64,000 nt of DNA from contig CALDSU010000016.1 of the NCBI GenBank assembly GCA_937924525.1, forward strand, positions 62,001-126,000, read 5' to 3'. Made by a program: the position numbers and the translations under genes. Positions within the stretch are counted from its first letter, which is position 1. Every line of letters starts with the position of its first letter. Below are positions 1 through 64,000 of the stretch, in pieces. This DNA comes from an uncultured Bryobacteraceae bacterium. Its GTDB lineage: Bacteria > Acidobacteriota > Terriglobia > Bryobacterales > Bryobacteraceae. The notes below the pieces were generated by a model. It was not told the origin of the DNA, ran no database searches, and worked only from the letters and a program-made list of their open reading frames with translations.

Positions 1-1
1 G

Positions 2-1381
2 GAGTATCCCTGGTACGCCGCCTGGGATCTGGCGTTTCACTGCGTGCCCATCGCGCTGGCGGACCCGGATTACGCCAAGGAACAGCTCATTCTGATGTTA
101 CGGGAATGGTACATGCACCCCAACGGCCAGATTCCCGCCTACGAGTGGGCCTTCGGCGACGTCAACCCGCCGGTGCACGGTTGGGCGGCGTTGCGCGTGT
201 ACAAGATCGATCAGAAGCGCTGCGGCCGGCCCGACGTGAAGTTCCTCGAGAAGATCTTTCACAAGCTGTTGTTGAATTTCACCTGGTGGGTAAATCGCAA
301 GGATCTGCAGGACAACAACCTGTTTCAGGGGGGCTTTCTCGGGCTGGACAATATCGGGGTGTTCGACCGGTCCGCTCCACTGCCGACGGGCGGCTACCTG
401 GAGCAGTCCGACGGGACCAGCTGGATGGCGTTCTACACGCTGGTGATGCTTAACATCGCCATCGAGCTTTCGTTTCACAACCTGGCTTACGAGGATGTCG
501 CCAGCAAGTTCTTTGAACACTTCGTCCATATCAACCACGCGATGAACCACATGGGCCCGCGGGGCGTGGGCCTGTGGGACGAAGCCGACGGTTTCTACTA
601 CGACGTGTTGCACCTGCCGAACGGGCAATACGTGCGTATGAAAGTCCGATCGCTGGTCGGGCTGATTCCGTTAATCGCCGTGGGCACGCTCGAACCCAGG
701 TACGTGGACCGTCTGCCGGGATTCCGCCGCCGGATGGAATGGTTTCTGAACAACCATGAGGACGCGCGGAGCCACCTGGACATGCGGACCGCCCCGGATG
801 GCGGGGTGCGCCGGCTCCTTTCGGTGGTCAGCCTCGAGCAATTGCCTCGCGTCCTGCGTTATCTGCTGGATGAGAACGAATTTCTCTCGCCGCACGGCAT
901 CCGGTCGCTCTCCCGCTACCACGCGCGGCATCCGTACCGGTTCTTCGCCGGCGGGCAAGAACACCGGGTGGACTATGAACCGGCGGAGTCGTCGAGCGGC
1001 CTGTTTGGCGGCAACTCGAACTGGCGCGGGCCGGTGTGGTTCCCGGTGAACCTTCTGATCATTGAAGCGTTGCAGCGATTTCACTACTACCTGGGGGATG
1101 CCTACCGGGTGGAGTACCCGACGGGCTCCGGGAACGATGCCACGCTGTGGGAGATCGCGGCGGACCTGTCGCGCCGGCTCAGCCACATTTTTCTCCGCGA
1201 CGGGCAGGGACGCCGCCCGGTCTACGGAGGTACGGAAAAGTTCCAGCGGGATCCTCACTGGCGGGACCTGATTCTCTTCTACGAGTACTTCCACGGCGAC
1301 AACGGCGCGGGGCTGGGGGCGAGTCACCAGACCGGGTGGACTGGCCTGGTAGCCAAACTCCTTCAACAGAGCGGGGTCTAG
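2..1381 (+). CDS. MGH1/GH63-like glycoside hydrolase, 5'-truncated by window edge
   Basis: The reading frame is open from base 2, so the gene begins outside the window; about 459 C-terminal residues are present. The first visible residues read [16 protein letters not shown], and later come the stretches [15 protein letters not shown] and [20 protein letters not shown], which are typical of the (alpha/alpha)6 barrel of the mannosylglycerate-hydrolase-like / GH63 glucosidase family. Such enzymes cleave alpha-glucosidic bonds of oligosaccharides or compatible-solute glycosides; the substrate here cannot be read from sequence. An internal GTG at base 44 gives an apparent ORF start but lies inside the conserved domain and is not the true start. 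It converges on the HlyD-like gene with a one-base gap. Confidence 0.85.
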
Positions 1382-1382
1382 T

Positions 1383-2372
1383 TCATGGCCGAAGCTGGAT
1401 TCTGACCAGCGTGGACATGCCAGGGCGCAGGGCGGGGTACGGGTTGCGAAACTCGACGATGACCTGGCCCTGATCGATCCCCTTCACCTGGCCCGGCATG
1501 CCCTCGCCTCCGAAGTCGGCGACAAAGACCCAGGCTTGCTGGCCGGGACGCACTTGCTGCAAGAGGGGCGGCGGCGCATCGAGAACGGCCTCCATTTCCT
1601 CGAGGCGGGTGGCGATCTGCATGAAGTCCGTCATGGAGCGCGCCACGGGCTGGCCGATGTCGGCCTTGCGGGAGAGGATCACTCCGGGGACCGGCGCGAC
1701 CATTTCCGAGTCGGCGAGGTTGGTCTGCGAATCTTCCAGTTCCTCCTGGCGGTCGCGGAGGACATTCTTGGCGGCTTCCAGGTCGCGGAGCAGTTTCTCG
1801 ACGCGCTCCTCGGCGCGGCGGGCATTCTGCTCGTAGCCTTCGAAGGCCCCTTTGAATGCCTCATATTCGCTGGAGACGCGGTCGAGGGTCTGCCGCGGCG
1901 TGGCGCCTTCGGAGTACAAATACTTCTGGCGTTCGTAATTGCGGCTGAGCCGGTCGAATTCGGCGCGGGCCTTGGCGGCTTCCGCCCGCGCGCGGGAAGC
2001 GTCCAGCCGCGCGGCGATGATCTGACTTTCGATGGAGTTGACGCGATCCTGCGCGGCGTCGACGGCTTTGCGGGCCAAGTCGCGGGCGGTTTCCAGGCCG
2101 ATGTTGGACAACCGCAGCAGGAGCTGACCTTGAAAAACTTCCTGACCGGTTTCCGCGAAGATGGCGACGATGGTCCCATCCTGCGGAGGCGCGAGGTCGA
2201 CCACGTGGCGGGCGCGCAGCGTGCCGGTCAGTTGGATCTCGCTGGGAGTCTCGGACGGGGGCGGCGGAGGGGGAGTGGGAACCGGCGGCGGGGAGCGGCG
2301 CAACGCCAGGTAGGTGGCGCCCACGCCGATCAAAAAGGCGCCGGCGACCGCCAACCAGGCTCTGGGCCCCAT
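1383..2372 (-). CDS. HlyD-family periplasmic adaptor (membrane fusion) protein
   Basis: A 329-residue protein with one N-terminal membrane anchor (about residues 5-24), then a proline-rich spacer (about 27-40). A lipoyl/barrel-sandwich half motif follows around residues 55-85 (APPQDGTIVAIFAETGQEV), then a long heptad-rich coiled coil (about 85-215), and the second lipoyl half with the family signature MVAPVPGVILSRKADIGQPV. This is the layout of adaptor subunits that link an inner-membrane pump to an outer-membrane channel in RND, ABC or MacAB-type exporters. No pump or TolC-like gene lies next to it in the window, so the cargo is unknown. The ATG start places the anchor at the extreme N-terminus. 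Confidence 0.85.
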   Translation of the reverse strand: MGPRAWLAVAGAFLIGVGATYLALRRSPPPVPTPPPPPPSETPSEIQLTGTLRARHVVDLAPPQDGTIVAIFAETGQEVFQGQLLLRLSNIGLETARDLARKAVDAAQDRVNSIESQIIAARLDASRARAEAAKARAEFDRLSRNYERQKYLYSEGATPRQTLDRVSSEYEAFKGAFEGYEQNARRAEERVEKLLRDLEAAKNVLRDRQEELEDSQTNLADSEMVAPVPGVILSRKADIGQPVARSMTDFMQIATRLEEMEAVLDAPPPLLQQVRPGQQAWVFVADFGGEGMPGQVKGIDQGQVIVEFRNPYPALRPGMSTLVRIQLRP

Positions 2373-2447
2373 ACTGCGATCATAGCAACCGCGCTCCCGG
2401 CCGCTGCTGCGACTTGCACGCGCGGCGCATGGTATGCGCGCCGGCGG

Positions 2448-3257
2448 TCAGGCTAAGACGGGCGCGCCGTCCCTGCGCAGCAGCCCGTGCGCGACGCGCA
2501 CCAGGCCCGGCGTACACGCCACGCAGTTGCCGCCATCGATCCGGTTGCCGCCGTCGAAATTGAAGAACAGTCCGCCGGCCTCCTCGATGATGACTTGCAG
2601 CGGAGCAAAATCCCATTCTTTCCCCGCGGGTTCGATCCACAGATCGGCCTGGCCGCGCGCGACCATCATCGCGTCCAGGCAGCCGCCATAACTGCGCACG
2701 CTCCAAAACGGCGCCAGCCGTTCGAGGAAGCCGGGCGCAAACGGGAACCGCGTGAGCGAATTCAAGCCGTTGACGCAGAGCACCGCCTGGGACGCCAACG
2801 AGACCGCGGAAACCTGGATGCGCTCGCCGTTGCAGTACGCTCCCTGGCCGCGGCAAGCCGTGTACAGGTCGCCCAGGGCGGGGAGGAAGGCAACCCCCGC
2901 CTGGACGCGCCCCTGATCTTCAAAACCGATCAGCACGGCCCAGCACGGATTGCCGCGGACGAAGTCGCGCGTGCCGTCGATGGGGTCGATGATCCAGCGA
3001 CGTCCGGTCGAACCGGGCCGCGACGCGCCCTCCTCGCCGAGCACGCCGTCGTTGGGGAAGGCGTGCCGCAAGATCTCCGCAATTCGTTTCTCGGCCTCGC
3101 GGTCGGCCCGCGTGACCGGGGAATCGTCTTCCTTCGACTCGGGTTGCAGGCCCGTTCGCCAGTGGCGAAGGGCGCCCTGGCCGGCCTCACGCGCCGCCTC
3201 GATGGCTATTTCCAGTTCCCTCTGGTACAAAGGTTTACCTCCTGAATAAGGTTTCAT
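2448..3257 (-). CDS. Inositol monophosphatase / histidinol-phosphatase family protein
   Basis: A 269-residue Mg2+-dependent phosphatase. It shows the metal-binding motifs of the IMPase superfamily: GEEG at about residues 74-77, WIIDPIDGTRDFV at about 88-100 (the two Asp residues bind metal), and a C-terminal WDFAPLQVIIEEAGG that corresponds to the WD motif. Members dephosphorylate inositol phosphate, histidinol phosphate or PAP; several actinobacterial-type HisN proteins look like this, but sequence alone does not settle the substrate. It lies downstream of, and divergent to, the small zinc-ribbon gene, with 85 bases between the two start codons. Confidence 0.85.
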   Translation of the reverse strand: MKPYSGGKPLYQRELEIAIEAAREAGQGALRHWRTGLQPESKEDDSPVTRADREAEKRIAEILRHAFPNDGVLGEEGASRPGSTGRRWIIDPIDGTRDFVRGNPCWAVLIGFEDQGRVQAGVAFLPALGDLYTACRGQGAYCNGERIQVSAVSLASQAVLCVNGLNSLTRFPFAPGFLERLAPFWSVRSYGGCLDAMMVARGQADLWIEPAGKEWDFAPLQVIIEEAGGLFFNFDGGNRIDGGNCVACTPGLVRVAHGLLRRDGAPVLA

Positions 3258-3342
3258 TCGGATTGGTTGGTCTCCCGCGCGTGTTTACACTGGAACAGTC
3301 GGACGCTTCATTATCCTTCGAACCGGCGCAGAGGTTGGCGAA

Positions 3343-3624
3343 ATGAATCGATGCCTGGATTGCAATGGCCTGCTCACAAAAGAAGAAACCGTTTGTATCC
3401 AGTGCGGCGCCAAAGTGCCGGGGGCGAAGAAGAGCATGGACGGACGCAGACTGGCGTTTCGCGCAGCCAGTTTTCTTTTTCTGGGGTCGTTGGGCATCAC
3501 GGTCTTTGGCCTGTTCACCGAGAACGGCGTGAGCGTAATCTCCGGCGTGCTGTTAAGCTGCGCCATGGGCCTCATCCGGCGCTCGTTGCGGGAGTTGCCG
3601 GGAGAAAGCTTCAGCCGGCAGTAG
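3343..3624 (+). CDS. Small zinc-ribbon membrane protein of unknown function
   Basis: A 93-residue protein starting MNRCLDCNGLL with a second pair, CIQCGAKVPG, so four cysteines in two CxxC pairs (about residues 4/7 and 19/22) form a probable zinc ribbon. Two hydrophobic segments follow (about residues 37-57 and 61-77), which suggests a membrane-anchored protein with a cytoplasmic zinc finger. No specific function is recognised. Its 3' end overlaps the 3' end of the convergent flavin reductase gene by 14 bases. Confidence 0.7.
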   Translation: MNRCLDCNGLLTKEETVCIQCGAKVPGAKKSMDGRRLAFRAASFLFLGSLGITVFGLFTENGVSVISGVLLSCAMGLIRRSLRELPGESFSRQ

Positions 3625-4165
3625 GAGCGGCTGGTCCGGAGTTCTCCGGCGCCAGGGACCGGTAGGCGCTCCCGAAATACACTAGCGGTTCGCCCTCGCT
3701 GGCCTCGGCGCCCAATACCCGCCCCACCACGATGACGTGATCTCCCTCAGTCAGCACGCGTTCGACGCAGCATTCCAGCAGACTCAGCGCGCCCGCCAGG
3801 CGCGGCGCGCCGGCGGCCGACCGCGACCACGCGACGCCGGCGAACCGGTCTTCGGCGGGTGTGGCAAACCGCACGGAAAGCTCGCGCTGCGTGGCTTCCA
3901 GCACATTGATGTTGAACACGCTGCCTTCCTGGAGGAAAGCCAGGATGCGCGCCCGCAAGTCGACGCACACCAAAATGAGCGGAGGGTTGAGAGAAACGGA
4001 AGTGAAGGAGTTGGCCGTGAACCCCTGCGGCCGCCCCTGGCGGTCCATGACGGTCACCACGGTGACGCCCGTGGCGAAGCGGGCGCACGCGCGCCGGAAG
4101 GCTTCGGGAGGCAGGGAAGGAACGGGGTTGCTTGACACGGAACTAAATCGAATCTTATCATACAC
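3611..4165 (-). CDS. Flavin reductase family (FMN-binding split-barrel) protein
   Basis: A 184-residue protein of the NAD(P)H:flavin oxidoreductase split-barrel family. It shows RRACARFATGVTVVTV, the conserved GFTANSFTSVSLNPPL and a C-terminal EGEPLVYFGSAYRSL, which form the FMN-binding core. Such proteins supply reduced flavin to two-component monooxygenases or act alone as flavin reductases; no monooxygenase partner is adjacent. The listed start is a GTG at 4165. A second GTG at 4138 would give 175 residues and avoid overlap with the promoter proposed for the HU gene; neither start has a convincing ribosome-binding site. Confidence 0.85.
   Translation of the reverse strand: MYDKIRFSSVSSNPVPSLPPEAFRRACARFATGVTVVTVMDRQGRPQGFTANSFTSVSLNPPLILVCVDLRARILAFLQEGSVFNINVLEATQRELSVRFATPAEDRFAGVAWSRSAAGAPRLAGALSLLECCVERVLTEGDHVIVVGRVLGAEASEGEPLVYFGSAYRSLAPENSGPAAPTAG
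4132..4161 (+). promoter_or_regulatory. Sigma-70-type promoter for the HU gene
   Basis: TTGACA at 4132-4137 and TATCAT at 4156-4161 are separated by 18 bases. This is close to the bacterial housekeeping consensus and sits in an AT-rich island within otherwise GC-rich DNA. It lies 37 bases upstream of the HU GTG start. It overlaps the 5' end of the divergent flavin reductase gene if the latter starts at 4165. Confidence 0.65.
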
Positions 4166-4198
4166 TTTCAGGCTAACGGCGCCCGTTTAGGAGGAAAC

Positions 4199-4468
4199 GT
4201 GATCAAGCTGGACATCATTAACGAAGTCGTCAATCGCACGGGTATCACGAAGACGAAGGCTGAAATGGCCGTCGAAACGGTTTTTGAGAGCATGAAGCGG
4301 GCGCTGCAACAGGGCGACCGGATCGAGTTGCGGGGCTTCGGCGTGTTCAACGTAAAACCCCGCAAGACAGGCATTGGACGCAATCCCCGCACGGGAGCGG
4401 AGGTTTCGATTCCGCCCGGCAAGGCGGTGCGCTTCAAGCCGGGTAAAGAACTCCAGATCATCCCTTAG
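4199..4468 (+). CDS. HU/IHF-family DNA-binding protein
   Basis: An 89-residue nucleoid protein of normal family length. It has the N-terminal helical dimerisation region (IINEVVNRTGITKTKAEMAV) and the beta-arm core RIELRGFGVFNVKPRKTG, followed by RNPRTGAEVSIPPGKAVRFK; the arm proline (NPRTG) inserts into the DNA minor groove in known members. The GTG start is preceded by a strong AGGAGG Shine-Dalgarno at 4189-4194 and by a good promoter. Whether it forms homodimers (HU) or resembles IHF cannot be decided from one gene. Confidence 0.95.
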   Translation: MIKLDIINEVVNRTGITKTKAEMAVETVFESMKRALQQGDRIELRGFGVFNVKPRKTGIGRNPRTGAEVSIPPGKAVRFKPGKELQIIP

Positions 4469-4486
4469 CCGCCTCGCCCGGAATTT

Positions 4487-5434
4487 GTGAGCGACCTTTC
4501 GACGGCCGGCGCGGGACGGACCGGGACGCTCGGGCCGGAGGTTCCGCCCGGCCGGCCGTACCTATGGCATGCGCTGCTGCTGGCGGTCACCGGGTCCACC
4601 ACCACGGTGGTCGGCGCGCGGATGCAGCGCGACTTCGAACAGAACGCCCCGTTCATGGGACTTCACGAAGTGTGGCCCCTGTTCGCTGAAAGGTCTTGGC
4701 ACTTCTGGCCGGTTTGGGACGGGTTGCCGTTTTCGGTAACCCTGCTGGCGATTCTGCTGGCGCACGAACTGGGGCACTTCTTCGCCGCGGGCTGGCATCG
4801 CCTGCGGACCAGTTTGCCTTATTTTCTTCCGGCGCCCGTGCTGATCGGCACCTTTGGCGCCTTCATACGCATCCAGTCGCCAGTCCACTCCCGGCGGACG
4901 TTGTTCGACGTGAGCCTGGCCGGACCCGTGGCGGGATTCCTGCTGGCGCTGCCCGCGCTAGGAGTGGGCTTGGCCTTTTCCAAGCTGCTGCCGGGCATTG
5001 GCGCCGAGCATCAACTCGGGTTCGGTAGGCCGCTCCTGCTCCGCGCGGCGGAATGGATGGTGTTTCCCGGCGTCGCGTCCGAGGATATTTATCTTCATCC
5101 GGTGGCGCGGGCGGCATGGGTAGGGCTGCTCGCCACGGCGTGGAATCTGCTTCCCGTCGGCCAGCTGGACGGCGGCCACATTCTCTATGCGGTCAGTCCG
5201 CCGCTGCACCAGCGCGCATCGTGGGTCCTGCTGGCGGCGCTGGCCGCCATGGGCTATTTGTTTTGGGACGGCTGGCTGGTCTGGGCGGCCCTGTTGTTTT
5301 TCTTCCGGCGGCATCCGCCCGTCTACGACCCCGAACCACTGGGACCGGAGCGGCGGCGGCTGGCCTGGGTAGCGGTGGCGCTGTTCGCGCTATCGTTTAC
5401 AGTGACGCCGTTTAACCATCGCGCCTTGTTTTGA
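4487..5434 (+). CDS. Site-2 protease-like M50 membrane metallopeptidase
   Basis: A 315-residue polytopic membrane protein. HELGH at residues 93-97 supplies the zinc-binding histidines and catalytic Glu. LDGGH at residues 227-231 supplies the third zinc ligand in the NLLPVGQLDGGH signature of the family. FGAFIRIQSP and DVSLAGPVAGF lie between these. The overall form, with no PDZ domain, resembles the short M50 peptidases of Acidobacteriota and cyanobacteria/plant EGY proteins. Members cleave transmembrane substrates, often anti-sigma factors or signal remnants. The GTG start lies 18 bases after the HU stop, so the gene may be co-transcribed with it. Confidence 0.85.
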   Translation: MSDLSTAGAGRTGTLGPEVPPGRPYLWHALLLAVTGSTTTVVGARMQRDFEQNAPFMGLHEVWPLFAERSWHFWPVWDGLPFSVTLLAILLAHELGHFFAAGWHRLRTSLPYFLPAPVLIGTFGAFIRIQSPVHSRRTLFDVSLAGPVAGFLLALPALGVGLAFSKLLPGIGAEHQLGFGRPLLLRAAEWMVFPGVASEDIYLHPVARAAWVGLLATAWNLLPVGQLDGGHILYAVSPPLHQRASWVLLAALAAMGYLFWDGWLVWAALLFFFRRHPPVYDPEPLGPERRRLAWVAVALFALSFTVTPFNHRALF

Positions 5435-5476
5435 TGGAGTCGAGGTCCGGTTGCCGGCAAGCCGGTGAACCGCACA

Positions 5477-6223
5477 ATGAAAATCACCGCCACCATCATC
5501 ACCTGCAACGAAGAGCGGAATATCGCGCGCGCCATCGAGAGCCTGCGCTGTTGCGATGAAATCATCGTGCTCGATTCCGGCTCGACCGACCGCACGGTGG
5601 AGCTGGCGAGCAAGCTGGGCGCGCGCGTCGTGGAAGGCGGATGGCCGGGCTATGCCCATCAGAAGAACCGCGCCGCCGAGTGCGCCAGTCACGACTGGAT
5701 TCTTTCTCTGGACGCCGATGAGGCCTTGAGCGAAGCGCTGGAGGCCGAGATCTGGCAGCTCAAGAAAAACGGCCCGCAGTGTGAGGCCTACACCATGCCG
5801 CGGCTGGCGCAGTACCTGGGCCGCTGGATTCTCCACAGCGGCTGGTATCCGGACCGGAAGGTGCGGCTTTACGATCGCCGGAAAGCGCGCTGGGTGGGCG
5901 ATTTTGTCCATGAAAGCGTCCAGGTGGACGGGCGGATCGGCAATCTCGAATCCAACCTGCTGCACTTTACCTGCAACTCGCTGGCGGAGCACCTGAAGAC
6001 GCTCGATCGCTACACGACGCTGGCGGCCGAGGAAGTGGTGTTTCGCAAGGAGAGCGTGTCACTGGGACGCCTGCTGCTGTCGCCGCCCTGGACTTTCCTG
6101 CGGAGCTACGTCTGGCGGCGCGGGTTTCTCGATGGCTTCGAGGGGCTGGCGATCGCCTACATGGCTGCGTTCTACACTTTTTTGAAATACGCCAAGGCCC
6201 GCACGATGAGCAACGCGGAATAG
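5477..6223 (+). CDS. Family 2 glycosyltransferase, WaaE/KdtX-like
   Basis: A 248-residue GT-A fold enzyme beginning MKITATIITCNEERNI, the usual N-terminus of the lipopolysaccharide-core WaaE/KdtX-like group. It contains LDSGSTDRT (about residues 32-40, nucleotide binding) and the metal-binding SLDADEAL (about 77-84), and later RKVRLYDRRKARWVGDFVHE. It probably transfers a hexose or heptose to a lipid-linked glycan on the inner face of the membrane. A GTG 12 bases upstream (5465) is also in frame, but homologues usually start at this ATG. Its stop is three bases before the next glycosyltransferase. Confidence 0.85.
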   Translation: MKITATIITCNEERNIARAIESLRCCDEIIVLDSGSTDRTVELASKLGARVVEGGWPGYAHQKNRAAECASHDWILSLDADEALSEALEAEIWQLKKNGPQCEAYTMPRLAQYLGRWILHSGWYPDRKVRLYDRRKARWVGDFVHESVQVDGRIGNLESNLLHFTCNSLAEHLKTLDRYTTLAAEEVVFRKESVSLGRLLLSPPWTFLRSYVWRRGFLDGFEGLAIAYMAAFYTFLKYAKARTMSNAE

Positions 6224-6226
6224 GCG

Positions 6227-7120
6227 ATGCGGATTGTGCACTGCGACGCGGGCCGCACGATGCGGGGCGGGCAATGGCAGGCCCTGTACCTGGTGGAAGG
6301 GCTGCGGGCGGCGGGAGAGGAGGTGTTGCTGCTGGCGCGCCGGGCCGCGCCGCTGGAGGCGGAGGCGCGGAGGCGCGGTCTGCCGGTGCGCCCGCTGACG
6401 GCGTGGCGCCTGTGGCGGGAGTCCCGTGCGGCCGATCTGGTGCACGCGCACGACGCGCGCGCGCACACGCTGGCGGCGCTGGTCAGCCGCCGTCCCTGCG
6501 TGGTGGCGCGCCGGGTGGCGTTTCCGGTGCGGACCGGTCTGTGGTCGCGCTGGAAGTACACGCGCGCGGCGCACTACCTGGCCATCTCGGCATGCGTGGC
6601 CGCACAGCTGCAATGCGCCGGGGTGGACGCGGGCCGCATCGCGATCGTGCCCGATGGCGTGCCGCCGCTCGGGGAGGCTTGCGGCGTGCGGCTGCTGGCG
6701 CCGGAGAGCGACGACCCGCGTAAGGCAAGCCGGCTGGCGGCCGCCGCCGCTGTGCGCGCCGGCCTAGAGCTGTTTTTCTCCCGGGACCTTAGGAACGACT
6801 TGGCGGGCGCGCGGGTGTTTCTCTATCTCAGCGAGCAAGAGGGGCTTGGCTCGGCCATCCTCCTGGCGATGGCCGCGGGCGTGCCCGTCGTGGCCAGCCG
6901 CGTGGGCGGCATCCCGGAAATCGTCGAGCACGGCGTGACCGGACTGCTGGTGGACAACGACGTCGAGCTCGTGGCGGCAGCGCTGCGCCAACTTTGGGAC
7001 AATCCGGAGATGCGCCTGAAGATGGGAGAAGCCGCCCGCCGCCGTGTGCGCGAGCGCTACAGCTTGGAGCACCTGGTGGAGCGCACCCGCCAGGTCTACC
7101 GGCAGGTGCTGGCCCGATGA
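6227..7120 (+). CDS. GT4-type glycosyltransferase, unusually short
   Basis: A 297-residue GT-B type glycosyltransferase. The N-terminal half has GRTMRGGQWQALYLVEGL and ADLVHAHDARAH; the C-terminal half has the donor-site motif LSEQEGLGSAILLAMAAGVP followed by VASRVGGIPEIVEHGVTGLL. The family is usually 350-400 residues. Here the segment between the acceptor half and the donor motif, where the first strands of the second Rossmann domain should be, is only about 60 residues and weakly matching. It could be a compact natural variant or an internally deleted gene. It overlaps the prepilin peptidase start by four bases (ATGA). Confidence 0.8.
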   Translation: MRIVHCDAGRTMRGGQWQALYLVEGLRAAGEEVLLLARRAAPLEAEARRRGLPVRPLTAWRLWRESRAADLVHAHDARAHTLAALVSRRPCVVARRVAFPVRTGLWSRWKYTRAAHYLAISACVAAQLQCAGVDAGRIAIVPDGVPPLGEACGVRLLAPESDDPRKASRLAAAAAVRAGLELFFSRDLRNDLAGARVFLYLSEQEGLGSAILLAMAAGVPVVASRVGGIPEIVEHGVTGLLVDNDVELVAAALRQLWDNPEMRLKMGEAARRRVRERYSLEHLVERTRQVYRQVLAR

Positions 7121-7947
7121 TCGAAGCGCTGCTGGCCGCACTGGCGGGACTGTTGATCGGCAGTTTTCTGAACGTGTGCGTCTACCGCATGCCGCGCGAT
7201 CTGTCGGTGGTGCGTCCCCGCTCCCACTGCCCGGCGTGCGAAGCTCCCATTGCCTGGTATGACAACATCCCCGTGCTCAGCTACGTGCTGCTGCACGCGC
7301 GCTGCCGCCAGTGCGGGGCGCGGATCCCCTTCCGCTACCCGTTGGTCGAACTGTTGACGGGCGCCCTGTTCTTTCTCTACGTGGATGGCCTGGGGCTGAC
7401 GGGAGAGGCGCTGAAATACTGTCTGTTTTCCGCCCTGATGGTGGGCCTGGTCTTCTCCGACATCGAGGCGCGGATCCTGCCGGACGAGTTCACCCTGGGC
7501 GGCTGGCTGGCCGGGGCGGCGCTGGCGTGGTTGGTGCCGCTGGAGGGCGACATCGTGGGCTTGGTGCTGAAGCTGGCCGGAGCCGATTGGCCGCCCCGCG
7601 CGCTGTCGCTGGCCGAAGCCGTGGTGGGCTCGATCGTGCCGGCGCTGGCTTTGTGGATGTGCGGAGCGCTCTACGAGGCCATCCGCCATCGCGAGGGCCT
7701 GGGCTTTGGCGACGTCAAGATGGTCGGCTGCCTGGGAGCCTTCCTGGGCTTGCGTTCCACGCTATTGGTTTTCTTCCTCGGCTCGCTGGCGGGCGCCGTC
7801 CTGGGTTTGGTCTTTATCCTGCTCCGCCGCAAGGATGTGGCGACCTTCGAACTGCCGTTCGGCTCCTTCCTGGGGGCCGCGGCGCTGCTGGTGGCGGCGG
7901 TGATGAGCGGCATGGCGCAAGAGGTTTTCGGCTGGCCCAATTTATGA
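7117..7947 (+). CDS. pilD: Prepilin peptidase / N-methyltransferase (A24)
   Basis: A 276-residue membrane aspartic protease. The N-terminal methyltransferase domain has GSFLNVCVYRMPRD and two CxxC pairs (Cys 38/41 and 63/66), typical of bifunctional PilD/GspO. The catalytic aspartates are in FSDIEARILPDE (Asp115) and GLGFGDVKM (Asp199). It cleaves and methylates type IV pilin or type II secretion pseudopilin leaders at the inner membrane. The ATG at 7117 overlaps the upstream stop in ATGA; a longer in-frame ORF upstream runs through the glycosyltransferase and is not real coding sequence. No pilin genes are nearby. Confidence 0.92.
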   Translation: MIEALLAALAGLLIGSFLNVCVYRMPRDLSVVRPRSHCPACEAPIAWYDNIPVLSYVLLHARCRQCGARIPFRYPLVELLTGALFFLYVDGLGLTGEALKYCLFSALMVGLVFSDIEARILPDEFTLGGWLAGAALAWLVPLEGDIVGLVLKLAGADWPPRALSLAEAVVGSIVPALALWMCGALYEAIRHREGLGFGDVKMVGCLGAFLGLRSTLLVFFLGSLAGAVLGLVFILLRRKDVATFELPFGSFLGAAALLVAAVMSGMAQEVFGWPNL

Positions 7948-7957
7948 TGGGAGGGAA

Positions 7958-8980
7958 ATGTCCGAGCGCAAACTGACCGCGCACGTGAAAGCCGCCGGTT
8001 GAGCGTCCAAGCTGAGTCCAAAGGTTTTGGACCGGGTGCTGGCCAGCGTGCCGCGCGTCACGAACGAGAACGTCCTGGTCGGCTTTGATACCGCCGACGA
8101 CGCCGGCGTGTATCGTCTGACGGCCGACACCGCGCTGGTGCAAACCGTGGACTTTTTCACGCCCATCGTGGACGACCCGTGGCTGTTCGGCGCCATCGCG
8201 GCAGCCAATGCTCTCAGCGACGTTTACGCGATGGGCGGCCGTCCGCTGTCGTCGCTGTCCATTTTGTGCTACCCGGGCAAGGGCGACCTGGAGGATCTGG
8301 CGCGGATCCTGGCCGGCGGCGCGGAAAAGATGCGCGAGGCCGGATGCGCCATCCTCGGCGGCCACTCGGTGAACGATGAAGAGATCAAGTTCGGTTACGC
8401 GGTGACCGGGCTGGTGCATCCGGAGAAAATCAAGGCCAACGCCCAGGCGCGGGCGGGCGACGCGCTGGTGTTCACCAAGCGGATCGGGACGGGAGTGATC
8501 GCCACGGCGTTGAAACGCGGGCTGGCGCGGCAGGAGGACGTGGACGCGGCGATCGCGTCGATGCTCACCTTGAACCGCGCGGCGTGCGAGGCGATGCTGG
8601 CGTTCGACGTGCACGGCTGCACGGACATCACCGGCTTCGGTCTGCTGGGCCATGCGCGGGAAGTGGCAGTGGCCAGCGGCGTGACGCTGGAAATCGATCC
8701 CGGCCAGGTGCGCTGGCTGCCCGGCGCGCGGGAATACGCCCGGCAAGGCGCGATTCCCGGCGGCCTGCGCAACAACCAGGATTTCGTTTCCTGCGCCGTG
8801 GAGAAGACGCGCGAGGTGGCGCCGGAGGTCGAGCAACTGCTGTATGACCCGCAGACCTCGGGCGGCCTCCTGCTGACCCTGCCGGAAAGCGCTGCCGCCG
8901 CGCTCGAGCGGATCTATCCGGAGGCGTACCGCATCGGCCGGGTGACCGCGCGCGGCGCATCCCCGCTCCGGCTGGTTTGA
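7958..8980 (+). CDS. selD: Selenide, water dikinase; selenocysteine-containing (in-frame UGA)
   Basis: A 340-residue protein when the UGA at 8000-8002 is read as selenocysteine. The ATG at 7958 sits behind a GGGAGGG ribosome-binding site and encodes MSERKLTAHVKAAG, then UGA (residue 15), then ASKLSP. The U-x-x-K spacing (Sec15, Lys18) equals the Cys17/Lys20 pair of E. coli SelD. The downstream sequence has the SelD core: TADDAGVYRL, ALVQTVDFFTPIVDD, AAANALSDVYAMGG and ILGGHSVNDEEIKFGY. The enzyme makes selenophosphate from selenide and ATP. A SECIS-like hairpin directly follows the UGA. A standard gene caller would start wrongly at the TTG at 8027 and lose the active site. Confidence 0.93.
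8000..8032 (+). promoter_or_regulatory. Bacterial SECIS-like element for selD UGA recoding
   Basis: The UGA (8000-8002) is followed by a perfect 7-base-pair stem, GTCCAAA (8016-8022) with TTTGGAC (8026-8032), closing a GGU loop (8023-8025). Known bacterial SECIS elements place a GGU-containing apical loop roughly 16-37 bases after the UGA; here the loop begins 21 bases after it. The hairpin lies within coding sequence, as in fdhF-type elements. SelB and tRNA-Sec genes are not in the window. Confidence 0.75.
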
Positions 8981-8989
8981 CGCCGCCAG

Positions 8990-9303
8990 GCCGGACGAGC
9001 GCCTCGTCGGTCAGGCGGTCAGTCAGATACTCGCCGGGACGCCCGCCCGCCCGGCAGGCCGGGCACATACCGGTATTCGCCTCCGAAGCGGCGCGCGCCT
9101 TTGTAGGGATGGAAGAACGTGGCGGGAGCGCCCCAGAACGTGCCTCCGATGTTGATATCGAAACCCTGCGTCTCCGGATAAAAGCCCGCGGCGCCCAGGT
9201 GCCACTGGCCGACCAGCGCGGTGAGGTAGCCGGCCTCGTGCAGGTGTTCGGCGAGCGTGACCTCGGCAAGGGGCAAGCTGCCGGCCCCGCCCGGAGGCGT
9301 CAA
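8990..9303 (-). pseudogene. Type I sulfatase remnant (truncated, frameshifted)
   Basis: Two reading frames together give a central sulfatase segment. The first (9303 down to about 9050) reads LAEVTLAEHLHEAGYLTALV, GQWHLG and PETQGFDINIGGTFWG, then PYKGARRFGGEYRYVPGLPG. The second continues GGRPGEYLTDRLTDEALV down to about 8990. The GKWHLG-like and GFD motifs are diagnostic of alkaline-phosphatase-superfamily sulfatases. Missing are the N-terminal metal site, the formylglycine CxPxR motif and the whole C-terminal half. The frame break coincides with three tandem GCCC units at 9041-9052; two units would restore the frame. The stretch from 9304 to 9446 shows no gene. Confidence 0.75.
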
Positions 9304-9446
9304 TTTCCGCCAGGCACCCGCGCCGCGACACGGAGCTTCGGAAAGATCGCATCATGATTTCTTTTCGATGGTCGCGGAACCTCCCGCCGGAAGGAAGCGG
9401 CGCTCCCGCAACTCGCGTACACTGGGAGCCGCGAGGGCCTGTTTCC

Positions 9447-10577
9447 ATGCCGAGCCGAAGAGATTTTCTCGAATTCACCGCTGCCGCGCTGGCGGGAGCG
9501 GTGGCGCGCAAAGCGGAAGCCGCGCCGGAGGCGGCGGACGGCGAGTGGCGGAACCGCCAGCCCGGCATGTCGTACCGGCGGCTGGGCCGTACCGGCTACC
9601 TGATTTCCGAAGTGGTGATGGGCGGGAACCTGATTGCGCCGGACCGCCACGAACACGTGCTCCTGGCCGTCGATCTGGGCTTGAATTACTTTGACACCGC
9701 CCCGGTATACGGCGAGGGGAAGTCCGAGCAGGGCTACGCGCTCGTGGTGAAGGCGCGCGGGCGCGACCGGGTGTTCGTCAACAGCAAGGTCAGCCTGTGG
9801 GATTTGAACCGCAACCGGCTCTACCAGGAGATTTTCGACAGCCTGCCGGAAGCGGAACAGAAGCGCCTGCGCCACGCCGCGCGCGAAAGGATGGAGCGCA
9901 GCGGGGCGCTGGAGGCGGATTACCTTGCCGACTACTTCAAAGATCAGCGCGCGGAACTGGAAGCGGCGACCCTTTCCGACGTGATGGCCGAGCGGTACGG
10001 CGGCCGGATCGATCGGGGCAAGCATTTCCGGCAGTTGATTCTGGACTCGGTCGACGGGAGTCTGCGCCGCTTGGGCACGGATCACCTGGATCTGCTGATG
10101 TGCCCGCACGGCGCGAACACGCCGTACGAGGTAAAGCACCCGGAGATCGCCGAAGCGTTCGAACGGCTCCGCAAGGCGGGCAAGGTGCGCCATTTCGGCG
10201 TGTCGGCGCACACCGACCCCGCCGCGATTCTGGAGACCGCCGTCGACCTCGGCCACTACTCCGCGGCGATGATCGCGGTGAACATCCTCAACCACCGCTA
10301 TCTTGGCGGAGCGCTAGATCGCGCGCGGCAGGCGGACGTCGGCGTGATCGCGATGAAGGCGGCGCGCCCGGTCCATCCCGGCGACGGGCGCTATGAGCCA
10401 AGTCCGGACCGCGTGCGCCGGATTCAGGAGGCGGTGCCCGGGCCGCTCAAGGTCCCGTTGAAGGCCTATTCGTGGGTGCTGCGCGACCCGCGCATCTCGG
10501 CCGTGATCTCCGAAATGGGCGACGCGGCGCTGGTGCGCGAGAACCTGGCGCTGGCCGCGCCCCGGCCCCGTGGTTGA
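9447..10577 (+). CDS. Aldo/keto reductase family protein with Tat-like signal
   Basis: A 376-residue protein. It starts MPSRRDFLEFTAAALAGAVA, a twin-arginine-type leader, followed by the aldo-keto reductase core: MSYRRLGRTGYLISEVVMGG and LGLNYFDTAPVYGEGKSE, which carries the catalytic Asp and Tyr, then VFVNSKVS with the catalytic Lys and DLLMCPHG with the His. These enzymes reduce carbonyls with NAD(P)H; many exported Acidobacteriota and Planctomycetes members are of unknown substrate. The ORF extends 31 codons further upstream (9354), but that extension is arginine/proline-rich and would bury the leader, so the ATG at 9447 is preferred. Confidence 0.85.
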   Translation: MPSRRDFLEFTAAALAGAVARKAEAAPEAADGEWRNRQPGMSYRRLGRTGYLISEVVMGGNLIAPDRHEHVLLAVDLGLNYFDTAPVYGEGKSEQGYALVVKARGRDRVFVNSKVSLWDLNRNRLYQEIFDSLPEAEQKRLRHAARERMERSGALEADYLADYFKDQRAELEAATLSDVMAERYGGRIDRGKHFRQLILDSVDGSLRRLGTDHLDLLMCPHGANTPYEVKHPEIAEAFERLRKAGKVRHFGVSAHTDPAAILETAVDLGHYSAAMIAVNILNHRYLGGALDRARQADVGVIAMKAARPVHPGDGRYEPSPDRVRRIQEAVPGPLKVPLKAYSWVLRDPRISAVISEMGDAALVRENLALAAPRPRG

Positions 10578-10582
10578 TCCGG

Positions 10583-10960
10583 ATGCGCCGCGCGGCGGAG
10601 TTCGAGCGCACCCTGACCGGCGCCACGCTGGTGGGGCGTTTCTCCTCGCTGCGCTCGGACCGCATCGGCGAGGACCGCTACACGATCGCGAAGGTCACTC
10701 GCCTCCCGGCGGGCATCTGGCTGATCCACGCCCGTATCCAGTACGGCGGCCACGACTACACGGCGCCGGTCCCGGTGAAGGTCGAATGGGCGGGCGACAC
10801 GCCGGTGATCGCCCTGACGGACGTGGGCATTCCCGGCCGGGGCACTTTTACCGTGCGGGTCCTGTTCTGCCGCGGCCAATACGCGGGTACGTGGTCTTCG
10901 AGCCAGGGACACGGCGGCCAGATGTGGGGCCGGATCGAGCGCGGCGACACCGCGAAGTAA
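10583..10960 (+). CDS. Conserved hypothetical protein
   Basis: A 125-residue protein starting MRRAAEFERTLTGATLVGRF, five bases after the aldo-keto reductase stop. It is beta-rich, with VKVEWAGDTPVIALTDVGI followed by GRGTFTVRVLFCRGQYAGTW, and ends in a glycine-rich segment with GQMWGRIERG. No signal peptide or membrane segment is seen. I do not recognise a characterised family; the spacing suggests translation together with the reductase. Confidence 0.6.
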   Translation: MRRAAEFERTLTGATLVGRFSSLRSDRIGEDRYTIAKVTRLPAGIWLIHARIQYGGHDYTAPVPVKVEWAGDTPVIALTDVGIPGRGTFTVRVLFCRGQYAGTWSSSQGHGGQMWGRIERGDTAK

Positions 10961-11004
10961 GCCGCCCTGCGGGTTGACAGTCCCGCCTTGCTCGGCCTAC
11001 GCTC

Positions 11005-11931
11005 ATGGCCATGCCCCGCCGTCTTCGCTCGTTGACCGTGTACAGCCTTTTGGCCCTCGCCGCGCAGGGGCAGCCGCTCCCGTCCGCTCCGCCGCTTGCC
11101 ATGGACGTGGCGCCCAGTTGGGCCAAACTGCCGAAGGGCTGGAACTTCGGACAGACTACCGGGGTGGCGGTGGACCGCGACGACAACGTCTGGGTCTTTA
11201 ATCGCGGCGCGCACCCGATCGTGCAGTTCGACAAGGACGGCAACTTTCTTCAGGAGTTCGCCGAGCCGCAGATCGTGTCCGCGCACGGCATCAAAGTCGA
11301 TCCCGAGGGCAATATCTGGGCGGTGGACGTGAAGGGTCACGCCGTCCTGAAGTTCAATCCGATGGGCCGGCTGCTGGCGGTGCTCGGCGGACTGCGCGTG
11401 CCGGGCAATAACGACGCGAAGGAGAACTTCCACGAGCCGACGGCGCTCGCTTTTGGAGCCAACGGGGATTTCTTCGTCGCCGACGGGTACAAGAACGCGC
11501 GCGTCGTCAAGTACACCAAGGACGGCGACTACATCCGGCACTGGGGCCGGCCGGGCCAGGGCGATGGCGAATTCCACCTGGTGCACGACGTGTGCCTGGA
11601 CGCCATGGGGCGGGTCTACGTGGCCGACCGCGCCAATTCCCGCGTGCAGATCTTCGATGCGGAGGGCAAGTATCTGGGCAAGTGGACGGGCATCGGGCAG
11701 CCTTGGGGGTTGACGTACTCGCCGCGCGACAACGCCGTCTACCTGGCGGACGGGCTGAACGACCGGGTGGTGAAACTCAACCTGAACGGCCAGATTCTCG
11801 GCGTGCTTGGCGGGCACGGGAAAGCGCCCGGCAAATTCGACTTCGCGCACCATCTGGCGGTGGATTCCGCCGGCGCGATCTATGTGGCCGAAATCAAGAA
11901 CTGGCGGGTACAGAAGTTCGTCCCGCGTTAG
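11005..11931 (+). CDS. Secreted NHL-repeat six-bladed beta-propeller protein
   Basis: A 308-residue protein with an N-terminal signal sequence (about residues 1-24) and repeated NHL blades, for example GVAVDRDDNVWVFNRG, GIKVDPEGNIWAVDVKGH, DVCLDAMGRVYVADRANSRV and HLAVDSAGAIYVAEIKNWRV. The pattern and length match the peptidyl-alpha-hydroxyglycine alpha-amidating lyase-like propellers common in soil bacteria; lyase activity itself is not shown. It is probably periplasmic or extracellular. A second ATG six bases downstream (11011) is equally possible as the start. Confidence 0.8.
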   Translation: MAMPRRLRSLTVYSLLALAAQGQPLPSAPPLAMDVAPSWAKLPKGWNFGQTTGVAVDRDDNVWVFNRGAHPIVQFDKDGNFLQEFAEPQIVSAHGIKVDPEGNIWAVDVKGHAVLKFNPMGRLLAVLGGLRVPGNNDAKENFHEPTALAFGANGDFFVADGYKNARVVKYTKDGDYIRHWGRPGQGDGEFHLVHDVCLDAMGRVYVADRANSRVQIFDAEGKYLGKWTGIGQPWGLTYSPRDNAVYLADGLNDRVVKLNLNGQILGVLGGHGKAPGKFDFAHHLAVDSAGAIYVAEIKNWRVQKFVPR

Positions 11932-11940
11932 GAACGCACA

Positions 11941-12459
11941 ATGCTCCAAACCGAGCGGCTGCGGCTGGAGCCGTGGCAGGAAGAAGACTGGCAGGCATTC
12001 CGGCCCATTGCCACCGACCCGCGGGTGATGCACTTCATTACTGGCGGCGAACCGTGGCCCGAGGAGCAGACCCGGCGCTGGGTGCGCTGGCAGACCATCG
12101 TGTATTGGCGCTTCGGCTTCTGCATGTGGAAACTGCGGCCGCGCGGCGAGGACCGGTTGATCGGGTTCTGCGGCTTGCAGCCCTTGCTGGTGGAGGGGCA
12201 GGCCGATATCGAAATCGGCTGGTGGCTGGCCCCGGACCTGTGGGGAAAGGGGTTGGCGACAGAAGCGGCCAGGCGCGCGCTTGAGGACGGTTTCACCCGC
12301 TGCGGGTTGCACCGCATCGTGGCGGTGGCGCATCGCGACCATGCGGCTTCCATCCAGGTGATGAAGAAGCTTGGTCTGCGCTACGACCGCGATGTCGTCT
12401 ACAGGGGCACGCCATCGGTGTTCTATCTGGCGGAGCACAACGCCCGACCCCCCGGGTAG
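11941..12459 (+). CDS. GNAT-family N-acetyltransferase (RimJ/RimL-like)
   Basis: A 172-residue protein with the RimJ/RimL layout: N-terminal LQTERLRLEPWQEEDWQAF, the central beta-strand ADIEIGWWLAPDLWGKGLAT (acetyl-CoA pyrophosphate loop W-G-K-G-L-A-T) and C-terminal ASIQVMKKLGLRYDRDVVYR. It transfers an acetyl group from acetyl-CoA to an amine, often a protein N-terminus or small molecule; the substrate is unknown. It begins nine bases after the NHL gene. Confidence 0.85.
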   Translation: MLQTERLRLEPWQEEDWQAFRPIATDPRVMHFITGGEPWPEEQTRRWVRWQTIVYWRFGFCMWKLRPRGEDRLIGFCGLQPLLVEGQADIEIGWWLAPDLWGKGLATEAARRALEDGFTRCGLHRIVAVAHRDHAASIQVMKKLGLRYDRDVVYRGTPSVFYLAEHNARPPG

Positions 12460-12628
12460 TCCTCGCCGAGTCCGTTGCGACTCGGCAGGCGGAAAAGGTG
12501 CGGGTAAGCCGGAGAGTTGCCCCACCTGCGCCGAACCGTCCCCGGACCCGCGCCTGGGGGGGCGCACGCTTCGCCGCGGGTGGCGGGCGTATTTGGAAGG
12601 CGGCCCCGATTCATCGCACAATAGCGGA

Positions 12629-15600
12629 ATGCGTCTCCGCGCGCGGCAAGATTTGCTGACGCTGGTGGCCCTGGCGTCGCTCGCGTGGGGGGCGGCCTCC
12701 AGGCTGCGCGGGCAGACCACGCAGGGGCTGATTTCCGGACAGGTGGTGGATGCGGTGACCGGCCGCCCCGTCGCGGGTGCGCAAGTCCGGTATGAGCAAA
12801 CGCAGTTGCAGCTTAGCGGCGCGGCGCGGACAGATCGTTTCGGTTATTTTGTGCTGCCGTTGCTCTCGCCGGGCGGCTACGCTTTGCGGATCGAAGCCGG
12901 CGGGTATCAGCCGCTGCAAATGGAGGAGGTCACGCTCGCCGTGGCCGGGCGGCTGGACTTTCCGCTGCGGCTGCGGCCGCTGCACGACGTCTGGGAGAGC
13001 GGCCAGTATCGCAGCGTATTCTTGCCGGATTCAGCCACGGTGCTGGATTTCTACGGGCCCGACCTGGACGCGAGCCGCGCGGCGTCCTTCGAGCCGCCGC
13101 GGGGCGTGGCGGCGCGTCTGGAGACGGGTCTCTCGCAGGTGATCACCTCGGCGGAATTGCGCGATCTGCCGTTGATCGGGCGGGACGCGTACACGCTGCT
13201 GGTGACGCAGCCCGGCGTGACCACCGACGCGGCCACGGGGCGCGGTCTGGGCCTGGCGATCAACGGGCAGCGTCCTTCAGCTTCGAACTTCCTGCTCGAC
13301 GGCCTGGAGCATAACAATTACCTGACGACGGGGCCGCTGAGTCCGGTGGCGCCCGAGGCGGTGGGCGAATATCGGGTGTCCACGAACAACTTCTCCGCTG
13401 AGTACGGGCGCGCGGCCGGCTTTCTGGCGAACGCGGCGTCACGCGCCGGGGGCAGCGCCTGGCATGGCTTGGCGTACTTCTATTTGCGGCACGACGCGCT
13501 GAACGCGAATGGCTTCGCGCAGAACGCGGCAGGCGTTTCCCGGCGTCCGCTAAGAGAAAGGCAGCCCGGGTTCTCGTTCGGCGGACCGCTGCGGCGCGAA
13601 CGCCTGTTTGCCTCGGCGGCGTTCGAGCACCTGCGCCTGCGCGCGGAGGGTGATCCGGTGCGCTTTCGCCTGCCCACCTCGCGATTCGTGCAGGAATTCA
13701 CGGCCCCGGCAAGCGCGGCGCGCCGCCTGCTCGAGCGTTTCGGCGCCGCTTCCGATCCGCTGGCGTTGGCGGTGGAACGGGAACAATCGCCCACCGCTTC
13801 ACTAAACCGCTCCCTGGCGCTGCCGCGGGTGGACTGGGTCTCGGCGCGAGCGGACCATCGCGTCCTGACCCGCCTGGCGCTGGTGCGCCGCACCCAACCG
13901 GACTTCAGTTGGTCGCCGTACCGGGCTTTCCGGATGGCCCTGGAGCAAACGTCGGCCGGCTTGGGCGGGGCCTGGACCGCCGCGCTCGGTCCCACGGTCA
14001 CCCAGGAATTGCGCCTGGGCGGGAGCCGCGACCAGCTGGCGTTCGACCGTCCGGCGCAGGTTGTCGATGGTGTGCGGACGCCGCTGCTTTCGCTATCGCC
14101 GCGCGTGCGGAACAGCGACCCGCCTCCGCCGGCGGACAGTCTCCCGATTCTGCTGCCTGGGGGCGCGGGGCTGCCCGGGGTCCCAGTGTTTTACGGCTAC
14201 GCGAACCGCGCCCGCACCTGGGAAATCGTCGAGAATCTGGTGGTGGCGCGGGGGCGGCACGTTGGGAAGTTCGGCGGCGGCTGGCTCGACCGCGCCAGCG
14301 ACGGGTTTGCGTCGTTCGGCCGGGACGCCTCGTTTCAATTTCGCAGCCTCGAAGATTTCGGCCGCGATGCGCCCGCATCGCTGTTCACCGGGGTCTCCCG
14401 CACCGACCTGCCCGCGTTCCGCAAACCGGACGATCGCCGCAGCTTTCGCTACCGGCAGTTCTTCCTGTTTGCCCAGGACAGTTACCGGGTCACCGGGCGG
14501 CTGACGCTGAACCTGGGCGTGCGCTACGACCGCTTCGGCGCACCGCGCAGCACGGGACGGGTGCGCGACCCGCTGCTCGAATTGGGTGATGGCGCGGATC
14601 TGCCGTCGCGTCTGGCGGGCGCCCGGTTCCAGCCGGGACGCGACCGGCTCTACCATCAGGACGGCAACGACGCCGCCGCGCGTGTGGGCTTGTCGTACCG
14701 CGTGGCGTCCCGCACCGTGGCCCGCGCGGCGTGGGGCATTTTCTACGACCGGCCTTTCGACAATCTTTGGTTCAGTGTCCGCGCCAACAGCGTGGCCGTG
14801 CCGCTGTTCGAACTGGCATCGTTTTTCGATCCCGCGCAGCCGCGAAACTATCTCGCCGACCCGCTCAACCTGCTCGCCGGGTTTGACGGGCGGCAGGCGA
14901 ATACGTCCGTGCCCGCGCCGGTCTTATTTCAGCCGGGCCTGCGCTCGCCTTATGCGCAGAGCGCCTGCGCCGGGCTGACGCACCAGATCGCCGGCGATTG
15001 GACGGCGGAGGCAAGCTATCTCGGCTCGCTAGGGCGTAAGCTGATCACCAGCGACATCGTCAACCGGATTTTCAGCCTGCCGTTCGAGCCGTTTGACCCG
15101 GCCAATCCGGCGAAGGTATTCAACCCCGCGCTGCCCGAGTTCATCTTCCGCGGCAATCAGGGTTCGTCCTCCTATCACGCGATGGCGGTGACCACGCGCT
15201 ACCGCGGTCCGCGGGTGCTCGCCAACTTGTCTTACACCTGGGGCCAGTGGATCGATAACCAGAGCGAAGCGCTCAACGGCGACGCGACGAATCTGTCGTT
15301 CAGCGGGAGCGGCGGCATAGGCGCGGGGGTCTCCGCGTTCGCCCGGCAGTTCGACAGCGGAGCCGACCGCGGCCCTTCGGATTTCGATCAGCGGCACAAC
15401 CTGGTGTTCTACACGGTGTGGACCTTGCCGGAAGCGCGGGGGGGCGGCCGCTGGCGGGCGCTGGCGCGCGGCTGGCAAGTTTCCCAGCTTGCGGCGTTCC
15501 GGTCGGGGTTTCCGTTTACGGTTTACGCCACGGGGTTCGCGGCGGTGTCGCTCGAGCACGGCCGGGTGTACAACAACCGCGCCAACCTCACCGCGCCGGC

Positions 15601-15994
15601 GGGTTATGCGATTCGCGAAGCCGCGCCCGGCGGCTGGACTTTGCTGCGGCGGGAGGCGTTCGCCGACCCGCCCGGCGGCGTGCTGGGCGGCACGGGCCGC
15701 AACGCTTTCCGCGGACCCGGCATGTATAACCTGGATCTTTCCTTGTCGCGCTCCCTGCGGCTGCGCTGGCTGGGCGAGACCGGGCGCATCGTGCTGCGCG
15801 CGGACGCGTTCAACGTGCTCAATCACGCCAACCTGAACAACCCGGAGTCGCGCCTGGACGCCGAGCGCCCGTTCCTGCCCGATTTCGGCGAAGCCGCGCT
15901 CGGCCGGCGAGGTCGCCGGACGGCGTTTCCCGCCTTGTCCCCGCTGGACGAAACCGCGCGCCAGGTCCAGGTGCTGTTGCGCGTCGAGTTTTGA
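12629..15994 (+). CDS. Oar-like TonB-dependent outer-membrane protein with carboxypeptidase-regulatory domain
   Basis: An 1121-residue protein with an N-terminal signal (about residues 1-29). A CarboxypepD_reg-like domain follows (LISGQVVDAVTGRPVAGAQV, roughly residues 34-115), then a plug-like region with ELRDLPLIGRDAYTLLVTQP, NGQRPSASNFLLDGLEHNN and YRVSTNNFSAEYGRAAGF, and a long beta-barrel region. This matches the Oar/TonB receptor-like giant proteins expanded in Bryobacterales, which probably import or sense oligosaccharides or peptides. The ORF is open 86 codons further upstream, but that part lacks a signal and overlaps the GNAT gene. Its stop abuts the stop of the convergent NHL gene with no gap. 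Confidence 0.85.
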   Translation: MRLRARQDLLTLVALASLAWGAASRLRGQTTQGLISGQVVDAVTGRPVAGAQVRYEQTQLQLSGAARTDRFGYFVLPLLSPGGYALRIEAGGYQPLQMEEVTLAVAGRLDFPLRLRPLHDVWESGQYRSVFLPDSATVLDFYGPDLDASRAASFEPPRGVAARLETGLSQVITSAELRDLPLIGRDAYTLLVTQPGVTTDAATGRGLGLAINGQRPSASNFLLDGLEHNNYLTTGPLSPVAPEAVGEYRVSTNNFSAEYGRAAGFLANAASRAGGSAWHGLAYFYLRHDALNANGFAQNAAGVSRRPLRERQPGFSFGGPLRRERLFASAAFEHLRLRAEGDPVRFRLPTSRFVQEFTAPASAARRLLERFGAASDPLALAVEREQSPTASLNRSLALPRVDWVSARADHRVLTRLALVRRTQPDFSWSPYRAFRMALEQTSAGLGGAWTAALGPTVTQELRLGGSRDQLAFDRPAQVVDGVRTPLLSLSPRVRNSDPPPPADSLPILLPGGAGLPGVPVFYGYANRARTWEIVENLVVARGRHVGKFGGGWLDRASDGFASFGRDASFQFRSLEDFGRDAPASLFTGVSRTDLPAFRKPDDRRSFRYRQFFLFAQDSYRVTGRLTLNLGVRYDRFGAPRSTGRVRDPLLELGDGADLPSRLAGARFQPGRDRLYHQDGNDAAARVGLSYRVASRTVARAAWGIFYDRPFDNLWFSVRANSVAVPLFELASFFDPAQPRNYLADPLNLLAGFDGRQANTSVPAPVLFQPGLRSPYAQSACAGLTHQIAGDWTAEASYLGSLGRKLITSDIVNRIFSLPFEPFDPANPAKVFNPALPEFIFRGNQGSSSYHAMAVTTRYRGPRVLANLSYTWGQWIDNQSEALNGDATNLSFSGSGGIGAGVSAFARQFDSGADRGPSDFDQRHNLVFYTVWTLPEARGGGRWRALARGWQVSQLAAFRSGFPFTVYATGFAAVSLEHGRVYNNRANLTAPAGYAIREAAPGGWTLLRREAFADPPGGVLGGTGRNAFRGPGMYNLDLSLSRSLRLRWLGETGRIVLRADAFNVLNHANLNNPESRLDAERPFLPDFGEAALGRRGRRTAFPALSPLDETARQVQVLLRVEF

Positions 15995-18900
15995 TCACCG
16001 CGCGCGGATGGCGATGGTGGCGCGGTCCTGGCTGAACACGTCGTTGAGCGAGACGCGGAGCAGGATGCCGTTGCCCAGGGGCGCGTCCGCCGGGATGCGC
16101 ACGTTGACTTGCCAGACGCCCAGCAGGCCGGGCGCCAGACCGGAGTAGAGGATATGATCATCCGGAACGGCCCGGCCGCCAATGGTGACCCGGGGCCGGC
16201 TCGGCGTGGACCGTAACCCCTCGGCGAGCGTGCCGTCCGGCGGCGCATCCGGCACAAACCCTTGTCCGGTTCCGAACAGGACAATCACCTCGCCCGGCGC
16301 GATGGGATTCACGGGCGTGTGCACCGTGTTGTCCTGGTTCAGCGCCGCCAGCGTTCCGGCGCCGGAGCCATTCGCCGTAAACAGGCCGGGAGACGTGCCG
16401 CGCAGGCCCAGATCGAATGCGCCGAACAGCTGGCCCGTCGAGGCGTTGCGGACCATCACCTGCACGGCGCCTGAGTTCGGCAAGCGCATGGGCAGCAGGA
16501 AGTTGATCTGGCCCGGGGACACGAAGTAGAGCGGGGCCGGGCGATCGTCGACGGTCAGTTGAATCCCGGCCAGTTCGGTGGGCATGGGAACCGGCTCCGG
16601 GAGCTCATTAAAAACGCGCGTTTCGGATCCGAAGTTCACGGCGACGCAGTCGCGCGCGCCGCAACGTACCCCGGAGACGGGAAAGACGCTGGAGATGGTT
16701 CCCGGCGCCAGGGCGCCCTCCGCGAAACTGGCGCCATTGGTGAAGCGCAGTCCGGGCGCAAAGAGGGACACACGGTGCACCGAGTCGGCCACCAGCAGGT
16801 TGTCAAAACCGTCCAGCGCGACCCCGATCGGTCGGTTCGCGGAGACCGTCGAGTCCGCATGGAAGCCGAGCTCCTGGGCGTCCTCAAAGCGGGGATACCG
16901 CAGAATCCGCTGGCCGTTGCTCTCGGCGATCCAAAATGTGCCGGTGCGGGGGCTGATCGTGATGCCCGCGGGCAGATTGATTCCCGTGATGGTGGCCAGC
17001 GGCGTCGCTACGCCTTGGAGGTTTTGGATCCGTTCAAAGATCTGGACGCGATTGAAGCGGCTGTCGGCCACGTACAGGCGGTCCTCGGCGTCGAAGGCGA
17101 TGCCGAGCGGTTCATTAAAGCGGTTGGCGCCCGGGGTCCCCACGCTCACCGAAGTGAAATCCGGCTGGCCGACGACCTTCTCCGCCGCCATGCCGTTGGC
17201 AAAGGGCTTCCGGAAGTACAGCACGCGGTGATAGCCCGGGTCGGAGACAGCCAGCCCGCCCTCCGCCTTGGCGGGGTCGGCGCCGTCCGCCGAAAAGGCC
17301 AGTCCCCAGGGCAGGCTCATGGTGCGCGAGTTGGGAGCCTCCAGACGGGTGGTGAAGTTGGGCTGTCCGAGCACCAGGTCCGCCCGCTGCGTCTGACCGG
17401 CGCGCGCGAACGGGGCGGGAAACCGCAAGACCCGCCCGTTGCCCAGATCCGCCACCCACAGGTTGCCGGCGGTGTCCACCGCCAGCCCGGCAGGCCGGAA
17501 CAAGCCTGTGTCGGTAGGTGTGTCCACCTTGTTGGTGGGGGAGTTGATCAGGTTCCGCAGCAGGTCCGTCTGGCCGATCACCAGGTCGGCGGCGGCGCCG
17601 GTGCGCAGCGCGTGGAGGCTGCGAAAGCCCAAGACGCGGTGATTGAAGGTGTCGGCGACGTAGAGGCGCGGGGGGCTCACGCTGCGATCCACCGCGATGC
17701 CGTTCGGCGTGTTGAATTCGCGCCCTTCGAGCAGGTTGGGGGCTTCCGTATCGAATCCCAGTTGGCCGAGCACGCGCCGGGCCGGGGCGAACCCGCCGGT
17801 CACCTGAGGAAACACCAGGACGCGATGGCTACCGGTGTCGGCGAGGAAGAGTTCGTTGTTAAACGACAGGACCGCCGTGGGGGCGAACAGGCCGTTTTCG
17901 TGCGGAATATCCCGGCCGGCGTAGGGCCGGAACGAACGCAGATCCGCCTGGCCGAGGACCACGCGGGCGGGCGGCGAGGGCTGATTGGCCGTTTCCGCAG
18001 GCCATTGGTCCACCGGATCGTACAGCAGCGCGCGGTGCGCCGCCGTGTCGGTGACCAGGAGGCGCTGGTCGACTAGCGCCAGCCCCTCGGCGGTGTTCAA
18101 CGAGAATTCGTTCACGGCGGGCAGGGCGGGTTGTCCCGGCTGCTGCCGCGGCGGGCGACCGAGCAGGCGGGTGGCCTCCGCGCCATTGGCCTGCGTGGCC
18201 GTCGCTTCGAAGAACAACACGCGTCCCTGGGCGCTGGTGGACGTGGCGCGGGCCCGGTCGCCAATGTAGATGCGGCCGGCCGCGTCCACAATCACCGAAA
18301 CCGGGCGGTCCAGCCTGGCCTTGTCGTCGGCCGACGTCGCCGGGCTATTCGAAGTAAAGTCAGTCTGTCCCAGCACGAAATTCGCGCGGGGTTGGTTGCG
18401 GCCTTCGGCTAAATCGTTGGCGGAATACCGCAGCACCCGGTGGTTGCCGGTGTCCGTCACGAAAAGGTTGCCCTGGGAATCGAAGGCCAAACTCGCGCGG
18501 CGGCCCAGGAGCGGGTCGTTGATGTTCAGAAACAAGGTGCGCTCGGAAATGCCGCCGGTGTTGGGGCCTGCGGCCAGGAACGACGCCTGGCCGATCACCA
18601 TGTCGGGCAAAACGGAGTCGGGCGGCTGCGAAAACGGCCGGGGGAAACGCAGCACGCGGTTGTTGCCGCAATCGGCGATGTACAGGTTGCCGTTGCGGTC
18701 TACGGCCAGCCCGGTGGGAAAGGTCAGGCCGGCGGAAAAGCCGGTAGCCGGTCCGCCCGGGACGGCGGTGAAGGCCGGTTCGCGCTGGCCCAGCACCAGA
18801 TCGGCGGGCGCGCCATTGGCAAAGGAAGCGGGATTGCGCCACGCCAGCACCCGATGGTTGTTCGAATCGGCCACGTAGAGGATGGCGGGCGATGCGGAGG

Positions 18901-19123
18901 TGTCCACCGCCAGCCCTCCCGGTCCGAATAGGCCCCGATGGTCCACCAGGTTCGGATTGGAGGTGTCGAAATCAAGCTGCGCGACATCCTCCGGGCCTAC
19001 CTGGAGCCGCCGGGCGACGCCGAGCGAGAAAACCGGCTTGCGCCGCAGCGCCTGCGCGGCCAGATCCGCGGCGAAGATCAACAACAACGAGACATGCAGA
19101 GAAACAAAAAGAGCACGCTTCAT
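15995..19123 (-). CDS. Large secreted NHL-repeat protein with Solibacter-type C-terminal domain
   Basis: A 1042-residue protein with a signal peptide (about residues 1-24) and a long array of NHL-like units that alternate LYVADSNNHRVL-type blades with the spacer phrase ADLVLGQ. The last roughly 190 residues carry PAPLYFVSPGQINFLLP, PGEVIVLFGTGQGFVPD and GVWQVNVRIPADAPLGNG, the hallmark of the Solibacter C-terminal domain (TIGR03437-type), thought to be an immunoglobulin-like surface or anchoring module. The function is unknown; binding to a surface polymer or another protein is plausible. This domain is the best lineage marker in the window. Confidence 0.85.
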   Translation of the reverse strand: MKRALFVSLHVSLLLIFAADLAAQALRRKPVFSLGVARRLQVGPEDVAQLDFDTSNPNLVDHRGLFGPGGLAVDTSASPAILYVADSNNHRVLAWRNPASFANGAPADLVLGQREPAFTAVPGGPATGFSAGLTFPTGLAVDRNGNLYIADCGNNRVLRFPRPFSQPPDSVLPDMVIGQASFLAAGPNTGGISERTLFLNINDPLLGRRASLAFDSQGNLFVTDTGNHRVLRYSANDLAEGRNQPRANFVLGQTDFTSNSPATSADDKARLDRPVSVIVDAAGRIYIGDRARATSTSAQGRVLFFEATATQANGAEATRLLGRPPRQQPGQPALPAVNEFSLNTAEGLALVDQRLLVTDTAAHRALLYDPVDQWPAETANQPSPPARVVLGQADLRSFRPYAGRDIPHENGLFAPTAVLSFNNELFLADTGSHRVLVFPQVTGGFAPARRVLGQLGFDTEAPNLLEGREFNTPNGIAVDRSVSPPRLYVADTFNHRVLGFRSLHALRTGAAADLVIGQTDLLRNLINSPTNKVDTPTDTGLFRPAGLAVDTAGNLWVADLGNGRVLRFPAPFARAGQTQRADLVLGQPNFTTRLEAPNSRTMSLPWGLAFSADGADPAKAEGGLAVSDPGYHRVLYFRKPFANGMAAEKVVGQPDFTSVSVGTPGANRFNEPLGIAFDAEDRLYVADSRFNRVQIFERIQNLQGVATPLATITGINLPAGITISPRTGTFWIAESNGQRILRYPRFEDAQELGFHADSTVSANRPIGVALDGFDNLLVADSVHRVSLFAPGLRFTNGASFAEGALAPGTISSVFPVSGVRCGARDCVAVNFGSETRVFNELPEPVPMPTELAGIQLTVDDRPAPLYFVSPGQINFLLPMRLPNSGAVQVMVRNASTGQLFGAFDLGLRGTSPGLFTANGSGAGTLAALNQDNTVHTPVNPIAPGEVIVLFGTGQGFVPDAPPDGTLAEGLRSTPSRPRVTIGGRAVPDDHILYSGLAPGLLGVWQVNVRIPADAPLGNGILLRVSLNDVFSQDRATIAIRAR

Positions 19124-19176
19124 ATCGGGCCGGGCGGGCAGGGACCCGCATGTTCATCACGGTAACACAGGGCTTG

Positions 19177-20133
19177 TCAGCGGCCGGGGAGGGAATTGCC
19201 AAGCGCTGGGAAGAGAAGGGCCTGAATGTCCGGTAGCGACAGGTCGGCGGCGCGAATCAGCCGCGCGCCCGAATCCGTTTCGCGTGGCGGCGGCTGGCCG
19301 CGGAGGTGCAGGCCGATCGCGCGCACGCTTTCATAGCCCATGCGAAACGGGTCCTGCACGATGAGCGAATCGATCCACCCGGCGCGCAAATCGTCCAGCA
19401 GTTGCTCGGAGGCGTCGAAGGCGACCAGCTTGACCCGCCGGGCCTGGCGCGACTTGAGCGCCTGCACGGCGCCCGACGAGCTGGACTCATTGTCGGCAAA
19501 AAGCCCCGCCAGATCCGGGTGCGCGGTGAGGATGTTCTCGGTCACCGCCATGGCCCGGGCGCGGTCGGCCATGCCGAACTGGACCGCGACGAGGTCAATG
19601 GCGGGATAGCGCTTGCGGATTTCGCTGGTAAAGCCGTCCTCGCGCTCCATGGTGGAGGCGCTGCCGGGCAGGAAGCCTACCACGCCGACTTTCCCTTTTC
19701 CGCCCAGGATCTCGCCCATGCGCCGCGCGGCCATGCGTCCGGTTTCCAGGTTATTCGTGGCGACGAAGGCGATGTGGCGGTCGGTGGCAATGCCGGAGTC
19801 GAAGATCGCCACCGGGATGCCCGCCCGCGCGGCGCGCTCCACCACCGCGACCAGCGCCTTCCGGTCCACCGGAGCGAGCGCAATTCCGGCCAGACGCCGC
19901 CCCACCATCGACTCGACGATTTCGATCTGCCGGCTGGCATCCACTTCCGTCGCGGGGGCGTTCCATTCGATGGCGAACCCGAACTCGCGGCCGGCCTTGA
20001 GCGCCCCCGCGTGCACGGTCTGCCAGAAGAGATGATTGGCTCCCTTCGGCGCCACCCCCACCACCGGGCGAGAGGGCTGGCGATGGCATCCCGCCAGGGC
20101 CGCCAGGGCCGCCAGCCAGACGAATCTCGACAT
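19177..20133 (-). CDS. Periplasmic sugar-binding lipoprotein (ABC transporter, family B)
   Basis: A 318-residue protein with a lipoprotein signal MSRFVWLAALAALAGC (lipobox cysteine at residue 16). The mature part is a periplasmic-binding protein of the ribose/xylose type: GANHLFWQTVHAGALKAG, RLAGIALAPVDRKALV, IPVAIFDSGIATD and PDLAGLFADNESSSSGAVQA. It would present a sugar or autoinducer-like ligand to an ABC permease, but no permease or ATPase genes lie nearby. The frame is open further upstream to 20379; the internal ATG is chosen because it creates the lipobox. It is divergent from the Rieske ferredoxin gene. Confidence 0.85.
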   Translation of the reverse strand: MSRFVWLAALAALAGCHRQPSRPVVGVAPKGANHLFWQTVHAGALKAGREFGFAIEWNAPATEVDASRQIEIVESMVGRRLAGIALAPVDRKALVAVVERAARAGIPVAIFDSGIATDRHIAFVATNNLETGRMAARRMGEILGGKGKVGVVGFLPGSASTMEREDGFTSEIRKRYPAIDLVAVQFGMADRARAMAVTENILTAHPDLAGLFADNESSSSGAVQALKSRQARRVKLVAFDASEQLLDDLRAGWIDSLIVQDPFRMGYESVRAIGLHLRGQPPPRETDSGARLIRAADLSLPDIQALLFPALGNSLPGR

Positions 20134-20161
20134 GGTGAACTCATCTTGCCACAATGACTCC

Positions 20162-20467
20162 ATGGCGTTGGTGAAGGCGGCCCGGGTGAGCGATCTGCCG
20201 CCCGGCACGCTGGTCGAGGTGATGGTGAACGGCGAGCCGTACGCCCTCTGCCACGTGGAGGGCGAGTTCCGGGCGTTGGGGGGCGTCTGCCCGCATCGGG
20301 GCGGACCCCTCGGGCAGGGAAACCTGCACCAAGGGCGCGTGGTGTGTCCCTGGCATGCCTGGGAGTTCGACAGCCGCACCGGCGAGAACGACTACGACCC
20401 TTCCTGCCGCGTGCCGGTGTATCCGGTCACGGTCCAGGACGGCGAGGTGCTGATCGAAGTCCCCTAA
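20162..20467 (+). CDS. Rieske-type [2Fe-2S] ferredoxin
   Basis: A 101-residue protein with the two Rieske cluster motifs CPHRG (Cys43, His45) and CPWHAWEF (Cys62, His65), spaced as in NirD/biphenyl-dioxygenase ferredoxins. The motif is followed by RTGENDYDPSCRVPVYPV. It is a small soluble electron carrier for an oxygenase or reductase that is not identifiable here. The mutM start codon follows immediately after its stop, so the two genes are probably co-transcribed. Confidence 0.88.
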   Translation: MALVKAARVSDLPPGTLVEVMVNGEPYALCHVEGEFRALGGVCPHRGGPLGQGNLHQGRVVCPWHAWEFDSRTGENDYDPSCRVPVYPVTVQDGEVLIEVP

Positions 20468-21250
20468 GTGCCGGAACTTCCTGAAGTCGAAACGATCGTG
20501 CGGGGGCTGCGGCCCCGTTTGCGCGGCAGCCGTATTGTGGACGCCTGGTGTGCGTGTCCGCGCATGCTGCGCGGCGACCCTGCTTCGCTGGCTGGGCAAA
20601 CGATTCGCGAGGTCCGCCGGCACGGAAAATTCATTGTGATGGACCTGAGTTCGGGCAGCGTGCTCACCCTGCACCTCGGCATGACCGGCAAACTGCTGGT
20701 CAACAGCGGCCGGACCGCTTACACCCGAGCGGGTTTCCAGCTGGACCAAGGCGAGTTGGTCTTTGAGGACCTCCGCACGTTCGGCCGCATCGAGATCAGC
20801 GCCGCGCTGCCCGACCGGGTGGCGGCGCTCGGACCGGACGCCCTTCAGGTGGATGCTGACGAGTTTGCCGCCCGCGCCAAGAGTCGCCGCTCGGCGATTA
20901 AGCCTCTGTTGCTGAATCAGCGTTTTCTGCGGGGACTCGGCAACATCTACGCGGACGAGGCGCTGTTCGGCGCGGGGATTCATCCGCGGGCGACGGCTTC
21001 CCGTCTCTCCGTGCCTCGCCTCCGGCGCCTGCACGACGCCATCCGGCAAACGCTGCGGCAAGCGATCGACGCCGGCGGATCGTCCATTTCCGATTATGTC
21101 GACGCGGACGGCGTCCCTGGCAGCTTTCAGGAGCGGCACCAGGTATACGGCCGCCAGGGCGCGCCGTGCCCGCGCTGCGGTGGTCCGATCCGCCGGATCG
21201 TGGTCGCCCAGCGCGGTACGCATTTTTGTCCGTGCTGTCAGAAGCGCTAA
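20468..21250 (+). CDS. mutM: Formamidopyrimidine-DNA glycosylase
   Basis: A 260-residue base-excision repair enzyme that removes 8-oxoguanine and formamidopyrimidines. The N-terminus MPELPEVETIVRGLRP provides the catalytic Pro2 and Glu3; GKFIVMDL carries the conserved Lys54. The helix-two-turn-helix segment is RFLRGLGNIYADEALF. The C-terminal zinc finger is CPRCGGPIRR to FCPCC with four cysteines, preceded by SDYVDADGVPGSFQ. The start is GTG, directly adjoining the ferredoxin stop. Confidence 0.95.
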   Translation: MPELPEVETIVRGLRPRLRGSRIVDAWCACPRMLRGDPASLAGQTIREVRRHGKFIVMDLSSGSVLTLHLGMTGKLLVNSGRTAYTRAGFQLDQGELVFEDLRTFGRIEISAALPDRVAALGPDALQVDADEFAARAKSRRSAIKPLLLNQRFLRGLGNIYADEALFGAGIHPRATASRLSVPRLRRLHDAIRQTLRQAIDAGGSSISDYVDADGVPGSFQERHQVYGRQGAPCPRCGGPIRRIVVAQRGTHFCPCCQKR

Positions 21251-21389
21251 CCCGGTCCACAACCGGAGGCACGCGCCGGATGGACACGTTCCGCGCTTCG
21301 AGATATTGCTGAAGACCCGTGACGTCGAATCGACAAGCATGGGTTTCGAGATCCTGTCCGTCCACCCCCACTGAGGACAGCGGGCAAGA

Positions 21390-21419
21390 CCTTCCGCCCC
21401 CCCCCCCGCGCTTCGGGAA
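21390..21419. repeat. Poly-C tract inside a short inverted repeat
   Basis: An 11-base C run (21397-21407) sits between CCTTCC and GGAAGG arms, between the convergent mutM gene and the small minus-strand gene. It might act as a weak bidirectional hairpin terminator, but no T tract follows. The rest of 21251-21486 shows no credible gene. Confidence 0.35.
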
Positions 21420-21486
21420 GGATCTTTGGGGCAGATTGCGGGCGCGGTTTCCGGTGGCTCAGCCGTCGCAAACCGCTGGCGCCGGA

Positions 21487-21756
21487 CTACGAAACTGGTT
21501 TCAGGTTTCGGATCCGCCTCTCCAGATCCGCCAGCGCTTTCTTGAGCATCTCGGCGTACCGGGGATTCTCTACGGTTTCGAGCTGATGCAGGATTCGGAT
21601 TCGCGATAACTGGAGGCTTTCGCACTCCCGCTGCCGCGCAAGTTCTGCGGTGTTCGGTTTGGGTCTAGCCGTTTCAACCTTGCGACTGGCGGCGGCCTCG
21701 ATCTGGCTTTCGACCGATTTACTTTCCCAGCCCCTGGCCATAACTTCCACTTCCAT
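21487..21756 (-). CDS. Small conserved hypothetical protein
   Basis: An 89-residue, highly charged, probably helical protein containing ARGWESKSVESQIEAAASRK, TAELARQRECESLQLSRIRI and NPRYAEMLKKALADLERRIR. The pattern of heptad-like hydrophobics suggests a coiled coil. There is no signal or membrane segment. The start could be the ATG at 21756 or the one at 21741 (MARGWESK). It is divergent from the cytochrome/PHM-like gene with 45 bases between the start codons. The function is unknown. Confidence 0.6.
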   Translation of the reverse strand: MEVEVMARGWESKSVESQIEAAASRKVETARPKPNTAELARQRECESLQLSRIRILHQLETVENPRYAEMLKKALADLERRIRNLKPVS

Positions 21757-21801
21757 CCTACCGCCGCGGGGTGAGGCGAGGTTTTCCGTATACTGGCGAG
21801 T

Positions 21802-23091
21802 ATGCGCGTAAGAGGTTTGTTGCTCGGGCTGTGGGCCGGGTGGGCAATGGCGGCCGGCGCGCCCACCTTCAGCCGGGACGTGATGCCGGTGCTGCAAAAG
21901 CGTTGTCAGGAATGTCATCGGCCAGGCGCCTCGGCGCCTATGTCTCTAATGACGTACCAGGAAGCGCGGCCCTGGGCGAAAGCGATTCGCGAGTCTGTCC
22001 GCCTGAACCGGATGCCGCCCTGGTTTGCCGATCCGGCGCATGGCAAGTTCGCCAACGACCGTTCGTTGACCGGCCGGGAGCGGGAAACGCTGCTCGCCTG
22101 GGTGGAGGCCGGCGCGCCCGAAGGCGACCCGAAAGATCTGCCGCCGCCGCGGGCTTTCGCCTCCGGCTGGCAGATGGGCGAGCCGGACGTCGTCCTCGGC
22201 CTCGCCAAGCCGTTCCCTATTCCGGCCGAAGGCGAGATCCCCTACCACTACATCAAGGCGCCCACCGGCTTTACGGAAGACAAGTGGATTCAGAGCTTGG
22301 AATTCCAGCCCGGAGACCCGAAGGTGGTCCACCACGTGGTCCTGCTGGCGCGGGAACCGGGGGCTCGGTTCATGGCCAAAGCCGCGTACGGCGAGCCGCT
22401 GGCGGCCCCCGACGCCGAACCGCGCGACCCCGCGCCGGACAACGGGAGAGGCCGCATCGAGGGCAGCCAACTCTCCATTCTGGGAACCTACGTGCCGGGC
22501 CAGGGCTGGCAAAGCTGGCCCGAGGGTCAGGCCAAGCGGATCAAGGCCGGCTCCGACCTAGTGTTCCAGATGCACTACACCACGTATGGCAAGGAGACCT
22601 CCGATCAGACGCGCGTCGGGTTTCGCTTTGCGGCCCGGCCTCCCCGGGAGGAGGTGCGGACCCTGTTCGTCTCCAACCGGCGGCTCCGTATTCCGCCCGG
22701 CGCGGCGGATCATCAGGTGGAGGCGCGCGTGACGCTGCCCCGCGATCTGAAGATCACCGGGCTGTTCCCGCACATGCATGTACGCGGCAAGTCCTTCGAG
22801 TATCGCGCCCACTATCCGGACGGTAGCAGCCGGATCCTGCTCCGCGTCCCGAATTACGATTTCAACTGGCAACTCTATTACTACCTGGCCCAGCCCGTCC
22901 TCCTGCCAAAGGGGACCGAGTTCGTCTGCACGGCGTGGTTCGACAACTCCCCGGACAAACCGGGCAACCCCGACCCCAACGCGGAAGTCCTCTGGGGTCC
23001 GCAAAGCTGGGAGGAGATGCTGGCGGGCTTTTTTGATATCGCGACGCCGGTCGAGCCGCCGGGGACGGAGCCCTGGAGCGGGGCCGAATAG
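21802..23091 (+). CDS. Cytochrome c-type protein with PHM-like copper monooxygenase C-terminal domain
   Basis: A 429-residue exported protein with a signal peptide (about residues 1-19). A mono-heme CQECH motif (Cys35, Cys38, His39) lies in PVLQKRCQECHRPGASAPM. The C-terminal two thirds resemble the copper type II, ascorbate-dependent monooxygenase fold: VVHHVVLLAREPG, VFQMHYTTYGKE and GLFPHMHVRGKSFEYR supply candidate copper-ligand histidines and methionines. Such proteins are frequent in Bryobacterales; the oxidised substrate is unknown. The next gene, a second cytochrome, starts two bases after the stop. Confidence 0.82.
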   Translation: MRVRGLLLGLWAGWAMAAGAPTFSRDVMPVLQKRCQECHRPGASAPMSLMTYQEARPWAKAIRESVRLNRMPPWFADPAHGKFANDRSLTGRERETLLAWVEAGAPEGDPKDLPPPRAFASGWQMGEPDVVLGLAKPFPIPAEGEIPYHYIKAPTGFTEDKWIQSLEFQPGDPKVVHHVVLLAREPGARFMAKAAYGEPLAAPDAEPRDPAPDNGRGRIEGSQLSILGTYVPGQGWQSWPEGQAKRIKAGSDLVFQMHYTTYGKETSDQTRVGFRFAARPPREEVRTLFVSNRRLRIPPGAADHQVEARVTLPRDLKITGLFPHMHVRGKSFEYRAHYPDGSSRILLRVPNYDFNWQLYYYLAQPVLLPKGTEFVCTAWFDNSPDKPGNPDPNAEVLWGPQSWEEMLAGFFDIATPVEPPGTEPWSGAE

Positions 23092-23093
23092 GC

Positions 23094-23750
23094 GTGGGAC
23101 AGGCCCTCCGGCTGTGCGGCGTCTGGTGGGCGACCGCAGGAGTGCTCGCCGGCCACGAGGCGATCACCACCAAGCTCACCTGGACGCTGGAAATTTCCCG
23201 CATCATTCATCGCCGGTGTCTGCCGTGTCACCGCGCCGGGACGTCCGTTCCGCTGACGACCTACGAAGAGGCCCGGCCCTGGGCCAAGGCTATCCGGGAA
23301 GAAGTGCTGGAGCGGCGGATGCCGCCATGGGACGCTGCGCCCGGCTGGGGCGAATTCCGCGACGATCCCAGCCTGACGCAATTGGAAATTGACTGGATCG
23401 TGGACTGGGTGGAGGGCGGCGCGCCGCGGGGAAAGGCCATCTACGCGCCCCACGTGCCGGGACCTCCCGAGCCTGCGCCCGTGCCTCCCCCGCGGGGTCT
23501 CGAGCTGTCCGGCGAACACCGGCTGACCCGTACGATCCGCGCGACCGGGATTCATGCCGTCCACGCTCGGGAGGCGCTTCAGGTTCTGGCGGTCCATCCC
23601 GGCGGGCGCGTCCAGCCGCTCCTGTGGATCCCGCTGTTCCGGCGGCCCCGCACCTATTGGTTTCGCGAGCCTGTACGCCTGCCCGCCGGCGTTCGGATGA
23701 TCGTCGAAGGCGGCGCCATCGTTCTCACAAGCGAGCCACCGGGACGGTAA
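23094..23750 (+). CDS. Exported mono-heme cytochrome c-type protein
   Basis: A 218-residue protein with GTG start and signal sequence (about residues 1-20). Its heme motif is CLPCH (Cys42, Cys45, His46), followed by SVPLTTYEEARPWAKAIREE and RRMPPWDAAPGWGEF. These phrases closely parallel those in the preceding protein, so the two share a duplicated N-terminal heme domain. Here the C-terminal region is short and lacks the PHM-like fold. It is probably co-translated with the upstream gene as a periplasmic electron carrier. Its 3' end overlaps the convergent metal-binding gene by 26 bases. Confidence 0.78.
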   Translation: MGQALRLCGVWWATAGVLAGHEAITTKLTWTLEISRIIHRRCLPCHRAGTSVPLTTYEEARPWAKAIREEVLERRMPPWDAAPGWGEFRDDPSLTQLEIDWIVDWVEGGAPRGKAIYAPHVPGPPEPAPVPPPRGLELSGEHRLTRTIRATGIHAVHAREALQVLAVHPGGRVQPLLWIPLFRRPRTYWFREPVRLPAGVRMIVEGGAIVLTSEPPGR

Positions 23751-24597
23751 ACGCCACGGTATTGACCACCCCCGCCCGCTGCACCTGAATCCAGACGCGG
23801 TAGCGGCGCGCGCGCGGGAAGATCAGGTTGAACTGCATGTCCTCCCGGCCTTCGGCGAGCGCCGGGTGAGCGTGCACCGCGTCGATCCCATCGTCGCTGA
23901 CCGCCATCAGGTGCGCCCACGCGCCGAGAAACAACTCCAGGCGGTCCGCCGGATGCACCCGGAAGCGGAGCCGCGTCTGTTTACCGGCGAACGGCATGGC
24001 CGGCTCCACGCGCAGACCGATCCGGACGTTGCCGCCGGCCTTCTCCTCGAGATCGGGCGCGAGGACCGCGGGGCGGAAAGGAACCGCGTAACCGCGCGTC
24101 GCCAGCGTTTTGACCAGGAATTGCGGCGTGCCTCCCACCGGGTAGAAGTCGGACACCAAGCGGTAGATCCCCGGCTCCGGCAGCACCAGCGGCAGCACAA
24201 ACGAACCGCCGCGCTGGATCTCGGGATGTTCGTGCGCAAAGAACGCGAGCGTGTGATTGACCACGAACAGATGGAAGAGCCGCTCGTGGACTTGCTCGAA
24301 CCGGCGCACCAGTTCGCCGGTCTTCGGATGCCGGACGCGAAAGGTCAGCCGCAGTGGCCGCCCGGCCGGCACACTGCGCGGTTTCACGTCCAGCTCCAAC
24401 CGGTAAGCTTCCGGACGCGCGACCGCCGGCGCCAGGGCCATTCCGCACTTCGAGCAGCGCGCCGGCCCGCGGGAGCGGATCTCGGGATCCATGGGACAAC
24501 TGAACCAGATCTCGGGTTCGGCGGGCGGCTGCGCCACCAGCGGCGCGCCGAGTCCGAGGAGGAGTTCGCGGCGGGCTATTCCGGAGCGTGAGGCCAT
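23725..24597 (-). CDS. Exported heavy-metal-binding-domain protein
   Basis: A 290-residue protein with a Tat-like leader ([20 protein letters not shown]). A heavy-metal-binding domain of the kind found at the N-terminus of copper ATPases and CusB follows: [20 protein letters not shown] then GMALAP (Cys34, Met36, Cys48, Cys51). The rest is beta-rich, with His-containing stretches [20 protein letters not shown] and [20 protein letters not shown], possibly further metal ligands. A role in copper handling for the adjacent cytochrome/PHM-like pair is inferred from position. The frame is open to 24837; the ATG at 24597 gives the leader. It overlaps the upstream SDR by 22 bases. Confidence 0.75.
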
Positions 24598-25358
24598 ACG
24601 CGCGTGGTCGTGTATCCGCCGTCTACCGGAATGATCTGGCCGGTAATGAAGTCCGACCCCGGCCCGCTCAGAAAGACGGCCAGCGGGGCGACCTCCTCCG
24701 GCCGTCCCAGCCGGGGAGTCGCCTGCGCGCCTGCGAGCCACTCGGTCATCGCGGCGGATTCCCACATCTTCCGGTTCAGATCGGTCAGGATGAAGCCCGG
24801 TGCAATGCAATTCACCTGGATGTTGTGCCGGCCCCATTCGGCGGCCAAGGTCTTGGTGAGCTGTCCCAGTGCGCCCTTGGTGATGCCGTACACCGTGACG
24901 TAGGGCAGGCCTACCAGGGACATCAGGCTGCCGATGAAGAGGATTTTGCCGCCGCGCCCGCGCTCGATCATGCGCGCGCCCACCAGCTGGGTGAGTTCCA
25001 CCAGGCCGTGCAGGTTGGTCTGCAACAGAAAGTCGTATTCTTGTTTCGTGTATTGCTCGAAGGGCTTGCGGATGTTCGTGCCGGCGACGTTGATCAGCAC
25101 GTCGGCGTCAGCGGCCGCACGGAAGCAGGCGCGAATGGACGCCGAGTCGCGCACGTCCAGCGCGAGTGCGGCGGCGTCATGCCCGGCGGCCCGCAGGCGC
25201 GTGGCCTGTTTCTCCAGTTCGGCCAGGGAACGGGAAGCCAGCAGCGTGCGCGCGCCGGCGGCGGCCACGGCTTGGGCGATCGCCGCGCCAATCCCGCGGC
25301 TGGCGCCCGCCACCAGCGCCGTTTTGCCTTGCAGAGAAAACATGCTGAACAAGTCCAT
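24576..25358 (-). CDS. Short-chain dehydrogenase/reductase (gluconate/KduD-like)
   Basis: A 260-residue classical SDR. It has the nucleotide-binding [15 protein letters not shown], the [14 protein letters not shown] segment, catalytic Ser in [10 protein letters not shown], and Tyr-x3-Lys in [14 protein letters not shown]. The C-terminal [18 protein letters not shown] is usual for 5-keto-gluconate or 2-keto-3-deoxygluconate-type dehydrogenases. The neighbouring uronate isomerase supports a role in sugar-acid metabolism, but they are on opposite strands. A GGAGGG sequence lies about 12 bases before the start. The start codon shares the CATG sequence with that of the divergent gene. Confidence 0.85.
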
Positions 25359-25959
25359 GCCGGAAACGGCCCCTCCCTCTTCGCCGGCCGCAGGCTCATC
25401 GTATCGCGAAACGAATCGGCGTTGGTTGGCGGCCGCGGCGTTCGGGCTGGCCTGCCTGGCGGCGGGACAGGGCGCGGCGCAGGCGCGGCGCACCGTCCTG
25501 ATGGATGAGACGCATCGCCTGCGCCCGGGCGATTGGAGCTTCACCGACTTGAAGGTGGAACGGCCCGCCACGCTGGTCCAGGCGGAATATCAGGTGGCCA
25601 CGCCGGGGACCCGGGTGCGGGTGTTGCTGCTCCGGCCCCCGGAGCTCGAGCGCTACCGGCGGGAACGCCGCGCCGCCGTGCTGGCGGCCACCGGCATCGC
25701 CCGCGCGGGTAAGCTGGCTTACCTGGCCCGGGAACCGGGCGACTACTTGCTCGTGGTGGAGAGTGCGGATTCGGACCGCCACCCGGCTGCCGAGGTGCGT
25801 CTGCGCATCGAGTTGGAGCCCAACCGTACCGCGCGCGAATTGCCGCCCGGACGGAAAGCGGCCGTCGTGAGCGTCAGCCTCGCCCTGTTTGCCGCCCTCG
25901 CCTTCGCAGCCTGCCGGGCGCTGCGCATGCTCGCCCGCGTGCGCCGCTGGCAGCCCTGA
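25357..25959 (+). CDS. Exported membrane-anchored protein of unknown function
   Basis: A 200-residue protein: an N-terminal hydrophobic signal ([20 protein letters not shown], about residues 23-42), a beta-rich soluble part, and a C-terminal membrane helix (about residues 170-190, [16 protein letters not shown]) followed by a basic tail. The topology suggests a periplasmic domain anchored at its C-terminus. No family is recognised. Start is uncertain: ATG at 25357 overlaps the divergent SDR start, ATG at 25342 adds five residues, and a TTG near 25425 would begin directly at the signal core. Confidence 0.6.
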
Positions 25960-25982
25960 ACGGCCAAATTTATACTCGAAGA

Positions 25983-27389
<1,407 letters not shown>

Positions 27390-27392
27390 GCT

Positions 27393-29144
27393 ATGTCTGT
27401 CCTTTCACGCCGTACCTTTGCGAAAGTTGCGGCGGGCGCCTCCGCCCCGCTGGTGCGCGCGCAGTCGCGCCGGCCGCCCAACGTGATCATCGTGATGACC
27501 GACGATCAGGGTTATGGCGACCTGTCCTGTCACGGCAATCCGGTGTTGAAGACCCCCAACCTGGACCGCCTGCACGGCCAGAGCGTGCGCTTCACCAACT
27601 TCCACGTCGACCCGCTCTGCTCGCCTACCCGCTCCGCGCTGATGACGGGACGCTATGCGGCGCGCACGGGCGTATGGGCGACCATCATGGGCCGCTCGCT
27701 GCTGCGGCGCGAGGAAACCACCCTGGCGAATGTGTTCGCTTCCGCCGGCTACCGGACGGGCATCTTCGGCAAGTGGCACCTGGGCGACAACTATCCGTTC
27801 CGTCCGCAGGAACGCGGCTTCGGCGAATGCCTCGTGCACGGAGGCGGCGGCGTCGGGCAGACGCCGGACTTCTGGGGGAACGACTACTTCGACGACACCT
27901 ACTTCCGCGACGGGCGCCCGGAAGCCTTCCGGGGCTACTGCACCGACGTGTTCTTCCGTGAGGCGCTGCGCTTCATCGAACGCAGCCGCCACCGGCCTTT
28001 CTTCCTGTACCTGGCGACGAACGTGCCGCACTGGCCGTACCGGGCGCCCGACGCCTACCTCCAGCCCTACCGGGGCAAGGCCGCCAGCGACGACATGGCG
28101 GCGTTTTACGGCATGATCGCGAACTTCGACGAAAACATGGGACGCCTGCTGCGCCGCCTGGATGACTGGAACCTGGCGCGGGACACCATCGTTGTGTTCC
28201 TCACGGATAACGGCACTGCGGCGGGAATCGCCCGTCAGACGGACTCCGGTTTTGCGGGGTTCAACGCCGGGATGCGGGACCCCAAGGGCTCGCCGTACGA
28301 TGGCGGCCATCGCGTGCCCTGTTTCCTGCGCTGGCCGGGCGGTGGGCTGACCGGAGGACGCGACATCCCCCACCTGGCCGCCCACTTTGACCTGATGCCC
28401 ACCCTGATCGAACTCTGCAAGCTGAAGCCGCCTCAGGGGATCCTGTTCGACGGACGCAGCCTGACGCCGATGCTCGCGGGCGGCGTCCTGCCGCCGTCTT
28501 TGCAGGAGCGCGAACTCGTCGTGCAGGTGCAACAGCGTCAGGAAAACGGCCGCTGGATGATGGACGAGCCCCGGCCGTGGATTCGCTCGGCCGTGCTCAC
28601 CCAGCAGTGGCGGCTGATCGACGGCGCCCATTTGTACGACATCCAGGCCGATCCCGGCCAGCAGGACGACCGCGCGGCGCGCCATCCGGACGTCGTCCGG
28701 CGCTTGCGCGGCGTTTACGAGCAATGGTGGCAGGACGTCTCTTTCCGCTTCGGCGAGTTCAACCCCATCGTGCTGGGTTCCCCGCGCGAGGACCCGGCGC
28801 GGCTGACCTGCATGGACTGGCACGGACCGGTCGTGCCCTGGAATCAGCCCATGGTGCGCGAACTGCCCGAAGCCAACGGATTCTGGGCGGTCGAATTCGA
28901 ACGGGAGGGCGACTACCAGTTCACCCTCCGGCATCAGCCCGCCGAGGAGGAGATTCCTCTCCGCGCCGCCGCCGCCGAGGTTGAGGTGGATGGCCGCCGC
29001 GTGTCCGCGTCCGTGCCCGAAGGCGCCAGGTCGGTCACGCTCCGGATGCGGTTGCCGCGCGGCCCCGCACGCCTGCAAACCAGGCTGCGGGAGCGCGGCG
29101 GGGCCGAACGGGGCGCCTTCTACCTGGACGTCAAGTGGGGCTGA
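27393..29144 (+). CDS. Type I arylsulfatase (formylglycine-dependent)
   Basis: A 583-residue sulfatase with a Tat-like leader (MSVLSRRTFAKVAAGASAPL). The metal site starts at VIIVMTDDQGYGDLSC (Asp37/38), and the formylglycine motif is LCSPTRSALMTGR (Cys76; C-x-P-x-R). Other motifs are GIFGKWHLGDNYPF and VFLTDNG. The Cys-type site requires a formylglycine-generating enzyme, which is not in this window. The C-terminal ~100 residues are beta-rich. The partner uxaC just upstream suggests action on sulfated uronic-acid glycans. A second, ruined sulfatase lies at 8990-9303. Confidence 0.92.
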   Translation: MSVLSRRTFAKVAAGASAPLVRAQSRRPPNVIIVMTDDQGYGDLSCHGNPVLKTPNLDRLHGQSVRFTNFHVDPLCSPTRSALMTGRYAARTGVWATIMGRSLLRREETTLANVFASAGYRTGIFGKWHLGDNYPFRPQERGFGECLVHGGGGVGQTPDFWGNDYFDDTYFRDGRPEAFRGYCTDVFFREALRFIERSRHRPFFLYLATNVPHWPYRAPDAYLQPYRGKAASDDMAAFYGMIANFDENMGRLLRRLDDWNLARDTIVVFLTDNGTAAGIARQTDSGFAGFNAGMRDPKGSPYDGGHRVPCFLRWPGGGLTGGRDIPHLAAHFDLMPTLIELCKLKPPQGILFDGRSLTPMLAGGVLPPSLQERELVVQVQQRQENGRWMMDEPRPWIRSAVLTQQWRLIDGAHLYDIQADPGQQDDRAARHPDVVRRLRGVYEQWWQDVSFRFGEFNPIVLGSPREDPARLTCMDWHGPVVPWNQPMVRELPEANGFWAVEFEREGDYQFTLRHQPAEEEIPLRAAAAEVEVDGRRVSASVPEGARSVTLRMRLPRGPARLQTRLRERGGAERGAFYLDVKWG

Positions 29145-29304
29145 CGCCTCCGTGCCTGCTCCCGCCCCGCCAGCGGCGGCGAGTTGGCCAAGGCGTTGGG
29201 GGTTGCCACGGCATCCGCCCCGCTCCCTGCCGGTCGCGGCGCGGCGATTCGGTGGCTGAATCGTAGACGCGGGCCGCGCGGGAGCAGCCGCCCTAAAATG
29301 AAGT

Positions 29305-30618
29305 GTGACCGCCCGCACCCTGGCCGAGAGCGTCTGCGCGGAACTGAGGCAACAGGGCTATCGCGCGCTCCTGGTGGGCGGTTGCGTGCGAGACCACCTG
29401 TTAGGACGCCCGGCGCTGGACTTCGACGTGGCGACGGATGCTCCTCCGGAAATCCTCCGCGTGCTGTTTCCCGGCGCCGATCTGGTGGGCGCGCACTTCG
29501 GCGTCGTGCTGGTGCGCCGCGAGGGCGCACAGGTGGAAGTGGCCACTTTCCGGTCCGACCAGGCTTATTCGGACGGCAGGCGGCCTGACGGCGTCCGTTT
29601 TCAGCGCGATCCCCGACAGGACGCGCTACGCCGCGACTTCACGATCAACGGACTGTTCCTGGACCCCGCCAGCGGAGAAGTGCTCGACTACACCGGCGGT
29701 CTCGCGGATCTGCGCGCCGGCCGGATCCGCGCCATCGGCGATCCGGTCGCGCGATTCGCCGAAGATCATCTGCGGTTGCTGCGCGCCGTCCGGTTCGCGG
29801 CGCGCCTGGGTTTCCTGATCGAAGAAGACACCGCGCAGGCCATCCGGCGGCAGGCGACCCTGGTGCGCCAGGTCGCGGCGGAGCGGGTGCGCGATGAACT
29901 CACGCGCATCCTGACTGAGGGCGGGGCAAGGCGCGGGTTCGCGCTGCTGGACGAATTGGGCCTGCTTGGCGAGCTCCTGCCCGAGGTCGCCGCGCTAAAG
30001 GGCGTCGCGCAGCCTCCCGAGTTCCACCCCGAAGGCGACGTGTGGACCCATACGCTCATCATGCTGGAGCTGCTGAATCAGCCTTCGGCGACTTTGGCGT
30101 GGGGCGTCCTCCTCCACGATGTTGGCAAGCCCGTCACGTTTCGGGTGGCCGAGCGGATCCGCTTTGACGGCCATGTCGAGGCCGGCGTGGAGATCGCGAG
30201 GGCCATCGCCAAGCGTCTGCGGTTCTCCGCCGCCGAGACGGAACAGGTGTCCGCCCTGGTGGCTCATCATTTGCGGTTCAAGGACGCGCCCCGCATGAAC
30301 CCAAGCATGCTCAAGCGCTTCCTGCGACTGCCGCGCTTTGAAGAACACCTCGAGTTGCATCGCCTGGATTGTTTGGCCAGCCACCGCCGCCTGGACAACT
30401 ACGCGTGGGTGAAGGAGCGCTGGGAACAGATGCCCCCCGAAGTACTCAAACCCCCACCCTTGGTTCGGGGCAGCGACCTGATCGCGCTGGGCTACACCCC
30501 CGGTCCTCGGTTCGGCGAAGCCTTGCGGAGGCTGGAGGAGGAACAACTGGAGGGGCGGATCTCCGGCCGGGATGAAGCGCTGGAGTTTGTCCGTTCGATC
30601 CTGGAACGCTCGGAGTAA
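29305..30618 (+). CDS. cca: CCA-adding tRNA nucleotidyltransferase / poly(A) polymerase family with HD domain
   Basis: A 437-residue class II nucleotidyltransferase. The active site is LVGGCVRDHLLGRP then LDFDVATDAPPE, giving the DxD metal pair, followed by ALRRDFTINGLFLDP and the primer-binding region RLLRAVRFAARLGF. The C-terminal half holds an HD domain: DVWTHTLIMLELL and WGVLLHDVGKPVTF. It adds or repairs the 3' CCA end of tRNA. The start is GTG at 29305. The 160 bases between the sulfatase and this gene show no feature. Confidence 0.93.
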   Translation: MTARTLAESVCAELRQQGYRALLVGGCVRDHLLGRPALDFDVATDAPPEILRVLFPGADLVGAHFGVVLVRREGAQVEVATFRSDQAYSDGRRPDGVRFQRDPRQDALRRDFTINGLFLDPASGEVLDYTGGLADLRAGRIRAIGDPVARFAEDHLRLLRAVRFAARLGFLIEEDTAQAIRRQATLVRQVAAERVRDELTRILTEGGARRGFALLDELGLLGELLPEVAALKGVAQPPEFHPEGDVWTHTLIMLELLNQPSATLAWGVLLHDVGKPVTFRVAERIRFDGHVEAGVEIARAIAKRLRFSAAETEQVSALVAHHLRFKDAPRMNPSMLKRFLRLPRFEEHLELHRLDCLASHRRLDNYAWVKERWEQMPPEVLKPPPLVRGSDLIALGYTPGPRFGEALRRLEEEQLEGRISGRDEALEFVRSILERSE

Positions 30619-30643
30619 GCAAGTCGGGGTCCCAACTTTTGGG

Positions 30644-30672
30644 TTGCGACAAAATGCCGCACCTGCTATCCT
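30644..30672 (+). promoter_or_regulatory. Sigma-70-type promoter for the small exported protein
   Basis: TTGCGA (30644-30649) and TATCCT (30667-30672) are separated by exactly 17 bases, 25 bases upstream of the ATG at 30698. Together with a GAGGAGG ribosome-binding site just before the start codon this forms a complete expression signal. Confidence 0.5.
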
Positions 30673-30697
30673 GAAGTCGATTAGCTTGAGGAGGCTA

Positions 30698-31018
30698 ATG
30701 CACCCCATGAAAAAACTGTTTCTTTCCAGTCTGATGTCACTGTCCCTGCTGGCGGTAAGCGCCTTCGCCGGTTCCTGGACCGGCTACATCTCCGATGAAG
30801 GCTGCGCCCGGAAGGATCCCGCAAAGGCCGAGAGCGATGCCCACGCCGGGTGCGCTCAGGGTTGCGCCAAGAAGGGAGCCACGTTGGTGTTGGTGAGCGG
30901 CGGCAAGATCTTTAAGCTGTCCGATCAGGATAAGGCGAGGCCCCACGCCGGACACAAGGTGACGGTAGAGGGTTCGCTGGACGGCGAAACGATCACCGTC
31001 AAGGACATCAAGATGTAA
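30698..31018 (+). CDS. Small exported cysteine-containing protein
   Basis: A 106-residue protein with a clear signal peptide (MHPMKKLFLSSLMSLSLLAV, cleavage near AFA-GS). The mature part starts SWTGYISDEGCARK and has three cysteines, including GCAQGCAKKGATLVL, followed by a beta-rich OB-like segment ending VEGSLDGETITVKDIKM. Proteins of this type are common in Acidobacteriota as DUF-type secreted proteins; no function is known. A GAGGAGG sequence ends three bases before the ATG at 30698; the ATG at 30707 is an alternative. Confidence 0.75.
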   Translation: MHPMKKLFLSSLMSLSLLAVSAFAGSWTGYISDEGCARKDPAKAESDAHAGCAQGCAKKGATLVLVSGGKIFKLSDQDKARPHAGHKVTVEGSLDGETITVKDIKM

Positions 31019-31068
31019 GAGATCCGCTGGATTTTCCGGCGGGCAGAAAAACGGGGCGGGGCCGCTGC

Positions 31069-32160
31069 TTATTGCAGCTTGCCTCGCCCTTCGACTTTCC
31101 ACTCCACTTCGACCACGCCGTTCCGGACGCCGTACATTCGCTCGTGCAGGTTCACGGCGACGCAGATGTGGTTGGGAATCACCCGCACGCGGTCGCCGAC
31201 GCGGAACTCCCGCCCGGCGGATCGGACGTCCACGTAGCCGTGCTCCTCGTTCATCGCGCGGAAGACACATGCGGGGGCTTCCACGATGCGCCCGAACCCG
31301 GGTTCGCCCGCATGGACCCGGTCCGAGGAGAAGGTCTTCGAGCCGCCGTCGAGGATCATCTGTCCGGGGCGGGCGGTGGAAACCACCGTGGTCAGGATGG
31401 TGGCCGCACAGTCGTCCCATGCGCAAGCGCCGCACCGCACGGTGTTGCCATCGTTGAACACGTAGGTGCCCGGGCGGATCTCGGTAAGCCCGGCCACCAG
31501 GTGCGAGCGGAACAAGGTAGGGGTCGACCCGCCGCTCACGATGGAAATGTCCAAACCGTGCCGCCGCAGCAGACCGGAGCATTCGCCGATGGTGTGACCG
31601 AGGTTGACAAGAGCCTGGTCGGTCTGTTCGCCTTGCATCTTCAGGTGGCCCGGGTAGAACGTGATGCCCTGGAACTCGAGGCGTGGCAGACGGTCAATGG
31701 TTTGCACCAGCGCGAGGAGTTCTTCGCCGGGTGTCACGCCAACCCGGCCAAGGCCCACGTCGATTTCCGCCAGCACGCCGAAGGTCGCCTGGTGCTCGCA
31801 GGCGGCGTCAGAAAGCTGGCGAGCCGCCAGCGCGCTATCCAGCGCGACGGTGACGCGGGTTTGCCGGGCCACCGCCGCCAGCCGGCTCAACTTGCGCTGC
31901 CCGATCACCGGGTAGGCTACCAGCAGGTCGGCGGTTCCCGAGCTCAGCATCACTTCCGCCTCGCCGACCTTCGCTACGGTCAGGCCGGCTGCGCCGGCAC
32001 GCAATTGCCGGGATGCGATGTCGGGCGTCTTATGGGTCTTGGTGTGCGGCCGCAGGCGAAGGTTATGCCTGCGGGCGTAGGCGTACGCCCGCTCGAGATT
32101 GCGCTCGAAGATGTCGAGATCAATCAGTAGAGCGGGCGTGTCCAGTTCGTCGAGCAGCAC
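31069..32160 (-). CDS. DSD1/D-threonine aldolase-like PLP enzyme (alanine racemase fold)
   Basis: A 363-residue fold-type III PLP enzyme. The N-terminal TIM-barrel starts DELDTPALLIDLDIFERN, and the PLP lysine is in LRPHTKTHKTPDIA. SGGSTPTLF and EIRPGTYVFND form the phosphate-binding region, and the C-terminal beta-domain carries DRVRVIPNHICVAVN, whose His/Cys are zinc ligands in D-serine dehydratase. Likely reactions are D-serine/D-threonine dehydration or D-threo-3-hydroxyamino-acid aldol cleavage. The start is GTG. It is the last gene of a minus-strand operon after the lytic transglycosylase, compatible with D-amino acid recycling from peptidoglycan. Confidence 0.87.
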   Translation of the reverse strand: MLLDELDTPALLIDLDIFERNLERAYAYARRHNLRLRPHTKTHKTPDIASRQLRAGAAGLTVAKVGEAEVMLSSGTADLLVAYPVIGQRKLSRLAAVARQTRVTVALDSALAARQLSDAACEHQATFGVLAEIDVGLGRVGVTPGEELLALVQTIDRLPRLEFQGITFYPGHLKMQGEQTDQALVNLGHTIGECSGLLRRHGLDISIVSGGSTPTLFRSHLVAGLTEIRPGTYVFNDGNTVRCGACAWDDCAATILTTVVSTARPGQMILDGGSKTFSSDRVHAGEPGFGRIVEAPACVFRAMNEEHGYVDVRSAGREFRVGDRVRVIPNHICVAVNLHERMYGVRNGVVEVEWKVEGRGKLQ

Positions 32161-32169
32161 GGCCCGGAC

Positions 32170-32538
32170 CTACTGCGGAACTTCGCGGCCCATGGACTTG
32201 TAAATGCCCTCAATGAGCGCGATGTTGTCCTTGGCCTTCTTGTTATTGGCGTCGTAAGTCAGCACTTGGCGGAACTGGCGCAGCGCGCCCGGATATTTCC
32301 GGAAAGGAGGCATCTGGGGGTTATGCATCAGGGACTCGCCATAGGCCAAGTGCGCTCCCGCCAGCGCCGTCTTCACTTCGGCGTCTTTCGGGTTCGCCTT
32401 GTGCTCGGCTTCGAGCGCGGCAATGGCCTGCTCGAACTTGCCCTCCTTCAGTTGCGCGTTCGCCGCCGTCACCTTGGGGTTGGCGGCAAGCAGAGAAATG
32501 GCGCTCAAGGCGCCTGCCAGCAGGATTTTTGGGATCAC
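32170..32538 (-). CDS. Small exported TPR-like protein
   Basis: A 122-residue protein with a signal sequence (VIPKILLAGALSAISLLAAN) and about two TPR-like helical pairs: AQLKEGKFEQAIAALEAEHK and LRQFRQVLTYDANNKKAKDN. It begins with GTG inside the upstream transglycosylase gene (four-base overlap) and is followed nine bases later by the PLP enzyme, so the three form one operon. Periplasmic protein-protein interaction is the likely role. Confidence 0.72.
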   Translation of the reverse strand: MIPKILLAGALSAISLLAANPKVTAANAQLKEGKFEQAIAALEAEHKANPKDAEVKTALAGAHLAYGESLMHNPQMPPFRKYPGALRQFRQVLTYDANNKKAKDNIALIEGIYKSMGREVPQ

Positions 32539-33218
32539 TCTTTTATCGTACCAGCAGGTCTGGGGGCGTCCGTGCGAGCCGGCTGCTTCCCCGCGGATTT
32601 TACATAACGCTGGAGCACCCGCGACACATACCACTGGGTTTCCAGGTACGGCGGTACGCCGCCGTGGCGGTCCACTGCCCCCGGGCCGGCGTTGTAGGCC
32701 GCCAGGGCGCGGTTGGCGTCGTGTCCGTACCGGATCAGGAGGTCGCGCAGAAATCGGACTCCGGCTTCCAGATTCTGCTCCGGATCGCGCGGATCCGCGC
32801 CAAAGGACCGGGCGGTGTCCGGCATCAACTGCATCAGGCCGATGGCGCCCTTGGGGGAAACCGCCTCCTGCCGATAGCCGGATTCGGCGGCGACGACGGC
32901 GTGGACGAACTCTTCCGGCAATCCGTGCCTGCGCGCCGCGTCGTCAATCTGTTCGCGGAGGGTGCGGGGCCGAGGGGCAGGCGGAGCCGGGCTTTCGGGA
33001 GCGGCTGCCGCTGTGCTGGGAGACGGTACGGTTTCAAAACCGGCGATCTGGTCGGCGGGCAAGCGCGTTTGGCCACCCTCAGCCGAAAAGAGGACGACCT
33101 CGGCCCCGTCCTGCTCATGCCGGTCGATTTCCAGGCGGAAGCCGGAGCGGAAAATCGCCACCTCCACGGCAAACGCCGAACGGACGGCCAGCAGCAGGGT
33201 GGCGAGGAACCGGATCAT
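32535..33218 (-). CDS. Lytic transglycosylase (SLT domain)
   Basis: A 227-residue exported protein with a signal (about residues 1-17), a short N-terminal beta region, a proline/alanine-rich linker (around residue 70-85) and a C-terminal SLT/goose-lysozyme-like domain. The catalytic Glu is in VVAAESGYRQEAVSPKGAIG, followed by LMQLMPDTARSFGADPRDPE and ALAAYNAGPGAVDRHGGVPP. It cleaves peptidoglycan between MurNAc and GlcNAc with formation of 1,6-anhydro-MurNAc. Domain order resembles small MltC/Slt-type enzymes of Acidobacteriota. Confidence 0.9.
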   Translation of the reverse strand: MIRFLATLLLAVRSAFAVEVAIFRSGFRLEIDRHEQDGAEVVLFSAEGGQTRLPADQIAGFETVPSPSTAAAAPESPAPPAPRPRTLREQIDDAARRHGLPEEFVHAVVAAESGYRQEAVSPKGAIGLMQLMPDTARSFGADPRDPEQNLEAGVRFLRDLLIRYGHDANRALAAYNAGPGAVDRHGGVPPYLETQWYVSRVLQRYVKSAGKQPARTDAPRPAGTIKE

Positions 33219-33308
33219 GCGAGCAGCGCCTTCGTAATCATACCGGTTTCGAAGTCATGACGAATCGCAGCGGCCCGGCGTGGAAAGGTTTTCTCTAGTA
33301 CCCGCGGG

Positions 33309-33324
33309 GCCCTAGTGCTAGGGC
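33309..33324. promoter_or_regulatory. Perfect 7-bp inverted repeat upstream of the TPR operon
   Basis: GCCCTAG (33309-33315), two bases, then CTAGGGC (33318-33324). An adjoining CCCGCGGG palindrome lies at 33301-33308. The position about 55-70 bases before the first gene of the operon suits a dimeric regulator operator or an RNA hairpin; no promoter boxes are clear. Confidence 0.4.
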
Positions 33325-33379
33325 GGCAGCCTCAACCTGATCCTCGGGTTCTTCTCCTAAGTCTTTTCAGATAGGGGAT

Positions 33380-33874
33380 TTGACGACTGGTACTTCCTGC
33401 CGGTTCACCCTACCATGGAACTTCGGTACGTGTGACGTGTCCGTTCCGCAGCCCCTTCGGCGCCCGCAACTCGCTCCCGGCGAGACAGAAGCCGGTCGTG
33501 CGGGGGGAGATCGGAGGCCTGTCCTGAAGGTCGTGCAGGGCGGCGCGGCAGCGGGTGAGGCGCGGGCCGAACCCCCGATGGCAGGACCGGTTGCCCTGCC
33601 AGTAGAAGCCGCGGCGGGGGTGGCTACGGGCGTGGAAGTGGGAGGTCCGCGGTGGATCGAGGTGAAGGCTTGGCCGGCGCCGCCGCAGGCGCTGTGGCGG
33701 ACGCCGGCCGGATTTCTGCCGTTCCCACTCAAGTTAGCGCGAGTGGATCCGGACGGCATGCGCCGGCGAGTACGACCGATTCCGTTCCCGCCGGTGATGC
33801 TGCGGCGAACGTATTTGGAGGAAAAGCTGTTGCGTTGGGAAACGCCGCTGTGGCAAGACGGCGGCGATGGCTGA
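33380..33874 (+). CDS. Hypothetical protein, first gene of the TPR operon
   Basis: A 164-residue arginine/proline-rich protein. The C-terminal ~80 residues look conserved (RWIEVKAWPAPPQALWRTPA, RRVRPIPFPPVMLRRTYLEE); the N-terminal part is low complexity. The frame is open from a TTG at 33380 preceded by AGGGGA; a GTG at 33437 is an alternative start. It has no signal or membrane segment and no recognised family. Its stop is 12 bases before the next gene, whose GGAGGGG ribosome-binding site lies between them, so it is probably real and co-transcribed. Confidence 0.5.
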   Translation: MTTGTSCRFTLPWNFGTCDVSVPQPLRRPQLAPGETEAGRAGGDRRPVLKVVQGGAAAGEARAEPPMAGPVALPVEAAAGVATGVEVGGPRWIEVKAWPAPPQALWRTPAGFLPFPLKLARVDPDGMRRRVRPIPFPPVMLRRTYLEEKLLRWETPLWQDGGDG

Positions 33875-33886
33875 GCAGGAGGGGCG

Positions 33887-35581
33887 ATGGCGGAAAGCAC
33901 AGGGAAGGACGAGAAACGGGCAGGACCGGCCGGTCTGATGCGGCTGGATCCGGCGAACTTCCTCCTCCCGTATGACCGGCCGCTCGGGGATTATCTGTGC
34001 GGTGCGGTTGGCGCGGAATTGTTGAAGGGGCATGGAGCTTGGCACACGGCGATCGACTTTGCCGTGGACGCCCGCTGGGATAGCCTGATCGCAGCGCTCC
34101 AACCGACCCCACTTGACGGGCAAGGTCCGGCGCTCGCGCCGGAAACACTCGACCTGGTAGTTCTAGCGGGCGCAGTGCGGAGCGAACCGCCGGCGGTTGA
34201 GCCGGAGACAGCGCCGCCGCCCGCACCCGAGGCGGCGCCGCCGGACCCGGAACCGGCGGTCCCCGAGTCGGCGGGCTTTGTTTTTGACACGACTCCAACC
34301 GAAATTGCGCCGCCGCCTGGCGAACTTTGTGCAGAAGCGGCGGTCGTCGCGGACCGGCCGCCGGCGATCGAACTGCCGGAGCGCGAGGCCGAGCCCTTGC
34401 GGCTGCGGATGACCTTCGGCAAGGCCCCCGCGACGGCGCCACCAGAACCGAGCGAAGCCAGGCGTCCCGCCGATGGGCCTCGGCCGGTCGAAGAAACAAA
34501 GGCGGCCACGCCGATTCCCAAACCGGAAGTCAAGTTGCCGGAGCGCGCCCGTCCGGTGGAGCCCGACACGGGCGCTGCCGCCGAGGCGAAACCGCAACCG
34601 CGCCCGACACTCGTGCCGGCAACTCCTCCGAAGCCGGCATCGGCGGTGAAGCCTGCGCCCGTGCCGATGCCCAAGCCGTCCACTCCCCGTCCGGCGGTGG
34701 TTCCGAGGCCCCTCAAGGGCTCGCCCGTCCCCGCCGTGACGCCGGCAGCGGAGGCAGACCGGGCTCCCGCGACGGCGGAGGCGTTGCCAGCGGCCCGTCC
34801 GACGCTGGTCCCGGACCGCAAGCCCGCCGGCGCTGAGCCGCAGGCCGAGCCGGCGGCGCCCTTGCCGGTTCCATCCTTCGGCGGCGCGGCCGCCTCCGGT
34901 CCGGCCCTCTCGCTGACCGGCGAGGCCCTGCGCGCCGACCAGGTCGAGGTGCCGAGCGGAATTCCCGGTCTGTTAAAAGTGGTGGTCCCGCTGCTGCTGG
35001 TGGCCGGGGGCGGGGCTTATTACTTCCTGTCCACGGGCGCTCCGGAAGCGGCCAAAACCACCCGTCCCCGGAGCGCGGGCGTGGAGTCCGGCGCTCTCAT
35101 TGAGCAGGGCTGGGTCACCGAGTGGGCTTCGGATCCGGCGGGCTCGCGGCGAGGGCGACAACTGACGTTGTATAAACCGTCGCTGCCGCTGTCGAATTAT
35201 CAATTTATGTTCAGTGGCAAGATCGAGCGGGGGGCGCTGGGCTGGGTGGTCCGGGCGTCGGATACCAAGAATTACTACGCGATGAAGATCAGCCAGGAAG
35301 GATCCGCGGCCGTGTTTCGCCGCTGGGCCGTGGTGGACGGGCGCGAAAGTTCGTACTCGGAAAAGCGGCTCGCCCAGCTGGCTGGTCCGGGCCAGACGTA
35401 TCAGGTTCAGGTGGAGGCAGACGGACCGCGCTTTACCGTGTCGCTACAGGGTGAGCCGATCGAAGTCTGGATGGACAACCGCCTGGCGGCCGGCGCGGTG
35501 GGATTCCTTAACGAGAGGGAAGAGCAGGGCCGCACCACCGCGGTGCAACTGAAGTATGCCAAACGGCCCGCAGGCAACTAG
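33887..35581 (+). CDS. Pro/Ala-rich membrane-anchored protein with extracytoplasmic C-terminal domain
   Basis: A 564-residue protein. The N-terminal ~75 residues include YDRPLGDYLCGAVGAELLKG, then about 280 residues of low-complexity proline/alanine/glutamate sequence. One transmembrane helix follows (about residues 363-382, LKVVVPLLLVAGGGAYYFL), and then a ~180-residue beta-rich domain. The last domain has LPLSNYQFMFSGKIERGALG and WVVRASDTKNYYAMKISQ, resembling LamG/concanavalin-like or 3-keto-glycoside-hydrolase-like jelly rolls, but no catalytic residues are evident. The architecture suggests a long spacer linking a cytoplasmic head to a periplasmic binding domain. Function unknown. Confidence 0.75.
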   Translation: MAESTGKDEKRAGPAGLMRLDPANFLLPYDRPLGDYLCGAVGAELLKGHGAWHTAIDFAVDARWDSLIAALQPTPLDGQGPALAPETLDLVVLAGAVRSEPPAVEPETAPPPAPEAAPPDPEPAVPESAGFVFDTTPTEIAPPPGELCAEAAVVADRPPAIELPEREAEPLRLRMTFGKAPATAPPEPSEARRPADGPRPVEETKAATPIPKPEVKLPERARPVEPDTGAAAEAKPQPRPTLVPATPPKPASAVKPAPVPMPKPSTPRPAVVPRPLKGSPVPAVTPAAEADRAPATAEALPAARPTLVPDRKPAGAEPQAEPAAPLPVPSFGGAAASGPALSLTGEALRADQVEVPSGIPGLLKVVVPLLLVAGGGAYYFLSTGAPEAAKTTRPRSAGVESGALIEQGWVTEWASDPAGSRRGRQLTLYKPSLPLSNYQFMFSGKIERGALGWVVRASDTKNYYAMKISQEGSAAVFRRWAVVDGRESSYSEKRLAQLAGPGQTYQVQVEADGPRFTVSLQGEPIEVWMDNRLAAGAVGFLNEREEQGRTTAVQLKYAKRPAGN

Positions 35582-35617
35582 CGCGCCGCCTGGCTTTGCG
35601 AGTGAAATGGGGGAAGC

Positions 35618-37309
35618 ATGAGCGACAACGACAAGTGGGTGTGGTTTACGGACGATGATCCGATTGAAGGGCTGATCGGGCGGCGGCGGAAGGGCGCGGG
35701 ATGGGATCCCAGCCCGGTGGCTTTGGATGAGACCGCTCCCGAGACTCCGAAGCGCGCCGGGACCGAGGGCCTGGTCGCCGCCATTCAGATGCACCTGGCG
35801 GGTCAGACGGACGGCGCGCTGGCCAGACTCGACGAGGCGGCGGCCGCGGGCGAAGATCCCGCCGAGGTCTATTCGGCGAAGGGCAACCTGCTGTTCGGCC
35901 AGGGAAAGTTTGAGGAAGCAGCCGCCAGCTACGCCAGAGTGCTGGAGGCGAACCCGGGACATCGCACCGCGCACTACAACCGCGGAGTCTGCCTGGAGCG
36001 GGCGGGCGATTTCGCGGCGGCGGCGTGGAGTTTTCGCAAAGCACGCGAGGCGGATCCCGAACGGCGGGAGTCGCGCCTGGGGCTCGCGCTGTGTTTGCTC
36101 CACACCGGCGAGGCTGCGGAGGCGCTCGCGGAGTTCGACGCGTACCTTGAGAAGGGCTCGGACTGGGCGGGACAGTTGGGCCGGGCGGTGGCCTTGCACC
36201 TGGTTGGGCGGACGGACGAAGCCGCGGCGGTGTACGAGTCGCTGCTGGCGGTCAAGCCCGATGACGAGGAAGTGCTGAGCAACCTCCTGGCGCTCCGGAT
36301 GGCGGGTCAGGACCGGGAAGCGATCGCGGCTGCCGCCGCCCGGTTGCGGGCGGTCCGGCCGGACGCCCGGGCGGCGCTCGAGGCGCTGGCGAACCTGGCT
36401 CTGCGGGCCGGCGATTGGGAAACCGCGCTGCGGCACTGCGCCCGCCTCACCGAGTTGGACGAGTCGAACTTTGTCGCGTGGTTTAACCTCGGGGTCGCGT
36501 CGGCGGAAACCGGCCGCCTGGAGCAGGCCGCGGCAGCCTACGGCAAAGCGGCGGAACTGCGGCCCGACTCGGCCCAGGCTCACGCGAACCTGGGAGTGCT
36601 TGCGCAGAGGGCCGGCGATCTGGCGGCGGCGCAGAAAGCATATCAACGGGCGCTCGCCCTCGACCCGGACCTGCCCGGACCACAGTGGAACCTCGCGCTC
36701 GTCCACGAACGCAAGGGCGAATTCGAAGCGGCGGAAGAGGCTTATCAGCGGCTCGTGGAGACGCACCCGGAATGGGAGAATGCCTGGTTCCGGCTCGGGT
36801 ACCTGCGCCTGCAACGGCTCGAGTATGCAGGGGCGCAGGCAGCGTTCACTGAGTGCGTCGCCCGCCGCCCGGATTGGGTGGATGCGCATCTGAACCTCGG
36901 CATCGCCGCCTGGAAGCAGGGTGACAAGGAAACCAGCCGCCAGCACTTTGAGAAAGCGCTGGCCGGCGATCCCGCACTGGTGGACGCAGTGCGGGCGCTG
37001 GCCGCGCTCGCCGTCGAGCAGAACGACGCGGAACGGGCGTTTGAACTCCACTTGCGGTTGATGGAAATGGGCGAACGCAGCGCGGAGTTGTTCTATAACA
37101 CTGGTCTGCTGCTGCACCGCACCGGCAAGCTGGAGGAAGCGGCCGAACGCTACCGCCAGGCGCTGAACGAACGGCCCGGCTTTGTCGAGGCCCTCCTCAA
37201 CCTCGGTCACGTCCTCCACGGATTGGGTCAGGAAACCGAGGCGCGAACCTGCTGGAAGCAGGCGGCCGAGGCCAATCCCGACGTGGCGGCGCAGTATTTC
37301 AGCAGTTGA
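35618..37309 (+). CDS. TPR-repeat protein with N-terminal WVW-acidic motif
   Basis: A 563-residue soluble protein. It begins MSDNDKWVWFTDDDPIEG, followed after about 50 residues by roughly 14 tetratricopeptide units, for example HYNRGVCLERAGDFAAAAWS, NFVAWFNLGVASAETGRLEQ and AHANLGVLAQRAGDLAAAQK. TPR superhelices act as protein-interaction scaffolds. GGGGGAAGC precedes the ATG. It is followed by a second TPR protein with a related N-terminus. No signal or membrane segment is seen, so it is probably cytoplasmic and could bind the cytoplasmic part of the preceding membrane protein (inference). Confidence 0.8.
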   Translation: MSDNDKWVWFTDDDPIEGLIGRRRKGAGWDPSPVALDETAPETPKRAGTEGLVAAIQMHLAGQTDGALARLDEAAAAGEDPAEVYSAKGNLLFGQGKFEEAAASYARVLEANPGHRTAHYNRGVCLERAGDFAAAAWSFRKAREADPERRESRLGLALCLLHTGEAAEALAEFDAYLEKGSDWAGQLGRAVALHLVGRTDEAAAVYESLLAVKPDDEEVLSNLLALRMAGQDREAIAAAAARLRAVRPDARAALEALANLALRAGDWETALRHCARLTELDESNFVAWFNLGVASAETGRLEQAAAAYGKAAELRPDSAQAHANLGVLAQRAGDLAAAQKAYQRALALDPDLPGPQWNLALVHERKGEFEAAEEAYQRLVETHPEWENAWFRLGYLRLQRLEYAGAQAAFTECVARRPDWVDAHLNLGIAAWKQGDKETSRQHFEKALAGDPALVDAVRALAALAVEQNDAERAFELHLRLMEMGERSAELFYNTGLLLHRTGKLEEAAERYRQALNERPGFVEALLNLGHVLHGLGQETEARTCWKQAAEANPDVAAQYFSS

Positions 37310-37364
37310 CTTTGCGAACCCCTGAACCGGCCGTGGAAGAGCCGGAAGGAAGGTCGACGATCAC

Positions 37365-39161
37365 ATGGAACGCGCGCCGGATGATTGGGTATGGGTCGAC
37401 GAAGACCCGTTCTCCGCGCCTGCGCCCTCGCCGGATCGCCTCCCGCTTCCCGCTCGGCAGGACGGGGAACCAGCTCCTCCGCTTCCGCCGCCCCAGTCGA
37501 GCCTGGACGACTGGGTGCGCGAAGGAGCAGAGGGGCCTGTCTGGACCCCGGAGGAGCTGCTCGCCTCGTTCCGTCACTTGGGGATCCCGGCCGAATTCGT
37601 CGTCTCGGTCGGCATGCCCGGGCACGATCTTGCGGGCGGGGGCAAATCCCCACTCGAGGCGGCGCGCGATCTGGCCCGGCAAAACCAGTGGCAGGCAGTG
37701 CTCACGACGCTCCAAGGCGAACAGTCTGCTCCGGCATCCGCGCTGCGAGGTTGGGCCTGTTTTCAGTTGGGGCTGTTTCGGGAAGCCGTTCCGGAGTTGC
37801 AATCCGCCGTGCCCTCGCGCGGCGTCACGTTTGTTCTGGGACTCTGCTTCGACAAACTGAACCGGCCCGAGGATGCGTTGGCCTGTTTTCGCCAGTTGGC
37901 CGACGCCGAGCCGGACGAGTTCCGCTGGAGGGGAGCGGCGGGAGTTGTCCTGCTGAAACTGTCCAGGCCGGAAGAGGCTTTCGCGACCTTCAATCAGTGC
38001 CTCGCGCAGAATCCATCGCAGCCTGAGATTTTGTTTGGTAAAGCATTGGCATTGCATTATTTGGGAAATCTTGAAGAGGCCGAATCAGCCTACCGGGAGT
38101 TGCTCCGCCGACAACCGGACTGCGAGGATGCGCTGGTGAACCTGATTGGCTTGGCCAGCCAAACCCGGAAAGAAGAGTCCCTGCTCCGCTACACCGGACT
38201 GCTTCTCAAGCGGAAACCCGACTCGCCGGTCGCGCTTCGGGCGCTGGCCGCCATCGAACTAGAATCGGAGAACTGGGAAGGCGTCTGTTCGCTTTGCACC
38301 CGGATTGCCGCGCAGGATCCGGGCGCTTTTGAAGTCTGGTTTAATCTGGGCGTCTCGCGACAGGCTCTGCACCAGCACGAGGAATCCGCCCTGGCGTTCA
38401 CCGAGGCGGTGCGGTTGCAACCGGAATCCATGGAGGCGCGGGTTGGGCTGGCGACCGCGTGGCAGGATGCCGGCAATGAGGAGAAGGCGGCCAAGGTATT
38501 TCAAGCGATTCTTGAAATTCAGCCTGACGACCCGTTCGCGCAAATACAACTAGCCGCGCTGGCCGAGCGCCGCGGCGACGCCGCCGAAGCCGAACGCCGG
38601 CTAGCCGCCTTCGTTGCGCGCCATCCCGAGTCGGCTGCGGCGCATTTTCGGCACGGTTGTGTGAGGATGGATTGTGGCGCACCCGCCGAAGCGGCGGAGT
38701 CCTTCCGGGCGTGCCTTCGGCTGGACCCCACCTGGGCCAAGGCGCGCTACAACCTGGCGATTGCCCAGTGGGCTGCTGGCGACTTGGACGGCGCAGTGGA
38801 AACCGCAAGCCAACTGGCCGAGGAAGAACCCGGATGGAGCCGCGCGGCTGAGATCGCGGCGCAGGCCACCCTCCAGCAGGGTAGATTCGCCGAAGCGGCC
38901 GGCTGGTGCCGCCGGGCCCTTTCTCGAGGAGAAAGAAATCCCTACACTATCTTTAATTTGGGAGTAATTCTTCAAGAGGAAGGTGAGTATGACGAAGCCC
39001 TGCGCCTTTTCCGGGAGGCCCTCAAGGAACGTCCCCACCTTCCTGAGGCGCTCGAGCGCCTTGGCCAGATTCAGTGGCGCCTGGACCACCCGGACGAGGC
39101 CAAAGTCTACTTCCGGCGCGCCCGCACGGTAGGTCCGGAACTCATCGAGAAACCAAGCTAA
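37365..39161 (+). CDS. Second TPR-repeat protein with N-terminal WVW-acidic motif
   Basis: A 598-residue soluble protein with about 12-14 TPR-like units (LALHYLGNLEEAESAYRELL, WFNLGVSRQALHQHEESALA, IFNLGVILQEEGEYDEALRL). Its N-terminus, MERAPDDWVWVDEDPFSA, matches the acidic tryptophan motif of the previous protein, then a proline-rich stretch and LASFRHLGIPAEFVVSVGMP. It starts 55 bases after its neighbour. A shared N-terminal motif on two different TPR scaffolds suggests a common docking partner. No characterised homologue is recognised. Confidence 0.8.
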   Translation: MERAPDDWVWVDEDPFSAPAPSPDRLPLPARQDGEPAPPLPPPQSSLDDWVREGAEGPVWTPEELLASFRHLGIPAEFVVSVGMPGHDLAGGGKSPLEAARDLARQNQWQAVLTTLQGEQSAPASALRGWACFQLGLFREAVPELQSAVPSRGVTFVLGLCFDKLNRPEDALACFRQLADAEPDEFRWRGAAGVVLLKLSRPEEAFATFNQCLAQNPSQPEILFGKALALHYLGNLEEAESAYRELLRRQPDCEDALVNLIGLASQTRKEESLLRYTGLLLKRKPDSPVALRALAAIELESENWEGVCSLCTRIAAQDPGAFEVWFNLGVSRQALHQHEESALAFTEAVRLQPESMEARVGLATAWQDAGNEEKAAKVFQAILEIQPDDPFAQIQLAALAERRGDAAEAERRLAAFVARHPESAAAHFRHGCVRMDCGAPAEAAESFRACLRLDPTWAKARYNLAIAQWAAGDLDGAVETASQLAEEEPGWSRAAEIAAQATLQQGRFAEAAGWCRRALSRGERNPYTIFNLGVILQEEGEYDEALRLFREALKERPHLPEALERLGQIQWRLDHPDEAKVYFRRARTVGPELIEKPS

Positions 39162-39174
39162 CGACGAGGAGGGC

Positions 39175-39309
39175 CTAACGGTTCATTGACCCGTAGCGCC
39201 CGATGGATGCGAGCCCCGCCCACCGCCGCCCCCGGCGTCCTTCCGTCAGTCCATGCGCCAGAATCAACGCCAAACTGGCGCCCATCACGATCCCGAAGAC
39301 AATCAGCAT
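39175..39309 (-). CDS. Small (44-residue) single-pass membrane protein
   Basis: An ORF below the usual size cut-off encodes MLIVFGIVMGASLALILAHG followed by LTEGRRGRRWAGLASI and ending GSMNR. The first ~18 residues form one membrane helix with a basic cytoplasmic tail. The composition is not random for this GC content, and a promoter-like sequence with extended -10 lies 43-71 bases upstream. No ribosome-binding site is obvious. It lies 13 bases beyond the convergent TPR gene stop. Confidence 0.5.
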   Translation of the reverse strand: MLIVFGIVMGASLALILAHGLTEGRRGRRWAGLASIGRYGSMNR

Positions 39310-39351
39310 AGGTGCGCTCGGGCAGCAGTGTGTCCGACCTTTTCCTATTGT

Positions 39352-39380
39352 GGAATAGCATTATTGCAGAAATATGACAA
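39352..39380 (-). promoter_or_regulatory. Promoter with extended -10 for the 44-residue protein
   Basis: On the minus strand TTGTCA (39380-39375) and TATTCC (39357-39352) are 17 bases apart, with TGC directly before the -10 box (extended -10). It lies in a distinctly AT-rich patch of the 39310-39420 gap. Confidence 0.4.
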
Positions 39381-39420
39381 AAAGGTTACAGCCGCCGCGG
39401 GGCGCCTCGCAAACGTAGGG

Positions 39421-40194
39421 TCAAAACTCGAACTTCCTGCCCGCCAACAGCCCCCCATCGACGACGCAGACGCTGCCGGTGACGAAACTCGATTCGTCCG
39501 ACGCCAGAAACAAAGCGTACTGGGCCACTTCCATCGGCTTGCCGATTCGCTTCAGCGGGTACATGTCCAACAGCTTGGCGAAACCCGCCGGGAACCGCTC
39601 CCAGTAATCCATGCAGGTCTTGGTCGCGATGGTGCCGGGGCAGATCACGTTCGAGCGGATGTTCCATTCCCCGTAGTCGGCGGCGACCAAGCGCATCATC
39701 GAGATCAGGCCGCCCTTGGCCGCCGTGTAGGCCGTTTCGCCAAAAGCGAACAGAGCATTCACGCTGGACAGGGTGATGATACTGCCGCCGCCGCGTGCTT
39801 TCAGCAGGGGCAGCGCATGCTTCGTGCAGAGGTACGGACCCTTCAGGCAGACCTCGATCGTGCGGTCGAACACTTCGTCGTCTTCTTCCGCGATGGCGCC
39901 GTCGCCTGCCGAGAAGATGGCGTTGTTGACGAGGATGTCGAGACCGCCAAAGCGCCCCGCAGTCTCCTGGAAGAGGTCGCGCACCTGCGCGGGGCGGGAG
40001 ATGTCGGCGTGCCGGTACAGGGCGGCGCCGCCGGCGCTGCGGATCTCCTCCGCGACTTTTTCTCCAGCCTCGTCGTTGATATCGGCCAGCGCCACCGCGC
40101 AGCCCTCCTGGGCGAACAACCGGCTCATGGCGCTGCCGATGCCGCCCGCCGCGCCGGTGATGACGGCGGTCTTTCCTTGCAGTCTTTGGGGCAT
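39421..40194 (-). CDS. Short-chain dehydrogenase/reductase
   Basis: A 257-residue SDR. It has the cofactor loop KTAVITGAAGGIGSAMSRLF, ALADINDEAGE (Asp suggests NAD preference), LDILVNNAIFSAGDG, catalytic Ser in ITLSSVNALFAFG and Tyr-x3-Lys in ETAYTAAKGGLISMMR. The C-terminus SFVTGSVCVVDGGLLAGRKF is normal. The ATG at 40194 is preferred because homologues start just before QGKTAVITG; an ATG at 40212 adds six residues. It is the last gene of the minus-strand cluster with the O-methyltransferase and TIM-barrel isomerase. Confidence 0.85.
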   Translation of the reverse strand: MPQRLQGKTAVITGAAGGIGSAMSRLFAQEGCAVALADINDEAGEKVAEEIRSAGGAALYRHADISRPAQVRDLFQETAGRFGGLDILVNNAIFSAGDGAIAEEDDEVFDRTIEVCLKGPYLCTKHALPLLKARGGGSIITLSSVNALFAFGETAYTAAKGGLISMMRLVAADYGEWNIRSNVICPGTIATKTCMDYWERFPAGFAKLLDMYPLKRIGKPMEVAQYALFLASDESSFVTGSVCVVDGGLLAGRKFEF

Positions 40195-40218
40195 CCCCGT
40201 TTCCCCACCCATCGAGAG

Positions 40219-40833
40219 CTATTGCACCCAGCTCAGAGAAAAGCCCTGCCACCCGGGCGAGGCGATCTCGGTGCGCACCCGCGGGTCGCTTTTGATCTTC
40301 GCCAGGAAATCCGCCATCGGCTCGGGGTGGGACAGAACATTGTGGGCCACAATCACCCCGCCCGGGCGGGTCTTGCCGATGACTCCCTCATAGTAGAGCA
40401 AATAATCGGGCTTGTGGGCGTCGATGAAGACCAGATCGAGCGGACCGTCCACCCGAGAGATCTCGAGGCGTGCGTCTCCCAACCGGGCCTCCACCAGATC
40501 CGCCACGCCGGCGGCGCGGAAGTTCTCGCGGGCGGTCCGGTGCCGCTTCTCGTCGATCTCGAGCGTGATCAACCTTCCCCCGGTCCGCTTCAGGCCCAGC
40601 GCGATCCAGATTCCCGAGTAGCCCGTCGACGTGCCGACCTCCAGCGCCCGGCGGGCGCGCACCCGCAACACGAGGTCGCGAAGATACCGCCCCTCGGCGG
40701 GCTCGATATTGGCGTAGCGTTTGCCCGGTTCCAGCAGCGTCGCGAGAAACGATTCCACCTCGGCGTCCGAATTCGCCCGCGCGCGGGGGAAGGGAAACGC
40801 CGCCGCGAGCGCGAGTGCGGTCCGGCGATTCAT
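40219..40833 (-). CDS. O-methyltransferase (class I, SAM-dependent), with leader peptide
   Basis: A 204-residue member of the catechol/caffeoyl-CoA O-methyltransferase-like family: LEVGTSTGYSGIWIALGLKR (SAM motif I), RLITLEIDEKRHRTARENFR and DLVFIDAHKPDYLLYYEGV with metal-binding Asp/His. GGVIVAHNVLSHPEP is the later metal ligand region. The N-terminus MNRRTALALAAAFPFPRARA looks like a Tat leader, unusual for a SAM enzyme because SAM is cytoplasmic. Its ATG overlaps the stop of the TIM-barrel gene by four bases. The substrate is probably a phenolic hydroxyl, unproven. Confidence 0.82.
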   Translation of the reverse strand: MNRRTALALAAAFPFPRARANSDAEVESFLATLLEPGKRYANIEPAEGRYLRDLVLRVRARRALEVGTSTGYSGIWIALGLKRTGGRLITLEIDEKRHRTARENFRAAGVADLVEARLGDARLEISRVDGPLDLVFIDAHKPDYLLYYEGVIGKTRPGGVIVAHNVLSHPEPMADFLAKIKSDPRVRTEIASPGWQGFSLSWVQ

Positions 40834-41765
40834 GCCCTGACTCCCGTCTGGCGCAACAGCGATCGCAGGAGGGCCAGGTCGCGCCGGAAAATCCCGAGGA
40901 GGTTTTCCCGCGGTATCGTGCTTTCGCGTTTGCCGCTTGCGGCGCCTCCCAACTCCGGGTACTCGAAGTGCAATTGCAGCGGTCCCGCAAATCCGCTCTG
41001 CTTGACGAGCGTGAAGAACTCGTGCAAACGGACCATGCCCTGCCCGAGGGCGCACCAGTCCGGCTGCCAGGCGCCGTCTTCCGCTTTTCGCCACCGCACG
41101 TCCTTCACGGAGAGACCGCGAGCGTACGGCAACAGGAGCCGCGCGCTGTGGAGCCACCCGCCCAGGCCTCCCTCGACCGTGGCGTGGCCGATATCGAAGT
41201 TGGCCGACACCTCGTCCGGCGAGAATGGCTTCAACAGCAGGTACAGGTCCCAAAAGGAAGCGCCCACCTGATTCCGGCCCGAGTGGGTGTGATACATGGC
41301 GCACACGCCGTACTGCCGGTTCAGGGCGGCCAGGTCCCGCACCCGCCGTTCGAACTCGGCAAGCTGCGCCGGCAGCGGGGCGTGGTCGCGGTAACGAAAG
41401 CCGCCCCACCGGTAGCGGCGGATGCCCAACCCGGCGCAGGTACGGATGACGCGCTCGGCGTGCGGGGTGGCCGTGTCCACGATGCCGCTGGTGATCATGG
41501 GAATGCCGATGCCGGCGCGGCGGGCGTGTTCCATAGCCCGCGGCAGTTCCTCCTCCACCCGTTCCGGTTCCAGGTGCCCGCCCGGGCGGACGGTGATGTC
41601 GAGACCGTCGAATCCCAGTTCGGCCGCCAGCGGCGCGGCCTCGGCGAGCGAGGTCCATTGCAGGTGCTTGGTGAACATGCAGACGGGAACGGCTGCCGGC
41701 GGCGCGGATGCGGCGGCGGCCGCCGGGGCTCCCGCCAGAAGAGTCAGGGCGGTGCGTCGGGTCAT
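40830..41765 (-). CDS. Sugar phosphate isomerase/epimerase-like TIM-barrel protein, Tat-exported
   Basis: A 311-residue AP_endonuc_2/xylose-isomerase-like TIM barrel. The leader MTRRTALTLLAGAPAAAAAS is of twin-arginine type. The barrel begins PVCMFTKHLQWTSLAEAAPL and has AELGFDGLDITVRPGGHLEP, YHTHSGRNQVG, FDIGHATVEGG and SVKDVRWRKAEDGAW; Glu/Asp/His residues in these strands are typical divalent-metal ligands. The reaction (keto-sugar epimerisation or isomerisation) is not specified by sequence. Such Tat-exported proteins are abundant in Planctomycetes and Acidobacteriota. Confidence 0.85.
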   Translation of the reverse strand: MTRRTALTLLAGAPAAAAASAPPAAVPVCMFTKHLQWTSLAEAAPLAAELGFDGLDITVRPGGHLEPERVEEELPRAMEHARRAGIGIPMITSGIVDTATPHAERVIRTCAGLGIRRYRWGGFRYRDHAPLPAQLAEFERRVRDLAALNRQYGVCAMYHTHSGRNQVGASFWDLYLLLKPFSPDEVSANFDIGHATVEGGLGGWLHSARLLLPYARGLSVKDVRWRKAEDGAWQPDWCALGQGMVRLHEFFTLVKQSGFAGPLQLHFEYPELGGAASGKRESTIPRENLLGIFRRDLALLRSLLRQTGVRA

Positions 41766-41826
41766 GTGCGTTCTCTCCTGATTGACCTGCGATGCGTCGC
41801 TTCCTTTGGATTGTACCCGCGCGCGG

Positions 41827-42594
41827 TCACGCGGCGCGCAGCACCGCCCTCGCGTTCCTATGGCGGATCCGCTCCTCCAACTCGGGCGCCAGGCCGCACT
41901 CCTGGATCTTCAGGGATGCGGCGTCCCAGTAGTACAACGGGGCGTGCGATCCGAACAGGACCCGTTCGGCGCCGGCGGCTTCGACGAATTTCGCCACCCC
42001 GCCCGTACCCTCCACCATGCTGATGTCGAAAGACACGGCGCCGGCCTCGACCAGGGCGCGCACGCCGCCCGGCGGGCCCGGCCGCTGGTTCAGCACGATC
42101 ACTCTCAGCCCCGGCCACCGGCGCGCCAGGTCCGCCAGGGGCGCGGCGTCCACCGCCGGCACGCGCACCAGCGGATGCTGCGTCCGCTCATCTTCCATGA
42201 GCAAGGCGACCTGCACCACCAGGTTCCGCCGGGCTGCCTCCTCGAACAATTCCGCCGCTACCGGCTGGCTCAGCGTGTAGCTGTGGTAGTTCGGAAACAG
42301 GCGGAGGCCCGGCATGCGGTGCCCCTCGTGGCAACGCCGGACGTCGTCTCGCCACGCGGGCAGGGTCGGATTTACGGCGCCGAAGGGCAGCCAGAGCGGC
42401 TCCCGGCGGCATTCCTCGGCCAGCCGCGCGTTCACCGCGGCAAGATCGGTGTGGAGTAGCGCGTCGAAATGGCTGACCCAGGCCTGCGTCACCCCGCGCG
42501 CCCGCAACCGCTGGGCGAGCGCCGCCCCCGACTCGTCGCCCGGCGTTCGCCGGAACGGCCAGCGGCCGAGCGTCACATTCACATCCACCGTCAC
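41827..42594 (-). CDS. Amidohydrolase-related TIM-barrel protein (degenerate metal site)
   Basis: A 255-residue protein related to amidohydrolase family 2: MTVDVNVTLGRWPFRRTPGD, PFGAVNPTLPAWRDDVRR, MPGLRLFPNYHSYTLSQPV and AERVLFGSHAPLYYWDAA. The usual N-terminal H-x-H of the family is replaced by DVNVTLG, so metal binding is doubtful or uses fewer ligands. It overlaps the start of its downstream neighbour by four bases and is therefore probably translated with it. It may be a partner or decoy-like paralogue of the next amidohydrolase. Confidence 0.78.
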   Translation of the reverse strand: MTVDVNVTLGRWPFRRTPGDESGAALAQRLRARGVTQAWVSHFDALLHTDLAAVNARLAEECRREPLWLPFGAVNPTLPAWRDDVRRCHEGHRMPGLRLFPNYHSYTLSQPVAAELFEEAARRNLVVQVALLMEDERTQHPLVRVPAVDAAPLADLARRWPGLRVIVLNQRPGPPGGVRALVEAGAVSFDISMVEGTGGVAKFVEAAGAERVLFGSHAPLYYWDAASLKIQECGLAPELEERIRHRNARAVLRAA

Positions 42595-43382
42595 AGCGGC
42601 ACTCCTTTCGCGCGCAAGATCGGCGTCAGCATGCGCTTGAGGTTCCCGCCCAGGATCAGTTTCTTGGCGCTTTCCGGAATATCCGCTCCCGTCACCTTCG
42701 CCAGTTGCGAACCGTAACTCCGCCCTCCGGCATCGCTGCCCCAGATGATGCGTTCCGCGCCGAGTTCGCGATAGGCCATCTCGGTGAGCCCCGCCGTCGG
42801 ATCCGAGCCCGCCAGGTCGGCGGAGACGTCCCGCGCGTCGCGAAGCGCGCGCACGCCCAATTGCCAGTTGCCGCCGGTGTGCCCGCAGATGATCGGCACC
42901 TCCGGATGCCGCCGGGACAGCGCCACCACGTCCCAGGGATCGGATTCGCCCGGCAGGTTGCCCATCACCTTGGTCCAGGTGTGCTGAAAGATGGCGGCAT
43001 CGAGCTTGGCGGCGCGTTCGACAATGGGGTCCAGCCGTTCATCGTGCGCCTTCACCGCCACCCACAACTTGACGCCCACCATCGGCCCGTCGCGGACGCA
43101 GCGGTCGAACTCGCGCAGGCTGAATTCCAGATGCTTGGGGCTCAGATAGACGAACCCCAGCGCCCGCGGATGCCAGGGCTGCAGGGCCTCCAGCACCTGA
43201 TCGTTCTGTTCGCGGAGTTGTTCCGGCGTGGGGTCGTATACGAACGGATAACCCATGAACACGATGACCCGCTCGATCTCCAGGCGGTCGGCGAAGCGGA
43301 TCAACTCTGCCATCTTTTCCCGCGGCGTCGCGCCGTCGAAGCCGCTCAAGTGCGTATGCAGATCCCAGATCATGAAAGTCAT
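42591..43382 (-). CDS. Amidohydrolase family 2 (ACMSD-like) protein
   Basis: A 263-residue metal-dependent hydrolase or decarboxylase. The metal site begins IWDLHTHLSGFDG (H-x-H). VGVKLWVAVKAHDERLDPIV, AIFQHTWTK, PIICGHTGGNWQLGVRAL and IIWGSDAGGRSYGSQLAKV complete the family pattern, with the final Asp as metal ligand. Substrates in this family include aminocarboxymuconate semialdehyde, resorcylates and lactones. The start is ATG at 43382 or 43373. Its four-base overlap with the preceding paralogue and divergence from the SelA-like gene (90 bases) suggest one catabolic locus. Confidence 0.83.
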   Translation of the reverse strand: MTFMIWDLHTHLSGFDGATPREKMAELIRFADRLEIERVIVFMGYPFVYDPTPEQLREQNDQVLEALQPWHPRALGFVYLSPKHLEFSLREFDRCVRDGPMVGVKLWVAVKAHDERLDPIVERAAKLDAAIFQHTWTKVMGNLPGESDPWDVVALSRRHPEVPIICGHTGGNWQLGVRALRDARDVSADLAGSDPTAGLTEMAYRELGAERIIWGSDAGGRSYGSQLAKVTGADIPESAKKLILGGNLKRMLTPILRAKGVPL

Positions 43383-43472
43383 CCCGAGTATCGAATAACC
43401 GGCCGCCGGGCGCAATCGCAGGTGCGTTGACCCTGCGGCCGCTCGTTTGATACCTTGCGGTAGCCTCCTCCG

Positions 43473-44657
43473 GTGATGACCATCTACGAGCAACTCGGCG
43501 TCCGCCGCATCATCAACGCGCGCAGTTTCTCCACCAAGTGCGGCGGGGGCGTGCTGCCGGCGCCGGTGCTGGAGGCTATGCGGGAAGCGGCGCAGGCGTG
43601 CGTGCGCATCGCGGACTTGCAGGAGGCGGCCGGGCGGGTGATTGCGGAAGCGACCGGAGCTGAAGCGGCCCTGGTGACCAGCGGCGCGGCCGCCGCGCTC
43701 ACGCTCGGCGCGGCCGCCTGCCTCGCCGGACTGGACGTTCACCGCATGAACCGCCTCCCGGACACTTCCGGCATCCCCAACGAGATTGTCGTCCTGCGCA
43801 CCCACCGCAACGACTACGATCATGCGCTGCTGGCCGCCGGCGCGCGCTTTGTCGAGACCGGCTTCTATTACTACACCTTTGACTACGAGGTGGAAAACGC
43901 CATCACCGCGCGTACCGCCGCGCTGTTTTACCAGGCGGGCGTCGACGCGGGGGCCATTCCATTCGCCTCCTTCGCCGCCATCGCCCACCGGCACCGCTTG
44001 CCGGTGATTGTGGACGCCGCGGCGGAACTGCCACCGGCGTCCAATCTGCGCTCCTTCTGCGAAGCGGGCGCGGACCTGGTGGCCTTCAGCGGCGGCAAGC
44101 ATCTGCGCGGCCCGCAGGCGAGCGGCATCCTCTGCGGGCGCCAGGACCTCATTCTCTCCGCCACGCTGCAACACCAGGACATGGACGTGTTTCCCGAGTC
44201 CTGGCCGCTGCGCCACCTGATCGCGGAGGGCCGCTTGGCCGGACCGCCGCATCACGGCATCGGACGCGGCTTCAAAGTGGGTAAGGAAGAAATCGCCGGC
44301 CTCGTGCGGGCGGTCCAGCTTTACCAAACCCGGGACTTCGAGGCTGAACTGGCCGCCTGGCGCCGCGATGTGGAGTGCATTGTCGATGCCGTGCGCGGCA
44401 TGCCCGGCATCGACGCGCGTGTTACCTTTCCTCAGCCCGGCGGGAAGACCGTGCCGTACGCGGTCCTCACCGTGGATCCGCGCCAGGCCGGCCTGAGCGC
44501 GAACGACCTGATCGTCGCGCTGGAGGAAGGCGATCCCCCCATCTGTGTCTTTGAAACGTTGGCGCGCTCGGGAACGGTGGTCTTCAAGCCGGAGGCGCTG
44601 GAACCCGGCGATGCCGCTCTCATCGCGCGGCGGCTGACGGAGATTCTGCAACGCTGA
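43473..44657 (+). CDS. SelA-like PLP-dependent enzyme (D-glucosaminate-6-phosphate ammonia-lyase-like)
   Basis: A 394-residue fold-type I PLP enzyme. It shows INARSFSTKCGGGVLPAPVL, TGAEAALVTSGAAAALTLGA, PVIVDAAAELPP (PLP-binding Asp) and the Schiff-base lysine in DLVAFSGGKHLRGPQASGIL. The pattern is that of the SelA/DgaE superfamily, but the ~70-residue N-terminal tRNA-Sec-binding extension of true SelA is missing, so it should be an amino-sugar-acid or amino-acid ammonia-lyase/transferase. A RidA gene follows 26 bases later, fitting an enzyme that releases enamine intermediates. Confidence 0.82.
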   Translation: MMTIYEQLGVRRIINARSFSTKCGGGVLPAPVLEAMREAAQACVRIADLQEAAGRVIAEATGAEAALVTSGAAAALTLGAAACLAGLDVHRMNRLPDTSGIPNEIVVLRTHRNDYDHALLAAGARFVETGFYYYTFDYEVENAITARTAALFYQAGVDAGAIPFASFAAIAHRHRLPVIVDAAAELPPASNLRSFCEAGADLVAFSGGKHLRGPQASGILCGRQDLILSATLQHQDMDVFPESWPLRHLIAEGRLAGPPHHGIGRGFKVGKEEIAGLVRAVQLYQTRDFEAELAAWRRDVECIVDAVRGMPGIDARVTFPQPGGKTVPYAVLTVDPRQAGLSANDLIVALEEGDPPICVFETLARSGTVVFKPEALEPGDAALIARRLTEILQR

Positions 44658-44683
44658 CCATTCGACGCAAGGAGGCAATCACC

Positions 44684-45145
44684 ATGAACAACTCTCGCAG
44701 GAAAATGCTGAAGGCCGCGGCTGGCTTGAGCGCGGGCGGGGCGATGGCGGCCATGACGGCTGCAGCCCATACCCCCGGCGCCAGGAAGGAAAAGGTGCAG
44801 GGCGGAGTCCGCTTGGGCAACCTTTTCTTCAGCTCCGGCCTCACCGGCGTGCGCGCCGAGGCCCGCAAGGACCCGCTGGCCTTTGGCGGCGACATCAAGG
44901 AACAGACACACAACATCCTGAAAGCGCAGAAAGCCAACCTGGAGGCGCTCGGTTCGTCGCTCGATCACGTGCTGAAGGTGACCGCCTATCTGGCCGACGT
45001 GAAGACGGAGAAGAACGCGTTTAACGAAGTGTACGCCCAGTACTTTCCGTCCAATCAACCGGCGCGCACGGCGCTGGGCGCGGACTTCCCCGACACCGCC
45101 ACGCGCGTCGAAATCGAACTGATCGCGTGGATTCCGGAAAAGTAA
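44684..45145 (+). CDS. RidA/YjgF-family protein with Tat-type leader
   Basis: A 153-residue protein: leader MNNSRRKMLKAAAGLSAGGA then a Rid domain, with GGVRLGNLFFSSGLTGVRAE, IKEQTHNILKAQKANLEALG, HVLKVTAYLADVKTEKNAFN and PARTALGADFPDTATRVEIE; the Arg in PARTA is the conserved acid-binding residue of Rid proteins. RidA hydrolyses reactive enamines/imines made by PLP enzymes. AAGGAGG lies upstream of the ATG. An exported RidA is unusual because its normal substrates are cytoplasmic. Confidence 0.87.
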   Translation: MNNSRRKMLKAAAGLSAGGAMAAMTAAAHTPGARKEKVQGGVRLGNLFFSSGLTGVRAEARKDPLAFGGDIKEQTHNILKAQKANLEALGSSLDHVLKVTAYLADVKTEKNAFNEVYAQYFPSNQPARTALGADFPDTATRVEIELIAWIPEK

Positions 45146-45176
45146 GCCCGCGACCGCGAGCGGCAAGCGAGCGGGC
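45146..45176 (+). terminator. Possible hairpin after the RidA gene
   Basis: GCCCGC (45146-45151) pairs with GCGGGC (45171-45176) just after the stop codon. The loop is long and no T tract follows, so an intrinsic terminator is only possible. The remaining 45177-45419 contains no credible gene. Confidence 0.25.
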
Positions 45177-45419
45177 CTGCGGGAGCTCAGAACCCGCCAG
45201 CCGGGAAAACCGCAACGGGCGGCGCCAGCCGCGAGCGGTGAACGCGGCCTCGGCCGCAGCAGCCGAAGTTCCTCGCCGGTGATGCCGCGAGAACTGCCGG
45301 CTTGAGTTTCGCACAGCCCCACCGCGTGCTCGCGAGCAGCAAACAGGCTGCCCACAGAGGAAGTGGCCACGAAACGCGCTGGCCGCCGAGTCCGGACGGT
45401 TGCCTCCTCTTCTCCGCCG

Positions 45420-46277
45420 TTATCGCCAGAGCGCGGCGCGGACGCGCAAATACCACTCAGGGTGCAGGCTGGCGGGCAGGGTTTCGGCGCAGGCATCCGG
45501 AGGCGAAGGCTTTTTCCGCTCGCGGGCATGCAGAATGTCCTGCGCCGCATTCCGCGCCACCAACGCACGAATCGAAGGGGGCGCTTGCGGTTGCGGTCGC
45601 GCGGTCGCCGGCCGGGGACCGCCGCACCCCAGCGCGCGCCAGCACCAGCGGACCACCTCTCCCAGTGGCATCTCGGGCGACGGCAGCGCGAGCCGCAACG
45701 CGGGCGGTTTGGGTAGCGTCGTTTCCTGCACCCTCACTTCCATCGGCGCGATGATCCAGCGATCGCCCCAATTCATCTGCACTTCCACGCGCATCCGCTC
45801 AGGCGGCACCCGGGCGGGCGTCCACAGATCCAGCCACAGCAGCACCACCGTCTGGCCGGGAACCGTCGCCGCCGAGGAGAGATCGAACGTGTAGGGTTGG
45901 GAAACCGGTTCCAGCCGGTCAGGGATCCAGCCGCGCGCAGTTTCCGTAAACATCGCGCGATAGAGCGCCGGCTGTAACGTGTCTTCGGGGTTCTGGCCGA
46001 TGTGGATGGTGACCGATTCGTCGCGGGGAGGCTTTACGGCCACCAGGAAAGAGGCGTACGCATTGCGGGCAATGGCCGGCGACAGAATTTCGCGCGAAGC
46101 GCCGCCGCGGTCCGGCGTGACCACCTGCCCGAAGGGATCCACGCGTTGGAATTCGGAATAAATCCGCACCGACTGCGCCTGGGCTCCCGCGGCAAGCAAC
46201 GCCAGGAGCAGGAAACGCCAGATGCACGCCGGAGCGCGGCGGCGCACCGCGGCGGCGCTGGGCAGCAAAGCCGTCAC
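45420..46277 (-). CDS. Exported protein of unknown function
   Basis: A 285-residue protein with GTG start (46277) and a signal region RRRAPACIWRFLLLALLAAG ending AQAQ. The mature part is beta-rich: RIYSEFQRVDPFGQVVTPDR, REILSPAIARNAYASFLVAV, QPYTFDLSSAATVPGQTVVL and MRVEVQMNWGDRWIIAPMEV. The C-terminal ~70 residues are charged and lower complexity. No characterised domain is recognised. It diverges from the phosphatidyltransferase gene with only 15 bases between the starts. The frame stays open far upstream, but that portion overlaps the other gene in antisense. Confidence 0.7.
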   Translation of the reverse strand: MTALLPSAAAVRRRAPACIWRFLLLALLAAGAQAQSVRIYSEFQRVDPFGQVVTPDRGGASREILSPAIARNAYASFLVAVKPPRDESVTIHIGQNPEDTLQPALYRAMFTETARGWIPDRLEPVSQPYTFDLSSAATVPGQTVVLLWLDLWTPARVPPERMRVEVQMNWGDRWIIAPMEVRVQETTLPKPPALRLALPSPEMPLGEVVRWCWRALGCGGPRPATARPQPQAPPSIRALVARNAAQDILHARERKKPSPPDACAETLPASLHPEWYLRVRAALWR

Positions 46278-46292
46278 TACAATTGATGTAGC

Positions 46293-46880
46293 ATGACTGG
46301 GCTGAATGCAGCCAATGCGCTCACCCTGGCCCGCCTCGCCGCGGCGCCGTTGCTGTGGTTCTGGATCGTTACCCACCGCGACCTGCCTGCGCTGATGCTG
46401 TGCCTCGCCGCCGGCGTGACGGACGGGCTGGATGGGTGGGTGGCGCGGCGGTTCCGCTGCGTGACGCGCGCAGGCGCGTACCTCGATCCGATCGCCGACA
46501 AGATTTTCCTGGCGGCCGTCTTTCTGGCGCTCGGCATGGCCGGGGCAGTCGGCTGGGGGGTGGTCGCGCTGATCTTTGCCCGGGACCTTCTGATCCTGGG
46601 AGTGGCCGGCGTTCTCTATCTTCGCGCGCTGCTTCGCGACTTCCCGCCTAGCGTCTGGGGAAAAGTGAGCACGCTGTTTCAGATCAGCCTGGCGCTGGCG
46701 ACGCTGGCGGAGCGAGCCTGGGAGTGGAGTCCCGGCGTCTCGCGCTGGTTGACCTGGGGCGTGGTGGCCCTGACCGTATGGAGCGGCGTCGACTACGCGT
46801 GGCAGGCCGCCCGCCGGGTACGGCGCCGGGCCACAGCGCCGCCAGCCCCAGACGCGGTCACGCGGCTTTCTCAGGACTGA
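46293..46880 (+). CDS. CDP-alcohol phosphatidyltransferase
   Basis: A 195-residue integral membrane enzyme. It carries the complete signature D-G-x2-A-R-x8-G-x3-D-x3-D in DGLDGWVARRFRCVTRAGAY then LDPIADK. The start MTGLNAANALTLARLAAAPL is typical of phosphatidylglycerophosphate synthase (PgsA)-like members, which join glycerol 3-phosphate to CDP-diacylglycerol; cardiolipin-synthase-type reactions are also possible. The basic C-terminal tail is not conserved. The 215 bases after the stop (46881-47095) show no convincing gene. Confidence 0.88.
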   Translation: MTGLNAANALTLARLAAAPLLWFWIVTHRDLPALMLCLAAGVTDGLDGWVARRFRCVTRAGAYLDPIADKIFLAAVFLALGMAGAVGWGVVALIFARDLLILGVAGVLYLRALLRDFPPSVWGKVSTLFQISLALATLAERAWEWSPGVSRWLTWGVVALTVWSGVDYAWQAARRVRRRATAPPAPDAVTRLSQD

Positions 46881-47095
46881 CTGGTCTTCCGCGAGGGAAA
46901 CCGGGCTGCGGATTGCTGAGACGGATAAGCACCCGCTTGGCAGCATCGGAATGGAACTCCCCTTGAGTGCGGATGAATCTGAAGGGCATTCCGCTGCGGG
47001 ATCTACGCTGGCCAAGCGGCACGCCGGCAGCCGGGAGCTGGGGACGGCGGCATGGTGGGACGGCCGGCGAACCGCCAGTCTTTGGCCGCCTGCGG

Positions 47096-48190
47096 CTACC
47101 GTGTGGCTGGCGCGGCCAGTTGCCGGTCCAGCCAGCGGTACGCTTCCTCACGAAGCGCGGCGGGGAACTCGTGGGGTCCCTCCGTCATCCGGAAAACGTA
47201 ACGCTCCTCCGCGCCGAGCAGGCGATACACGCCCGTCACCTGTTCGGCCGAGCTGCGGATCGCTTCCGGGTTGGGGAAGATGGCATCCTGCGCCGCCGCA
47301 TAGTTGAACAGCGCCCGGGGCGCCACCAGGGCCAGGACCTCGTGAAAATCGAACGGCAGAATGCCGGACCGCAAATAGCGCGCCAGCTTCGGGAAGTGCA
47401 CGAACCACGTGTCGCGGCTCCAGGCGAAGGGCCGCGCCGCGTTTCCCATGGGCGTATACCCGCAACTGGACACCGTCGCCCGCACGCGCTCATCAAACGC
47501 CGCCAGAAAGAACGAATTGTATCCGCCCAGCGAGTGCCCGATCGCCCCCAGCCGCCCGCCATCCACCTCCGGAAGCGACTCCAGGAAATCGAGACCACGC
47601 CGATGGTCCGAGCACATCTTTCCCATCGCCGACCATTCCGGGTGCGCCCGGTCGAACGCCTCGGTCACGTAAGGCTTCGCGCCCGGATAAACGCGCTCGC
47701 CCGCGGTGATGACGTCCGGAGCCAGCACCACGTAACCCCGTTTGGCGAGTTCCATGGCGTACCGTTCGTGGACCGGCCCGCTGATGCCCACCACGGAGTC
47801 TTTCGCGCTCAGTTGGGTCGGGTGCGCCGCCAGCATCGCGGGGAAAGGTCCCGGACCTTTCGGCCGCAGCAGCCAGGCGGGAATTCGCTCGCCCGTCGCC
47901 GCGCGATACGACACTTTGCGGCGCTCGTAACTCCCCAAATCCTCGACCCCGTGGAGCTGAGCTTCGAGCGGCGCCACACTGAACAGGCAGGGACCCATGA
48001 TGTCGAGCACCCGCTGCCGGATGTCGGCGTGCTTCGCCAGCCACTGCGCACGCGAAGCAATGGCTACTCTCCGTCCGGTATCGCCCTTTGCGGCCTCCAC
48101 GGCCGTCAGCAACTCGAACTGACCCGGAATCGCCGGCGGTTCCGCCTGCGCTCCGGCCGTCACCGCGCCAAGGATGAAAAGCCAACGCAC
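47096..48190 (-). CDS. Secreted alpha/beta-hydrolase (acetyl-esterase-like)
   Basis: A 364-residue protein with a signal peptide (MRWLFILGAVTAGAQAEPP). The hydrolase fold shows IPAWLLRPKGPGPFPAMLAA, the nucleophile elbow GAIGHSLGGYNSFFLAAFDE (Ser in GHSLGG), the acid near LFNYAAAQDAIFP and the probable catalytic His in TEGPHEFP. This resembles the family of acetyl-xylan esterase-related, glucuronoyl-esterase-like and Abhydrolase_7 proteins in Acidobacteriota; the precise ester is not determinable. Confidence 0.85.
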   Translation of the reverse strand: MRWLFILGAVTAGAQAEPPAIPGQFELLTAVEAAKGDTGRRVAIASRAQWLAKHADIRQRVLDIMGPCLFSVAPLEAQLHGVEDLGSYERRKVSYRAATGERIPAWLLRPKGPGPFPAMLAAHPTQLSAKDSVVGISGPVHERYAMELAKRGYVVLAPDVITAGERVYPGAKPYVTEAFDRAHPEWSAMGKMCSDHRRGLDFLESLPEVDGGRLGAIGHSLGGYNSFFLAAFDERVRATVSSCGYTPMGNAARPFAWSRDTWFVHFPKLARYLRSGILPFDFHEVLALVAPRALFNYAAAQDAIFPNPEAIRSSAEQVTGVYRLLGAEERYVFRMTEGPHEFPAALREEAYRWLDRQLAAPATR

Positions 48191-48233
48191 CGCTTTACTG
48201 TAGCCGAGAACCTTTCCGCCGGGGACGCCGCCG

Positions 48234-48371
48234 TCACGGTCTGCCGGGCTTGGGGTCCAGGTTCTCGTTCCGTTCGTCCGGGTGCGGTCCGTGGCTCGGA
48301 GCTCCCGCGATCAGCACGACGTTTCGCTCGGCGCCTGCCGCCAGGGATGCCGCCGCCAGCGCCAGCATCAT
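48234..48371 (-). pseudogene. ThuA-like protein, N-terminal remnant only
   Basis: A 45-codon reading frame: MMLALAAASLAAGAERNVVL, then IAGAPSHGPHPDERNENLDP, stop. The signal peptide and the first strand with the (V/F)IAGxPSHG motif match secreted ThuA-domain (trehalose-utilisation-like) proteins, which are normally 250 residues or more. Everything after the first strand is missing, and the tail PKPGRP is unrelated. It lies 43 bases before the hydrolase stop-distal end, in the same orientation. Confidence 0.5.
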
Positions 48372-48681
48372 CCACCGTGGAGATCTCAAGAGCTTCCTCC
48401 CCGCTCTCCCGAGACACGCCGCCCGAAAGCGCCGCCCTGAGTGTCGCACAACGGGCGGCCCGCCGGGCACGGAAGAGAACCCCGCGCCACATCCCGGCTC
48501 TCTCGTGTCAACCGCCCGCACCGGTTTTCCCGACCAACTGCCGGATGCCGGCTTTTCTCTCCTCCGTGCTGCGCCGGCCTGGCGGGCGCGGAAGCAGCGG
48601 CCGCTGAATGTCCTCGCCAACAGAACGGCCGGCCCTCTCCTCGGGGCAGAGCAGCCTGTCCCGGTTCAACAAGCTGCTAGA
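48372..48681. other. Gene-free stretch
   Basis: About 310 bases between the ThuA-like remnant and the MerR-TPR gene. No reading frame with credible composition, RNA gene, or repeat was seen. It may be the upstream debris of the eroded ThuA locus, but nothing in it can be recognised. Confidence 0.5.
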
Positions 48682-49623
48682 CTAAGGACCCGATTCCGGG
48701 CGGCGGCGGACCACGGTCAGTTCGCGGAGGCGGTCCAACTGGCGGCGCGCGATGGCGCTCCACTGGCTGGCCGGATCGAGCTTCAGGTAGGCCTGCCAGT
48801 GGCGCGCCGCGCGGAGAAAGTCGCCTCGCCGCTCCGACAGCAACGCGAGGTTATAGTGGGCGTCCGCGTAGCGCGGATCCAGCTTCAACGCGGTCTGATA
48901 ATGCTCCCGGGCCTGGTCCACCTGTCCGCACTCCTCGCAAAGGTTGGCCAGGTTGAAATGCGCCAGGGGGTAACGGGGGTCCACGGCGATGGCTCGGGAG
49001 TAGTATTCACGTGCTTCTTTAAACCGGCGCAGATGGTAGTAAACCGTCCCGAGGTTCACAAGCGCTCCGGCGGCGTGGGGATTCAATTCGATCGCTTTGT
49101 GGTAAGCCTCGATCGCCTCGCCCAGGGGAGCGCCCTGCTCTTCCAGCGCCAGCGCCCGCTGAAACCAGTGTTCGGCCTCGCGTTCCGGCTCGCCCGCCGA
49201 GCGTTTGGCCGCGGGGGCGGCGAACGCCCGCACGTTGTTTAACTCCGCGGTCTCGAAGTCAAAGAGCAGTTGCCCGGTGAGCGCTTCCATTTTCTGGCCC
49301 GCTACCTGGACTTCGATAGTCCGCCCGTTCGAGAAGACCTTGAGTTCCGACAGCGGCCGTTCGACGTGGGAGAGTTTCTCTTTGAGCGAGCGGAGCGCCT
49401 CGAGAATGCGGCGCGCCGGTACGTGATTCTCCCGCAGCTTTTGCAAGGTGCGCAGGGCGATGAGGTCGGAGAAGGTGAACTCGCCGGTCGCGGGAATAAA
49501 CCCCCGCCGCTGCCACCCCGCCAGTTGCTGGCCGGAAATCCCCAGCATCCGCCGGACATCCTCGCGGCGGTACGTCTGTCGCTGCGTCTGGTCTCCGGGA
49601 CTGGACAAGGCTCGCGTTCGCAT
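48682..49623 (-). CDS. MerR-type HTH regulator fused to TPR repeats
   Basis: A 313-residue fusion. Residues ~17-80 form a MerR-like winged helix: TYRREDVRRMLGISGQQLAG, WQRRGFIP, EFTFSDLIALRTLQKLRENH. Residues ~80-130 form a helix-beta segment (EVQVAGQKMEALTGQLLFDF), and ~145-300 hold four to five TPR units (AYHKAIELNPHAAGALVNLG, REYYSRAIAVDPRYPLAHFN). There is no cysteine-based metal site as in MerR. A DNA-binding domain with a TPR scaffold suggests regulation through a protein partner. It follows argD on the same strand by 31 bases. Confidence 0.82.
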   Translation of the reverse strand: MRTRALSSPGDQTQRQTYRREDVRRMLGISGQQLAGWQRRGFIPATGEFTFSDLIALRTLQKLRENHVPARRILEALRSLKEKLSHVERPLSELKVFSNGRTIEVQVAGQKMEALTGQLLFDFETAELNNVRAFAAPAAKRSAGEPEREAEHWFQRALALEEQGAPLGEAIEAYHKAIELNPHAAGALVNLGTVYYHLRRFKEAREYYSRAIAVDPRYPLAHFNLANLCEECGQVDQAREHYQTALKLDPRYADAHYNLALLSERRGDFLRAARHWQAYLKLDPASQWSAIARRQLDRLRELTVVRRRPESGP

Positions 49624-49654
49624 GAGATCGTACCACGCGACCCGCCCGCCGCGG

Positions 49655-50893
49655 TCAGGCTTCCGGCGGGTGCTTCACGTTCGCGATGATCTTGCCGAGA
49701 ATCTTGACGGCGCGGTCGACTTCCTTCTCGGTAATGATATACGGAGGGAGAAAGCGCAGCACGGTTTCGTGCGTGCAGTTGATGAGCAAGCCTTCCTGCA
49801 TGGCGTCGATCACCAGTTGCTTGCCCGGTACGTGCAACTCCATGCCCACCATCAAGCCAAAGCCGCGGACTTCCTTGACCACCGCGTGTTTGCTGGCCAG
49901 GTCCTCGAGCCGCTGCCGGAAGTAAGCGCCTACGCGGTTGATTTGCGGCAGCAGATGGTCGAGGATGTCGAGAAACTCGAGCGCGACGCGGCAAGCCAGG
50001 GCGCTGCCCCCGAACGTGGTCCCGTGCATCCCCTGCCCGATGGCGGAGGCGGCTTTTTCGTTGGCCACCAAAGCCCCCAGGGGCAATCCCGCCGCCAGTG
50101 GCTTCGCCGCCACCATGACGTCGGGCATGACGACCGGATCGGCCAGTTGGTAGGCGAAGTGTTTGCCTGGCCGGCCCACGCCGCACTGGATTTCGTCGCA
50201 GACCAGCAGCGCGTGGTAGCGGTCAGCCAGTTCCCGGGCTTTCCGCGCGAACTCATCGCCCAGCGGATAGACGCCACCCTCGCCCTGGATCCATTCCAGC
50301 ACGATGCCCGCCGTGCGCTCCGAAACGGCTTCCTCCAGAAAGCTGGTTCCGCAGGCCGGGATAAACTTCACCCCCGGCAGCAGCGGCTCAAAATCCTTGC
50401 GGTACTTAGGCTGGCCCGTCACGGAAATCGCGCCCAGCGTGCGGCCATGAAACGAATTCTCGAGCGAGATGATCTCCGTTTTTTCCGGGCCGATGCGGTT
50501 GCCGTGCGCCCGGATCATCTTGAGCGCCGCCTCCATCGCCTCGGCGCCGCTGTTGCAGAAGAACGCGCGCTGCAAACCGCTCAACTCGCACAGCCGCTTG
50601 GCGAGCGGGCCCTGAAACTCGTTGTAGTAGAGGTTGGAGGTATGGATGACCCGGCCCGCCTGCTGGCGAATCGTTCGGACGACGCGAGGGTGTGCATGGC
50701 CCAGCGCGTTCACGCCGATGCCGGAGATGAAGTCCAGGTACTTCCGGCCGCTGGGATCGTACAGGTATGGCCCCTTGCCGCGCACGATCACTAAAGGGTA
50801 GCGGGCGTAGTTCTGAAGAACATAATCCCGCTCCAAGTCCATAACCGAAGGCGCGGGAGGCGCCTCCACGGGGGAAAGCACGGATATACCCAT
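49655..50893 (-). CDS. argD: Acetylornithine aminotransferase-like class III transaminase
   Basis: A 412-residue PLP enzyme. It has RGKGPYLYDPSGRKYLDFIS, GVNALGHAHPRVV, FFCNSGAEAMEAALKMIRAH, NSFHGRTLGAISVTGQPKYR, EWIQGEGGVYPLG, LLVCDEIQCGVGRPGKHFAY and the Schiff-base lysine in VMVAAKPLAAGLPLGALV. This pattern matches ArgD (N-acetylornithine to N-acetylglutamate semialdehyde) best, though succinylornithine or other omega-amine activity cannot be excluded. The start is the ATG at 50893; the frame is open further upstream without homology. Confidence 0.85.
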   Translation of the reverse strand: MGISVLSPVEAPPAPSVMDLERDYVLQNYARYPLVIVRGKGPYLYDPSGRKYLDFISGIGVNALGHAHPRVVRTIRQQAGRVIHTSNLYYNEFQGPLAKRLCELSGLQRAFFCNSGAEAMEAALKMIRAHGNRIGPEKTEIISLENSFHGRTLGAISVTGQPKYRKDFEPLLPGVKFIPACGTSFLEEAVSERTAGIVLEWIQGEGGVYPLGDEFARKARELADRYHALLVCDEIQCGVGRPGKHFAYQLADPVVMPDVMVAAKPLAAGLPLGALVANEKAASAIGQGMHGTTFGGSALACRVALEFLDILDHLLPQINRVGAYFRQRLEDLASKHAVVKEVRGFGLMVGMELHVPGKQLVIDAMQEGLLINCTHETVLRFLPPYIITEKEVDRAVKILGKIIANVKHPPEA

Positions 50894-51020
50894 ATACAGG
50901 TGATGATACTGCGGTCCCTGCCCGGCCGGGCGATCTCGGCGCGGACTCTCCCGCCCGCGCCGCAGCTGGCGAGGCCAGGCGAGCCCGGGCGCTCGGGCAA
51001 GTCTCCGGCTTCGCCCGGCG

Positions 51021-51165
51021 TCACGGCGAACGCCAAGCAAAGCTTACTTTCTTCACGTTGTCGTCCGGAACGCGGTCGACCAGGAGGGAAAACGGATCGA
51101 TGCCCGCGAAGGACGGCGGCGGGCAGGAGCAGAAGGAAGGTCGCGCAGCGGCGCGGAATGGACAT
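51021..51165 (-). pseudogene. Broken short ORF with signal peptide
   Basis: An ATG at 51165 preceded by AGAGGG opens MSIPRRCATFLLLLPAAV, a good signal peptide. Removal of one C after codon 18 would continue FAGIDPFSLLVDRVPDDNVK then KVSFAWRSP and a stop at 51021, a 48-residue product; in the actual frame the sequence after codon 18 is not protein-like. It is probably the degraded 5' part of a secreted protein. The remainder of 50894-51247 shows no other feature. Confidence 0.35.
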
Positions 51166-51247
51166 GATGAACCCTCTCTGCCCGATGAGGCCGGCCTGAC
51201 GCTAGTACTTGGCAGGAGGAGGGTAAAGGGGGCAGAGGCTCCGAGGG

Positions 51248-52492
51248 TCAGTGAGACCCCAGCCAAGGCAGCCGCCCGGCCACGGTCCGGAGCACCTTGG
51301 GCACAAAGTGAAACGGGACCGGGCCGGCCGTCACCTGGCTGACGTTGCCCGCCAGATACAGGTCGAGATCCTTGCAGTAGAACAGCCAACTGCCGGTCGA
51401 CCCGGTGTGGCCGATGAGTGGGGGAAGCGGGCGGAACGGCGTGAACAGGCGTGGCACGCGGAAGCGCATCATGCCGAGTCCGTACTCGATGGGCCAACTG
51501 GGGGCGCGCAGCGCGGCGGCGTCGCGGGGAAACCCGAAGCGGCGCCAGGGGTTCGTCATCAGGCCAAAGGTTTCCGGGTTGGCGAACACGCCGCCGCGCA
51601 GCAGGGCTCGGAGAAAACGGATGCTTTCCTCCGCGGTGCTGAAGACGCTGAACAGCGACCGGTGCGCGCGCGGCATGGCCACCGCCCGGTTTTGAAACCA
51701 AAGCGAGGCGGGTTCCGGCGCCGGGTCCGCCGGCTCGGAGTGGCCGGGCAGCCACGTCCGCCGGAGATGGAGGGGGCGGAAGAGCATCTCCTCATACACC
51801 GTGTGCAACGGTCGGCCCGCGACCGTCTCGATGACGGCGATCAGCAGGAGGTAGTTGGTGTCGCAGTAACGCAGCTTGGGCCGGGGCGCATCCGCCGGCG
51901 GGGGAGGGAAGTGAGGCGTCATCCGGCTGCGAACCGTTTCGAGCGCTTCCTCGACGGTCCAGGCGAAATCGCCCTCTTCCACCAGCCGCTCGACCAGGGC
52001 ACGCCCGCCCCGCGGCCGGTCCTCGATGTAGTCCGCCAGTCCGGAGGTGTGGCCCAGCAGATGGCGGATGGTGATCCGGTCTGTGTAGTCGATGCCGCCC
52101 ATGCGGTGCAAGCCGCGCGTCAGGCGCGCCGGCAGGCAGGCCGTGAGGGGGGTGGCGAGGGTAATCTGCCCGGATTCGCACAGCCTGAGAATGGCCGCAG
52201 CCGTCAGCATCTTGTCGATGCTGGCGAGGAAGTAGGGCGTATCCGCACCCATGGGCGTGCCCTCGGGAGTGGCGTGCCCGGCGGCGCCGCACCAGCGGAA
52301 CGAGCCCTCCCCGGTTTCGACCGCCAGGACGGCGTGCGGAATCCGTTTCCTGGACGCCAGGTCATTCACCAGTCGCCGCAGGCGGAACTCGTGCTCCACG
52401 TGGCCAGTGTACGCGCTGGCCGCAGGCAGCGTAAAGACCAACGCCCGCGTGATCAACGCTCGACCGGTCACCCTTCCTTCCGGAATTTCCAT
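51248..52492 (-). CDS. Serine beta-lactamase-fold hydrolase (class C/esterase-like)
   Basis: A 414-residue protein. It has the SxxK motif in YFLASIDKMLTAAAILR, TIRHLLGHTSGLADYIEDRP, a second-motif region KLRYCDTNYLLLIAVIETVA and the C-terminal LIGHTGSTGSW (HTG). In most relatives the second motif is YxN; here it reads Y-C-D, a possible change in catalytic base geometry. Such proteins are usually esterases, D-aminopeptidases or carboxypeptidases rather than true beta-lactamases. The ATG at 52492 gives an N-terminal extension; a GTG near 52399 (VEHEFRLR) is a plausible shorter start. Confidence 0.8.
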   Translation of the reverse strand: MEIPEGRVTGRALITRALVFTLPAASAYTGHVEHEFRLRRLVNDLASRKRIPHAVLAVETGEGSFRWCGAAGHATPEGTPMGADTPYFLASIDKMLTAAAILRLCESGQITLATPLTACLPARLTRGLHRMGGIDYTDRITIRHLLGHTSGLADYIEDRPRGGRALVERLVEEGDFAWTVEEALETVRSRMTPHFPPPPADAPRPKLRYCDTNYLLLIAVIETVAGRPLHTVYEEMLFRPLHLRRTWLPGHSEPADPAPEPASLWFQNRAVAMPRAHRSLFSVFSTAEESIRFLRALLRGGVFANPETFGLMTNPWRRFGFPRDAAALRAPSWPIEYGLGMMRFRVPRLFTPFRPLPPLIGHTGSTGSWLFYCKDLDLYLAGNVSQVTAGPVPFHFVPKVLRTVAGRLPWLGSH

Positions 52493-52587
52493 CGCAGCGC
52501 AACTTCCGGGCTGGATCCGGGTTTCCCTGTTGGGACGCTTGCTATTCAGCCCGTCCGGTGAGGAAAAGAGGAGGGGAATAGACGTTT

Positions 52588-53289
52588 ATGTTACTTAAAT
52601 CACTCAGCATCGCCGCAGCGATTCTCCTGGTGAGCGCTGCCGCCGGTGACGCCCGAAACCGTACGGTCCATAAGACCGGTCCCCGCGGCGGCGAAACCAG
52701 GGCAACGTCCACGGCCTCGCGCGGGCAGTGGTCCGGCGCCCGTACCACTACGGGTCCCCGCGGCCGCACCGCGACCGGACAGGCCGCCGGGACGTATGGC
52801 CAGGGACAGTGGTCCGGAGCGGGAACAGGTACGGGACCGCGAGGCAGGACCGGCGTGGTGGAAGGTTCAGGCGCCTACGGCGGAGGTCAGGGGAGCCGCG
52901 ACACCACGGTCACCGGTTCCGGCGGGAAGAGCGTCCGCTCGCAGAGTTCCCGTTCGCGAAGCGATGGCCAGTGGAGCGCTGGCCGCACGGTGACCGGACC
53001 AGAGGGCAAGACGGTAACCTCACAGAGTTCAGGCGCCTATGGCGACGGCCGCTGGACCGGCAGCGGGACGACCACCGGACCCCAGGGGAACACTTCCACG
53101 TGGCAGGGTGAGGCGGTGCGCAACGGCAGCCAAGTCGACTACCGCGGCGAGGCTACGGGTCCTCGAGGAAGGACAGCGACATCGAGCGGGACCATCACCC
53201 GGACCGCGGATGGCCATGAGAAGTCCGGCACGGTGACCGGCCCGGGCGGCAAGTCGCGGCCGGTTTCCAGGACGGTGACACGCCAATAG
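52588..53289 (+). CDS. Secreted glycine/threonine-rich repeat protein
   Basis: A 233-residue protein with signal peptide (MLLKSLSIAAAILLVSAAAG). The mature part contains about five degenerate repeats of roughly 28-40 residues built on TGPxGxT ... GxYGxGxWxGxxT: ARTTTGPRGRTATGQ, GTGTGPRGRTGVVEG, RTVTGPEGKTVTSQSSGAYG, TTTGPQGNTSTWQG. It is almost free of hydrophobic and cysteine residues. The pattern suggests an extended beta or disordered surface protein; the function is unknown. A GAGGAGGGG sequence sits about 13 bases before the ATG. Confidence 0.75.
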   Translation: MLLKSLSIAAAILLVSAAAGDARNRTVHKTGPRGGETRATSTASRGQWSGARTTTGPRGRTATGQAAGTYGQGQWSGAGTGTGPRGRTGVVEGSGAYGGGQGSRDTTVTGSGGKSVRSQSSRSRSDGQWSAGRTVTGPEGKTVTSQSSGAYGDGRWTGSGTTTGPQGNTSTWQGEAVRNGSQVDYRGEATGPRGRTATSSGTITRTADGHEKSGTVTGPGGKSRPVSRTVTRQ

Positions 53290-53467
53290 ATGCCTGGCGG
53301 GGCCACGGAACGCCGGGAACTCCCGGGCAAACGCCGATCCGGCGCGGCGCGCCGCGCCGGCCCCCTTCTCTTCCGCCGCGAAATGTGATCGCATGAAAAC
53401 GGAGCCTTGATGTACTCCGCTTTCCCATCCTCCGGGTTTCATTCTCCAACTGAATCGGGACTTTTTG

Positions 53468-54022
53468 ATGATTTCGGCATCTTCCGAAGTGTCTTCGCGG
53501 AGCGGTGCGCTTTCCGCGGAGGATCAGGAGTTTATCGATCAACTCCTGGCGCAATCCGAGAGCCGGCCAGGCATGCTGCTGGGTCTCCTCCAGGAGATTC
53601 AGGAGCGGCATCCCCATAAATACCTTCCCTTGGAAGTACTCGATTATCTGGCGGCCAAGACTGGAATTCCGCGCGCGCGGATTTACAGTGTCGCCACCTT
53701 TTACGCTCTGTTCAACCTGAAGCCGCAAGGCGAACACACCATCTGCATCTGCCGGGGGACGGCCTGCCACACGCGCGGGTCGCGGCAGTTGCTGGAACGG
53801 TTGAAGACGCAGCTTGGGCTGCAAGCCGACGAAGAAGAGGGCAGCGCCGATAAGCTCTCCGTCACCACGCCGGACCGGCGTTTCACGGTGCGCACGGTGG
53901 CCTGCTTCGGGCAGTGCGCGCTGGCGCCGGTGGTGGAGGTGAATCACGCCATTCTCGGGCACGTGAACGAGCGCACCCTGGAGCGCGAAGTGGAAGCGGT
54001 GCGGAAAGGAGGACGGCGGTGA
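53468..54022 (+). CDS. hoxE: NuoE/HoxE-like [2Fe-2S] subunit of the hydrogenase complex
   Basis: A 184-residue thioredoxin-fold ferredoxin. It has IYSVATFYALFNLKPQGEH and the cluster ligands CICRGTACHTRGSRQLLERL and later TVACFGQCALAPVVEVNHAI, i.e. C-x4-C and C-x3-C, as in the 24-kDa subunit of complex I. It passes electrons between the FMN of the NuoF-like subunit and other centres. The ATG at 53468 is preceded by a TTG in frame. Its stop overlaps the start of the next gene (GTGA). Confidence 0.9.
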   Translation: MISASSEVSSRSGALSAEDQEFIDQLLAQSESRPGMLLGLLQEIQERHPHKYLPLEVLDYLAAKTGIPRARIYSVATFYALFNLKPQGEHTICICRGTACHTRGSRQLLERLKTQLGLQADEEEGSADKLSVTTPDRRFTVRTVACFGQCALAPVVEVNHAILGHVNERTLEREVEAVRKGGRR

Positions 54023-57000
54023 CGCCGCATCGCATCACGGATCTGGCAGGGTTCAACACGGCGCGGGAGGCGGGTCTAGCGAAACTGCTGCCTCCGCGGC
54101 CGCGCATCGCGGTGGGCATGGGCACGTGCGGGTCGGGAAACGGCGCCGAGTCGGTGTACCACGCGTTCAGCGACGCCATCGCGGGCCGCGGGTTGGGTTT
54201 TGCCTTGTCGCGCGTGGGTTGCTTCGGTTGCTGCGCGGAAGAACCGCTGGTGAATGTCTGGCTGCCGGGCAAACCGCTCGTGATCTTGCGGCGGGTCCAG
54301 GCCAGCGACGTGCCGGCAATTCTGGACGATCTGGCCGCCGGACGGGTGCCGGAGGAGATCGCGCTCGCCCAGATCGAGGAATGGGACCACATCACGGCCC
54401 ACATCAAGTATGGCAACGGGTATCCCGGTATTCCGTCGTGGGACGAGGTGCCGTTCTTCAAGGGTCAGCGGAAGATCGTGCTGCGCAACTGCGGCCTCAT
54501 CAGCCCGGACGATATCGAGGAGTACCTGGCGGTGGGCGGCTATCAGGGCCTGTACAAGGTGCTGATGGATGGCAATCCCGACGCGGCGATTGAACAGATC
54601 AAGGCGGCGAAACTCCGCGGGCGCGGGGGCGCCGGCTACCAGACCGGCATCAAGTGGGAAATGATGCGCAAGGCCCGCGCGGAGCGCAAGTTTGTGATCT
54701 GCAACGCGGACGAGGGCGATCCCGGGGCGTACATGAACCGCAACGAGATCGAGTCCGACCCGCATGCGCTGCTCGAAGGCATGATCATCGGCGGCTACGT
54801 GATGGGCGCCGAGGAAGGCATCATCTATGTGCGGGCCGAGTATCCGCTGGCGGTCCATCGTCTGCAATTGGCGATCGAGCAGGCGCGGGATTACGGCATC
54901 CTGGGCGACAACGTGCTGGGCCGCGGATTCCGATTCCATCTGCAACTGGTGGAGGGCGCCGGGGCGTTCGTGTGCGGCGAAGAGACCGCGCTGATCCGGT
55001 CGCTCGAGGGACGTGCGGGCCGCCCGACGCCGCGGCCGCCTTATCCGGCCGAAAGCGGCCTGTCTGGCTACCCGACCACCATCAACAACGTCGAGACCTG
55101 GTACAACGTCGCGCCCATCCTGGTCAAGGGTCCGGCGTGGTTCACCGAAACCGGCAGTCCGAAGAGCCCGGGCACCAAGGTGTTCTCGCTGGTCGGCAAG
55201 GTGCAGGCCACCGGGCTGGTGGAAATGCCGCTCGGTACGCCGCTGAAGACCTTTATCTACGACGTGGGCGGCGGCGGTATCCACGGCCGCAACATCAAAG
55301 CGGTCCAGACGGGAGGCCCGTCGGGCGGCTGCATACCGCAGGACATGTTCGACACCCCGGTGGACTACGAGACGCTGGCGCAGATCGGTTCCATCATGGG
55401 TTCCGGCGGCATGGTGGTGATGGATGAAGACAACTGCATGGTGGATGTGGCGCGCTACTTCATCGAGTTCACCCAGTCGGAATCGTGCGGCAAATGCGTG
55501 CCCTGCCGCGTGGGCTTGGACAAAGCGCTCTACTACCTGAACAAGTTCACGCGCGGCGAGGCCACGGACCGCGACTTGGCGCTGCTCGACGAGCTTTCGC
55601 GGATGGTGCGCGACACGTCGCTGTGCGGCCTCGGTCAGTCGGCGCCGAACCCGGTGTTGACCACCATGCGCCACTTCATGCACGAGTTCGAGGACCACAT
55701 CCGCGCCCGCCGCTGCCGCGCGGGGGTGTGCGAGGAACTCGCGCTGAGTCCCTGCGAGAACTCCTGCCCGTTGCACATGAACATTCCCCGATATCTGCAA
55801 CTGCTGAAGGAGGACCGGCTGGAGGATGCGTTTCTGTCGGTGGCGATCGACAACCCGCTGCCGGCGTCGACCGGGCGCGTCTGCCAGCACCCCTGCGAAA
55901 ACCGGTGCCGGCGCGCCACGCGGGACGAGTCCGTCAACATGCGGGAAGTCCACCGGTACATCACGGATATGGCGTTTGAGCTGCCGGGCTATGCGAAACT
56001 GCTTGAGCGGCTGGCCGCCTGCCGGCTGCCGCCGACGGGCAAGAAGATCGCGGTGGTGGGCGGCGGCCCGACCGGTCTGGCGTGCGCGTTCTATTGCGCC
56101 CTGCTGGGCCACGAGGCGACGATCTACGACGCAAACCCCAAGGCAGGCGGCATGCTGCGCTACGCGTTGCCCGAGTACCGTCTGCCCAAGAAGGTGCTGG
56201 ACCGGGAACTCGATATCGTCTGGAGTGTGGGCGTGCGGTTTGTCGGTCCGGTCAAGGTGCCGGGCGAGCTTTCGCTGAACGACCTGGACGCGCAATACGA
56301 CGCGGTGTTTCTCGCCATCGGCACCTGGAAGGAATCCTGGGTGTATCTGCCGGGGACGGAGTTGTCCGGCGTGCGGCCCGCGCTGCCCTTCCTGGAAGGG
56401 GTGGCGAAGGGAGAGACGCCCGCGCTCGGCTCGCGGGTGGTGGTGATCGGCGGCGGCAACGCGGCCATCGACTCCGCCCGCACGGCGCTGCGGCTGGGCG
56501 CGCGAGTGACCATCATCTACCGGCGCGAGCGCAAGGACATGCCGGCGATTCCCGAAGAGACCGAAGCCGCCGAAGCCGAAGGCGCGCAGATCATGTTTCT
56601 GGCCGCTCCGCACCGGATTGTAGGCAACCCCGACGGAGGCGTTCAGGCGATTGAGGTAGTGAAAACGCGGCTCGGCGAGTATGACGCCTCCGGTCGCCGC
56701 CGGCCGGTCCCGACCGATGAGATTCTGCGCGTCGAGTGCGACTCGGTGATTCTGGCGGTCGGCGAAACCGTGGATCAGGACTTCGCGAAAGCCTCAGGCT
56801 TGAAGATCACGCCGAAGGGGCTCATCGAGGTCAACCGTTACACGCTGGAGACCAGCCGTCCGAAGTTCTACGCGGGCGGCGATCTGATCACGGGGGCTTC
56901 GAACGTGTCGAACGCCATGGGTTATGGCAAGAAGGCGGCGCGCTTCATGGATGAATGGCTGATGGGCGAGCGGCGCTGGGAACGGATCTTCCCCGTGTGG

Positions 57001-57180
57001 GAATACGACCAGACCGCGCCGCCGCGTGCCAGCGCCAGCCGCCGGCACGTGGTGACCGAGATTGCGCCGGCCGAGCGCGCGCAGACCTTTGCGGAAGCCA
57101 CCCGGGGCCTGACCGCGGTGGAAGCCATGGAAGAAGCGTGCCGATGTTTGCGCTGTGACGTGCGCAACGGTCACCACTAG
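54019..57180 (+). CDS. hoxF: HoxF/NuoF-like flavoprotein fused to GltD/NfnB-type NAD(P) oxidoreductase
   Basis: A 1053-residue fusion. Residues ~25-115: thioredoxin-like [2Fe-2S] region (GMGTCGSGNGAES, VGCFGCCAEEPLVNV). ~140-560: NuoF core with FMN loop LRGRGGAGYQTGIKWEMMRK, NAD site FVICNADEGDPGAYMNR and [4Fe-4S] site SESCGKCVPCRVG. ~570-660: two [4Fe-4S] ligand sets of the GltD/DPYD type (CENSCPLHMN, CQHPCENRCRR). ~675-1000: FAD loop KIAVVGGGPTGLACAFYCAL and nucleotide loop VVVIGGGNAAIDSARTALRL with YRRERKDMPA. The end has EEACRCLRCDV. It should exchange electrons with NAD(H) and a second nucleotide, probably NADP(H). GTG start overlaps hoxE by four bases. Confidence 0.88.
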   Translation: MTPHRITDLAGFNTAREAGLAKLLPPRPRIAVGMGTCGSGNGAESVYHAFSDAIAGRGLGFALSRVGCFGCCAEEPLVNVWLPGKPLVILRRVQASDVPAILDDLAAGRVPEEIALAQIEEWDHITAHIKYGNGYPGIPSWDEVPFFKGQRKIVLRNCGLISPDDIEEYLAVGGYQGLYKVLMDGNPDAAIEQIKAAKLRGRGGAGYQTGIKWEMMRKARAERKFVICNADEGDPGAYMNRNEIESDPHALLEGMIIGGYVMGAEEGIIYVRAEYPLAVHRLQLAIEQARDYGILGDNVLGRGFRFHLQLVEGAGAFVCGEETALIRSLEGRAGRPTPRPPYPAESGLSGYPTTINNVETWYNVAPILVKGPAWFTETGSPKSPGTKVFSLVGKVQATGLVEMPLGTPLKTFIYDVGGGGIHGRNIKAVQTGGPSGGCIPQDMFDTPVDYETLAQIGSIMGSGGMVVMDEDNCMVDVARYFIEFTQSESCGKCVPCRVGLDKALYYLNKFTRGEATDRDLALLDELSRMVRDTSLCGLGQSAPNPVLTTMRHFMHEFEDHIRARRCRAGVCEELALSPCENSCPLHMNIPRYLQLLKEDRLEDAFLSVAIDNPLPASTGRVCQHPCENRCRRATRDESVNMREVHRYITDMAFELPGYAKLLERLAACRLPPTGKKIAVVGGGPTGLACAFYCALLGHEATIYDANPKAGGMLRYALPEYRLPKKVLDRELDIVWSVGVRFVGPVKVPGELSLNDLDAQYDAVFLAIGTWKESWVYLPGTELSGVRPALPFLEGVAKGETPALGSRVVVIGGGNAAIDSARTALRLGARVTIIYRRERKDMPAIPEETEAAEAEGAQIMFLAAPHRIVGNPDGGVQAIEVVKTRLGEYDASGRRRPVPTDEILRVECDSVILAVGETVDQDFAKASGLKITPKGLIEVNRYTLETSRPKFYAGGDLITGASNVSNAMGYGKKAARFMDEWLMGERRWERIFPVWEYDQTAPPRASASRRHVVTEIAPAERAQTFAEATRGLTAVEAMEEACRCLRCDVRNGHH

Positions 57181-57191
57181 GAGAGCGGACG

Positions 57192-57902
57192 ATGCCGAAC
57201 CGAGTTTCGATACGACTGGATGGAGAATACATCCGGGCGACGCGCGGGCAGACGATCCTGGAAGCCGCGCGGGCCAATGGGAAGTTCATCCCTTCCCTCT
57301 GCGCCATGAAAGGCCTGCACCCGGTGGGCGCGTGCCGGCTCTGCGTGGTGGAGGTGGCGGGCGTGGGACGCCTGCTGCCCGCCTGCACCACCGCGGTGCA
57401 GGACGGCATGAGCGTCACCACCGCGTCGGAAAAGCTGCGCCACTACCGGCGCATGATCCTCGAGTTGCTGTTCGCCGAACGGAACCACGTGTGCGCGGTC
57501 TGCGTGTCGAACGGGCACTGCGAACTGCAAGCGCTGGCCAAGCGGCTGGGAGTGACCAGCGTGCGTTACCCATACGCGTTCCCCCGCCTGGAGGCCGACC
57601 TGACGCATCCGCGTTACGTCCTGGACCACAACCGCTGCATTCTCTGCACGCGCTGCGTTCGGGTGTGCAGCGATGTGGAGGGGGCGTACGTGTGGGACAT
57701 CGGCGCGCGCGGCGTGCAGTCGCGGCTGGTGTGCGAATTGAACGTGCCGTGGGGGCAGTCGGAAAACTGCACCAGTTGCGGCAAGTGCGTGCAGGCGTGT
57801 CCGACGGGGGCCCTGGCGGAAAAGGGCTTTGCGGCGGAGGAAATGACCAAGCGCCTGGAGCCCATCGCGCGGCTGGCGTCCAGCCGGGGAGGCCGGATAT
57901 GA
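57192..57902 (+). CDS. hoxU: HoxU-like diaphorase subunit (NuoG N-terminal type)
   Basis: A 236-residue iron-sulfur protein. An N-terminal plant-type [2Fe-2S] domain has NGKFIPSLCAMKGLHPVGAC then RLCVVEV and LPACTT. A [4Fe-4S] His/Cys site follows (HVCAVCVSNGHCELQ), and then two ferredoxin-type [4Fe-4S] sites: CILCTRCVRVCSD and CTSCGKCVQACPTGAL. It carries electrons from the NAD(P)-reactive flavoprotein to the hydrogenase module. The start follows the fusion gene by 11 bases; the stop overlaps hoxY in ATGA. Confidence 0.92.
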   Translation: MPNRVSIRLDGEYIRATRGQTILEAARANGKFIPSLCAMKGLHPVGACRLCVVEVAGVGRLLPACTTAVQDGMSVTTASEKLRHYRRMILELLFAERNHVCAVCVSNGHCELQALAKRLGVTSVRYPYAFPRLEADLTHPRYVLDHNRCILCTRCVRVCSDVEGAYVWDIGARGVQSRLVCELNVPWGQSENCTSCGKCVQACPTGALAEKGFAAEEMTKRLEPIARLASSRGGRI

Positions 57903-58429
57903 GTAAAGCAAGAGTAGCCACGGTCTGGTTGGACGGGTGTTCCGGCTGTCATATGTCGCTGCTGGACATCGACGAGGCGATCCTGGCGCTGGCCAAGAAG
58001 GCGGACCTGGTGTACGGCCCGCTGGTGGACGCGCAGGAGTTCCCCGAGGAGGTCGACATCACGCTGGTGGAAGGGGCGGTGAGCAGCCAGGACGATCTGA
58101 AACTGGTGCAGAAGATCCGCCGCAGGACCCGGTTGCTGGTGTCGCTCGGCGACTGCGCGGTGACCGCCAATGTGCCCTCCCTGCGGAACAGTCTTCGCCC
58201 GCACGACCTGTTGCAGACGATGTACGTGCATCGCGTGGACGCCGATCCGAGTTTGCCCGGCGACGGCGCTCCCCCGCTGCTGCGGCGGGCCGTGCCGGTG
58301 CATGAAGTGGTGCCGGTGGACCTCCATCTGCCGGGCTGCCCGCCCAAACCGGACGCGATCCTGCTGGTGCTCGGCGAGGCGCTGGAAGGCCGCCGGCCGG
58401 AACTGGCCGGCAAAGTGGTGTTCGGATAA
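57899..58429 (+). CDS. hoxY: [NiFe] hydrogenase small subunit (HoxY-like)
   Basis: A 176-residue small subunit. Cluster cysteines lie in VATVWLDGCSGCHMSLLDID (C-x2-C), LVSLGDCAVTANVPSLRN and VDLHLPGCPPKPDAILLVLG. This is the short form of group 3 soluble hydrogenases with a single proximal [4Fe-4S] cluster and no Tat leader, so a cytoplasmic enzyme. A longer in-frame ORF upstream is spurious; the ATG at 57899 overlaps the hoxU stop. Confidence 0.92.
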   Translation: MSKARVATVWLDGCSGCHMSLLDIDEAILALAKKADLVYGPLVDAQEFPEEVDITLVEGAVSSQDDLKLVQKIRRRTRLLVSLGDCAVTANVPSLRNSLRPHDLLQTMYVHRVDADPSLPGDGAPPLLRRAVPVHEVVPVDLHLPGCPPKPDAILLVLGEALEGRRPELAGKVVFG

Positions 58430-58440
58430 GGAGAAGCCGC

Positions 58441-59862
<1,422 letters not shown>

Positions 59863-59900
59863 AAGCCGCCGGAGATGGCGATCCTGCGCGCGCAGGGGCT

Positions 59901-61444
59901 TCAATGCCATCTGCGGATGCGAGCCCAGACCTCCGCCATGGGCGCTTTCAGCCCGCGGCAGACAAAGAGGTCGAAGTGTTCATCCGGCATCGAGCGGGCG
60001 TGCTCGACGCGGCCGGCGCGCTCGACGGAGGCGAAGTTCTCGGGGAGATCGTGGCCGCTGGATCCCACGACGATGACTACTTCCCCGGAATAGTCGCGCG
60101 GGCCCCAGAGCCAGTAATTCATATGCCCGCTGATCGCCCGGGGCAGTCCGTGCCGCGGCCCGAAGAAATCGATCGCGCCCGCTTCGCCGTAGTTGTCCGC
60201 AAAGATTGCGGCCTTGGCCCGCTCCGCCGGCGGCAGGGCGTGGTAGACGCGCGCGACCTCGGCCACTAACTCGGACCAGCCGAATTGATCGCCCAGGTGT
60301 TGCGGCAGCCTGGCCCGCAGGTGGCCACGCTCGGTGCGGGGCACGTCGAACGGGAGCGCTTCCACGTACTGGACCAGACGGTCCGGCGGAAGGAGCGGAA
60401 CCACCAGGGAGCAAAGGCGGCGCCGCCTATGGCCAGCGTGGCCAGCGCGGCGGGGCGCATCCAGGCGCGCCCCGTCCGCGCCGACCAGCGTTCCCAGGCA
60501 ACCCCTCCCGCCGCCATCAACATCGGATAGGCGGACGCCACGTAGTAGTGCTTCCCCTTCAGCAGCAGAAAGGTGAGCAGCACCGTGAGAAACGCCCATC
60601 CCAGCGCCCGGTCACGGCGGCCCTCCTTGGCGAACAGCAGGCGCCAAAGGCCGGCCAGCCATACCGGAGCGGTGAACGGGTTCATGACCAGCAGTTGCTG
60701 GCCCAGGAAGGACAGCGGGGCAAGCTGGATATCCCGTCCACTCTGCCGCAGGTTCAGCGTCAGTTGACAAGGCCAATCGTGGGTCGCGTTCCACCACAGG
60801 TTGGGAAGGAAAACCACGAGCGCCGCGCCTCCCCCGGCCCAAAACCAGGGGCTGCGCAGGAATCTTCCTTCGCGAGTCAGCAGCAGGCCCACGACTATGC
60901 CGAACCCGAACACCAGGACGGAGTATTTGGTTTGCAGACCCAGTCCCGCCAGAACGCCGAAGCCGAGCCAGTAGCGGCCGTCGCCAGAACGGATCGCGAG
61001 CAGCGCCAGGTAAGCCGCGCTCAGCCAGATCAGCGGTTCCAGCGCATTCATCGTCATCAGGTAGTGATTCGCCAGCAGGACCGGCGCGGCGATAACGGCC
61101 AGGCAGGCAAGCGCCTGCGCGAACCGGCCGCCGCCCAAAGTGCGGGTGAACATCCCGGTCAGCAGTACCAGCGCGGCGCCGGCGATCGCCGGCAGCGTCC
61201 TCAGCCCCAGGACGGAGTCGCCGAACAAGGCCCGCCCGGCTCTCGCCAGGAGCGCGACCATCGGCGGGTGGTCGACGTAGCCCCAGTCGAGGTGGTCGCC
61301 GCAGTCGAGGAAATAGAGCTCATCGCGGAAGTAGCCATACTGCCCCGAGGTGGCCAGGTGGAGCACCAGCTTGGCGGCAGCCAGGAGCCAGACCACCCCG
61401 AGACCGGCGAGGGCGCGGTCCCCCATTTCGCGTGCGGATCTCAT
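59901..61444 (-). pseudogene. GT39/ArnT-like membrane glycosyltransferase, frameshifted
   Basis: Two frames make one protein of about 510 residues. The first (61444 to ~60405) has GYFRDELYFLDCGDHLDWGY and VDHPPMVALLARAGRALFGD, the N-terminal acidic loop of PMT/ArnT-like enzymes, then eight or more membrane helices, with TKYSVLVFGFGIVVGLLL, LLLKGKHYYVASAYPMLM and ending GGAAFAPWW. The second (~60405 to 59901) has VPLLPPDRLVQYVEALPFDV, AIFADNYGEAGAIDFFGPRH and GHMNYWLWGPRDYSGEVVIV. One extra G in TGGTGG near 60401-60407 would join them. It uses polyprenyl-linked sugars in known members. Sequencing error or a true mutation are both possible. Confidence 0.75.
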
Positions 61445-61469
61445 GCGAACCAAGTGTACGAGAGCGCCG

Positions 61470-62034
61470 GCCGGAAAGTTCCGCCGGACCTGACTCGCGA
61501 ATCTCAAGTTTTACCGGGTCCGCGTCCGCGGTCGAGTAACTGCGGCCGCCGGCGCGGATGAGGAATCCTGGCAGCGCCGGCCACCCCGGTCTTCCGCCGA
61601 GCCGGATTTCGCTGAGGGGAAGGAACCCGCGGTTGGGAACGCGCGCCGCCAGCGGACCGCTGTCCACGCTCAGCGAACCGTCGGCTTCCTGGCGCACCAG
61701 CGGGCCGGCGCCCGCGGCCGGCGCCGTTCCGGTCCGCCACCTGATCCGCTTCCCGCCGTTGCCGGGCAAGTCTGCCAGCGCGCGGACGAACCACCAGCGC
61801 CCGCTGCCATCCGGCCAGCGTTCCGTGACCTTGGCCTGCGCCGGCAACCGCCGGTCTTCATCGAATCGTCCGAATTCGGGTGCGTGGCGCAGCAGGCCGG
61901 GGGGGAAACGGCATGCCAAAAGCCACCGGTTCGGCCGTCCAGTCGAACCGGGAGATCTTTTCGGAGGTGAGGAAGCCTTCCCCGGCATTGGTCTGAGCCA
62001 GGGAAATACGGAAACCGCCCAGGAAGCGAAGCAT
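61470..62034 (-). pseudogene. Exo-rhamnogalacturonan lyase (PcRGLX/YetA-like) N-terminal remnant
   Basis: Two frames: ATG at 62034 opens MLRFLGGFRISLAQTNAGEG, then ISRFDWTAEPVAFGMPF. After a C7 run (minus strand; near 61900-61906) the other frame continues PPGLLRHAPEFGRFDEDRRL, PAQAKVTERWPDGSGRWWFV, EADGSLSVDSGPLAARV and FLPLSEIRLGGRPG, ending ESGPAEL near 61470. This is the RIFT-barrel domain of YetA/PcRGLX-type lyases, normally 800 residues or more; the catalytic C-terminal part is absent. Six Cs would restore the frame. It was probably a pectin-degradation enzyme. Confidence 0.65.
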
Positions 62035-62117
62035 GGCTGTTCGGTACCTTACCCCGCGCGCGAGGCTGGGTGAAGGCGGGATCGGACGCGCAAGCAGTAC
62101 AATTTAGGAACCCAGCT

Positions 62118-63218
62118 ATGCGCCTCTCTCGTCGCCGTGTCCTCTCGACTCCCGCCCTCGCCACCGCCGCGCAGCATGCCGCGCGCGCCGGAGCGGCATC
62201 GCAACTCGCCATGCCGGGTCCCTACCGGGGCAAGGTCGCGGCCATCGAACACGCCGGCAGCATCGACCGCGGCGCCTTTCAGCCCGAACCCGTGCGGCAG
62301 ATGATGGCGCGGGGGATGATGGAGCTGACCGGCGCTCCGGGCGCCCCGGATGCGTGGCGGGTCTTTTTTGAAAAGGGCGACGTCGTCGGCCTGAAGCTGA
62401 ACGCCGTCGGCCGGCCGCATGTGATCTCCGACCCCTCCGTGGTGCGCGAGATCATCCGGTCCCTGAACGAAATTGGGATCCCCGCCAGGGACATTCTGGT
62501 GTATGACCGGCCGCTGAGCGGTTTCCAACAGGCCGGGTTTGCCGCCTGGCTGCCCGATGGGGTGCGCTGGACTACCGCGTCCCAAGGCGCGCATCCGTTT
62601 CAACTCGACATGGAGGGCTACGACGCGGATCAGTATCTGGAGATGGCCCTGGCGCAGCCGGACGCGCCTCCGGGCGATCCTCATTATCGCCGTTCGTACG
62701 TGGCGAAGTTTCTCACCAAGCAGGTCAACAAGATGATCAACCTGTGCCTGCTGAAGCACCACCAGTCGGCCGGGATTACGATCGCGCTGAAGAACATGTC
62801 GCACGGGCTGGTCAATAACGTGCGGCGGAGCCACTTCACGCCCACCTTGAACGCGTGCGGTTCCTTCATCCCCGCCGTCGTCGATCTGCCCGTGATCCGG
62901 CAAAAGTGTGTGCTGCACATCGCCGACGGCATCAAGGCGGCTTACCACGGAGGTCCCGGCAGCAAGGTGGGACCCTACGTGTGGGAACACAAGACCATGT
63001 ATTTCGCCTCCGATCCGGTGGCGCTGGACCGGATCGGCTGGTCCGTAATCGACGCCAAGCGGGTGGCGATGGGGCTGCGCCCGGTCGGCGAGGCGAAGCC
63101 GGACGCCGATAGCCACTTTTACCGGATGCAGCCCGAGCACGTAGAGATCGCGGGCGCGCTGGGCTTGGGCGAGTACGAAGAGACCAGGATTGAGGTGCGG
63201 CGCGTCAGGCTGGCCTAG
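62118..63218 (+). CDS. DUF362 domain protein with Tat leader
   Basis: A 366-residue protein beginning MRLSRRRVLSTPALATAAQH, a twin-arginine leader. The core has GDVVGLKLNAVGRPHVISDP, LNEIGIPARDILVYDRPLSG, INLCLLKHHQSAGITIALKN, MSHGLVNNVRRSH and HIADGIKAAYHGGPGSK, the conserved pattern of DUF362 proteins, some of which carry iron-sulfur clusters; this one has few cysteines. The function is unknown. Its stop codon abuts that of the convergent UbiD-like gene (TAGCTA, zero gap). Confidence 0.85.
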   Translation: MRLSRRRVLSTPALATAAQHAARAGAASQLAMPGPYRGKVAAIEHAGSIDRGAFQPEPVRQMMARGMMELTGAPGAPDAWRVFFEKGDVVGLKLNAVGRPHVISDPSVVREIIRSLNEIGIPARDILVYDRPLSGFQQAGFAAWLPDGVRWTTASQGAHPFQLDMEGYDADQYLEMALAQPDAPPGDPHYRRSYVAKFLTKQVNKMINLCLLKHHQSAGITIALKNMSHGLVNNVRRSHFTPTLNACGSFIPAVVDLPVIRQKCVLHIADGIKAAYHGGPGSKVGPYVWEHKTMYFASDPVALDRIGWSVIDAKRVAMGLRPVGEAKPDADSHFYRMQPEHVEIAGALGLGEYEETRIEVRRVRLA

Positions 63219-64000
63219 CTATGCCAAACCGGCCTGTTTCCACAACTGGTCCACCCGCTGCTTCACCTCCGGGCTCATGCGGATGATGTCCGGCCAGGGA
63301 CGGGTGAAGCCCTCGGCGGGCCATTTGCGGGTGGCGTCGACGCCCATTTTGGAGCCGTAGTTCGGCAGGCGGCTGGCATGGTCGAGCGAGTCGACGGGAC
63401 CCATGACGAACTCGATATCGCGCTGCGGATCGATGTTGTTCAGCGCGATCCAGGCGGCTTCGCGCGGATTCTGCACATCGACGTCCTCGTCCACCACCAC
63501 GATGACCTTGCTGAACATCGCCTGCCCGAGGCCCCAGATCGCGTGCATCACTTTGCGGGCGTGGCCCGGGTAGGACTTGCGCATGGAGACCAGAATGAGG
63601 TTGTGGAAGATCCCCTCGGCCGGCATACAGATGTCCCGCACTTCCGGCAGTTGCAGCCGCATCAGCGGCAGGAAGATCCGCTCGATCGCCTTGCCCATGT
63701 AGAAATCCTCCATGGGCGGGGGCCCGACGATGGTGGTGGCGTACACCGGGTTCTTGCGGTGCGTCAGGCACGTGACGTGAAACACGGGATACTCGTCGGC
63801 GAGGGAATAGAAGCCGGTGTGGTCGCCGAAGGGCCCTTCCGTGCGCAGTTCGCCGAGTTCGAGGTAGCCCTCCAGCACGAACTCGGCTTCGGCGGGCACC
63901 TCGAGATCGACCGTCTGGCACTTGACCAGTTCCACCGGTTCGCGGCGGATGAAGCCCGCGATCATCATCTCGTCCAGGTCCGGGGGGAGGGGCAGAATCG
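63219..64000 (-). CDS. UbiD-family (prFMN-dependent) decarboxylase, 5'-truncated by window edge
   Basis: About 260 C-terminal residues. The frame is open to base 64000, reading ILPLPPDLDEMMIAGF, then EAEFVLEGYLELGELRTEGP, FGDHTGFYSLADEYPVFHVT, GPPPMEDFYMGKAIERIFLP and VDEDVDVQNPREAAWIALNN. The E-x4-R-x-E-like and DHTG motifs are hallmarks of UbiD/Fdc, which use prenylated FMN for reversible decarboxylation of aromatic or acrylic acids. The N-terminal part and any UbiX partner lie outside the window, so the substrate is open. Confidence 0.9.
   Translation of the reverse strand, partial: ILPLPPDLDEMMIAGFIRREPVELVKCQTVDLEVPAEAEFVLEGYLELGELRTEGPFGDHTGFYSLADEYPVFHVTCLTHRKNPVYATTIVGPPPMEDFYMGKAIERIFLPLMRLQLPEVRDICMPAEGIFHNLILVSMRKSYPGHARKVMHAIWGLGQAMFSKVIVVVDEDVDVQNPREAAWIALNNIDPQRDIEFVMGPVDSLDHASRLPNYGSKMGVDATRKWPAEGFTRPWPDIIRMSPEVKQRVDQLWKQAGLA

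Follow-up and report, generated by a model that had tools for sequence, protein, structure and literature searches.

A conserved membrane protein and TPR module of one Acidobacteriota family and its variant form in an uncultured Bryobacteraceae bacterium

The window, a DNA stretch of 64,000 nucleotides from an uncultured Bryobacteraceae bacterium, contains a variant form of a gene module conserved in one Acidobacteriota family and so far undescribed. Judged by its sequence, the locus is a derived or rearranged copy of a Bryobacterales module termed type I, because it lacks the N-terminal finger, has its roadblock gene at an unlinked site and carries an added second TPR protein (D). As the most likely explanation, with a probability of about 0.4, we regard a membrane-anchored signalling scaffold made up by this variant type I module. 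The first-pass annotation had recognised no described counterpart. Likewise, no paper on the module was found by a literature search, whose scope of open-licence PMC papers does not amount to proof of absence in print. The Bryobacterales are poorly studied soil bacteria, and the two co-travelling motifs of the type I module together with the roadblock gene provide a testable handle on a link between envelope and cytoplasm.

Table 1. Features of the locus (positions in the window)
Feature	Position	Strand	Properties
ORF A	33380..33874	+	164 aa, TTG start; doubtful gene
B	33887..35581	+	564 aa; single-TM protein with N-terminal segment, Pro/Ala spacer and, as outer domain, a CBM66-like JR domain
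Pro/Ala-rich low-complexity spacer of B	34139..34936	+	about aa 85-350, from translation
Spacer motif PLRLRMTFGKAP of B	34394..34429	+	aa 170-181, variant of LPLRPxM[V/T]LGPAP
Predicted transmembrane helix of B	34961..35029	+	about aa 359-381; highest hydrophobicity of all 19-aa windows in B
JR domain of B	35099..35548	+	about aa 405-554; CBM66/concanavalin-like fold, from model
C	35618..37309	+	563 aa; TPR superhelix protein (aa 50-561 in model)
Motif of C, DNDKWVWFTDDDPIEGLIGR	35624..35683	+	N-terminal, aromatic-acidic; modelled as disordered
D	37365..39161	+	598 aa; second TPR protein, strongly diverged
Motif of D, DDWVWVDEDPF	37380..37412	+	N-terminal, aromatic-acidic

Genes and proteins of the locus

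All four reading frames are located on one strand and are separated by gaps of 12, 36 and 55 bp. They had been annotated as a four-gene operon, of which B, C and D stand as firm genes, whereas the fourth, ORF A, is doubtful on both codon scores and homology. Its scores per codon were near zero (-0.011 synonymous, 0.009 full), while B reached 0.048 and 0.109, C 0.118 and 0.340, and D 0.030 and 0.203, the training set having included C and D. A search of 27 genomes did not disclose a good relative and ruled out that ORF A is a conserved gene; the best match outside the own genome (E 0.0048) was interrupted by an internal stop. Out of 11 proteins compared with ORF A, one stood out by a faint similarity (z 4.2, 0/500 shuffles), a finger-bearing ORF of the relative G003 (L023:1617-2213), which is a separate ORF occupying the same place in that locus. 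No finger is encoded in any frame between positions 33151 and 33950.

For B, the annotation as a single-pass membrane protein with a spacer and a jelly-roll-like outer domain was corroborated by a single predicted TM helix, the Pro/Ala stretch and a CBM66-like structure model. The protein shares 51% identity over 202 aa with its relative at L023. The model of the JR domain (pLDDT 88.4, pTM 0.84) has the beta-sandwich fold of CBM66, its best solved match being CBM66 of B. subtilis (4azz_A; Z 17.6, rmsd 2.5, 143 residues aligned, 21% identity), followed by domains of thrombospondin, galactocerebrosidase, GH43 and galectin; Foldseek was also run. In Pfam nothing was above the cut-off for B, and the 3-keto-disaccharide hydrolase family PF06439 was rejected on its score (12.5 bits versus 26.8 required). 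Neither B nor any of four relatives' membrane proteins had an NCBIfam match. B is similar to CBM66 and DUF1080-like (PF06439) proteins in the fold of its JR domain, but this domain ends a single-pass membrane protein and is not part of an enzyme. The charge bias around the TM helix of 42 JR proteins favoured an N-in orientation in 22 cases and the reverse in 12, with eight ties; B itself, with charges of -2 before and -1 after the helix, leans slightly against N-in.

The membrane proteins of relatives possess an N-terminal finger of the pattern CxxC-x(12-18)-C-xxx-[H/C], which was present in 54 of 55 finger matches, a set pre-chosen by finger similarity. It resembles the FCS-type or treble-clef zinc fingers (YacG-like), but Pfam finger models did not reach the cut-off for the relatives' fingers (zf-FLZ E 0.15, DUF2116 E 0.35), and the finger is absent from A and B of the window. 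The JR proteins of the G003 copies L024 and L025 lack it as well.

C and D gave strong TPR_2 matches (E 5.7e-56 and 1.7e-49, respectively) and are paralogues with 31% identity over 480 aa. In the structure model of C (pLDDT 91.9, pTM 0.79) aa 50-561 form one superhelix. D passed one NCBIfam TPR chaperone model, SctY, with 90.2 bits versus a cut-off of 70, which we take as a generic TPR match. A one-to-one relative of D was not seen in six further genomes. As a conserved second TPR protein D was dismissed, since the matches found in five of these six genomes were at best 29-35% identical and were TPR proteins on contigs carrying JR domains.

Conservation and types of the module

The order of the genes, which was inspected in relatives as a possible refutation of the first-pass annotation, turned out to be conserved. 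Among 40 loci from relatives and the own genome, including the window, 35 have the JR gene directly followed by a TPR gene (labelled at E<1e-40) of the same orientation. No following TPR gene was present at L023, where the contig ends, and at L033, L057, L058 and L059, the latter three encoding finger and JR proteins of roughly 330 aa. At L056 a short finger and JR protein occurs alone, in addition to one full pair. The annotated set of four genes with two TPR proteins, of which the first gene may not be real, is a local arrangement, since relatives usually contain a roadblock gene, a membrane protein with finger, spacer, TM helix and lectin-like domain, and only one TPR protein.

Two types of the module were distinguished. 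Type I is characterized by a motif-bearing TPR protein, a PLRP-type spacer motif, usually a finger of the CxxC..FCSxxH form at the N-terminus of the membrane protein, and a divergent roadblock gene. The window contains the type I pair, a JR membrane protein directly followed by a motif-bearing TPR protein, but neither the N-terminal finger nor the divergent roadblock gene, and the same genome additionally carries a type II cassette (L042) with two JR proteins and one TPR protein. As the types had first been sorted by the TPR motif, a tree calculated without the N-terminal columns served as an independent check. A single branch (SH-aLRT 92) separated type I from type II with one change, while 17 changes were needed on average after shuffling the type labels. 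The tree is the result of a quick search; the branch between the types carries no star, and long branches lead to D, L041, L104 and L034.

The spacers also differ. PLR and a tail of the LPLRPxM[V/T]LGPAP type were identified by eye in 25 of 28 type I loci, including the window but leaving out the finger protein of L104; the exceptions are a GLRR variant in L027, an unclear case in L024 and L025 without the motif. Tallied in the same way, PLRP occurred in six of 29 other JR proteins, in each case without the tail. For the finger-spacer proteins of the type I loci L103 and L109 no outer domain was detected, and the outer domain may therefore lie outside the core of the system.

Family-wide searches detected JR domains in 74 of the 101 genomes from the family of the window; such searches score a limited set of candidates per genome, so that absences are soft. 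A search of 396 genomes of the phylum yielded three strong matches, all of them in the same family, and five weak ones elsewhere (E 2e-14 to 7e-9). Members from two other families of the order are represented by L033 and L041. Moreover, 84,980 species genomes were scanned with five type I fingers, all taken from roadblock-bearing loci, which led to 29 named loci including the five query contigs. Their titles refer to Acidobacteriota, many to Bryobacterales, Bryobacteraceae or Terriglobia, except for one MAG titled Bordetella parapertussis, which looks mislabelled.

The N-terminal motif of the TPR proteins

C begins with MSDNDKWVWFTDDDPIEGLIG and D with MERAPDDWVWVDEDPF. That both TPR proteins start with the same WVW pattern, as stated in the first-pass annotation, was confirmed on the genome level. 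The DNA pattern for WVW-x(1-2)-[D/E]3-P matched the own genome (5,524,951 bases) only twice, once where C begins and once where D begins. Read backwards, it had no match. Coincidence was thus rejected as the origin of the common motif, which is also kept in relatives. The search for it in related genomes, as had been proposed, affirmed its conservation but not its form, since the TPR proteins adjoining the relatives' JR genes show a longer start motif with the consensus NDxWxFFVDDELxExLxRGD. On this sequence comparison, we consider WVW to be one variant of it.

A loose pattern of the motif was present in 25 of 25 type I and in none of 25 type II TPR proteins. On shuffled type I starts it matched 1.7 of 25 on average and never more than 6, and six of 1262 other ORFs with a length of 200 aa or more contained it. 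These TPR counts leave out 11 rows, seven from contigs already present and four others, namely an over-long ORF (L062), two with N runs or a partial frame (L096) and a partial one (L067). One of the two L096 rows shows the motif. The start of a cut-off ORF at L108, which was also left out of the count, has the acidic half without the aromatic pair.

It is conceivable that the pattern is simply inherited, D being a duplicate of C whose start was kept by chance or for the sake of translation, without any docking. Duplicates do inherit their N-termini, and C and D are paralogues. But the rest of the N-termini and the repeats have strongly diverged (the end branch of D in the TPR tree is 2.2, the median 0.26) while the motif stayed, and its retention in every type I row counted argues in the same direction. 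Hence we regard mere inheritance as quite unlikely.

Aa 1-45 of C were modelled as disordered (pLDDT 33-40), and the model does not place them in the protein's own groove. This prediction of a free peptide fits docking onto another protein, so that, as far as the model goes, the peptide may plausibly dock in trans. The prediction is soft because the underlying alignment is shallow, with 50 rows, half of which do not contain the motif. Kinesin light chain TPRs bind W-acidic and LFP-acidic peptides. The likeness, a TPR protein combined with a short tryptophan-acidic peptide, is a chemical analogy only, and the two differ in that the peptide studied here belongs to the TPR protein itself and is not placed in its own groove by the model. 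Docking in cis, in the manner of the kinesin light chain, was set aside for C, as this soft model did not show it.

Another possible role is that of a self-assembly device. MamA-type scaffolds form filament-type assemblies by placing an N-terminal peptide into the groove of the neighbouring molecule, and the peptides of C and D might likewise occupy the concave groove of an adjacent TPR protein, giving mixed C/D filaments under the membrane. In line with this idea, the superhelix is long and regular, its N-terminal peptide is predicted to be free, and two adjacent TPR genes of the window encode this peptide. The MamA model of NCBIfam gave 160.8 bits for C and 126.4 for D, both below its equivalog cut-off of 200. 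Type II TPR proteins, though, have the same repeats without the peptide, and self-assembly does not predict that the peptide travels together with a roadblock gene and the spacer motif. We consider it unlikely.

Neighbouring genes and the proposed scaffold

A divergent upstream gene for a roadblock (MglB-like) protein was detected in 26 of the 29 named loci, the other three belonging to type II. Since these 29 include the five query contigs, removal of the latter leaves 21 of 24 loci as the independent figure. In the 23 loci with a called finger ORF, the roadblock gene is 119-398 bp away. A TPR gene follows in 21 of the 26 roadblock-bearing loci; three end at a contig edge (L091, L103, L117), L108 has the cut-off ORF with a motif-like start and L114 has no following TPR gene. 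Within the family, 19 of 101 genomes contain a roadblock homologue, which in 13 of these 19 lies on the same contig 0.75-3.1 kb from a JR domain. For the remaining genomes (G000, G009, G459, G474, G487, G495), some with the homologue on a short contig, no JR domain was found at such a distance. Conversely, at L027 (G021) the motif is present and the search did not find a roadblock gene.

The own genome contains a single Robl_LC7 gene (C8:289128-289508), located on another contig than the window and sharing 91% identity with its counterpart in the G003 cassette. Its region (L055) was ruled out as a hidden second type I cassette, because no JR or TPR gene was labelled there. The closest neighbours there were read as DJ-1/PfpI-like and dipeptidase-like genes, and 3 kb away there is a sigma-54 activator of the response-regulator type. 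Ras-like GTPases of PF08477 gave no match in the own genome but in 11 of 14 controls. With PF00025 one match was over the cut-off (E 4.8e-6), situated inside a 994-aa frame; as this model also matches 12 of the 14 controls, the hit was taken for a probable translation-factor type GTPase. As the PF08477 search thus disclosed no Roc-type GTPase in this genome, the usual partner of the roadblock protein may be missing.

Besides the roadblock cluster, only one cluster of close neighbours recurs at the JR-TPR pair, and it was later identified as sigma-54 activators. Such a gene lies 41-119 bp downstream of the TPR gene on the same strand in seven of the 29 named loci and, in an eighth (L102), 1.2 kb after it. 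The activators at L030 (identical to L089) and L090 comprise about 330 aa, the former having almost nothing before its AAA domain. This arrangement would suit a switch similar to the control of PspF, in which the N-terminus of the TPR protein docks onto the activator and holds or releases it. Yet most type I loci and the operon of the window have no activator beside them, sigma-54 activators are common genes, and at L093 and L100 a different, GAF-type activator adjoins the roadblock gene instead. A role of the peptide in such a switch appears improbable.

The first-pass annotation had also inferred a dedicated envelope or surface system. The lectin-like outer domain of B and the resemblance of C to TPR proteins of pili and exopolysaccharide systems might indicate a structural envelope machine for export or polysaccharide assembly with the TPR proteins as assembly factors; the similarities of C were below every cut-off among the best 25 NCBIfam models. 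This explanation has little probability, given that the recurrent neighbours of the pair include no channel, pilin, glycosyltransferase or secretion gene and that, on reading the TPR translations, neither a signal peptide nor a TM segment was noticed.

According to the signalling scaffold, which we prefer, the B-type membrane protein would be oriented N-in/C-out and its lectin-like JR domain, judged by the fold only, may bind a glycan in the periplasm. The disordered cytoplasmic spacer, usually with a finger on the same side of the membrane, would present a peptide gripped by the TPR superhelix, whose free N-terminal peptide could recruit another cytoplasmic partner. The best candidate for this partner is the roadblock dimer, and in some relatives the sigma-54 activator next to the TPR gene might act as the output. 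In the lineage of the window, where the finger is absent and the roadblock gene is elsewhere, D carries the same peptide and could have a partner in common with C. Points against the scaffold are the unlinked roadblock gene of the window, its operon having no sigma-54 activator as a neighbour, the negative search for a Roc-type GTPase, the weak topology signal and the exceptions L114, L027, L103 and L109. A further-reaching version, transmembrane signalling by a roadblock protein without a Ras-like GTPase, would comprise the JR protein, the TPR protein, a roadblock dimer and two short peptides, wired to sigma-54 in some species and accompanied by a peptide-less type II sister. We judge it fairly unlikely; if true, a roadblock protein acting without a small GTPase would widen the known roles of bacterial roadblock proteins.

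MglA-MglB is a system of a roadblock protein and a Ras-like GTPase. Membership of the locus in an MglAB system or a conservon was rejected, since no Ras-like GTPase was found and the roadblock gene lies outside the cluster. In the actinobacterial conservons, a roadblock protein is paired with a histidine kinase and a Ras-like GTPase (PMC13343842). The likeness is that in relatives of the window an MglB-type roadblock gene adjoins the gene of a membrane-associated, sensor-like protein; the cassette of the module differs by having no visible Ras-like GTPase or histidine kinase but a TPR scaffold and a lectin-like domain. Bd2492 of Bdellovibrio, encoded in the tamAB operon, is a 353-aa TPR hub for MglA, and mglB has been lost in this organism (PMC3983030). 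The likeness lies in a TPR protein, which in Bdellovibrio acts as the partner of an MglA/MglB-type polarity system, but here the roadblock gene is kept and MglA was not found. The module resembles the conservons and the Bdellovibrio hub in parts and falls under neither definition.

An anti-phage system was also considered and rejected, as PADLOC gave nothing for B, a roadblock protein and a finger protein. C and D produced weak matches to PrimPol (E 3.7e-6 and 5e-4) and to a TPR model (E 8.9e-7).

Variant forms of the membrane protein

At two loci, the N-terminal CxxC..FCSxxH-type segment (finger) and the part comprising the Pro/Ala-rich spacer, the membrane span (TM) and the CBM66-like outer (JR) domain were located in separate ORFs, which represent either true gene splits or frameshifts. 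Short proteins of approximately 330 aa composed of finger and JR domain, whose genes are not followed by a TPR gene, add a third size class to this family of JR proteins. In the finger-spacer proteins of L103 and L109, which share the same C-terminal end, no JR domain was detected. The L109 protein is still followed by a TPR gene whose product bears the N-terminal aromatic-acidic motif.

Features of the variant loci and the operon's divergent neighbour
Locus	Position	Strand	Feature
L023	1617-2213 with 3-1571		finger and spacer-TM-JR part in separate ORFs
L114	8001-8369 with 8278-9843		finger and spacer-TM-JR part in separate ORFs
L057	6873-7862		short finger+JR protein
L058	7346-8305		short finger+JR protein
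L059	7054-8073		short finger+JR protein
L103	8001-9368		finger-spacer protein, end SKILTLFGG
L109	8001-9404		finger-spacer protein, end SKILTLFGG
L042 (G000:C18)	6606-12505		type II cassette
L025	6848-9971		third arrangement
L088 (G348:C15)			third arrangement
Window	32535-33218	-	lytic transglycosylase (SLT) gene

Other gene arrangements

The window's own genome contains a second cassette (L042), which is of type II: a tandem pair of finger+JR membrane proteins precedes a single TPR protein lacking the motif. A third arrangement was observed at L025 and L088, where a finger-less JR protein precedes a short TPR protein (~290 aa), after which comes a conserved protein beginning with MARLR(I/V)R(M/V)EL; the latter contains a RodZ_C domain in L025.

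Neighbouring genes

The SLT gene is divergent from the operon. As no relatives of it were found in 20 loci, it is probably an accidental neighbour. A sigma-54 activator gene lies 41-119 bp downstream of the TPR gene on the same strand in L089, L090, L092, L097, L098, L099 and L105. The L089 activator comprises just 326 aa, its AAA domain beginning nearly at the start of the protein. The MAG record harboring L089 (CALQCC020000014.1) is titled Bordetella parapertussis and bears the Acidobacteriota module; this title looks wrong.
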